DNA from: a virus
Virus record (IMG/VR): IMGVR_UViG_3300037502_001302
Location: 1 to 28,671 of that record
Direction: 5' to 3' (one strand)
Length of the DNA stretch: 28,671 bases
Shown here: in pieces, positions 1-28,671 of the stretch
Position numbering within the stretch: position 1 is the first letter of the stretch
Layout of the letters: the number at the start of each line of letters is the position of its first letter
Translations under genes and position numbers: made by a program
Notes under the pieces: model-generated
What the model saw: only the letters and a program-made list of their open reading frames with translations
Database searches by the model: none
Told to the model about the DNA's origin: nothing

Positions 1-262
1 AAAAAAGGGGTGCGCCGGAATTGTCTTCCACGTCATGTTCCACCCGGGAAAAAATGACGGGCGACAAATCGAAATGCGCCCGTTCTGCCCCATTGGGTGC
101 AAGGTAGTATGTGCCAATTAGCGTTGTTCCCTGCTCCAAGATTTGAACGATAAACCGGAAATCCGCCGGAAGGGGCGAAACGGAAGACGCGAACGTGAAA
201 ATCAATGATTGGTTTACGGGAACGACCACCGCCCCGGGCGATGCTACAATTGAAGCGGGCAT
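1..262 (-). CDS. Minor tail protein, 5' partial copy (contig edge)
   Basis: First 87 codons of the gene that is complete at 26830-28059, cut by the contig start. Its ATG overlaps the stop of the gp10-like gene in a TAATG arrangement. Against the full copy it carries 8 base changes. Six lie in synonymous positions or codons, while Val13 replaces Ile (two bases changed in one codon) and Ser19 replaces Pro. It is not a separate gene: after circularisation it merges with the copy at 26830-28059. See that entry for function. Confidence 0.85.
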   Translation of the reverse strand, partial: MPASIVASPGAVVVPVNQSLIFTFASSVSPLPADFRFIVQILEQGTTLIGTYYLAPNGAERAHFDLSPVIFSRVEHDVEDNSGAPLF

Positions 263-828
263 TACTTTTGTTTTTCTAATTGTTTCTTAATAACAACGCT
301 AATATCTTCTTCCATTGCGTCCATCAGTTTTGATTGCCATTTGGGGTATACTTCGTATGTTCCTAATTTAAAGTATGGAACACCCTCGATTCCTTTGGTT
401 TTGATACTGCGGGCGATGTTAAATGCCGCCGCATTCAATTTGGATTCGGTTTGTTTGATAAATTCCCCCGTGTTTGGGTCTCGTAATCGAATCGGTTTGA
501 CGCGCATCCATTCGCGGATTGCCTCAACCGGGGGTTGTTTGTCCCGGTAGGAAAATTCGCTGCCCCGGTTTATGCGCGTTCCGTTCACGCCTTGGTGTAT
601 GAAAACCGCGTATTTGTCCGCCGGGGGGGTTGCGAAAAATTCAATCTTGGAAGGCTTCACCGCAAACGAAAGTGACTTTTGCAGGGTGCGGGATGCAACG
701 CCGTAGGTTTTGTTTTTGCCAATGGTCTTCGTACCCAAGTTAAGTTTAGACGCGCGGACGGCATCCGCGGCAAAATCCACCAATAACGCTTGGGTATTTG
801 GATACGATATTTTGACCTTTTTAGCCAT
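262..828 (-). CDS. HK97 gp10-like neck/tail completion protein (left copy)
   Basis: 188 aa. The basic N-terminus (MAKKVKISYP), the YAVFIHQGVNGT segment around residues 73-84, and the later VEAIREWM and GVPYF segments resemble HK97 gp10-like tail-completion proteins, which sit at the head-tail neck. This is recognition by pattern and length (gp10-like proteins are usually 110-190 aa), not a search result. The start ATG overlaps the end of the upstream 123-aa gene by 8 nt. The stop overlaps the next ATG as TAATG, so translation is probably coupled. The protein is identical to the copy at 28059-28625 although the DNA differs at 15 positions. Alternative: another small neck or minor tail protein. 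Confidence 0.6.
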   Translation of the reverse strand: MAKKVKISYPNTQALLVDFAADAVRASKLNLGTKTIGKNKTYGVASRTLQKSLSFAVKPSKIEFFATPPADKYAVFIHQGVNGTRINRGSEFSYRDKQPPVEAIREWMRVKPIRLRDPNTGEFIKQTESKLNAAAFNIARSIKTKGIEGVPYFKLGTYEVYPKWQSKLMDAMEEDISVVIKKQLEKQK

Positions 829-1192
829 TTTGAAGGAATCCTAAACCCACCATTTCCGATTCGCTTAAAACGTCCGTAATGGGGCAAATTTGGGCAAACG
901 TAACCACGTTGTGTGTGGTCATGGTTTGCCGAATGTCGGCAACGTCCGCCCCCTGCCACAATGCCAAATACGCTTCAATGTCTGCGCCCGGGTGAATGGT
1001 TATTTCCCAATCCATTTGAACGTTTAACGCCGCCATATTTCCCGCAATCAAAACGGGAAACACCTTCCCTTCATGTTGGTATTCTTCCTGAAACTGCCGG
1101 GGGGCGGTAAGGCAATACAATTCCCGGGAAATCGCTTCCGCCGTTTGCGCCGCGTTCAATGTTCCGCAAGGGGAAGTTAAAATGTATTCCAT
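821..1192 (-). CDS. Hypothetical virion protein (possible neck protein)
   Basis: 123 aa, no recognised motif. It has no signal peptide or membrane segment and looks like a compact soluble protein with three Cys. It lies between the adhesin gene and the gp10-like gene. Its ATG overlaps the upstream stop (TAATG) and its end overlaps the gp10-like start by 8 nt, so it is tightly coupled inside the virion operon. In many phages the small gene beside gp10 is a head-tail adaptor or tail terminator, which makes such a role plausible but unproven. The last 17 codons are repeated at 28618-28671 because of the circular overlap. Confidence 0.55.
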   Translation of the reverse strand: MEYILTSPCGTLNAAQTAEAISRELYCLTAPRQFQEEYQHEGKVFPVLIAGNMAALNVQMDWEITIHPGADIEAYLALWQGADVADIRQTMTTHNVVTFAQICPITDVLSESEMVGLGFLQNG

Positions 1193-2061
1193 TAGTATAC
1201 TGACATTTGGGTATTAAGGTGATTCACAATTGCAGTTGCATCCGTTCGCATACTGCCATTGTAAATGATGCAAAGTTGGGTGCGTCCGTTTAGATAAGTT
1301 TGCCCGCCCAATCCAATTCTTAAAGCCATGAATTGGTTAAATTCTACCTGCGCCGTTCCGTATTTTGTAAACGTTGTTCCCGCCACATTGTCGGTAGAAC
1401 CGACCAAATCGGAACTTCCAAAATCCATATAAAAAATGTGATTTGCCGTTGAAATTCCCGTGGAAATAATTGCGGAAGCACTTGGAGTTCCCAATAGATA
1501 AGGGTTAGTAACTCGGGCGTATTCTAACGCATTTAAATATGTTCTAATTTGGTTGTAATTTGTTGTAGATGTGCCCAACAAATGGTTCAATCCCGTGTTA
1601 TTTGTACTCATAATTCCAAAAACGGAATCGCCATCGGCAACGATTTGGGTGAACGTCATACCCGTTGACGTTCCGTTTCCAAGTATGGCGGGCAACCCGT
1701 TCGAATCGGTAATTACTGCCCCGGTTTGGTAGATGCGCGGTTGCCTCGATGTCGTGGTTTGTGCCACATGGTTTGTCCCGCCGTTTTGGTTGTAAATGGT
1801 TCGAACAAATCCGGTAGTACCCGAACAAAACGCGTTAATGGTTGCCACGTTCAAAAACCCGTTTGCGTCAAATCCAATGTCGGATTCCGCATTGTCGGAT
1901 GCCCGGCGGATGCGGATACACGCCCCCGTGTATGCCGTTCGCAATTTGATAACTCCAATTGCCAATGCCGTACCTGCACCCGGGTAAACATCGAGCAAAG
2001 GCAAAAGGGGGGTTGTGCCAACCCGCCCGGCGGATGCCACCGCGTGAAAGAAATTCATCAT
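1192..2061 (-). CDS. Receptor-binding protein with arabinofuranosidase-B-like catalytic fold
   Basis: 289 aa. Residues about 40-110 match the pattern I know from the AbfB (GH54) catalytic-type domain that is common in phage fibres: AYTGACIRIRRASDNAESD (43-61), IGF, then FVRTIYNQNGG near 85-95 followed by QPRI. The rest is beta-rich and Thr/Asn/Gly-rich, fitting a concanavalin-like sandwich. It is directly coupled to the fibre gene (ATGA overlap at 2058-2061). Likely role: host surface glycan binding, or glycan cleavage, at the tip of the fibre encoded just upstream. Two ATG codons lie in tandem (2061 and 2058). I chose the first because it makes the ATGA overlap. Whether the catalytic residues are kept cannot be judged by eye. 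Confidence 0.65.
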   Translation of the reverse strand: MMNFFHAVASAGRVGTTPLLPLLDVYPGAGTALAIGVIKLRTAYTGACIRIRRASDNAESDIGFDANGFLNVATINAFCSGTTGFVRTIYNQNGGTNHVAQTTTSRQPRIYQTGAVITDSNGLPAILGNGTSTGMTFTQIVADGDSVFGIMSTNNTGLNHLLGTSTTNYNQIRTYLNALEYARVTNPYLLGTPSASAIISTGISTANHIFYMDFGSSDLVGSTDNVAGTTFTKYGTAQVEFNQFMALRIGLGGQTYLNGRTQLCIIYNGSMRTDATAIVNHLNTQMSVY

Positions 2062-4409
2062 ACGGGTTCGCGTTCGCCGGTTACAACGTATGTGTTATTT
2101 GATACGCATTTAATGCCAATAATTGCGTATTGCCCAAACGTAACCGAAAGATATTGAGACGTATTCAAAAGGGTAACCCCGGATGCAGGGACAATTTCAA
2201 TTTTACCCGCGCCCGATTGTTCAATTAAAACCTCATCGCCCAACGCAAATGTTGCCAATGGAATATCCAAGGTTATTTTGCTTGTGTGCGATAAACGAAG
2301 ATACCGCCCGGCATCGCCCGAAACCAATGTGTAAGGCGTTCCGGTTGCGGTTTTGACAATGAAAAATTGCGCGGGTGCGCCGGACAAATCGGAATAATTT
2401 CCAGACGTTGCCACCGCCGCCAAACCCGAAACGGCGAACGTAACCGAATCCGTGGTGGGGTTCGTGGTAAGGGTCATATTCGCCCCCGCCACCAAGGTAA
2501 GTGTGTCGTTTCCCGAATCGGCAATTACCGGAAATTGACCTGAAACGGCGATGGTATTAAAACTATCTGAACCACCCCCGCCCCCGCTTGCGGCAATCGT
2601 AATGGTATCATTCGCCGCATCAGGCGTTAGGGTCACATTCGCGCCCGCAATAAGTGTGAGGGTGTCCGTCTTTGTGTCCGCCGCAATCGTGGTCGCCCCA
2701 ACTTGGAAATTGGAAAACGCGTTTTGGTTCACTTCCGCGCCCGCTTGGATGCCGTCTAATTTCGTTTTGTCGGTTGCGGACATCGAACCCGCCGCGGACG
2801 TGGTCGCCGCGCTAATGGTCACATTTCGCGTTGTCGTTCCCGTTACGGAAATGGGGGCAGTCCCCGTTACCGCCGAAACAATTGCGGGTTTGTTTAGTAT
2901 CTGTGCGTCCCCTGAAACGGCGTTCCAATCCGCGTTCACGTTCACTTCCGCACCCGCGGCGATTCCATCCAATTTAGATTTGTCCGCCGCCGACATAACG
3001 CCCGCATTCGTGGTGGTCGCCCCGGCAATTGTCGTATCCCCTCCCGTGGATGAATTAACCGCCACGTTGGTAGACGTGGGGGTGTTGGTCAAATCGGTAG
3101 GAATGTGGTATAAATTGGATGTTCCTTGGGGTACATTGTCGGTGTTCAATGTCGTTTCCGCCGGAACGCCTGAACCATTGCCCAACCAAATTTTCCCATT
3201 CGGCAAATTGGGCAAATCCTCATTGTTGCCCATGCCGTAAATAACCCCGGAAACTTTGTTGCCCCCCGTGTTTACGTGGAGAATAACGCCCAACTTTTGA
3301 ATTGCATTTGCCCCCGTGGGTTTGGTAGTAACCCAACCCCCGGAATGCCCCAACCAAACTTCTTGCCCGGGGGTGTAAATGGACGCGTTGGGGACATCTA
3401 CATTATTGATAAACCCAACTGCAATTGCCTTCCCGGATGCGCCCGCAATTAACGTTTCATCCAAGATAAATTGGGCGGGAAAATTCGTCGCCGCATCCGC
3501 CCCGATAACTTCCGCTTCATTGCCCGCGTTGCCCGTTACGTGGACGGGCGTTCCCTTTGGAAGTGTGACCCCGGAAACGTTTTTTACTTGTTCGTAAATG
3601 TCAATTACCACAACGTCCCCAACTTCCCCATTGACCGAAAAAACATCGTTCACTTGTGCGCCCGCCTCGATGCCCGCCAACTTCGAAATATCCGCCGCCG
3701 TGGTGAACTTGTGCGCCGTGGTGGTGTCGTCGATGTCGTCCGCATCCAACACAACATCCCCCGTTTGTCCATTGACCGAATCCACCGCCCCCGCCGCGCC
3801 CGTAATGCTCAAAGTAACCACCCCTTCCCCGTTATCCGTCAACGTCCCATTGGTCACGTTTATTTGCCGAACGGACGGAACATCCACCGCGCCATTGATT
3901 GTGCGAACCCTCAGGATGCCGCGCCTTTGGTACGTGTTTTCCCCGGTTGCCGGGTTCACGCCATCGAGGGGGGCGTAGCAACTTCCCCAATCGTAGTTCG
4001 TTTCAAGTGATACCGAAAGTAACGCCCCGCAGTTTACGTTTTTGTCTTTGTGAATGATGGGCCTAACGGAAGCGGAACGTACCAAAAATTCCGTGTCGAA
4101 GAAAATCCAACCCGTGGTTATGTCGGAAATAATATCTTCCGCGCATTGTTCCGAATCGGAAATTACTTGTTTAGATTGTTCGTATGAATCCCCGGTAATT
4201 GCGGACATATCAATAATATACACGTCCAACGTGTACACCTTTGTTCCGTCTTCGTAATTCGCCCCAAGATATACGCAATGCATCAGGGGGTATTCCTGCA
4301 ATTTGTCCAAATCCAAATCGGAAGGTTCGCCGTGGGAAAAGGAACGGATAAAATAATGGGCGTTGGCAAACTCCCGGAATCGTTCAATTAGCGCGTTGTA
4401 TGTAATCAT
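2058..4409 (-). CDS. Fusion of a neck/tail-terminator-like domain with a long tail fibre
   Basis: 783 aa. Residues 1 to about 165 (starting MITYNALIERFREFANAHYF, with the later EYPLMHCVY) form a compact domain. It resembles a stand-alone 150-170 aa protein seen in Bacteroidota phages, possibly a tail terminator or neck protein. The rest is fibre. It has two VNG-x-GDVV motifs (about 208-224 and 255-270) and three copies of a fibre repeat built on KLxGIxAGAxVN, near residues 238-252, 470-488 and 542-560. Long Thr/Ala/Gly-rich beta stretches and a GGGGG hinge follow, ending in a C-terminal domain of about 100 aa. The start ATG overlaps the -1 frame stop of the chaperone gene (ATGA, 4406-4409). 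The fusion suggests the fibre is anchored by its own neck or tail domain. Confidence 0.7.
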   Translation of the reverse strand: MITYNALIERFREFANAHYFIRSFSHGEPSDLDLDKLQEYPLMHCVYLGANYEDGTKVYTLDVYIIDMSAITGDSYEQSKQVISDSEQCAEDIISDITTGWIFFDTEFLVRSASVRPIIHKDKNVNCGALLSVSLETNYDWGSCYAPLDGVNPATGENTYQRRGILRVRTINGAVDVPSVRQINVTNGTLTDNGEGVVTLSITGAAGAVDSVNGQTGDVVLDADDIDDTTTAHKFTTAADISKLAGIEAGAQVNDVFSVNGEVGDVVVIDIYEQVKNVSGVTLPKGTPVHVTGNAGNEAEVIGADAATNFPAQFILDETLIAGASGKAIAVGFINNVDVPNASIYTPGQEVWLGHSGGWVTTKPTGANAIQKLGVILHVNTGGNKVSGVIYGMGNNEDLPNLPNGKIWLGNGSGVPAETTLNTDNVPQGTSNLYHIPTDLTNTPTSTNVAVNSSTGGDTTIAGATTTNAGVMSAADKSKLDGIAAGAEVNVNADWNAVSGDAQILNKPAIVSAVTGTAPISVTGTTTRNVTISAATTSAAGSMSATDKTKLDGIQAGAEVNQNAFSNFQVGATTIAADTKTDTLTLIAGANVTLTPDAANDTITIAASGGGGGSDSFNTIAVSGQFPVIADSGNDTLTLVAGANMTLTTNPTTDSVTFAVSGLAAVATSGNYSDLSGAPAQFFIVKTATGTPYTLVSGDAGRYLRLSHTSKITLDIPLATFALGDEVLIEQSGAGKIEIVPASGVTLLNTSQYLSVTFGQYAIIGIKCVSNNTYVVTGEREPV
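2731..3699 (-). repeat. Three degenerate fibre repeats coding KLxGIxAGAxVN
   Basis: Three related segments lie at about 2731-2783, 2944-2998 and 3660-3699, all inside the fibre gene and in frame. The first two are the closest pair and both read D-K-(T/S)-KLDGI-(Q/A)-AGAEVN. The third is diverged (KLAGIEAGAQVN). Such repeats are typical of trimeric phage fibre shafts and may allow length change by recombination. Confidence 0.75.
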
Positions 4410-4630
4410 TTCTTCATTCGTATTTGGGCAACATCATTCATATATGCAAGGTGTTGCAAGGTTACTTCAATTGGAAGTTTCGTAACTGCTTCCAAACGTA
4501 AAACATCCTCGCCTGCCATCTTGTAAAGAATGTCGTACCACCCCCATTTTTTAGAAACACCATCCCCATTTCCCCCGTCATTGCCAAAGATTGAATTGTA
4601 GAATTCAACCACATTTTTTTGGTAGTCGAA
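4406..4630 (-). CDS. Tail assembly chaperone, -1 frame extension (probable programmed frameshift)
   Basis: This frame is -1 relative to the 4462-5091 gene. It is open from the T9 run (4629-4637) to a TAA-free end at 4406, where its TGA overlaps the fibre ATG as ATGA. After the slip it reads F-D-Y-Q-K-N-V-V-E-F, then KKWGWYDILYKMAGEDVLRL and a Lys-rich tail, about 74 residues. The WGWY-type C-terminus is what I recall at the natural end of full-length Bacteroidota phage homologues. Stop-start coupling to the next gene supports it as the real terminus of a longer product. A GTG at 4612 could start it internally, but no RBS is visible. Alternative: a one-base deletion in a homopolymer, either real or a sequencing error. 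Confidence 0.65.
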   Translation of the reverse strand, partial: FDYQKNVVEFYNSIFGNDGGNGDGVSKKWGWYDILYKMAGEDVLRLEAVTKLPIEVTLQHLAYMNDVAQIRMKK

Positions 4631-5091
4631 AAAAAAAGCAATACCCCGGCATACAATTCCGCTTTTGCTTCCCGGAAGGGGGCAGGGTCTTCTTTTGCGG
4701 TGTATGGTTCGATTTCGTACACGTCCCCGAATCGCCGGGTAATTTTGCGGTACAATAACGCCATAATTTTATCCGCGTTCGTATACATATCCTTGGAATG
4801 GTTTTCCATGTCAATCCATTCTCCCGTGGTAAATTCTGACCAATCCGGGATAAATCCGTAATCCGTTCCGTTCAGGTTAATGACCTTTTGGTGTTTGGCA
4901 ACTTCCGTGTCGCACAATGTGCCAATGTGTTCAATGGCTCTATCGAACACTTTGGAGGGCAATTTACGCACCGAAACTTCCGCCATACCCGAAACTACCG
5001 CTAACACCTTAACCGGGTCATTTTGGGTCTTAATTGCGATATACTGACCTAACGTCAAATCTTCGAATCGGGCGGGCAATGCAATTTCCAT
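4462..5091 (-). CDS. Tail assembly chaperone, zero frame
   Basis: 209 aa. The N-terminus (MEIALPARFEDLTLGQYIAI) and the middle part (GFIPDWSEFTTGEWIDMEN, then MALLYRKI and YEIEPY) match my memory of a widespread Bacteroidota phage protein placed as a tail chaperone. These chaperones bind the tape measure during tail assembly. The first gene after terminator 5129-5157, it likely opens the virion operon. Codons CTT TTT TTT at 4630-4638 give a T TTT TTT heptamer of the X XXY YYZ type. Beyond it the zero frame runs 55 more codons (low-complexity, no recognised motif), while the -1 frame carries the conserved-looking end. That is the lambda G/GT arrangement. Confidence 0.65.
   Translation of the reverse strand: MEIALPARFEDLTLGQYIAIKTQNDPVKVLAVVSGMAEVSVRKLPSKVFDRAIEHIGTLCDTEVAKHQKVINLNGTDYGFIPDWSEFTTGEWIDMENHSKDMYTNADKIMALLYRKITRRFGDVYEIEPYTAKEDPAPFREAKAELYAGVLLFFSTTKKMWLNSTIQSLAMTGEMGMVFLKNGGGTTFFTRWQARMFYVWKQLRNFQLK
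4630..4636 (-). promoter_or_regulatory. Candidate -1 slippery heptamer T TTT TTT
   Basis: On the minus strand, a run of nine T (4637-4629) lies in the phase CTT TTT TTT TCG, so the heptamer 4636-4630 satisfies X XXY YYZ with all T. A second homopolymer, A7 at 4620-4614, follows 8 nt later. Ribosomal slippage, polymerase slippage on T9, or a homopolymer sequencing error would each join the two frames. Confidence 0.6.
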
Positions 5092-5095
5092 AATC

Positions 5096-5103
5096 TAATG
5101 ACG
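5096..5103 (-). promoter_or_regulatory. Shared late-leader motif CGTCATTA (copy 1)
   Basis: CGTCATTA lies 4 nt before the chaperone ATG (minus strand) and just after a terminator. No TAnnTTTG element is visible here. The same 8-mer lies upstream of the 19889 gene in the same setting. It could be part of a promoter for the phage sigma factor, but two copies are weak evidence. Confidence 0.25.
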
Positions 5104-5128
5104 TGTTGTTTTGATTTCTTGTTAAACG

Positions 5129-5157
5129 CAAAAATGGGGGCAAATGCCCCCGCTTTT
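5129..5157 (-). terminator. Intrinsic terminator
   Basis: On the minus strand GCGGGGGCA, a short TTT loop and TGCCCCC form a stem, followed by ATTTTTGC. It lies 27 nt after the stop at 5184 and closes the 5650-5184 unit before the virion operon starts. Confidence 0.8.
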
Positions 5158-5183
5158 GTGTTTCCGTCAATTTCAATCGTTGT

Positions 5184-5387
5184 TCATGGCAAAGGGTCAA
5201 AGTGTGGGACAATTTCAACATCACCATTTTGCCCGGTTGCCACCAAGTACGTGACCCCTGCCCATTCGAACGTTTGAACGTCCGTTTCAGCCGTTTGGAT
5301 GTGGTGGATGTGGTGGGCATACGCCCCCGCCGCGATGAGGGCGGAAATGCCTACGGCAATTGCCGCGAAGTTCATTGCCCGTGTCAT
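5184..5387 (-). CDS. Small membrane-anchored or exported protein
   Basis: 67 aa. Residues 6-24 (NFAAIAVGISALIAAGAYA) are a hydrophobic segment suited to a signal anchor or signal peptide, with AYA as a possible cleavage site. A His-rich patch (HHIHH) follows, then a short soluble domain of about 35 aa rich in acidic residues. The ATG overlaps the upstream stop as ATGA, so both proteins are made from promoter 5690-5720. The context is an accessory block between terminase and the virion operon. A phage membrane protein here could act in superinfection exclusion or envelope modification, but nothing in the sequence proves it. Confidence 0.6.
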   Translation of the reverse strand: MTRAMNFAAIAVGISALIAAGAYAHHIHHIQTAETDVQTFEWAGVTYLVATGQNGDVEIVPHFDPLP

Positions 5388-5650
5388 TCTTCCGGGTGTG
5401 TTGGTTGGTCAATTTCCAAGTATAAACCGCCGTCCAAATGCCACGTGGCCTTCACATTGGATTCGCCCCAACATTCGGTCGCAACGTTCACGAATGATTG
5501 GTGCGTTTCGGGCGTTGCCCCGGCAATTTCAATGTCAATGCACATTTTGTAGGGGGTCAACACCGCGTCATCATAGCGGTAAATGTCAAGCAAAGATTGT
5601 ACGTCTTGTTGAAAAACGGCAAAGTTGCCGGGGATTGGAAGTTGTTTCAT
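5384..5650 (-). CDS. Hypothetical accessory protein
   Basis: 88 aa from the ATG at 5650 (MKQLPIPGNF). A longer reading from 5692 would run through the CA-rich leader and start inside the promoter, so I rejected it. The protein is acidic, with no signal or membrane segment and no family I recognise. It is the first gene of a two-gene unit with 5184-5387 (ATGA overlap). It has its own TAnnTTTG promoter and a long CA-rich untranslated leader ending in ACACACACC before the ATG. Confidence 0.6.
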   Translation of the reverse strand: MKQLPIPGNFAVFQQDVQSLLDIYRYDDAVLTPYKMCIDIEIAGATPETHQSFVNVATECWGESNVKATWHLDGGLYLEIDQPTHPEE

Positions 5651-5689
5651 GGTGTGTGTTTTATTTGATTGGTTGGTTCGTGTGTGGGT

Positions 5690-5720
5690 CAAATATACAA
5701 CCCCTTTTTCTTTTGTGCGG
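5690..5720 (-). promoter_or_regulatory. Bacteroidota-type promoter P5 (for 5650 unit)
   Basis: -7 element TATATTTG at 5697-5690 (minus strand). The expected -33 position, 19 nt upstream, lacks TTG (it reads CGC), so this copy is weaker at -33. It shares the AAAAGAAAAA spacer block with P4 and has a CA-rich leader before the ATG. Confidence 0.6.
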
Positions 5721-5753
5721 GGTGTATCAAATTTCCTTTTTTGACGCGATGCC

Positions 5754-5987
5754 TTATTTCTTTAATTGTGCCATCATTGCGGTTGCCCATTCGTCCGCCG
5801 CGTCAACGCCCATTGTGTATTCGAGAGCGGTGTAAATTCCACCTGCAACGTCCGCATCATAGTTGGACATATCGGTGAAAACGGATTGATACATTTCCTT
5901 CAAGAATGCCACGGGGCGGGTCTTCAACGCGTTGAATACAACATTGCTTGCGTGGGTCATTCCTTGGGTGTTGGCTTGCGTGGTCAT
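5754..5987 (-). CDS. Hypothetical accessory protein
   Basis: 77 aa, start ATG at 5987. Small, Ala/Met-rich and mostly helical in appearance, with no Cys and no membrane segment. I do not recognise the family. It stands alone between promoter 6019-6048 and the promoter of the next unit, with the CA-rich leader directly before the ATG. Single-gene cassettes of this type in phages often carry early takeover or anti-defence proteins. That is inference from layout only. Confidence 0.6.
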   Translation of the reverse strand: MTTQANTQGMTHASNVVFNALKTRPVAFLKEMYQSVFTDMSNYDADVAGGIYTALEYTMGVDAADEWATAMMAQLKK

Positions 5988-6018
5988 GGTGTGTGTGTTT
6001 GTGTGTTGTTTGATGGTG

Positions 6019-6048
6019 TAAAGATAGGGCGGTTTTTTCTTTTGTCAA
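6019..6048 (-). promoter_or_regulatory. Bacteroidota-type promoter P4 (for 5987 gene)
   Basis: Minus strand: TTG at 6048-6046, 19 nt, then TATCTTTA at 6026-6019 (one mismatch to TAnnTTTG). The leader after it is nearly the same as that of P3 (ATCAAACAACACACAAACAC). Confidence 0.65.
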
Positions 6049-6080
6049 GTTTTTTTCAAACTTTTTTTTCTTTGGGGGTG

Positions 6081-6110
6081 AAAACCCCCGCCCCGGTTAA
6101 GGGGCAGGGG
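6081..6110 (-). terminator. Intrinsic terminator
   Basis: Minus strand CCCCTGCCCC, loop TTAACC, GGGGCGGGGG, then TTTTC. The stem is GC-only apart from one bulged T. It begins 9 nt after the stop at 6119. The T tail is short, so efficiency is uncertain. Confidence 0.6.
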
Positions 6111-6118
6111 ATGCCAAA

Positions 6119-6364
6119 TCAATCTTGGAACAATTCGGGGTTCATACTTCTCGAAAGATTTTCGCACATTTCCATTGCGTTATCCATGTTTGAGAAATAA
6201 AGGTTTAACAACCCCCCAATCAGTTGCAACCTCCACGGGGTTTTGCCTCCTTCCGTGTTGGTTAGGTAAAATGAAATGCCCGTTTCGGAATCGTTCGGCA
6301 TAACGTCAATTTCATAGAATCCTTTTGAGATTCGGCGGGCGGAAACTTTGGCGGTGATTTTCAT
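6119..6364 (-). CDS. Hypothetical accessory protein
   Basis: 81 aa, start ATG at 6364 (MKITAKVSARRISKGFYEID). It looks like an alpha-beta protein: beta-rich first half, then a helical Met/Asn-rich end. No membrane segment, Cys or known motif. It is a single-gene unit, with promoter 6396-6425 and a CA-rich leader in front and terminator 6081-6110 behind. I do not recognise a family. The layout suggests an early expressed accessory function. Confidence 0.6.
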   Translation of the reverse strand: MKITAKVSARRISKGFYEIDVMPNDSETGISFYLTNTEGGKTPWRLQLIGGLLNLYFSNMDNAMEMCENLSRSMNPELFQD

Positions 6365-6395
6365 AACGTGTGTGTTTGTGTGTTGTTTGATGCGT

Positions 6396-6425
6396 CAAAG
6401 ATACAATGGTTTTTCAATCCTGCAA
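6396..6425 (-). promoter_or_regulatory. Bacteroidota-type promoter P3 (for 6364 gene)
   Basis: Minus strand: TTG at 6425-6423, 19 nt, then TATCTTTG at 6403-6396, an exact TAnnTTTG. The block GTTGCAGGATT around the -33 is also seen at P2 and in part at P1. The leader is CA-rich up to the ATG. Confidence 0.75.
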
Positions 6426-6454
6426 CTATTTTTCAAACTTTTTTTGATTGGTGG

Positions 6455-6487
6455 GAAAAATAAGGGGGGAGCCAATCGCCCCCCCCC
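6455..6487 (-). terminator. Intrinsic terminator
   Basis: Minus strand: a G run, CGATTGGCT, CCCCCC, then TTATTTTT. The stem is a pure G/C homopolymer pair. It lies directly after the stop at 6494 and ends the 6832-6494 unit. Confidence 0.75.
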
Positions 6488-6493
6488 GGGGAA

Positions 6494-6832
6494 TCATTCG
6501 GGCATTGGGATTGAATCCCATGCGGCGTGAAGTTCAACCCGCAGTTCTTCCAAAATGTCGTGGCATTTTAGCGAACCTGCCCGGCGGCATGATGCCTCCA
6601 CATGGTCAACCAACCCGGCATCCATGCCGTAGTGCAACAACGCCCGTTTTGCGGAATCGCGTTCTTCGCGCATATGCCACAACATATCGGTTGCGCCGTT
6701 CTCCATAAACTCCATTTGGGCGGCAACTGCGAAGAAACGCAACGTTGCATAAGCCACGGGATGAATGGCGGACAATTCGGGGTGGAACGCATAGTTTCCG
6801 GCGAACAATGAGGGGTTAAATGGAACTGCCAT
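6494..6832 (-). CDS. Hypothetical accessory protein
   Basis: 112 aa, start ATG at 6832. It has an aromatic and Pro/His-rich N-terminus (MAVPFNPSLFAGNYAFHPEL), then a mainly helical body with a charged block (MREERDSAKRALLHYG). No membrane segment and no recognised motif. It has its own promoter (6879-6909) just after the terminase gene, and terminator 6455-6487 behind it. Unlike its neighbours, the leader before the ATG is C-rich instead of CA-repeat. Family unknown. Confidence 0.6.
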   Translation of the reverse strand: MAVPFNPSLFAGNYAFHPELSAIHPVAYATLRFFAVAAQMEFMENGATDMLWHMREERDSAKRALLHYGMDAGLVDHVEASCRRAGSLKCHDILEELRVELHAAWDSIPMPE

Positions 6833-6878
6833 TGGGCGGTAGGTTATGAAGGGGGGGTGTGTGTCCCTTCTGACCCCA

Positions 6879-6909
6879 CAAAGATAGTTCCGTTTTACAA
6901 ACCTCCAAA
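6879..6909 (-). promoter_or_regulatory. Bacteroidota-type promoter P6 (for 6832 gene)
   Basis: Minus strand: TTTG at 6909-6906, 19 nt, then TATCTTTG at 6886-6879, an exact TAnnTTTG. TGGGGTCA follows, as at P1. Confidence 0.75.
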
Positions 6910-6940
6910 CTTTTTTCCGTATTTCTTCAATCTTTTTTTC

Positions 6941-8095
6941 TCAACCCATTACGTACCGCCCAAAATTCGGGCGTGTTTGGTTGAAGGTTGCCCCATACCG
7001 GGCGGCATCTATCGTATGGTTAAACGCGTCAACCGGAACGTTTAAGACCTTCCCGTTACTATCTTCTTGCCATTTGTAGTTCCGCAACTCCTTTATCATG
7101 TTGGTACTGCGCCCCGTTACCCACATGGGTTTGGATTGCAGGAACGAAATACCCGCCCGTACCGAATCCGCCCCCTTTTTTGCCGCCACGATATTTTGTC
7201 CGAACCCCCGTATTTCTTGGATGCTTTTTGGTTCGGCGGAATCGGCTACAACCAATGCCCGTTCCGGGTTGTGTTGGTTCAATATGCGGGCAATTTCCGG
7301 GTTGGTTAATCCCGTGGCATGGGCGATTTCATCAAATGCGAATCCCTGCCCGTCATAATACACGGCAACAATTGCCGTGGGGTCATTACTGAATCCAAAA
7401 TCCAATCCGTAATTAACCAATTTGTACCCCTGCGGAATGGCGTTGCATTCCTTCCAATGGGTAAAAATGGTTGCCCGCCCAATGCCCCGTTCACCCAATC
7501 CGTACACCCGCCAAAAGTTTTCGTCCGCATCCTTCAATTGGTCAATTTCGCGGATGGTGGCGGCATCCAAAAACGGATTGTCTTTGTATGTGGTCTTAAA
7601 AAACGTTGCGTCTTCCCGGGGTATTACCTGCTCATATATCCAATGAAATTCGTTCGATGGGTTGTAGTCGATAATTACCCGTTCCGTGGTGCGGATTGTC
7701 AATTGTCGCCAATCCTCCAATGTTAATTCGTTCGCCTCATTGCAAAACAAGATTTGACGTTTCCGCCCCCTGACCTTTTGGGGTTGGTCAACGCCTATAA
7801 ACTCGATATTGTTTCCGAATAAGATATACCGATTTTCGGTTTTGTGGTGGGCTTCCTCATTGTAATATCCTTCCCCTTCCAAGATTTCGAAGAAATCCCG
7901 CATTGCCGTACCCCGTAGGCTTGGAAATGTCTTCCGCGCAATGGTAATCCACCACCCCCAATTTTCATGCAAGTAACACCATTCAATCAGGGCGCGAAGT
8001 ATGGAATACGTTTTGCCGGAACGCGTCCCCCCTTGGTGTACTTGTATCCGGGTACTGCATCCTTTGACGTGGTAATATGTGGCGGGTTGGGTCAT
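6941..8095 (-). CDS. terL: Terminase large subunit
   Basis: 384 aa, usual length for a Terminase_3/PBSX-type protein. The ATPase half has Walker A GGTRSGKT (22-29) and Walker B ILFCNEAN (115-122) with Glu120 as likely catalytic base. The C-terminal RNase H-like nuclease half shows YGLDFGFSNDPTA, then VVADSAEP, then NHTIDAARYG, supplying three Asp for metal binding. It cuts concatemers and pumps DNA into the prohead through the portal. The ATG overlaps the TerS stop as ATGA (8092-8095). The portal gene is not next in line, being far away in the circular order. No clear terminator follows the stop. Confidence 0.95.
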   Translation of the reverse strand: MTQPATYYHVKGCSTRIQVHQGGTRSGKTYSILRALIEWCYLHENWGWWITIARKTFPSLRGTAMRDFFEILEGEGYYNEEAHHKTENRYILFGNNIEFIGVDQPQKVRGRKRQILFCNEANELTLEDWRQLTIRTTERVIIDYNPSNEFHWIYEQVIPREDATFFKTTYKDNPFLDAATIREIDQLKDADENFWRVYGLGERGIGRATIFTHWKECNAIPQGYKLVNYGLDFGFSNDPTAIVAVYYDGQGFAFDEIAHATGLTNPEIARILNQHNPERALVVADSAEPKSIQEIRGFGQNIVAAKKGADSVRAGISFLQSKPMWVTGRSTNMIKELRNYKWQEDSNGKVLNVPVDAFNHTIDAARYGATFNQTRPNFGRYVMG

Positions 8096-8442
8096 TCAAA
8101 CCAAGACGGCGCGTTGACCTTTTCCGCCGTTACAATTTCCGTTCGTTCGATATATCCCCGGGTCTTTCCTTTGGTCTTCAAAAGAAAAATCGTTGCCTGC
8201 GGGTTGCCGTCTTTTATCAATCGGTACAAATGGGATTCCGCGAAATCCAACACCCCTTCTTTTAGCGCATCTACGGCGGCTTTATATGCCGGGTCTTCTG
8301 CCAACCAATTGTAATGGGTTTGCCTATCAATTCCCGCCGCTTTTGCCGCATGGGAAACAATGCCCAAACTGCGTTCCAACGCGTCTAACATTATCCGTTT
8401 CCGTGTCGAATTTGCCGAATCGGGTTTGTGGTTACTTTCCAT
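8092..8442 (-). CDS. terS: Terminase small subunit
   Basis: 116 aa. The N-terminal part has a helix-turn-helix (about residues 19-47) with the end AGIDRQTHYNWL, the typical DNA-recognition region of phage TerS and transposase-like proteins. The rest is helical (oligomerisation), then a short basic and Ser/Trp tail. It sits directly before TerL with an ATGA overlap and overlaps the ParB-domain gene by 11 nt. Role: recognises phage DNA and recruits TerL. The context makes the call firm even though TerS sequences vary widely. Confidence 0.85.
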   Translation of the reverse strand: MESNHKPDSANSTRKRIMLDALERSLGIVSHAAKAAGIDRQTHYNWLAEDPAYKAAVDALKEGVLDFAESHLYRLIKDGNPQATIFLLKTKGKTRGYIERTEIVTAEKVNAPSWFE

Positions 8443-8941
8443 TTTGTACCTTCAAATATGCGCCCGGAAACATTCGGTCAATTAGTTCTTGGATTTCGTT
8501 TTCAGCCTTACCCAAGTGTTCTTCATCCTCGAATTTTACCACGATGGATGCGCCGCCCCGCGCCGGGGGTTCGTCTTGGTCTTCGTCTTGTGCTTCCCAC
8601 AAATCCAACCCCCATTCGTTTAATTCGGCGGTGTCCCATTCGTTCGCCAACGTGTCCCAATTCCATTCGCCATAGGAGACATTGTCTTTAATAATGAATT
8701 CCCTTTGTTTGGCTTCCTCCCAATCTACAATGGTAACCGGAACTTCCTTTATTCCCAATTCTTGGATTGCTTTTAAGCGCATATTTCCACCCAAAACCAC
8801 CATGTCCGGGGTGCAAATCAGGGGACGGGCGGATAACATTTCCGGGAACGCTTCAATGCTCGCAACCAATTTGCGAAACTTGGCATCCCGAATGATTCGC
8901 GGGTTGTTCGGGTTGGGTTTAATCAGGTGTACGGGGGTCAT
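8432..8941 (-). CDS. ParB/Srx-domain protein upstream of terminase
   Basis: 169 aa from the ATG at 8941, which overlaps the upstream stop as ATGA. A longer start at 8980 is less likely. The N-terminal ParB-like fold is visible: LIKPNPNNPR (about 5-14), then VVLGGNMRLKAIQELG (about 49-64) in the place of the ParB GERR box. An acidic stretch (DEDQDEPP) and a C-terminal domain follow. In many Bacteroidota phages this domain is fused to a DNA methyltransferase beside the terminase. Here no methylase is attached. Function may be DNA binding or a nuclease/NTPase role in packaging control. The exact role is unknown. Confidence 0.75.
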   Translation of the reverse strand: MTPVHLIKPNPNNPRIIRDAKFRKLVASIEAFPEMLSARPLICTPDMVVLGGNMRLKAIQELGIKEVPVTIVDWEEAKQREFIIKDNVSYGEWNWDTLANEWDTAELNEWGLDLWEAQDEDQDEPPARGGASIVVKFEDEEHLGKAENEIQELIDRMFPGAYLKVQNGK

Positions 8942-9207
8942 TTTCGTTTGAATTGACGCGTTATTTCCTTGGCTTCCCATTCCATGCGCCGGGCTTCATT
9001 GCGTATCTTTTGGGCGGTGGGTTCGTCCATTGTTACCACCATTTTTTTTCGTTCCGGGTTACGTGTATCCCCTTCCGGGAAGTGTTCAATTTTGCCTTCA
9101 TGGACGAAATTGCGCAATTCCTTTGCCATTGATAACAATTCAACTGCCCGTTCTGCGCCGTACCATACCAACCCGTCAACGCTTATGGTCGTTTTGCTTG
9201 TTTCCAT
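8938..9207 (-). CDS. Hypothetical protein
   Basis: 89 aa, start ATG at 9207. Helical, charged (basic C-terminus ending RQFKRK), no membrane segment. The upstream gene overlaps its start by 25 nt and it overlaps the ParB-domain gene as ATGA. It contains a TAQKIRNEARRMEWEAKEI helix that could bind nucleic acid or a partner. I do not recognise the family. Its position in the unit that runs into terminase suggests expression with the packaging genes. Confidence 0.55.
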   Translation of the reverse strand: METSKTTISVDGLVWYGAERAVELLSMAKELRNFVHEGKIEHFPEGDTRNPERKKMVVTMDEPTAQKIRNEARRMEWEAKEITRQFKRK

Positions 9208-9479
9208 GCCATATCGGTAATTTCCCCCTCAATGCCTTGGCATAGGTAGGGGTGTGAATAATTCGGAATGTATGCGATATATTCCCGTTCTTCCCATTCT
9301 TCGTGGTCTTCGTCCCTGACCAAAATACGTTCCCCGATTCCGAATTGGGAAATCAATTCCACGTGGTTTTTGACGCATTCAATGGCGTTCGCCACGTCCC
9401 GGGGGTGTTGCGGGTCTTGGTCGGTTTTTCTCCAAACGTTGTGTTTGGTGAGAATTTCAATTGCGGTTTTTAATTCCAT
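9183..9479 (-). CDS. Hypothetical protein
   Basis: 98 aa from the ATG at 9479, which overlaps the stop of the 51-aa gene as TGATG. A longer in-frame start at 9542 would run across that gene and is not needed. N-terminal helical part (MELKTAIEILTKHNVW), then a beta part with an acidic loop (RDEDHEEWEERE) and YIAYIPNYSHPYLC. It resembles small phage proteins with an SH3-like C-terminal half, but I cannot name a family. Confidence 0.55.
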   Translation of the reverse strand: MELKTAIEILTKHNVWRKTDQDPQHPRDVANAIECVKNHVELISQFGIGERILVRDEDHEEWEEREYIAYIPNYSHPYLCQGIEGEITDMAWKQAKRP

Positions 9480-9634
9480 CAGAACCACGGGTTTTCGGTT
9501 GTGTCCTGCATTTCGACAAATTCCCACCTTTGGCATTCGCATTCCATTTGGTTTGCCGAATGATAAATTCGCATTGGGTCTTTCGTTTGTACTACGAATT
9601 TCTTCCCGGTTTCGTCCCTAATTATCAATTTCAT
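9479..9634 (-). CDS. Small Cys-containing protein (51 aa)
   Basis: A short gene found by reading the gap between its neighbours. It runs from ATG 9634 to TGA 9481-9479 and reads MKLIIRDETGKKFVVQ, then ECECQRWEFVEMQDTTENPW-F at the end. The start overlaps the DUF3310 gene by 17 nt and the stop overlaps the next ATG as TGATG, which supports it as a real coupled gene. Two Cys in CEC may bind metal. Function unknown. Confidence 0.6.
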   Translation of the reverse strand: MKLIIRDETGKKFVVQTKDPMRIYHSANQMECECQRWEFVEMQDTTENPWF

Positions 9635-9845
9635 TTAATTCTTTGGCTTTTGATTCGTACCACATGGCTTTTTCTAAATCGCGGTGTGCAGGTTGCCCGG
9701 GTTTGCGCCCCATTCGCATTCGGTATTTGAACGCGTTTAATTCGCAAAACGCGATGGTGTCCCGCTTCCCCCATATGCGCACCATCATTTCAATAACTTC
9801 GATGCCTTGGGCGTTGTAGTGTTCGGGATGGTTAACGTGTTCCAT
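9618..9845 (-). CDS. DUF3310 family protein
   Basis: 75 aa from the ATG at 9845 (MEHVNHPEHYNAQGIEVIEM). The longer frame upstream overlaps the DUF551 gene and is rejected. Hallmarks of DUF3310: NHPEHY near the start, GIEVIE, then FCELNAFKYRMRMGRKPGQP and DLEKAMWY. This small domain is common in phages and sometimes fused to nucleotide kinases. A role in nucleotide metabolism has been suggested for relatives but is not established. It lies in a run of small overlapping genes between the exonuclease and the packaging genes. Confidence 0.75.
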   Translation of the reverse strand: MEHVNHPEHYNAQGIEVIEMMVRIWGKRDTIAFCELNAFKYRMRMGRKPGQPAHRDLEKAMWYESKAKELNEIDN

Positions 9846-10089
9846 TGCGCCGGATTTCGGGTAAAAAAACATCGATGTCAATGATTGCCCAATGGGTCGG
9901 CATTCCTCCCAATTCTGCTTCCATTTCTTCGTCCGCCCGCCAACCGCAATTCCCGTCATAGCACCCGTCCCACTCCCAAATTTGAACGTCCCAAGTATGC
10001 AAATCTTCTTTACCGTCAATGCAAATAACAAGATATTGATACCCGTCTATGGGGTCGGGTTGTTGTTCCTCAAATTTAATCCAATTCAT
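9832..10089 (-). CDS. DUF551 family protein
   Basis: 85 aa from the ATG at 10089 (MNWIKFEEQQPDPIDGYQYL). Features typical of DUF551 are the WIKxEEQxP start, the GYQYLVICIDGK beta strands and the end THWAII. The region between is Trp-rich and acidic. DUF551 proteins are common small phage proteins of unknown role. The end overlaps the DUF3310 start by 14 nt. A longer upstream start (10152) was rejected because it overlaps the 42-aa gene entirely. Confidence 0.7.
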   Translation of the reverse strand: MNWIKFEEQQPDPIDGYQYLVICIDGKEDLHTWDVQIWEWDGCYDGNCGWRADEEMEAELGGMPTHWAIIDIDVFLPEIRRNGTR

Positions 10090-10204
10090 TGCGTTTTCGG
10101 TTGTATTTCTCCCGCCACATTTCGAACATAATGCGAATGTACAACGCGGCAAACATCGCCGTTAATAGGGCAACCGCCGTCAAATTTCCCCCTTCATTTG
10201 CCAT
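10076..10204 (-). CDS. Small single-pass membrane protein (42 aa)
   Basis: Found by reading the 90-nt gap. ATG at 10204, TAA at 10078-10076. It reads MANEGGNLTAVALLTAMFAA, then LYIRIMFEMW and the basic tail REKYNRKRNELD. Residues 8-26 form one membrane helix with a positive C-terminal tail, so N-out/C-in topology is likely. The start overlaps the upstream gene by 25 nt and the end overlaps the DUF551 gene by 14 nt. It could be a holin-like or membrane regulatory peptide. Function unknown. Confidence 0.55.
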   Translation of the reverse strand: MANEGGNLTAVALLTAMFAALYIRIMFEMWREKYNRKRNELD

Positions 10205-10686
10205 TCTACAATGTCTTTTGCCTTTTGCCAAATCTTCTTGTTTCCCAAGTTCATTCCCTCATCTTCCCAAGCAATTAGGGCTTCATTTAACACCACGGCA
10301 TCTTCTTTGATTTGCGCCAAAACAGATTCTACATTGTTTTCGTTTTCGGGTTGAATCCACCCGCATTTCTGCCCCAACTTTTCCCATTTCGCCTTCCGTT
10401 CCCGGTTGCGTTTCTCGATGTGAAATTGGCATTGTTCCCAAGATAGGGTAACGGCAAATTTGCCCGTTTCAATTTCGAATATCAATCCCCTATCCATCAG
10501 GGTAGACAATGCGCTTGTAATGCTCGATTCCCGGACGGGCGCGGCGTTGGCTTGGACGTGTGCGATAATTTCGCGCAGGGTCACAATACCCCGGCGTTTG
10601 ACGGACAAAAACACCCGGTGTTGGGTCTTCATGTCCGCCCCGGTGCTTTTCATTTCCCGGAACGCGTTGAATTGATTTTGGGTCAT
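10180..10686 (-). CDS. Winged-helix-like DNA-binding protein
   Basis: 168 aa, ATG at 10686 overlapping the upstream stop as ATGA. Residues about 20-80 look like a winged helix: MKTQHRVFLSVKRRGIVTLR, REIIAHVQ, then ESSITSALSTLMDRGLIFEI, where the SITSALSTLMDRGLI helix is typical of recognition helices and is followed by a two-strand wing. The C-terminal half is helical and charged (EKRNRERKAKWEKLG). It may be a transcription regulator or replication accessory protein. No family name can be given by eye. Confidence 0.55.
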   Translation of the reverse strand: MTQNQFNAFREMKSTGADMKTQHRVFLSVKRRGIVTLREIIAHVQANAAPVRESSITSALSTLMDRGLIFEIETGKFAVTLSWEQCQFHIEKRNRERKAKWEKLGQKCGWIQPENENNVESVLAQIKEDAVVLNEALIAWEDEGMNLGNKKIWQKAKDIVEWQMKGEI

Positions 10687-11108
10687 GGGTTTTGAAGATT
10701 TCGCAACATGATTTCGATTCGCTCCAACCGCTCTTCAATGGTTAGTTCGGGTTCGGGTTCGACTTTGCGCACGTATTTCCAACAAAAAAGATTTCCATTA
10801 AAATTTGATTCATTTTCACCATAATTCATTGTGTAGTGCCTTATGCCTCCATTGGGAATTGGAACGTTACCAAGGTAAAAGCGTGGTTTACACCATTTTT
10901 GGTTTTCCGAAAACCGCACCTGCACCATGTCGCCGTATTTAAATTCACTCATTGTTTTTTTCGGTATGTATTTCGGTTTAATTCCGGTAAATACTGAAAG
11001 GTTTTCGTTTGCCCATTCTCGATAACTTTTCACTTCTTCCGCATTTGGTATTCCACGTTCCGGGCTATTCTCATTGCCTCCCTTTGGCTTTTTAGCCAAC
11101 TTTGCCAT
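10683..11108 (-). CDS. Hypothetical protein with SH3-like core
   Basis: 141 aa from the ATG at 11108. Residues 1-52 are basic and low-complexity (KKPKGGNENSPERG). From residue 53, MSEFKYGDMVQVRFSENQKW looks like a small SH3-like barrel found in many Bacteroidota phage proteins, and the end is a predicted helix (TIEERLERIEIMLRNLQ). The ATG at 10952 follows an A-rich stretch (AAAAAACA), a plausible Bacteroidota start signal, so an 89-aa product may be made instead of or in addition to the long one. The function is not known. Confidence 0.5.
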   Translation of the reverse strand: MAKLAKKPKGGNENSPERGIPNAEEVKSYREWANENLSVFTGIKPKYIPKKTMSEFKYGDMVQVRFSENQKWCKPRFYLGNVPIPNGGIRHYTMNYGENESNFNGNLFCWKYVRKVEPEPELTIEERLERIEIMLRNLQNP

Positions 11109-11151
11109 TGGTTGAATGTCAAGCGTTCGCCGGGGGGGTAGTATGTGGATT

Positions 11152-11868
11152 TTACGCCCATTTCGGTAATGATAGGGTTACAACTTCATTGGTGTATGGT
11201 GCGGGGTTTCCGTCCCATTCATTCCACAATGTAATCAAATTACGCAACCGATATTCCGCCCGCCCCGCCGCGTCTTCGTCTTGCAAGAAAACCGAAACGT
11301 TGTGGGGTTTGTCTTTCTCTACAACTATCCAATAAAAGTTCGTTATTCCGAACAAATGGCGGTAGATGGCGGCTTGCAAATGATATTCCGCGTTGTGCGC
11401 CGTTCGTATAAATTCGTCCGGGTCGGCGGTTTGCGCCGTCTTCAAATCCACCGCAAAGTTACTTCCAAGAATATCGGCAATGCCTTTGAACTCCACCCCG
11501 TGAATTAGTGCGGATGCCGAAACTTCTTTTTGGTTGTTTGCGACGAAATCCCGCGCCACAGGGTGCGCTAAAATCGCCGTTCGCATCCTTTGCATGGTGT
11601 ACCATTCCGCAGGGGAAATAACTTCCTTATTCGCCGCCATTTCGAGAAATTCGGCATATACCGCCTTCCCCTCTTTGGTTCGTCGGTCACATTCCGGGGA
11701 AACCACAACGCGTTCATTGAACGTGTCAGGTTCTAAAATGAGAATGTGGAACGCCCGCCCAAATGCCATTGCGGCGGAATCGGGTTTGTCTTCTTTGTAT
11801 TGGATGAAGTGATTTGGCGATTTGGCAAATGCCTTCAAGGACGAGAACGAAAGATGTGTGTTTTTCAT
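11152..11868 (-). CDS. RecE/exonuclease VIII-like PD-(D/E)XK nuclease
   Basis: 238 aa. The PDDEXK exonuclease layout is visible: LSFSSLKAFAKSPNHF at the start, GRAFHILILEP with His41, then EFKGIADI with Asp132, VDLKT with Asp141 and Lys143, and the YHLQAAIY helix (the Q-x-x-x-Y motif of this family). Such exonucleases chew one strand of dsDNA ends for annealing recombination. E. coli RecE works with RecT. No RecT/Erf/Sak-type annealase is evident here. It is translated with the gene before it (TAATG overlap at 11868-11870) from promoter 12141-12170. Confidence 0.8.
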   Translation of the reverse strand: MKNTHLSFSSLKAFAKSPNHFIQYKEDKPDSAAMAFGRAFHILILEPDTFNERVVVSPECDRRTKEGKAVYAEFLEMAANKEVISPAEWYTMQRMRTAILAHPVARDFVANNQKEVSASALIHGVEFKGIADILGSNFAVDLKTAQTADPDEFIRTAHNAEYHLQAAIYRHLFGITNFYWIVVEKDKPHNVSVFLQDEDAAGRAEYRLRNLITLWNEWDGNPAPYTNEVVTLSLPKWA

Positions 11869-12119
11869 TAGTGCGTGTGTGAAGCGATTTTAACAATTCC
11901 ATTTTGAACCAACATTTCAACCATTGGAATCATTCCCGTGGCTTCCGGGTGTGCTGACCATTTTTCGGCGGATTCACCTTTAACCCAAACCATTACTTCA
12001 AATTGGCATCCGAACGTGAATGATGGGTGAATTTCGATTGACGTAATATCCTTAATCGGAATGTTAAGGGACATTGCCGCCTCAACTGCGGCGGCGTAAA
12101 AATTGGTTGGTGTTTTCAT
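11868..12119 (-). CDS. Hypothetical protein upstream of the exonuclease
   Basis: 83 aa from the ATG at 12119 (MKTPTNFYAAAVEAAMSLNI). The frame upstream runs into the CA-rich leader and is not used. Alpha-beta, with no Cys-rich or membrane parts. It is the first gene of the exonuclease operon, with its own promoter (12141-12170) and TAATG coupling into the exonuclease gene. It may be a partner or modulator of the nuclease. No family recognised. Confidence 0.55.
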   Translation of the reverse strand: MKTPTNFYAAAVEAAMSLNIPIKDITSIEIHPSFTFGCQFEVMVWVKGESAEKWSAHPEATGMIPMVEMLVQNGIVKIASHTH

Positions 12120-12140
12120 GTCGTGTGTGTTTTGACTCCA

Positions 12141-12170
12141 CAAATATACGGAAGGTTTTTAATTCTGCAA
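12141..12170 (-). promoter_or_regulatory. Bacteroidota-type promoter P2 (exonuclease operon)
   Basis: Minus strand: TTG at 12170-12168, 19 nt, then TATATTTG at 12148-12141. GTTGCAGAATTAAAAA and CGTATATTTGTGG match P1 closely. A short CA-rich leader ending ACACACGAC precedes the ATG at 12119. Confidence 0.75.
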
Positions 12171-12614
12171 CTCTTCGAGCAATTTTTTTTCGTCCTCCGC
12201 GATTTTTTTGGATTGCCGGATATATCGTTTAACCTCATCCACCATATTCGCAAGGCATGGCGGGCAATTTCCCGCCGTCCGGCGCACCCCGGAAATTTCC
12301 ATTAGGGTATCACTTAACCACCTTTGTTGTTCGGCGGTAGCAACGCCCCGCATTCCGTTTATGATGGTTTCCCATTCGTCCAATTGCTTTTGGGAATGTA
12401 CCGGATTCCATTTTTTCAGGGGGCAACCGGACATTTTGAACTTGGTTTTCAGGGGCATAATGCACCCGCACAACTTCACTTTGCCCCGTCCCCTTTTGAG
12501 CGTTTTGCCTACGCCCAACGTCCCGCAACTTTTGGTCATGGGTTCAAAGTGTTCGCAGGATTTGCAAATTTCCAAACGTCTATTTCGTTCGTCCGGGGTT
12601 GTTAATAGCATCAT
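12159..12614 (-). CDS. Cys-rich zinc-binding protein
   Basis: 151 aa; tandem ATGs at 12614 and 12611. It has a Cys-rich N-terminal half: CKSC near residue 17, C30, CGC near residue 50, and C64, with basic residues between (LKRGRGKVK). These are likely zinc ligands. A second CPPC pair lies near residue 117, followed by a helical charged tail (EDEKKLLEELQN). The gene overlaps the sigma gene by 35 nt and ends just before promoter P2. Similar Cys-rich proteins are common in Bacteroidota phages. It could be DNA-binding or a sigma partner, but the function is unproven. Confidence 0.6.
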   Translation of the reverse strand: MMLLTTPDERNRRLEICKSCEHFEPMTKSCGTLGVGKTLKRGRGKVKLCGCIMPLKTKFKMSGCPLKKWNPVHSQKQLDEWETIINGMRGVATAEQQRWLSDTLMEISGVRRTAGNCPPCLANMVDEVKRYIRQSKKIAEDEKKLLEELQN

Positions 12615-13077
12615 GTATTAGTTTTTTGGTTCGGTGTATGGATTGGTAAAACGTCCCCACGGGTATGTCGGTTTCCTTTGCCAATTCGGTGAGTTTATGT
12701 CCTGCCATGTACAACGTAATTACGTTGCGGTCAAAATAGGACAATCGGTCTATCCACAATTGGATGTGTTCCCTTTGAATGGACAATTCCAATTCGTCAT
12801 TGAATGCCGGAACGTCAACCAATGGTTGTTCCCGTATGGTGTAAAGTTTGCGGAACTGCCCCCGGGTTGCCTCCCTAAACATCGCAACCGCCATGTACGC
12901 CATGAAGTTTTCAGGAAACGGCAATTCACGGCAACGCAAGTACGTATGATGCAACAAATCGTGGGCATCCGGCGAATGCTTTTTAGCCATCCGCACCAAT
13001 GCCGCATAGTTCGCGGTAATCGCTTCATCCCATTTTGCCGGATTCAATTTCGTTGAAATATCGGGTGTACAAATCAA
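12580..13077 (-). CDS. Phage-encoded sigma-70-family (ECF-like) sigma factor
   Basis: 165 aa if started at the TTG at 13077; a TTG at 13047 gives 155 aa, and there is no ATG before residue 29. Residues about 15-75 look like sigma region 2 (helices through HDLLHHTYLRCRELPFPEN and FMAYMAVAMFREATRG). Residues about 108-160 look like region 4, with LSYFDRNVITLYMAGHKLTE and LAKETDIPVGTFYQSIHRTK as a helix-turn-helix. Region 3 is missing, as in ECF sigmas. It likely redirects host RNA polymerase to phage promoters, for example those of the virion operons. The non-ATG start overlapping the NinG gene by 53 nt suggests low, coupled expression. Confidence 0.75.
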   Translation of the reverse strand: MICTPDISTKLNPAKWDEAITANYAALVRMAKKHSPDAHDLLHHTYLRCRELPFPENFMAYMAVAMFREATRGQFRKLYTIREQPLVDVPAFNDELELSIQREHIQLWIDRLSYFDRNVITLYMAGHKLTELAKETDIPVGTFYQSIHRTKKLIHDAINNPGRTK

Positions 13078-13459
13078 TCAATATTTGGTATTCCGCAGGC
13101 GGAATTTTAACCGATTGACGCGAAATCATGTAAAGTGTTTCCGCCGTTCCTGCCCCGTAAATTTCATCTATCTTCTTTCCATGCAGGTATTGCATTCCGT
13201 TTCCGAACGAATTGCACCCTTTGCATTGCAAATGGACGTTGCGCGGTTCAAACCGGGTTGACAATGCCGCCCGGGTGATAAAATGCCCCGCGTCCCCGTC
13301 TTTCCAATGGATGCATTTCGCGCAGGTAACGCATTCCCCAAATCCGTTTTCGTCCGTGTTGCGGATTCGGATATACTTGGAAAACACTTTGTCCAATTTT
13401 GCCTTTAATGCGGTGACGGATTGCGCCTTTATCCGCGGGCGTTTGGGGTTTGCCTTCAT
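13025..13459 (-). CDS. ninG: NinG/Rap-like recombination nuclease
   Basis: 144 aa from the ATG at 13459, which overlaps the upstream stop as ATGA. A longer start (13531) is not needed. The NinG layout is clear: KLDKVFSKYIRIRNTDENGF, then ECVTC (Cys43, Cys46), GDAGHFITR with His59, NVHLQCKGCN (Cys79, Cys82), and a helical end. The Cys pairs bind zinc. Lambda NinG/Rap cuts branched DNA and Holliday junctions and aids phage recombination. With the RecE-like exonuclease it suggests recombination-dependent replication or repair. Confidence 0.85.
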   Translation of the reverse strand: MKANPKRPRIKAQSVTALKAKLDKVFSKYIRIRNTDENGFGECVTCAKCIHWKDGDAGHFITRAALSTRFEPRNVHLQCKGCNSFGNGMQYLHGKKIDEIYGAGTAETLYMISRQSVKIPPAEYQILIDLYTRYFNEIESGKMG

Positions 13460-14013
13460 TCGATTTTGCCAATTTTTGCTTCTTCCAACCAACTCTTCAA
13501 CGTTCGGTCTCTGTCCACCCATTCGTCCCATTTTCGGGACGTGTTTTCCTTTTCACGTAAGGGAATTGTCCATTCCATTTCATGCGCTGAAATCGCTTCA
13601 AAGATGGTGGGTGTATCCAACCGCCCGTATAACTTCACCTGCCCCCGGCGGATGCGCCCAAACACATACAAGATTTCTTCGATTTTCAGCGTAGGGAACA
13701 TTTCCAAGATGTCATCAATGGCGGTTTGCAAATCCTCTTCCGCCAACCATGTTTTTTCAATCCCTACCCGTACACTTCGCCACGTTCGCACCAGTTCGGC
13801 GAACAATACAATTTTGGTTCGCGCCCTATCCATTGCCGCGGCGGAATGTAATTGAATTCCTTTGTACACGTCTTCCGGGGTTGCCCCTGCCATCCACCCG
13901 GAAACGTCATTTGTTAGCCCATTCAAGTGTTCTTTCTTGGTTAATTGGCGCGTCCCTTTGGCTAATTCTCGAATGGAATGCGCCCCCGCCGGGGCTAATT
14001 CTTGGTTGTTCAT
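13456..14013 (-). CDS. Replication-associated hypothetical protein (possible DUF6633-like)
   Basis: 185 aa from the ATG at 14013, which overlaps the initiator gene by 107 nt. An internal ATG at 13893 (MAGATPEDVYKG) would leave a 13-nt gap instead and give 145 aa, so the start is unsettled. The centre reads MFPTLKIEEILYVFGRIRRG, then QVKLYGRLDTPTIFEAI. This helical pattern (FP-x-LKxEEI, LYGRLD) recalls DUF6633-type proteins found next to phage replication genes in Bacteroidota; that name is from memory. It could load the replisome or modulate the initiator. No catalytic motif. Confidence 0.5.
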   Translation of the reverse strand: MNNQELAPAGAHSIRELAKGTRQLTKKEHLNGLTNDVSGWMAGATPEDVYKGIQLHSAAAMDRARTKIVLFAELVRTWRSVRVGIEKTWLAEEDLQTAIDDILEMFPTLKIEEILYVFGRIRRGQVKLYGRLDTPTIFEAISAHEMEWTIPLREKENTSRKWDEWVDRDRTLKSWLEEAKIGKIE

Positions 14014-14656
14014 TGTCGTATGTTGTTTGTCGTTTTATCCAATCCCGGGCGGTTGCCTTCCAATCCTTCATGGGTTTTCGCGCCCGGCCTATTACCCATC
14101 CCACGGATTCGTAGTAATTAAAAAATCGTTCTGCAAGTTCGGCGGTTGACCCCGCCGCCGTGAATGTATCAATAATGGTTTGAAGGTCTTTTGGCGTTGC
14201 CTCTTTTTTTGGTTTTGCCTCTATACTCTTTGATAGTTCTTTACTCTTTCTATTCTCTTCTATACTCTGCGCAACTGTGGTTGCTTCTTGGCGCAACTGT
14301 GGTTGCAACTCTTGCGCCTGTGGTTGCAACTTTTGCAACTGTGGTTGCTTGTTCCTGTAGTTGCTTGTTCCTGTAGTTGCAACTTTTGCAACTGTAGGCG
14401 CAACTTCTACAGACAATCGGCGTTTGTGTCCGTAGCCTTCCGTAACGATATATCCGCTATCCTCCAACTGCCGGCGCATCTTGCGAACGTACTGCGGGGT
14501 GCATCCAAGGGATTCTGCAAAGAACTCATCACCCGCCCGGCTTGCGCCGTCTTGTTTGCTTAATGCCATAACCCTTGCAAGGAACACCCGATGAAGGGGG
14601 GGCAAATCCAATGCCCACACTTCCGCCGGAATCCAAATGCCGTTGCCCTCTTGCAT
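13907..14656 (-). CDS. Replication initiator (winged-helix, O-like)
   Basis: 249 aa, ATG at 14656. Residues about 5-85 form a winged helix (LPPLHRVFLARVMAL, then GCTPQYVRKMRRQLEDSGYI), the DNA-binding part. Residues about 96-125 are a Gln-rich linker with a 7-residue period (LQPQLQK, LQPQAQE, LQPQLRQ), coded by the iteron-like DNA repeat. The C-terminal part has FFNYYESVGWVIGRARKPMK and DWKATARDWIKR, the usual end of phage initiator proteins. Such proteins bind iterons in or beside their own gene and recruit the host helicase. The layout mirrors lambda O. Confidence 0.75.
   Translation of the reverse strand: MQEGNGIWIPAEVWALDLPPLHRVFLARVMALSKQDGASRAGDEFFAESLGCTPQYVRKMRRQLEDSGYIVTEGYGHKRRLSVEVAPTVAKVATTGTSNYRNKQPQLQKLQPQAQELQPQLRQEATTVAQSIEENRKSKELSKSIEAKPKKEATPKDLQTIIDTFTAAGSTAELAERFFNYYESVGWVIGRARKPMKDWKATARDWIKRQTTYDNEQPRISPGGGAFHSRISQRDAPINQERTLEWANK
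14275..14401 (-). repeat. Iteron-like direct repeats inside the initiator gene (candidate origin)
   Basis: Seven copies of CTGTRGTTGC (as read on the plus strand) lie at 14275, 14297, 14318, 14339, 14355, 14371 and 14392. Spacings are 22, 21, 21, 16, 16 and 21 bp. The last copy ends in GGCGC. Several copies sit in a GCAAC-TGTG-GTTGC inverted repeat. Helical-turn spacing near 21 bp and position in the linker of the initiator gene fit a replication origin. They also encode a Gln-rich linker, so protein-level repetition is the alternative. Confidence 0.6.
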
Positions 14657-14659
14657 GGC

Positions 14660-14803
14660 TTATCCCTTCATCCAATCTTCAAGGATGGAACGCACCACGT
14701 CCGATGGTCGGCGTTTGCTCAATTTCGCAACGCGTTGTATATTGGCTTTTGTGTCTTCTGTTACACGAACTGCCAAAATCGTTTTGGGTTCTTTCGTCTT
14801 CAT
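14660..14803 (-). CDS. Ribbon-helix-helix transcriptional regulator
   Basis: 47 aa from the ATG at 14803 (MKTKEPKTILAVRVTEDTKA). The longer upstream frame is rejected because it runs through the promoter and terminator. It has the Arc/MetJ/CopG pattern: a beta strand TILAVRVTEDT, a helix NIQRVAKLSKRRP, then SDVVRSILEDWMKG. Dimers bind inverted repeats through the strand. An inverted repeat (14819-14833) lies just upstream, so it probably represses its own promoter. The stop is 3 nt before the initiator ATG, so it may be co-transcribed with the initiator and control replication. Confidence 0.8.
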   Translation of the reverse strand: MKTKEPKTILAVRVTEDTKANIQRVAKLSKRRPSDVVRSILEDWMKG

Positions 14804-14807
14804 GTGG

Positions 14808-14815
14808 CAAATGTA
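14808..14815 (-). promoter_or_regulatory. TAnnTTTG element of the repressor-initiator unit (P7)
   Basis: Minus strand TACATTTG lies only 4 nt before the ATG at 14803. Transcription starting about 6-7 nt downstream would begin at or close to that ATG, giving a leaderless or near-leaderless message. No TTG lies exactly 19 nt upstream, so -33 is weak. Confidence 0.45.
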
Positions 14816-14818
14816 TAC

Positions 14819-14833
14819 AATACGTTCCGTATT
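14819..14833. promoter_or_regulatory. Candidate repressor operator (inverted repeat)
   Basis: AATACGTTCCGTATT: perfect 6-bp arms with a 3-nt centre. It lies between the -7 element and the -33 region of P7, where a bound repressor would block RNA polymerase. The next gene is a ribbon-helix-helix protein, so autorepression is the natural reading. Confidence 0.5.
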
Positions 14834-14872
14834 TCGTTTACAACTTATCAACAATCTATTTTCAGTTCGGAC

Positions 14873-14902
14873 AAAAAAAAGGGGGGCGCATTGCCCCCCC
14901 GG
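14873..14902 (-). terminator. Intrinsic terminator
   Basis: Minus strand: G run, CAATGC, GCCCCCC, then eight T. The stem is almost only G:C pairs. It starts 2 nt after the stop of the 15186-14905 gene and separates it from the repressor-initiator unit. Confidence 0.85.
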
Positions 14903-14904
14903 TT

Positions 14905-15186
14905 TCATTCCTCCAATCGTTTGCGTAACTCTACAATTGCCTTGGTTGCGTTTTGCGTTCCGGTTTGTTCCATCCGCCTAATATCTTCTTCCGCGTTGCA
15001 AACCACGTTCACAATGTATTCGTAGGTCTTCCCCGTCTTCACTTTGATTTCGGGCAAATGCCGCAAAATCATTCGGGGGTTTATGTTAATCCAATACCCC
15101 ACCGATTGCGGGGTGGCGTTCATGAATTTGGCAAAATTGGTGTTAGTGCCAAATTCCGCTTTAATGAAGTGTTTAAGCGTGTTCAT
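14905..15186 (-). CDS. Helix-turn-helix (Cro-like) regulator
   Basis: 93 aa, ATG at 15186 overlapping the SSB-like stop as TAATG. The helix-turn-helix looks to be NFAKFMNATPQSVGYWI (about residues 17-33): small residue at the turn, then QSVGYWI as recognition helix. The rest is helical and charged, perhaps a dimer interface (EEDIRRMEQ, VELRKRLEE). The position next to SSB and the replication genes suggests an early regulator. A repressor or activator of the lysis-lysogeny type is possible, but no partner is present. Confidence 0.6.
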   Translation of the reverse strand: MNTLKHFIKAEFGTNTNFAKFMNATPQSVGYWININPRMILRHLPEIKVKTGKTYEYIVNVVCNAEEDIRRMEQTGTQNATKAIVELRKRLEE

Positions 15187-15662
15187 TAGAAAGGTACGGG
15201 TTCTGTATCCTCAACTTGGTTTGACTTCGTTTTTGAGCCTCCTACGGGCTTTGTTTCGGGTTTCGCTTCCGCTTCCGCCGGGGGCGTTTGCAGGTGCTTA
15301 ATAACCGCGTCCCGCATTTCAATTAGCCACAACGCGTTCGGGTAAATGTCCTTGCCTTTTACGCCCATTGCAATTGCCTGACCAATTGCCCAACTTGCAT
15401 CAATGCGGGTTTGAACGTCCGGGGACGAACCACGCCCGGGTTCACTTTCTTGGAACTTGCCAAGTTTGAATTTCAACCCGTACTTCCCCGGTTGCGATTC
15501 CTTCACTTCTACCGCGTCCCCTACCTTCCAAGTTCCTTCCGTTTTGGAATTAACCGAACCTTCCCGCCCGTCCGACAATGTAACCCAAGATTCGTACATT
15601 TTGCCGTACTGACCCTCCCAAGTTCCCTTGGGTTCAATTTTCGTGATTGTTAATTTCTGCAT
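15186..15662 (-). CDS. SSB-like OB-fold protein with acidic PF tail
   Basis: 158 aa. Residues 1 to about 70 (MQKLTITKIEPKGTWEGQYG, then ESWVTLSDGREGSVNSKTE, GKYGLKFKLG) look like a five-strand OB fold with exposed aromatic residues. The middle part is helical. The C-terminal 35 residues are a disordered Pro/Glu/Lys linker ending in EDTEPVPF. That end mimics the acidic ...PF tip of bacterial SSB, which recruits repair and replication proteins. The family is common in Bacteroidota phages under no fixed name. Likely role: ssDNA binding at the fork and in recombination with the exonuclease. Confidence 0.65.
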   Translation of the reverse strand: MQKLTITKIEPKGTWEGQYGKMYESWVTLSDGREGSVNSKTEGTWKVGDAVEVKESQPGKYGLKFKLGKFQESEPGRGSSPDVQTRIDASWAIGQAIAMGVKGKDIYPNALWLIEMRDAVIKHLQTPPAEAEAKPETKPVGGSKTKSNQVEDTEPVPF

Positions 15663-15822
15663 GGTGCATGGTGTTTATGTGTTCTTCTAATTGTGCAATT
15701 GCGATGTCGATTTGAAAAATGAAGTAATCCATTCCGTAACGGATTGTTCCGCCTTCCTTTTTTACTAACTCTTCCCAATGCGCCCGTACTTTGGGGCGTA
15801 TGGGGTCAATGTGTTTTGGCAT
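15634..15822 (-). CDS. Small hypothetical protein
   Basis: 62 aa, ATG at 15822. It is a short helical, charged protein (PKVRAHWEELVKKEGG, later IAIAQLEEHINTMHH). It overlaps the SSB-like gene start by 29 nt and follows a terminator, so the unit it begins may rely on read-through or an unrecognised promoter. I see no TAnnTTTG in front of it. No family recognised. Confidence 0.5.
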   Translation of the reverse strand: MPKHIDPIRPKVRAHWEELVKKEGGTIRYGMDYFIFQIDIAIAQLEEHINTMHHAEINNHEN

Positions 15823-15828
15823 GATGAG

Positions 15829-15857
15829 AAATAAAAGGGGGGGTTGCCCCCCCCGGG
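15829..15857 (-). terminator. Intrinsic terminator
   Basis: Minus strand: eight G, CAA, seven C, then TTTTATTT. A G/C homopolymer stem with a tiny loop, placed just after the stop at 15862. Confidence 0.8.
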
Positions 15858-15861
15858 TTAG

Positions 15862-16092
15862 TTACATTCCGATTGCCGCCAATTCAATGTGCATTTTCAT
15901 TTCCGGTTTGCGGTAATTTTCAATCGCCGCATTGATGGAATAAAAACGTTTGCCCGTCCGCATTGCCCGGGGCAAATTCATGTTGTACACGTCAACGGCG
16001 AAAAACTGCCCGTCTTTTTTGCCTACGATAACTTCCCAATTGGTTTTGCCGATTGTGAAAGTGTGCGTGTGGTAGGTGAATTGCGCGTCCAT
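15862..16092 (-). CDS. Hypothetical accessory protein
   Basis: 76 aa, ATG at 16092. Beta-rich first half (MDAQFTYHTHTFTIGKTNWE, then VIVGKKDGQFFAVDVYN), helical second half. No Cys and no membrane segment. It is a single-gene unit with the best-matched promoter of the family (P1, 16121-16151), a CA-rich leader and a strong terminator. It belongs to the same cassette class as the genes at 5650, 5987 and 6364 but lies 10 kb away. Early expression is likely. Function unknown. Confidence 0.6.
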   Translation of the reverse strand: MDAQFTYHTHTFTIGKTNWEVIVGKKDGQFFAVDVYNMNLPRAMRTGKRFYSINAAIENYRKPEMKMHIELAAIGM

Positions 16093-16120
16093 TGTGTGTG
16101 TGTGTTGTTGTTTGACCCCA

Positions 16121-16151
16121 CAAATATACGCCCCTTTTTTATTCCTGCAAA
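16121..16151 (-). promoter_or_regulatory. Bacteroidota-type promoter P1 (for 16092 gene)
   Basis: Minus strand: TTTG at 16151-16148, 19 nt, then TATATTTG at 16128-16121. Both boxes are perfect. A leader of about 28 nt follows (TGGGGTCAAACAACAACAC and so on) with no Shine-Dalgarno sequence. Confidence 0.8.
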
Positions 16152-16181
16152 CTTTTATCCAACTTTTTTTTCATGGGCATG

Positions 16182-16218
16182 AAAAAAGGGGGCGCACCCT
16201 TTGGTACTTACCCCCTTT
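16182..16218 (-). terminator. Intrinsic terminator of the lysis operon
   Basis: Minus strand: AAAGGGGG, 19-nt loop, CCCCCTTTTTT. The 8-bp stem with a T tail ends the portal-connector-lysis unit, about 46 nt after the stop at 16265. Confidence 0.75.
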
Positions 16219-16264
16219 GATTCCGTGTCAGCGGAACAAAACACACACCCGGCAAAGATAGGCG

Positions 16265-16435
16265 TTATTTCGCCCGCCGCCCCCGGGATTTGCCCATTAT
16301 AATTGCCTCCAAAATCCTGCGAAGAACATTCACAATTCTATCGTCCGCCTTGGTTTCGGTTAACGCCGTAATCGTGCCTGCAAGGGTGATAATCGCCAAT
16401 GCGATTTCCGCCCAATATTGATTCAAAATTTCCAT
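16265..16435 (-). CDS. Small membrane protein, candidate holin
   Basis: 56 aa from the ATG at 16435 (MEILNQYWAEIALAIITLAG). Residues 8-24 form one membrane helix. After it comes a soluble, charged tail ending in the basic GKSRGRRAK. A longer start at 16486 would overlap the amidase gene deeply. It follows the amidase directly (13-nt overlap) and ends the operon, the classical place for a holin. A basic tail after a single helix fits small class III-type holins, but sequence alone cannot confirm. Confidence 0.55.
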   Translation of the reverse strand: MEILNQYWAEIALAIITLAGTITALTETKADDRIVNVLRRILEAIIMGKSRGRRAK

Positions 16436-16854
16436 GTTTGGTTGTTTAGGTATCCGTATTTGTTCTGTACTTTGAATGATGGGCAAGCCTTGCCCGAATC
16501 GTATTCGTTGTGTCCGTGAACGGGAATGAATTTACCGAAAACTACCCGCAACGAATCCACTAATTTTTCAAACGCCACGTGTTGCGCGTTGGTCATGGTA
16601 TCTACCGCCTTACCCCCCTTCAATCCACCCACGTACACAACGCCAATTGAATCCATGTTGTGGCCCTTCACGTGTGAACCTACCAAATTGATATTGCGCC
16701 CCAATTCAATTTCGCCGTCCAACTTGATAACGTAATGATACCCGATTTCCTGCCAACCCCGCGCCTTATGCCATTGGTCGATGTCCTGCGCGTCAAAATC
16801 TTTGCCCGCTTCCGTGGCGGTACAATGCAAAATAATCCGGTTTAATTTCCTCAT
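16423..16854 (-). CDS. N-acetylmuramoyl-L-alanine amidase (endolysin)
   Basis: 143 aa Amidase_2 domain, T7-lysozyme-like. It cuts the amide bond between MurNAc and L-Ala in peptidoglycan. Visible residues: IILHCTAT with His10 as zinc ligand; GYHYVI with Tyr39 in the catalytic position; the end VHGHNEYDSGKACPSF with His115 and Cys124 as likely zinc ligands and Lys122 two residues before Cys, the same K-x-C spacing as T7 lysozyme. No signal peptide, so a holin is needed for release. ATGA overlap with the XhlA-like gene. Confidence 0.9.
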   Translation of the reverse strand: MRKLNRIILHCTATEAGKDFDAQDIDQWHKARGWQEIGYHYVIKLDGEIELGRNINLVGSHVKGHNMDSIGVVYVGGLKGGKAVDTMTNAQHVAFEKLVDSLRVVFGKFIPVHGHNEYDSGKACPSFKVQNKYGYLNNQTWKF

Positions 16855-17051
16855 TCTATCATGCTTTTAACGTATGCGCCCACGGATAACACCGCCGCGC
16901 CGATTGATGTCCAAAATTTGCGTTCTAACCCGCTAATCCTGCGGTGGTGTTCGTCCAAATCTTCTTTGTGAAAATCCAACTTCGTTTCCACCCGGGCTAA
17001 CTTGGTTTCGATGTTTTGCAGGTGTTGAATTACCCGTTCGGTTTCGTTCAT
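16851..17051 (-). CDS. XhlA-like coiled-coil membrane protein
   Basis: 66 aa. Residues 4-40 are a charged heptad helix (ERVIQHLQNIETKLARVETK), followed by a C-terminal hydrophobic helix (WTSIGAAVLSVGAYVKSMI). This coiled coil plus C-terminal anchor is the layout of the hemolysin XhlA family, which acts with phage holins. It stands directly before the amidase (ATGA overlap). It probably helps lysis at the membrane; being itself the holin is the alternative. Confidence 0.65.
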   Translation of the reverse strand: MNETERVIQHLQNIETKLARVETKLDFHKEDLDEHHRRISGLERKFWTSIGAAVLSVGAYVKSMIE

Positions 17052-17084
17052 CTAACCACAATTTTAACTTGCGTTCGTTCCGGG

Positions 17085-17642
17085 TCATCCAATGAATCTT
17101 CGCATGTAATCAGTATCCGCCCCCCGTCCCGTAATGTCGAATGTATCGCTTGCGTAACTCGGGACAATCGGGCACATTTCGTAGGTGTTGTTTTGGCTAT
17201 ATTCGGGCAAATTCGCCACGTTCGCGCAAATGTAATCGTACATTCGCCGGGTGTAAAATTGTGCCTTGGAACGCGCCCGGGTAAGTTCGTATGCCATTTG
17301 TTGCGAACTAATCGGGGAAGTGTTTTCCGGGGTTCGTTGCACCAACCCGCCATTGTCCATTTGAACTACCAATGAAGGTATCAATTCGGCAATTGTCCAC
17401 CATGCAACACACTTGCGAACGTACCCATCTAACAAGATAGTATAGTACCCCGATAGGGTGTTGTTTTGAACCTTGGTTTTCAGGGTTTCGTACAACCGCG
17501 TTCCAAGGTAGGATTGCAATTTTACGTCTTGTGCGGCGATAACCGCCGGGACAATATAGTTTTCATCAATCGCCCCCACTAATGGGGTTATCCGCTTCAA
17601 ATAATCGGGATTGACGAATAAAATTTCAGGTGTTAGGGGCAT
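17085..17642 (-). CDS. Head-tail connector/head completion protein
   Basis: 185 aa, ATG at 17642, 2 nt after the portal stop. The N-terminal part (ILFVNPDYLKRITPLVGAID) and the following helices (VIAAQDVKLQSYLGTRLYET, later AELTRAR-type helix and FYTRRMYDYI) resemble the helical connector proteins that bind under the portal (gp6/gp15-like). It is conserved next to portal genes in Bacteroidota phages as far as I recall. No enzyme motif. Likely part of the head-tail joint. Confidence 0.6.
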   Translation of the reverse strand: MPLTPEILFVNPDYLKRITPLVGAIDENYIVPAVIAAQDVKLQSYLGTRLYETLKTKVQNNTLSGYYTILLDGYVRKCVAWWTIAELIPSLVVQMDNGGLVQRTPENTSPISSQQMAYELTRARSKAQFYTRRMYDYICANVANLPEYSQNNTYEMCPIVPSYASDTFDITGRGADTDYMRRFIG

Positions 17643-17644
17643 AA

Positions 17645-19492
17645 TTAGCGGGGGTTTAAAAATCCTTGGTTCGGCATATCTACGGGGCGTTGGGCAACTT
17701 CCGGCGGGTTGACGGGCAAACGGAATTTGTCCCGAACGTCAACGGGCAACTTGGTAATCATTCGGCGAATTTCGTTTACGCTTGCTTCCCGGTTGCCTTT
17801 TTGTACATATGTCCTGCGCTCCCAAAAATGATGGCAACGCGCCCCGCCTTTGTACAACCAAATATCGTAGGTGTTCGCGCCCCGTGGCCCAAATCCGGGG
17901 TTCACACTTTGCCGCGCCGCCCGTTTAATATCCTCCATGCGGTACACCTTCCCGGCGTTCACCATGCCTTTACAGAAATCCCGGGAATTGTCTTTGTAAT
18001 CGCCCGGGGCGTATGCGTACCGCACCCGATATAACGAATTATCTTGTTCGCTTTTCGTGTTGGAATACTTCAATACCTTGGTTTTTGCCAATGCTTCCCG
18101 CACCCGCCCGAACAACGATTTTGAATCCGCCATTTCGACCATTTGCCAATGTTCTTCCGCGTCATAATCTACCGGGCGGGCATCAATCAATTCCCATTCG
18201 TCGCCCATAATTTCCCCGCAATTTTGCAGGTAGTTTAAGGCTTCATCCAAGTTGGGTTCGTGCGCCGAAAGTTGGGTGGCAAACAACGCCTGCGCCACGT
18301 CCAATGGGAATTTTAACATGGTAACAAGCAAATTTATTGCTTGCGATTCGGACAATTCGCCAATCTTCACCCGCGCCATAATTTCGAGGGCGGAACTTAC
18401 TTGAATACCCGTGTAAGATTGTTCCACGTCCCCCGCCAATTCGCCTTCCGCAACTTTCTTTTCCACCTTCCCGCCCAACTTCGCGGCATTCAAAATGGTG
18501 TTGCAGGTATCAATTACAATTTGCTGAAAATAGGAAATAACGTTTTCCTCAAATATCTTTTGGGATTCCGCCATTTCTGACCCGCCGCCCAACTTCCCGG
18601 GGGCTAACACACCAAACAACATTGGGTTGGTTACCCGATGCCCAATCATGATTTTATCGGTGCATTCGGTCGAAAGAAATTGATATTGTTTATCCGCGTC
18701 AGAAAGTTGGATTGGTTCGAAATCCGGGGTCAGTTCCGGCAAATCAGAATAAGTAATCCAAACTTTCCCCGCGCCTTTTGCGCCGGACATTTGGTTTTCA
18801 ATTTCCCGGCGAATGGATGCCCGCTCTTCCGGGTCAACTGCCCCATTTTTAAAGTGAATCGCAAAGGACGGGGACAAACCATTGTGAATGTTGTTTAGGT
18901 GAAATTTGGCAATTTCTCGTTCCAATTCAATGTAATTTATCGCCCCGATATAATCCGGTTTTGGGTAGTAAAACGACCCCGGCGAAAACACCTTAACACA
19001 CAACGTTTGCCGCGTGTTCGCCTTTGCAATTGACGGATTGAATGCCGGAATAAATTCGGGTTCAATGGTCGCATCCTCCCAATTCGAAGAATACCAATAT
19101 CCGGTCACGTGGTCTTCTTCCGCTTCCGCCGCGCGGTAGTTTTGGAAGGGGTAATGGCTAACATTCGCAATGCCTTCTTTGCCCCAAATAATATCCAAAT
19201 AAAACCCGCCCTGAATCTTCAAATCTAAGATGGCTTTTCGCAATTCAGAATCCATATCCCATGCCTTCCATGCCAACCGGGAATCCAATTCGGTAGGGTA
19301 AAAACCCTCCCCGTATATCATGGCGGCAATGCTATTAACCAATGCCGTATGTGTTGGGGAAGATTGGTATAAATTCACCAAATACTGCGGAAAAAGATTG
19401 TCCGCGCCGTAATCAATCCACCCTTTGTTGGAATTGGTTTCGGTGAAATCCGCTTGCGAATGTGCGGATAAAAGCAATTGAATATCATTCAT
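17645..19492 (-). CDS. Portal protein with extra C-terminal domain
   Basis: 615 aa, longer than many portals (450-500 aa). The N-terminal part reads GWIDYGADNLFPQYLVNLYQ, then SSPTHTALVNSIAAMIYGEG, typical of the Bacteroidota phage portal. The middle holds the stem and clip-like helices (QKIFEENVISYFQQIVIDTC). From about residue 465 a separate domain follows, with YRVRYAYAPG, DFCKGM, GFGPRGANTYDIWLYKGG and ARCHHFWERRTY. Its Cys/His content and frequent occurrence in structural proteins suggest a fused domain, perhaps from a minor head protein. The ring is the DNA gate and terminase dock. Confidence 0.8.
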   Translation of the reverse strand: MNDIQLLLSAHSQADFTETNSNKGWIDYGADNLFPQYLVNLYQSSPTHTALVNSIAAMIYGEGFYPTELDSRLAWKAWDMDSELRKAILDLKIQGGFYLDIIWGKEGIANVSHYPFQNYRAAEAEEDHVTGYWYSSNWEDATIEPEFIPAFNPSIAKANTRQTLCVKVFSPGSFYYPKPDYIGAINYIELEREIAKFHLNNIHNGLSPSFAIHFKNGAVDPEERASIRREIENQMSGAKGAGKVWITYSDLPELTPDFEPIQLSDADKQYQFLSTECTDKIMIGHRVTNPMLFGVLAPGKLGGGSEMAESQKIFEENVISYFQQIVIDTCNTILNAAKLGGKVEKKVAEGELAGDVEQSYTGIQVSSALEIMARVKIGELSESQAINLLVTMLKFPLDVAQALFATQLSAHEPNLDEALNYLQNCGEIMGDEWELIDARPVDYDAEEHWQMVEMADSKSLFGRVREALAKTKVLKYSNTKSEQDNSLYRVRYAYAPGDYKDNSRDFCKGMVNAGKVYRMEDIKRAARQSVNPGFGPRGANTYDIWLYKGGARCHHFWERRTYVQKGNREASVNEIRRMITKLPVDVRDKFRLPVNPPEVAQRPVDMPNQGFLNPR

Positions 19493-19889
19493 AATAGACC
19501 ACGTTTGCAGGGATATTCAACGTGGGGAACTGCCCCACGGATTCGCCCGTAATTTGCAAAATACCGATTTCTACAACGCCCACCACGTCTTCACCCGCCG
19601 GGTTCAAATTTGACGCGCTATTTTGCCCGTAAATGGTATATTCGAACTGCCCCCGTTCGGAACACAACACCTCCCCATTTAGCGGGTTTTCATTGTCAAT
19701 TTGGATTTGCGCCATAGTATACCGGGGATTGTCCTCGATAACGTTTAAAATGCACCTATACACGTTTTGGGATGCCTTATTGGTGAACTCCATAAGGTAA
19801 TGCGTAACGCTCCCCTCCCATGTAATCGCCTCCTGCAACGTCATTACGAACGTTTGCCAACCCGTATTTGACCCGTTTAATAGTATCAT
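19485..19889 (-). CDS. Hypothetical virion protein preceding portal
   Basis: 134 aa, ATG at 19889. Beta-rich (WEGSVTHYLMEFTNKASQNV, then GEVLCSERGQFEYTIYGQ). No signal or membrane segment. It is the first gene of a unit that follows terminator 19935-19969, and its end overlaps the portal start by 8 nt. A small beta protein in this position could be a decoration, stopper or baseplate component. I cannot name the family. Confidence 0.5.
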   Translation of the reverse strand: MILLNGSNTGWQTFVMTLQEAITWEGSVTHYLMEFTNKASQNVYRCILNVIEDNPRYTMAQIQIDNENPLNGEVLCSERGQFEYTIYGQNSASNLNPAGEDVVGVVEIGILQITGESVGQFPTLNIPANVVYYE

Positions 19890-19901
19890 GGGCTTTTATT
19901 T

Positions 19902-19909
19902 TAATGACG
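19902..19909 (-). promoter_or_regulatory. Shared late-leader motif CGTCATTA (copy 2)
   Basis: CGTCATTA lies 12 nt before the ATG at 19889 (minus strand) and after a terminator, as does copy 1 at 5096-5103. No TAnnTTTG element is visible. See the finding on a possible phage sigma promoter. Confidence 0.25.
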
Positions 19910-19934
19910 CAATTTGCGGCTAATTCTACGAAAG

Positions 19935-19969
19935 AAAAAAGGGGGGAAGGGTGTAACCCCCGCCCCCCC
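19935..19969 (-). terminator. Intrinsic terminator of the first virion operon
   Basis: Minus strand: G7, C, G5, loop TTACA, CCC, TT, CCCCCC, then TTTTTTC. A long G:C stem with one bulge. It lies about 21 nt after the stop at 19991 and marks the end of the operon that begins at 5091 on the circle. Confidence 0.8.
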
Positions 19970-19990
19970 ATTTCGCCAATTCAAACGAAC

Positions 19991-20518
19991 TTAAACGACA
20001 ATGGTAATATCCGTATCCGTGGGGTCTCCGGCGGTTGCCGCAAGGTGCGGTGCGGGCAATTTTTCTTCTGCAAGAATTTGCAGGGAATACCCGTTCATAT
20101 CGCCTTTTGCCGTTCCCGTGGTGATTTCGCCCCCGGAAACTTCGCACCCCTCGGAATAACCCATAATTAAAAGGTTGTCGTTAGAATCGTGGACAATTAC
20201 GGCACAACGTCCCTTCATCAATTCGTACAAATTCGCATTGTCCGCGGCGGACAAAAGGGGCAAATTCAACGTTACTAATTGAGAAAAGAAAATTGTACCA
20301 TTCTCGATGGAAGACGTAATGGTTTGAACCAAACTACCGGAATTTTTCGTGGGAGAAATCCGGTAAAATGAAGTTGCCCCCGTAACGCCCGCAACCGCAC
20401 CACTAACAATCGCATCCCACGTAACCGAATTGTAATTCGCAACGTAAATGTGTTTGATGCCTCCAATGCCCGTTTTACACGGGAAACTACGGGCGGCAAT
20501 GGTTAAGGTACACGGCAT
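19991..20518 (-). CDS. Major tail (tube) protein
   Basis: 175 aa, ATG at 20518, 11 nt after the capsid stop. The start (MPCTLTIAARSFPCKTGIGG) and IKHIYVANYNSVTW are typical of a Bacteroidota phage tail protein. The centre (ENGTIFFSQLVTLNLPLLSA) and the end (GCEVSGGEITTGTAKGDMNG, then YSLQILAEEK) match the tube fold, whose conserved part has GxxxxTGTAxGDxNGY. Made in many copies and terminated strongly behind, as expected for a tube protein. It forms stacked hexamer rings around the tape measure. Confidence 0.7.
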   Translation of the reverse strand: MPCTLTIAARSFPCKTGIGGIKHIYVANYNSVTWDAIVSGAVAGVTGATSFYRISPTKNSGSLVQTITSSIENGTIFFSQLVTLNLPLLSAADNANLYELMKGRCAVIVHDSNDNLLIMGYSEGCEVSGGEITTGTAKGDMNGYSLQILAEEKLPAPHLAATAGDPTDTDITIVV

Positions 20519-20529
20519 GATTTCAAGAA

Positions 20530-21465
20530 TTAAGATGACCTACGAATAACGCCCAAGGAATCCATGTCCACTACCTGCACCCCGGCATCGAATTGAAACA
20601 CAACCCGGGTTGAATCTTCGCCCGTGGAAGGCAACATATCCACGAAAGTTGCCGTTACGTGGTCAGACAAAAGGTTAGTTCCAAATACCATGTTTTCCGG
20701 GCGGGAAATAATCAAGGTATCATTGGGGAACCCTGCGGGGGTTACGATTGGATAACCAAGGTAGGTTTGCACCAACGCTTCCGAGAGGAACGGGGTATTG
20801 GATGCATCCGCCAACGTCCGCCAATAAATGGCATACGTTGCCCGGCTCATGTAGATTTTCGCAGTTTCGTAATCGCCCTGCAACGCCGGGGGGTTGTAGG
20901 TCGAAACCAAGTTTTGCAGGTGCGTCAAAATGTTGCCCGTAGCAAATGCCGCCGTAACCAATTGTTCGTAGGTGGGGGCGGCATCCACAATCAGTTTGCA
21001 AATACCCGTGAAATTGGTAAATGCCGCAGTACCTGCGCTTGTTCCGTCCGCGTCATAATTACCCTGCCACAAGTTGTATTCAACGTTGCGGGCGATTTGC
21101 TTACCCAACCATCCGGCAATGTAGTTTTTCAATTCTGCGGGTGCAAGGGAATTTTGTCCGCGCATGAATTCGGATTCCCATTGGTTACGCAAATCTTGAT
21201 TGCAAATTTGTTCGTTGACCTTCAACGCGGTAGTTTCCAACACCACGTCACCAATGGTCAGTTGACCTGAACCCGGGACGGCAAATTGACAATCTTGGGC
21301 TTGAATTGCGCCCCCGGAAACCTTCCGCAAAACTTCTTTTTTCTTGACGTTTTGGCGAACGGAAACCAATTGTTTAGCGATGGTATCCGCCGAAAGAATC
21401 GCGGGTGCGACATAAGGCAATGCGAACTTCCCCGCATAGGTGGAAGTAATAGATGCGTTTGGCAT
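20530..21465 (-). CDS. Major capsid protein
   Basis: 311 aa, right for an HK97-fold capsid protein of moderate size. The N-terminal part contains SADTIAKQLVSVRQNVKKKE; the middle has LKNYIAGWLGKQIARNVEYN (spine helix) and TYEQLVTAAFATGNILTHLQ; the end VVFQFDAGVQVVDMDSLGVI is the usual C-terminal P-domain strand of this phage group. It follows protease and scaffold genes in the standard order and starts 3 nt after the scaffold stop. Forms the icosahedral head. No fused delta domain is visible because a separate scaffold is present. Confidence 0.85.
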   Translation of the reverse strand: MPNASITSTYAGKFALPYVAPAILSADTIAKQLVSVRQNVKKKEVLRKVSGGAIQAQDCQFAVPGSGQLTIGDVVLETTALKVNEQICNQDLRNQWESEFMRGQNSLAPAELKNYIAGWLGKQIARNVEYNLWQGNYDADGTSAGTAAFTNFTGICKLIVDAAPTYEQLVTAAFATGNILTHLQNLVSTYNPPALQGDYETAKIYMSRATYAIYWRTLADASNTPFLSEALVQTYLGYPIVTPAGFPNDTLIISRPENMVFGTNLLSDHVTATFVDMLPSTGEDSTRVVFQFDAGVQVVDMDSLGVIRRSS

Positions 21466-21468
21466 AGT

Positions 21469-21975
21469 TTAAAGATTTGAGAATTGTTTTTGCAAGATTT
21501 TGATTCGGTCTTCAACCGACATGGCGGACAAATCCACCTTTTCGAAGGTCTTTGGCGCGGGGGTGCGCTTCAAGGGTTTAGGCGTTGCCGCAAGTTCTTT
21601 TGGGGTCATTTCCTCCAACTTTTCTAAAATGGGTTGCAATGCCGCGCCCAACATTTCAGCGACAATCGGGCGGATAACTTCCGCCAAATCTGCGGACGTT
21701 TCTTCCGGCATTTCTTCCGCTTCCGCTTTTCCAATTACGCCTTCCACCACGACAATTTGCGTTCCGTCTTCCATGACGTAACCGCCATCAGGCAATGGGA
21801 TTTGTTCGCCCTCATCATTTACAATGAAGACGTTTGCCCCTTCCGTGAACGCGTCCGCGTCCGTTTGGATAACCTGCCCCGAATCGAGGGTAGCGGTTGC
21901 CATTTGAACTTCCTCCACCTTCAATTTGGTGTTGAAATTGTCCAAAATTGATTGTACCTTTTGTTTAATGTCCAT
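21469..21975 (-). CDS. Head scaffolding protein
   Basis: 168 aa from the ATG at 21975 (MDIKQKVQSILDNFNTKLKV). An upstream TTG (22014) is less likely. The centre holds a beta part (DGGYVMEDGTQIVVVEGVIG), then acidic helices (KAEAEEMPEETSADLAEV) and the Lys/Pro-rich KELAATPKPLKRTPAPKTFE, ending in the helix SVEDRIKILQKQFSN. Acidic helix plus basic C-terminal end that binds capsid is typical of scaffolds. It sits between the protease and capsid genes, as expected. It is removed when the capsid matures. Confidence 0.7.
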   Translation of the reverse strand: MDIKQKVQSILDNFNTKLKVEEVQMATATLDSGQVIQTDADAFTEGANVFIVNDEGEQIPLPDGGYVMEDGTQIVVVEGVIGKAEAEEMPEETSADLAEVIRPIVAEMLGAALQPILEKLEEMTPKELAATPKPLKRTPAPKTFEKVDLSAMSVEDRIKILQKQFSNL

Positions 21976-22010
21976 GTTATTTGGATTTGTATAAAGACGA
22001 ATTAGGAGGG

Positions 22011-22592
22011 TCAAACTTTACAAACGGATTCGATTTCCGCAAGTAACCTTTGCTCTTCCGTCATGTTTTGTTTTTCCTTCAACCGGGCGGCATCAGTAAA
22101 AAACCCTTCGATGCTGAACCCCTTAACCTTCCCGGTTTTCACATGGTCTTCCCACAATTCGTCATTGTCAATTTTCATTGCGACCATCCACGTTCCACGT
22201 GGAACACTCAACCCGTACACCTGCGATTTGTCCCGTTCGGGGTCTTCGACAATCCACGATTCCACAACATAAACCCCGTTTACGGGTTCAGAATGTTGCA
22301 ACGTGGCGTTGTGGTGATTCGAATTACGAAAGAACTTTTCTTGCAGTTGGGCAATAGTCGATTTGCTGAAATAAATGTAAAATTCCATGCCGTCCCGGTT
22401 GCGGTATATGGGTTTGTCCGGCACTAATGCCGCCCCAATGACCATGCGTTTTTCATCTACCGCAAGTTGTACCGGGATTTCTTCCGCAAGGGAAACAAAA
22501 TCAATTTCAATGGCGGGTTTTTCTACTAATGAAATTGCGTCAATTCCGTGATTTTCGGCGGTGTCATCTACCACCATTTCATAGATTTTCAT
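22011..22592 (-). CDS. Prohead protease (XkdF/S78-like)
   Basis: 193 aa from the ATG at 22592, which overlaps the tape-measure stop as ATGA. The start reads MKIYEMVVDD, then GIDAISLVEKPAIEIDFVSL and MVIGAALVPDKPIYR, followed by the EFYIYFSKSTIAQ helix. These are hallmarks of the XkdF-like putative phage serine protease (Peptidase_S78_2), which cleaves scaffold and capsid. A conserved His lies in NSNHHNATLQHSEP; the nucleophile is plausibly Ser in YGLSVPRGTW or KGFSIEG. The position before scaffold and capsid supports it. Confidence 0.8.
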   Translation of the reverse strand: MKIYEMVVDDTAENHGIDAISLVEKPAIEIDFVSLAEEIPVQLAVDEKRMVIGAALVPDKPIYRNRDGMEFYIYFSKSTIAQLQEKFFRNSNHHNATLQHSEPVNGVYVVESWIVEDPERDKSQVYGLSVPRGTWMVAMKIDNDELWEDHVKTGKVKGFSIEGFFTDAARLKEKQNMTEEQRLLAEIESVCKV

Positions 22593-24463
22593 AATAACGT
22601 GGCTTGGTCGGTTACTAATTGATTTGCGCTCTGTGCGTTGGTTACTTCTTTGCTCACAACGTATGTGCGTTGTGCGCCCATGCTCCACCCTCCACCGAAC
22701 GCCCCGGGGTCAATGTTCGGTGTGGTGTTCTGCGCCCCGCCGGAAGTAATTGTGGGGGGCGTAACGGACGGGGCGGAAGGGGCGTTGGTACTTGTATATT
22801 CCGTTTTGGCAATCGTGGCGATTTGCGCCGCACCTACCGCCGCGGCAATACCCGCTTCCACGAACTGCGCCCCGGTCGCAAGTTTCAATGGGTTGCCACC
22901 GGCGGTTAATGCCGCAGTTACCGCCTGCCCGGTTTGCACAATTGCCGTGGCTAAATTGATTGCCTTATTTCGCTTAAATGCCTTCTTACTATCCTTCTCA
23001 TCGTTGCGGGTAAATGCCGCGTTCAATTGGCTAATTGCCCCCAACGCTTGCCCCGCAAAATTGATTTTTTGGGCGAACTTTTGTTGTTCCCGGGCGGTGG
23101 CTTTTGCCGCGTCTTCATCCGCTTTTTTCTTTTCTTCGTCGCGGTATCTTTGCGAAATCGCCGCCAATTCTTCTTCTTGTTTTGCCGACAATTCCGCCAT
23201 TGTAATTCCGTGTTGTTCGGCATACAACGCCATTTCGTCGTACTTCCGGGCTACGGCATCCAATTCGTTTTGTTCCCGCGTTTGGAAGATGTTGGACAAA
23301 TTTTGTTCTTGCCGTTCCCGTTCCGAATAATACGCTTGGTTTGCGGCTATTAACGCCTTCAAACGTTCTTCCGCCGCCTTTGCCGCGTCTTCGTCCGCCT
23401 TCCTTGCCTCTTCCGCTTCCCTCTTTGCCTCCTTATTAAGACGGATTGTCTCCCTTTGAATCAATCGTTGTGACTGCAACCGCTTAACCCGCAACGCTTC
23501 CAAATCCGCTTCCGCTTGCGCTAATTTGTCTACCCCCTCTTCGCTTGTTCTATTAAGCGAATTTTCCATTTTAATTGCATCCCGGCGCAATGTCAACATA
23601 CGTTGTTCCTTATCGAACAACCCGTCTTCCATCTTCTGCGCGTTTTGCAACATCGCAATGCGTTCTTCAACGCTTAAATTTTCGGTTTCCCGGGCATTCA
23701 ATCGGGCTTCCGCAATTTCCGCTTCCACCCTTTGACGTTGCACCAAAAGTTCACGGGCGATGTCGTCCGCTTTATCTAATTTGTCCGCCACCCGCGCCGC
23801 CTTTTCCATGTCCTTTTCTACCTCATCGGCAAATTCCCCGATTGCTTTTCCCGCTTCCTCGACTTTGTCGGTAATGCCTTCCACCCCCAACGCCACCTTA
23901 CCCGCGGCATCCGCGGCAACCTTTCCCGCCTCACCAAATTTTCCTTGGAATACCAACGAAATTGCATTTCCCAAGGCGGGTATTAACTCCACAATACCTT
24001 CAATCCGGTTTGTGATATTCTCTTTAATCAGGTTGGCAAAATTGGTAATCGCCTCCTTGGGGTTTTCGAACGCCCAAATAATTTTGTCTCCCAACGCGGA
24101 CAAAACATCTGTCAAATTTCCAATAACTGCGCCCGTGATTTTTAGGATTTTGGCGAATTTATCTTGCCCCGCTTCACTTGTGGTGAATGCCGCGGTAAGT
24201 GAACCCAACACCACAATTAACGCACCAATTCCCGTTCCGATAATTGCACCTTTTAACGTGGTCATACCTTTGACCATGCCCCCGATTCCGGAAATTACGT
24301 CTGCGATTTTCGATGGAATGCCCCCCATCAAATCGTTGACGGCATCAAACCCGGATTGCATTGAACCCGTGGTTTTGGTGGACGCTCTTTCGATGTCCTC
24401 CAACCCTTCTTCTACCCCTTCCGCGTCTAATTCTGCCTTAAAAACTATCTTGCGATTATCCAT
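22589..24463 (-). CDS. Tape measure protein
   Basis: 624 aa, so roughly a 90-95 nm tail if 0.15 nm per residue applies. N-terminal region MDNRKIVFKAELDAEGVEEG, then the hydrophobic Gly-rich part (GAIIGTGIGALIVVLGSLTA, about 73-92) that may serve as a membrane segment for DNA entry. Long coiled coils follow (about 200-440, rich in Ala/Glu/Lys/Arg). The end RTYVVSKEVTNAQSANQLVT is typical of Bacteroidota phage tape measures. ATG at 24463 overlaps the small gene before it by 19 nt. The tail chaperone is six genes away instead of adjacent. Confidence 0.85.
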   Translation of the reverse strand: MDNRKIVFKAELDAEGVEEGLEDIERASTKTTGSMQSGFDAVNDLMGGIPSKIADVISGIGGMVKGMTTLKGAIIGTGIGALIVVLGSLTAAFTTSEAGQDKFAKILKITGAVIGNLTDVLSALGDKIIWAFENPKEAITNFANLIKENITNRIEGIVELIPALGNAISLVFQGKFGEAGKVAADAAGKVALGVEGITDKVEEAGKAIGEFADEVEKDMEKAARVADKLDKADDIARELLVQRQRVEAEIAEARLNARETENLSVEERIAMLQNAQKMEDGLFDKEQRMLTLRRDAIKMENSLNRTSEEGVDKLAQAEADLEALRVKRLQSQRLIQRETIRLNKEAKREAEEARKADEDAAKAAEERLKALIAANQAYYSERERQEQNLSNIFQTREQNELDAVARKYDEMALYAEQHGITMAELSAKQEEELAAISQRYRDEEKKKADEDAAKATAREQQKFAQKINFAGQALGAISQLNAAFTRNDEKDSKKAFKRNKAINLATAIVQTGQAVTAALTAGGNPLKLATGAQFVEAGIAAAVGAAQIATIAKTEYTSTNAPSAPSVTPPTITSGGAQNTTPNIDPGAFGGGWSMGAQRTYVVSKEVTNAQSANQLVTDQATLL

Positions 24464-24621
24464 GTAATAAATTCAAAATATGCGTAAAAAACCAACCCGT
24501 AAACCAACCCGGCGCAAACCCAATCTAAAACTTTGAACCAAAGGGGTATTTTTTTCCCCTTGGTTTGTTTCAGAATGTCCACCGCCTCCATGATAGATTG
24601 ACCCGAATTTTCCTTTTCCAT
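24445..24621 (-). CDS. Small membrane protein before the tape measure
   Basis: 58 aa from the ATG at 24621, which overlaps the hub stop as TAATG. A longer start inside the hub gene is rejected. The N-terminal half is charged and helical (IMEAVDILKQTKGKKIPLWF), then LDWVCAGLVYGLVFYAYFEF as a membrane helix. It is expressed together with the tail-tip and tape measure proteins. It could be a tail chaperone partner or a membrane factor of the tail tip. No family recognised. Confidence 0.6.
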   Translation of the reverse strand: MEKENSGQSIMEAVDILKQTKGKKIPLWFKVLDWVCAGLVYGLVFYAYFEFITWIIAR

Positions 24622-26825
24622 TACGTTTGTCGGTATGTTTTCGGTGTGGGTAGGGGGGGCGTACCCCAACACGTTCCGTTTGTCGGATTGTACGTATATC
24701 CAAACAACTCGCAACATTGTTGTTGCGGGGTCGAAATAACCCCGGACGAATTGATAAACGTTACCTGCCCCGTCTTCAAAATTTCATAGGGCAAATCCCG
24801 GCAAATGCGTTCCGGCGGAACGATTTTCAGCAACTTAACTTTGGACAATGCGCCCGGGTCATTGGCGACAAATTCAATTGACAAAATGCGCCATGCCACG
24901 TTTTCAATAAAAATAATATCGCTCCAATTAAACGTGGAAATATCGAACGTGTCCAACTTGAAATGGGCGTTCATAATTCGCGCATCAGCGGAATACAATT
25001 CCCCGGTAAATGGATACCAAAACCGATAAAACAACGCGTCCCGGGAATGCGCCGCAATGCTCCTAAACTTGGGGTCATAGCCAAAATTTAGGTCAATGGA
25101 ATTAATGGTGGGAAAATACTTTTCGCAATCCGAAAAAACGGGGAAATCATTGTACAAAGAACCATTAAAATAAAAACCGCCCAATGGCAATTTGCCGTTC
25201 CAAAATGCAATTGTGGGGGCGGGCTTTTCTACGGGCGTTGCATCCGCCTGCAACATTCTCATTACCGGGAAATCCGTTTGCGGAATCGGGCATGGAATGA
25301 AGGGGGCGAATGCGCCTTGCAATTCAAAATCCCCCGTGGCGAAATCGTTGCCCGTATCCCGAATTTCCATTGTCCCGTAGGTACGCCCCAACGATTCCTT
25401 CACCGCCGTAGAAATGAAATCCCCGTTCTCCCGCATTCGATACCAATACCGCCGTTTTTGCAAATCCGTGGTAGGCATTATTTCCACGTCTTTGTCAACT
25501 GACAATTTATCCGTCCAATCCTTTTGAACGCCAAACGAAACATAATCCGCCCAAGGTTCGATAATGTATTTGTTGGGTTCGTTTCGGTCGGGAATGAACA
25601 CCAAATTGAACGCCTTTTGTAGTGCGTTCAAAAATTCAATTTGTTTCATGTCCGGCATATTTGCCGCCGGGTCATAAATTACCCCCGCCAAATTTGCATC
25701 ATACAATTCAAAAGACGTTGTGGGGGCGGTAGTGCCACCTGCGCCATAAAATTGACCTGACGTTGCAACACTATTTTTGTAACGAACATCAATAACATCT
25801 CCCGCGTTTAAGGTTAGCGGGATGGTAAACAACATATAATTTGCCGCCAATGTGATTGACGCGGCGGGCAAATTGATAACGTTTTGCCATGCAACGCCAT
25901 TCTTGAAAATTGTAACATCGACCGTCCCGGAAGATGGCACAACGCTAAATTTTACCCTCACTTTGAATTGGTAAGAACCATAATAAGGCACGGTAAATGC
26001 ACCCCCGGAAACATCATTGCCGGGGTCATAATACGCCCCCGTTTCCGCGAAATTGAATACTTGGTATGTCGTATTGCTAAATGTTAAATTGGATGTCAAT
26101 CCCACATGAAATAACAAACCATTTGAAATGTCCGTGTATTTGTTTTGTATGCCCCCGGCATTACACATTAAATACATTTTGTCGCCCAAATCGTCAATGA
26201 AATTCGACGAATACAACAACCCGTTTTCTTCAAAGATGGATTTGACTAAATACAGAACGGAAAAAAACCCGGTAAAATCATCATACTGCAAAGAATCCAC
26301 GGCGGTTGCCCATGTCGAAGACCCTGCCCAATTCTGCCCCCGGTCAACCACCCCAAACCGCAGGGGAACGCCCGAACCCGCCCACGTATTTTTGATGTTG
26401 GTTTCCGACATTGTAATTGCATAATCGGACAAATCCAAATCCGATAACATTTTGTCGCCCAACGTTCGGGACAATGCCGCAGTTTCCCCGAAAAAAACCA
26501 ACTCAATATCCATATAACGCCCCTTTTGTTGGATATATCGTTTAACTTGAATATACCCGTCCATCAGGGGAACGCCCCCGTAAATTAGGCGGGCTTCCTG
26601 CCTCGATTTCAAATTGAAATTGGAAGACGCACCCAAGGAATTTACCGCACCAAAAATGGTGGAATTCGCTTCCGTCAATGGCACACGGAAGGTTTGCGTA
26701 TACCCGGAAGATGCCGCGTTAATTTCCGATATATTTTGGAATTGGTAGGTAATTTCTACCGGGTCAAATTCGTACAATTCAACGTCTTTCTGCGCCTTAC
26801 CCGAACCAACAATTAAACGCAACAT
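24621..26825 (-). CDS. Tail-tip/baseplate hub protein
   Basis: 734 aa. The N-terminal part (VELYEFDPVEITYQFQNISE, INAASSGYTQTFRVPLTEAN) is the start I associate with hub (gp27/Tal-like) proteins of Bacteroidota phages. PVEITYQF and the FRVPLT segment are the telling parts. The centre has long beta-rich stretches and carbohydrate-module-like pieces. The later part (ERICRDLPYEILKTGQVTFI) contains Cys near residues 675-715. It is neighboured by the distal tail protein and tape measure. It forms the tip of the tail through which DNA exits. The Cys-rich end may be a small extra module. Confidence 0.7.
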   Translation of the reverse strand: MLRLIVGSGKAQKDVELYEFDPVEITYQFQNISEINAASSGYTQTFRVPLTEANSTIFGAVNSLGASSNFNLKSRQEARLIYGGVPLMDGYIQVKRYIQQKGRYMDIELVFFGETAALSRTLGDKMLSDLDLSDYAITMSETNIKNTWAGSGVPLRFGVVDRGQNWAGSSTWATAVDSLQYDDFTGFFSVLYLVKSIFEENGLLYSSNFIDDLGDKMYLMCNAGGIQNKYTDISNGLLFHVGLTSNLTFSNTTYQVFNFAETGAYYDPGNDVSGGAFTVPYYGSYQFKVRVKFSVVPSSGTVDVTIFKNGVAWQNVINLPAASITLAANYMLFTIPLTLNAGDVIDVRYKNSVATSGQFYGAGGTTAPTTSFELYDANLAGVIYDPAANMPDMKQIEFLNALQKAFNLVFIPDRNEPNKYIIEPWADYVSFGVQKDWTDKLSVDKDVEIMPTTDLQKRRYWYRMRENGDFISTAVKESLGRTYGTMEIRDTGNDFATGDFELQGAFAPFIPCPIPQTDFPVMRMLQADATPVEKPAPTIAFWNGKLPLGGFYFNGSLYNDFPVFSDCEKYFPTINSIDLNFGYDPKFRSIAAHSRDALFYRFWYPFTGELYSADARIMNAHFKLDTFDISTFNWSDIIFIENVAWRILSIEFVANDPGALSKVKLLKIVPPERICRDLPYEILKTGQVTFINSSGVISTPQQQCCELFGYTYNPTNGTCWGTPPLPTPKTYRQT

Positions 26826-26829
26826 GGTA

Positions 26830-28059
26830 TTATTGGGTTAGTTCAAATTCCATTTCTACAACTGACATTTTCGCGTTGGCGGACGTTCGCACATTGAATG
26901 TGTTAGTGTTCAATTTAACGGGCAAATACTGCCCGGCAATGGTCAAATACATTTGTTTGGATTTCGCCAAAGATTCCAACAAAGGTTGTTCCGCAAGGGG
27001 TACTAACTTCGTCAATGCATAACGTTCCGCCGTGTCCAAATGGTACGTTTTGGTATTCGTGGCGTTCGCCTTCAACGCGAATGTTGACGCGTTCCAACTG
27101 CCCGGAATGCTTTTGTATTCACGCGAATTTCTTTGGTACGATTTGCGCCGCAATCCCGTAAACGTAATGTAATCCCAACCGCCCAAGGTGTTAGCAAATG
27201 CCAACCGGGTTATTTCGTTTTTGGCAACTTCGCAGTAATTCGTAAATTCCAAAAAAGCGGATATTAGGTTTCCGCTTGCGTCCGTCAATACGTGTTGTAT
27301 TTTCGTCCATGCCCCCGTGTAACCGATATACGCAAGCCAATTTTTCGGGTATCCCTTCAAGTACCCCAACGCGTTACCTGCCAACAATTCATTTGACGTT
27401 GTGGCGGACAATCCATTAGTTGAAATTGCGGTAAATGTCGTGTCCACAATGGATGCCCCATTGAACACCCGGGAACGGACATTCACAACCCCCGTACCAA
27501 TGTAATCGTTGTAAAGGAACGCCACCGCCCCGTCATCGGTATCCATGCAGGGAATGGAAATTGTAGTGCCAATTAGGGGGTATTCGGTCAACCAAACTTT
27601 GCGCGACGAATTGAGGGGATAATAGGCCGAAAATGACGGGTTCAACCCTAACCGGGGTTCCACCATTCCGTCAATCACTACCATGCTTGTATTCGCTTCA
27701 TTTAGCGTTCCCGTCCCCCCCGTATAACTGCCAACGCGAATGGTGTACCCCTTGGAATTTTTGACCCCCTTTGCAAGAATCGGAACGTTGGCATCAGAAA
27801 AAAGGGGTGCGCCGGAATTGTCTTCCACGTCATGTTCCACCCGGGAAAAAATGACGGGCGACAAATCGAAATGCGCCCGTTCTGCCCCATTGGGTGCAAG
27901 GTAGTATGTGCCAATTAGCGTTGTGCCTTGCTCCAAGATTTGAACGATAAACCGGAAATCCGCCGGAAGGGGCGAAACGGAAGATGCGAACGTGAAAATC
28001 AATGGTTGGTTTACGGGAACAATCACCGCCCCGGGGGATGCTACAATTGACGCGGGCAT
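26830..28059 (-). CDS. Distal/minor tail protein
   Basis: 409 aa, ATG at 28059 overlapping the gp10-like stop as TAATG. Beta-rich: MPASIVASPGAVIVPVNQPL start, GGWDYITFTGLRRKSYQRNS near residue 300 (a part I recall from Bacteroidota tail proteins), and a C-terminal RTSANAKMSVVEMEFELTQ strand. The following hub gene and this order suggest a distal tail ring or tip protein. Not an enzyme as far as can be seen. Its first 87 codons are repeated at 1-262 with two amino-acid changes. Confidence 0.65.
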   Translation of the reverse strand: MPASIVASPGAVIVPVNQPLIFTFASSVSPLPADFRFIVQILEQGTTLIGTYYLAPNGAERAHFDLSPVIFSRVEHDVEDNSGAPLFSDANVPILAKGVKNSKGYTIRVGSYTGGTGTLNEANTSMVVIDGMVEPRLGLNPSFSAYYPLNSSRKVWLTEYPLIGTTISIPCMDTDDGAVAFLYNDYIGTGVVNVRSRVFNGASIVDTTFTAISTNGLSATTSNELLAGNALGYLKGYPKNWLAYIGYTGAWTKIQHVLTDASGNLISAFLEFTNYCEVAKNEITRLAFANTLGGWDYITFTGLRRKSYQRNSREYKSIPGSWNASTFALKANATNTKTYHLDTAERYALTKLVPLAEQPLLESLAKSKQMYLTIAGQYLPVKLNTNTFNVRTSANAKMSVVEMEFELTQ

Positions 28060-28625
28060 TACTTTTGTTTTTCTAATTGTTTCTTAATAACAACGCTAAT
28101 ATCTTCTTCCATTGCGTCCATCAGTTTTGATTGCCATTTTGGATACACTTCGTATGTTCCCAATTTAAAGTATGGAACACCCTCGATTCCTTTGGTTTTG
28201 ATACTGCGGGCGATGTTAAATGCCGCCGCATTCAATTTGGATTCGGTTTGTTTGATAAATTCCCCCGTGTTTGGGTCACGTAATCGAATGGGTTTGACGC
28301 GCATCCATTCGCGGATTGCCTCAACCGGGGGTTGTTTGTCCCGGTATGAAAATTCGCTGCCCCGGTTTATGCGCGTTCCGTTCACGCCTTGGTGTATGAA
28401 TACCGCGTATTTGTCCGCCGGGGGGGTTGCGAAAAATTCAATCTTGGAAGGCTTCACCGCAAACGAAAGGGATTTTTGCAGGGTGCGCGATGCAACCCCG
28501 TATGTTTTGTTTTTGCCAATGGTCTTCGTACCCAAGTTAAGTTTGGATGCGCGGACGGCATCCGCGGCAAAATCCACCAATAACGCTTGGGTATTTGGAT
28601 ACGATATTTTGACCTTTTTAGCCAT
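28059..28625 (-). CDS. HK97 gp10-like neck/tail completion protein (right copy)
   Basis: Second copy of the gene at 262-828. The 188-aa protein is identical, although the DNA differs at 15 positions, all synonymous. It precedes the distal tail gene with TAATG coupling. In the circular genome there is one such gene. See the entry at 262-828 for the basis of the family call. Confidence 0.6.
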   Translation of the reverse strand: MAKKVKISYPNTQALLVDFAADAVRASKLNLGTKTIGKNKTYGVASRTLQKSLSFAVKPSKIEFFATPPADKYAVFIHQGVNGTRINRGSEFSYRDKQPPVEAIREWMRVKPIRLRDPNTGEFIKQTESKLNAAAFNIARSIKTKGIEGVPYFKLGTYEVYPKWQSKLMDAMEEDISVVIKKQLEKQK

Positions 28626-28671
28626 TTTGAAGGAATCCTAAACCCACCATTTCCGATTCGCTTAAAACGTC
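28618..28671 (-). CDS. 3' end of the 123-aa virion protein (contig edge)
   Basis: Last 17 codons and stop (DVLSESEMVGLGFLQNG) of the gene at 821-1192, cut by the contig end. The protein is identical to the full copy over this stretch. Confidence 0.85.
   Translation of the reverse strand, partial: DVLSESEMVGLGFLQNG

Follow-up and report, generated by a model that had tools for sequence, protein, structure and literature searches.

The question raised by this locus is why small genes of no assigned function, scattered over a phage genome, stand behind promoters and leaders that look alike: are these ordinary Bacteroidota promoters, or copies of one unit behind which genes are exchanged? The genome comes from a small Bacteroidota phage that has not been cultivated (about 27.8-28 kb; the whole stretch of 28,671 nt analysed here is called the window), with the cassettes on the minus strand. 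A host search by TerL across genomes returned distant relatives only, and the Rfam scan and the tRNA scan of the phage were both empty. Among the genes scanned, none was recognised as an integrase, and lysogenic conversion is therefore not implied.

Promoters, leaders and small genes in the window

An earlier sequence-only reading of the window had proposed that six promoters, P1 to P6, share TTG or TTTG, 19 nt and TAnnTTTG. This holds for P3-P6, which match the Bacteroidota primary-sigma consensus of TTTG (-33), about 19 nt and TAHHTTTG (-7). P2 also has its TTG about 19 nt 5' of the -7 box, and this box, TATCTTTA, deviates from TAnnTTTG in the last base. P1 has an exact TAnnTTTG box, as do P3-P6, and is a weak member of the set because no TTG or TTTG stands at the proper -33 distance (a TTG lies only immediately 5' of the -7 box). 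The six -7 boxes are 21-46 nt from the ATG (Table 1).

The flanks of the promoters had also been described as related. Promoter plus leader (about 75-100 nt) were compared pairwise against 500 dinucleotide-preserving shuffles, and the pairs P2-P3, P2-P6, P3-P5, P3-P6, P4-P5, P4-P6 and P5-P6 each scored above all 500, whereas P1 exceeded the shuffles only against P6 (3 of 500 equally high). On the minus strand of the window, the pattern TAT[AC]TTT[GA]-N3..6-TCA[AG]A is found at P2-P6 only. By these sequence comparisons the repeated cassette is confirmed, with P1 as a marginal copy.

Table 1. Cassettes, accessory genes, terminators and insertion slot (window positions)
Feature	Position	Strand	Details
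P6 cassette	16093..16170	-	A-tract; -33 TTTG 16151-16148; -7 TATATTTG 16128-16121; leader TGGGGTCAAACAACAACACACACACACA to ATG
76-aa accessory gene behind P6	15862..16092	-	no relatives found
Intrinsic terminator 3' of 76-aa gene	15836..15854	-	
P5 cassette	12120..12190	-	TTGCAGAATT with TTG 12170-12168; -7 TATATTTG 12148-12141; leader TGGAGTCAAAACACACACGAC
83-aa accessory gene behind P5	11868..12119	-	gene end CACACACGCACTAATG doubles as CA-rich leader for the exonuclease gene
TerL, large terminase subunit	6941..8095	-	left anchor of slot
Insertion slot, 1849 bp	5092..6940	-	TerL end (6941) to 209-aa gene start (5091)
P4 cassette	6833..6916	-	TTTGGAGG with TTTG 6909-6906; -7 TATCTTTG 6886-6879; C-rich leader
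112-aa accessory gene behind P4	6494..6832	-	
Intrinsic terminator 3' of 112-aa gene	6463..6487	-	immediately 5' of P3, terminator-then-promoter order
P3 cassette	6365..6450	-	TTGCAGGATT with TTG 6425-6423; -7 TATCTTTG 6403-6396; leader ACGCATCAAACAACACACAAACACACACGTT
81-aa accessory gene behind P3	6119..6364	-	
GC-rich hairpin 3' of 81-aa gene	6086..6110	-	weak T tail
P2 cassette	5988..6070	-	TTG 6048-6046; -7 TATCTTTA 6026-6019; leader CACCATCAAACAACACACAAACACACACACC
77-aa accessory gene behind P2	5754..5987	-	
P1	5651..5697	-	-7 TATATTTG 5697-5690; CA-rich leader; without -33 at right distance
88-aa accessory gene behind P1	5384..5650	-	
67-aa accessory gene	5184..5387	-	promoterless; CA-rich stretch before ATG
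Intrinsic terminator ending the insert	5136..5151	-	5' of 209-aa gene
209-aa gene, phrog_32199-like	4462..5091	-	right anchor of slot; no assigned function

No cassette-gene protein had a trustworthy match in Pfam, PHROGs, NCBIfam or PADLOC, none had a tblastn relative in the fetched phage loci, and the 76-aa protein had no match in IMG/VR. AlphaFold runs on single sequences gave a mean pLDDT of 62 for the 76-aa protein, modelled at this low confidence as three strands plus a helix, and of 56 for the 81-aa protein; neither value is high enough for a fold search. Codon usage of the six cassette-led ORFs resembles that of the core genes, and the insert next to TerL bears no compositional sign of recent arrival, because its GC equals that of the genome (0.48). 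The terminators that had been assigned to the small genes are clear after the 112-aa, 76-aa and 67-aa genes, weak after the P3 gene and not evident after the P2 gene. A terminator-like stem, read from the sequence, also lies upstream of P6 (16221-16185).

Exchange of ORFs and slot occupancy in related phages

Because exact matching of the window's own cassette to IMG/VR gave zero hits, we scanned with the core of its relatives (TATMTTTGRGACATCAAAC). Of the 85 sites read, 83 lie before an ORF, and the ORFs behind the core encode 66 distinct proteins in 50 families. The cassette with different genes behind it, for which a search of related phages had been proposed, is thus found.

TTTG/TAHHTTTG boxes and leaders without a Shine-Dalgarno sequence are the normal state in Bacteroidota (PMC6847099); taken alone, these features are ordinary, and the likeness could be convergence of ordinary promoters and A-rich leaders on a consensus rather than descent of a mobile cassette. 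TATMTTTG-N5-TCAAACAA is indeed enriched at scattered sites in 395 random Bacteroidota genomes (15 sites, compared with 1 for the control); CAAACAACACACA following TTTG is rare in 395 Bacteroidota genomes. However, the likeness extends beyond the consensus boxes to the A-tract, the spacer and the leader, and in the relatives 40 unrelated families stand behind promoters and leaders that are nearly identical. The cassette motif reaches a density of 14 per Mb in relatives while being absent from 0.8 Mb of sampled chromosomes, and CA-rich leaders were not found in four sampled chromosomes (GC 0.41-0.50, none of them the known host). Convergence is already weakened by these results, and we regard it as unlikely.

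The borders of the exchanged segment were read from 133 pairs of different families picked for at least 80% upstream identity. Ungapped, anchored profiles were used, as a gapped identity measure was noisy for coding starts. Identity sinks to 0.28, the level of chance, inside the ORF and returns a median of 16 nt past the stop codon. Two loci (L134/L153) are 89% identical as far as the A of the ATG and return to 88% identity from the stop codon onward, while the genes in between, of 66 and 65 aa, are unrelated; left borders of this kind are also seen in L200/L201, L250/L260 and L206/L158. The swap unit is thus resolved to the base: a constant promoter and leader, a new ORF from the start codon, and constant DNA past the stop. 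One gene family (cluster 6) is present in L134, L165 and L266, in more than one slot, and further families also occupy several slots.

In the window, the slot between TerL and the 209-aa gene holds P4-P1 and five small genes. The two anchor genes adjoin in 58 of 79 related loci (gap -14 to 35 nt) and are separated by inserts in 17 of the 79. Most of the filled loci with a recognised cassette carry promoter, CA-rich leader, small ORF or ORFs and terminator, and the insert genes are unrelated between lineages. On the TerL tree, slot occupancy requires 11 changes, at least five of them forced by well-supported branches, and empty sites are found among close relatives of filled ones. The sequence-only reading had seen in the cassettes a duplicated expression module that picks up accessory genes. 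This agrees with the relatives, which lack the cassette or hold other genes at the same sites; the disproof it had named, conservation of the same genes without turnover, is not what they display.

P6 lies between the lysis genes and the 158-aa gene, and P5 is flanked by the 151-aa gene and the exonuclease VIII-like gene; both positions serve as promoter sites in several relatives too. Since small first genes are generally quick to evolve, this would also fit vertically inherited operon heads, in which the promoter position is conserved and the first gene evolves past homology with no exchange. Flanks of 88-89% identity to either side of entirely unrelated ORFs, empty sites so close to filled ones on the tree and the occurrence of one family in different slots speak against it. 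The sharp borders refute operon heads for the relatives; at P5 and P6 of the window such heads may exist, and as an explanation of the whole they are very improbable. Metagenome assembly chimaeras at the cassette, a repeat of 60-80 nt and thus of a length prone to short-read misjoins, are scarcely credible, as identity returns 3' of the ORF in the correct slot and the same combination of cassette, gene and slot recurs in different samples (two families, four samples each; L324/L356/L358/L370).

Proposed mechanism and known counterparts

Taken together, the sequence comparisons make it highly probable that the small genes are morons behind a mobile regulatory cassette, which stays constant in the phage family while the ORF is exchanged. 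The original interpretation is partly supported. The sequences of relatives show slots that are fixed, sites that are empty, a conserved cassette, replaced ORFs and one family in several slots. At P1-P6 no swap is directly visible because TerL identity to the closest relatives is no higher than 65-69%, and we infer exchange at these sites from the slot and the sequence.

P2-P6, and marginally P1, would be copies of one cassette in which a host primary-sigma promoter is joined to a short leader, unstructured and rich in A and C, that runs to the ATG; a terminator often lies 5' of the cassette. The copies would occupy a few fixed intergenic sites, each driving a small non-core gene (moron), and the ORF would be exchanged from its first codon to near the stop or terminator while the cassette stays. 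Most likely, phage recombination uses the cassette, and the terminator or spacer on the far side, as short homology arms, and the borders point to homologous recombination as the mechanism. Host RNA polymerase would transcribe the genes from the onset of infection, the leader would boost translation, and the gene products may act in host takeover or anti-defence. We rejected the idea that the cassette promoters are used by the ECF sigma that the phage encodes, as cassette-bearing relatives had no match to the ECF gene.

Like the morons of lambdoid and P. aeruginosa Mu-like phages (PMC4378225, PMC7067206), these are single small genes that have a promoter and a terminator of their own and are inserted where relatives have two neighbouring genes. 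The promoter is present by consensus at P2-P6 and weak at P1, and the terminator is present in most inserts of relatives. Unlike those morons, the Bacteroidota genes share one near-identical promoter and leader and swap behind it. The cassette offers one mechanism for moron acquisition, which has been called mysterious (PMC4378225).

In the T4-type PeSL (Arbiol 2010 and Comeau 2014, as cited in PMC4503421), a repeated promoter and stem-loop likewise stand between shuffled accessory genes. The terminator directly before P3, the stem before P6 and the shuffling in relatives resemble this arrangement. As far as PeSL is described in the citing paper, the Bacteroidota cassette differs by its small genomes, its Bacteroidota promoter, a CA-rich leader without Shine-Dalgarno sequence inside the cassette, an exchange border at the start codon and fixed slots between core genes. 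It works like a PeSL and is not one, given a genome of about 28 kb with no T4-type genes among those identified and a Bacteroidota promoter. The SAS/ESAS of cluster K mycobacteriophages also repeat right before the start codons of non-structural genes of differing families, but SAS, 13 bp long, has a Shine-Dalgarno core (PMC3203893), whereas our cassette has no such core and is joined to a promoter. The window's leaders contain no AGGAG and do not belong to this GGGATAGGAGCCC-like class. The early-gene regulatory sequence of archaeal viruses is similar in that a single promoter region, conserved and strong, precedes many accessory genes that are small and unrelated. It is an archaeal TATA/BRE promoter, and anti-defence function was tested for some of its genes (PMC11065993); the cassette genes here are candidates.

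The cassette core can serve as bait, one scan having yielded the 66 small proteins, all without assigned function, a yield comparable with that of the archaeal-virus promoter method, which gave tested anti-defence genes (PMC11065993). It provides a direct route to candidate host-takeover or anti-defence genes. More tentatively, the cassette may be a recombinase-free counterpart of the integron, a socket of promoter, leader and ATG with a terminator arm, through which at least 50 small ORF families, mostly for counter-defence or takeover, could circulate at fixed sites among environmental Bacteroidota phages.

The A/C-rich leader

The leaders of P6, P3 and P2 form the three longest stretches of the window composed solely of A and C (22-26 nt), and those of P2 and P3 have an identical 24-nt stretch, ATCAAACAACACACAAACACACAC, in common. 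Over the last 20 nt 5' of the ATG, A+C is 0.81 for the promoter-led genes of the window compared with 0.62 for the other genes (p=0.008). The claim of CA-rich leaders running to the ATG without a Shine-Dalgarno sequence is thus borne out in composition, except that the P4 leader is C-rich and that the missing Shine-Dalgarno sequence is no peculiarity of the cassette. In the unit table of the relatives, promoter-led leaders have an A+C of 0.86, which is partly due to selection because the table was filtered for A+C-rich leaders.

A CA-rich leader also precedes promoterless internal accessory genes, whose A+C before the ATG (genes listed by hand) is 0.83 compared with 0.62 for core genes. Since it is not bound to a promoter, the sequence pattern suggests that the leader is probably a translation element. 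Like known Bacteroidota primary-sigma promoters, the cassette combines -33/-7 elements with no Shine-Dalgarno sequence; the leader context known to be favourable there is A-rich (PMC6847099), whereas the cassette leader alternates A and C, and it provides a defined test case for Shine-Dalgarno-free translation in Bacteroidota.

Phage genome and relatives

The window (28,671 bases, GC 0.48) carries the same 874-nt repeat, with 23 mismatches, at both ends, and the genome is therefore closed or terminally redundant, at ~27.8 kb; the repeat represents either circular closure with strain variation or imperfect terminal redundancy. All recognised genes lie on the minus strand. The relatives belong to Bacteroidota: genome matches fell in MAGs of Winogradskyella, Flavobacteriaceae, Chitinophagaceae and Rikenellaceae, and portal relatives include annotated phages of Nonlabens and Parabacteroides. 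We collected 80 relatives by TerL (large terminase subunit) alignment (65-69% identity to the window) and a further 80 by portal (GC about 0.46-0.57).

Features recognised in the window
Position	Strand	Feature
1-874 and 27798-28671		874-nt end repeat
	-	terminase, portal, capsid, tape measure, amidase, replication initiator, NinG-like and exonuclease VIII-like genes
12580-13077	-	phage-encoded ECF-type sigma factor (TIGR02937, E 2.9e-10, narrowly under the cut-off)
14297-14411		imperfect repeats inside the replication initiator gene, giving a glutamine-rich stretch
14660-14815	-	47-aa ribbon-helix-helix-like repressor; -7 box ends 4 nt before ATG, over palindrome-like ACGGAACGTATTGTATACAT
14905-15186	-	93-aa protein, weak repressor-family match
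16185-16260	-	TATCTTTG box behind holin-like gene; strong terminator-like stem at most 80 nt on, no ORF

Promoter and leader cassettes

The promoter boxes and leaders that the sequence-only reading had placed at P1-P6, six cassettes before small accessory genes, were confirmed. Because a -33 TTTG and a -7 TAHHTTTG without Shine-Dalgarno sequence are normal in Bacteroidota (PMC6847099), these features are unremarkable by themselves. The likeness extends to an A-tract, a -33 context resembling TTTGCAGG, N5-TCAAACAA following the -7 box, and the CA-rich leader, and this wider likeness, from A-tract to leader, is beyond chance level. The claim of shared flanks held for most pairs among P2-P6, which exceeded 500 of 500 dinucleotide shuffles, and for the weak member P1 only in its comparison with P6. 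Codon usage of the ORFs served resembles that of core genes.

The leader is probably better read as a translation element than as part of the promoter, because CA-rich sequence also precedes the ATG of internal genes in multi-gene inserts that have no recognised promoter (A+C 0.83, versus 0.62 before core genes, p=1.4e-4). Since A and C do not pair together, such a start region would stay open, in agreement with the A-rich, unstructured starts favoured by F. johnsoniae (PMC6847099). CA-rich leaders were absent from the four chromosomes sampled (GC 0.41-0.50), none of them from the known host; they may nevertheless be a habit of the specific host.

Exchange of genes behind the cassette

The sequence-only reading had proposed a module that picks up accessory genes, and relatives do carry different genes behind the cassette, with empty sites as well; this evidence comes from metagenomic contigs, none close to the window. 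Where both TerL and the 209-aa neighbour could be placed (79 loci), the two genes were adjacent (-14 to 35 nt) in 58, 80-162 nt apart in 4 and at least 344 nt apart in 17 (1849 nt in the window), counts that are not independent events because identical or near-identical contigs entered as separate loci. Inserts occupy the stretch between the stop codon of TerL and the conserved spacer (27-34 nt) in front of the 209-aa gene, and most with a recognised cassette contain a promoter, a TCAAACAAA-type leader, 59-112-aa ORFs and a terminator. Their proteins are unmatched between lineages, except for one 62-aa gene common to the close pair L200/L201. On the TerL tree, where the window is a long branch of unsure placement, the filled and empty states require 11 changes, and well-supported branches make 5 of these unavoidable.

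In the slot of P6, between the lysis genes and the 158-aa gene, most scorable relatives have the promoter with differing genes behind it. The clearest swap is between loci L134 and L153, which share 89% identity over promoter and leader as far as the A of the ATG, encode unrelated proteins (66 aa and 65 aa), and resume at 88% identity from the stop codon. At the TerS|TerL slot, L200 and L201 show the same type of left border, with cassettes 98% identical. Among distant AT-rich relatives, L012/L014 provide a further case, an additional 70-aa gene lying between a conserved leader and the gene that follows. The family EQI..LM.FIQA.GLTF was found in both the lysis and TerL slots and also near the 158-aa gene, and further families each occur in two slots.

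A scan of IMG/VR with the cassette core TATMTTTGRGACATCAAAC found an ATG ORF of 46-112 aa (median 72.5) behind the core at 83 of the 85 sites read; the leaders had an A+C of 0.86, and the proteins, 66 of them distinct, fell into 50 families. In 133 different-family pairs, chosen for at least 80% identity over 60 nt upstream, identity dropped to 0.28, the chance level, in the ORF beyond codon 7, and, for the 97 pairs in which resumption could be located, alignment resumed a median of 16 nt after the stop; the upstream identity was selected for, the drop and the recovery were not.

One phage, recovered from four samples (L324, L356, L358, L370), has two cassettes ~1.5 kb apart, one at the TerS|TerL slot and one at the TerL|209-aa slot, each with a different gene.

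Comparison with known systems and regulatory candidates

By anatomy, the units have the sequence characteristics of morons (PMC4378225), apart from the deviating base composition described there as usual: in the window, insert and genome are both at GC 0.48. They work by a logic like that of T4 PeSLs and are not PeSLs themselves. They are also similar to early archaeal-virus genes tagged by a promoter, some of which were tested as anti-defence (PMC11065993), and they are not SAS (PMC3203893). In the literature searched, the coverage of which is incomplete, cassettes of this kind are not described for Bacteroidota phages. Searches of Pfam, PHROGs, NCBIfam and PADLOC yielded nothing useful for the accessory proteins; anti-defence is a candidate role for a good part of them, a reasoned guess that we hold somewhat doubtful.

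The ECF-type sigma gene was matched in one relative only, among those searched. The 47-aa repressor gene is perhaps leaderless and self-regulated, and the 93-aa protein, with 43 tblastn hits among relatives, is a candidate regulator of the cassettes. The TATCTTTG box and its stem may specify a small RNA, or merely mark the operon end.
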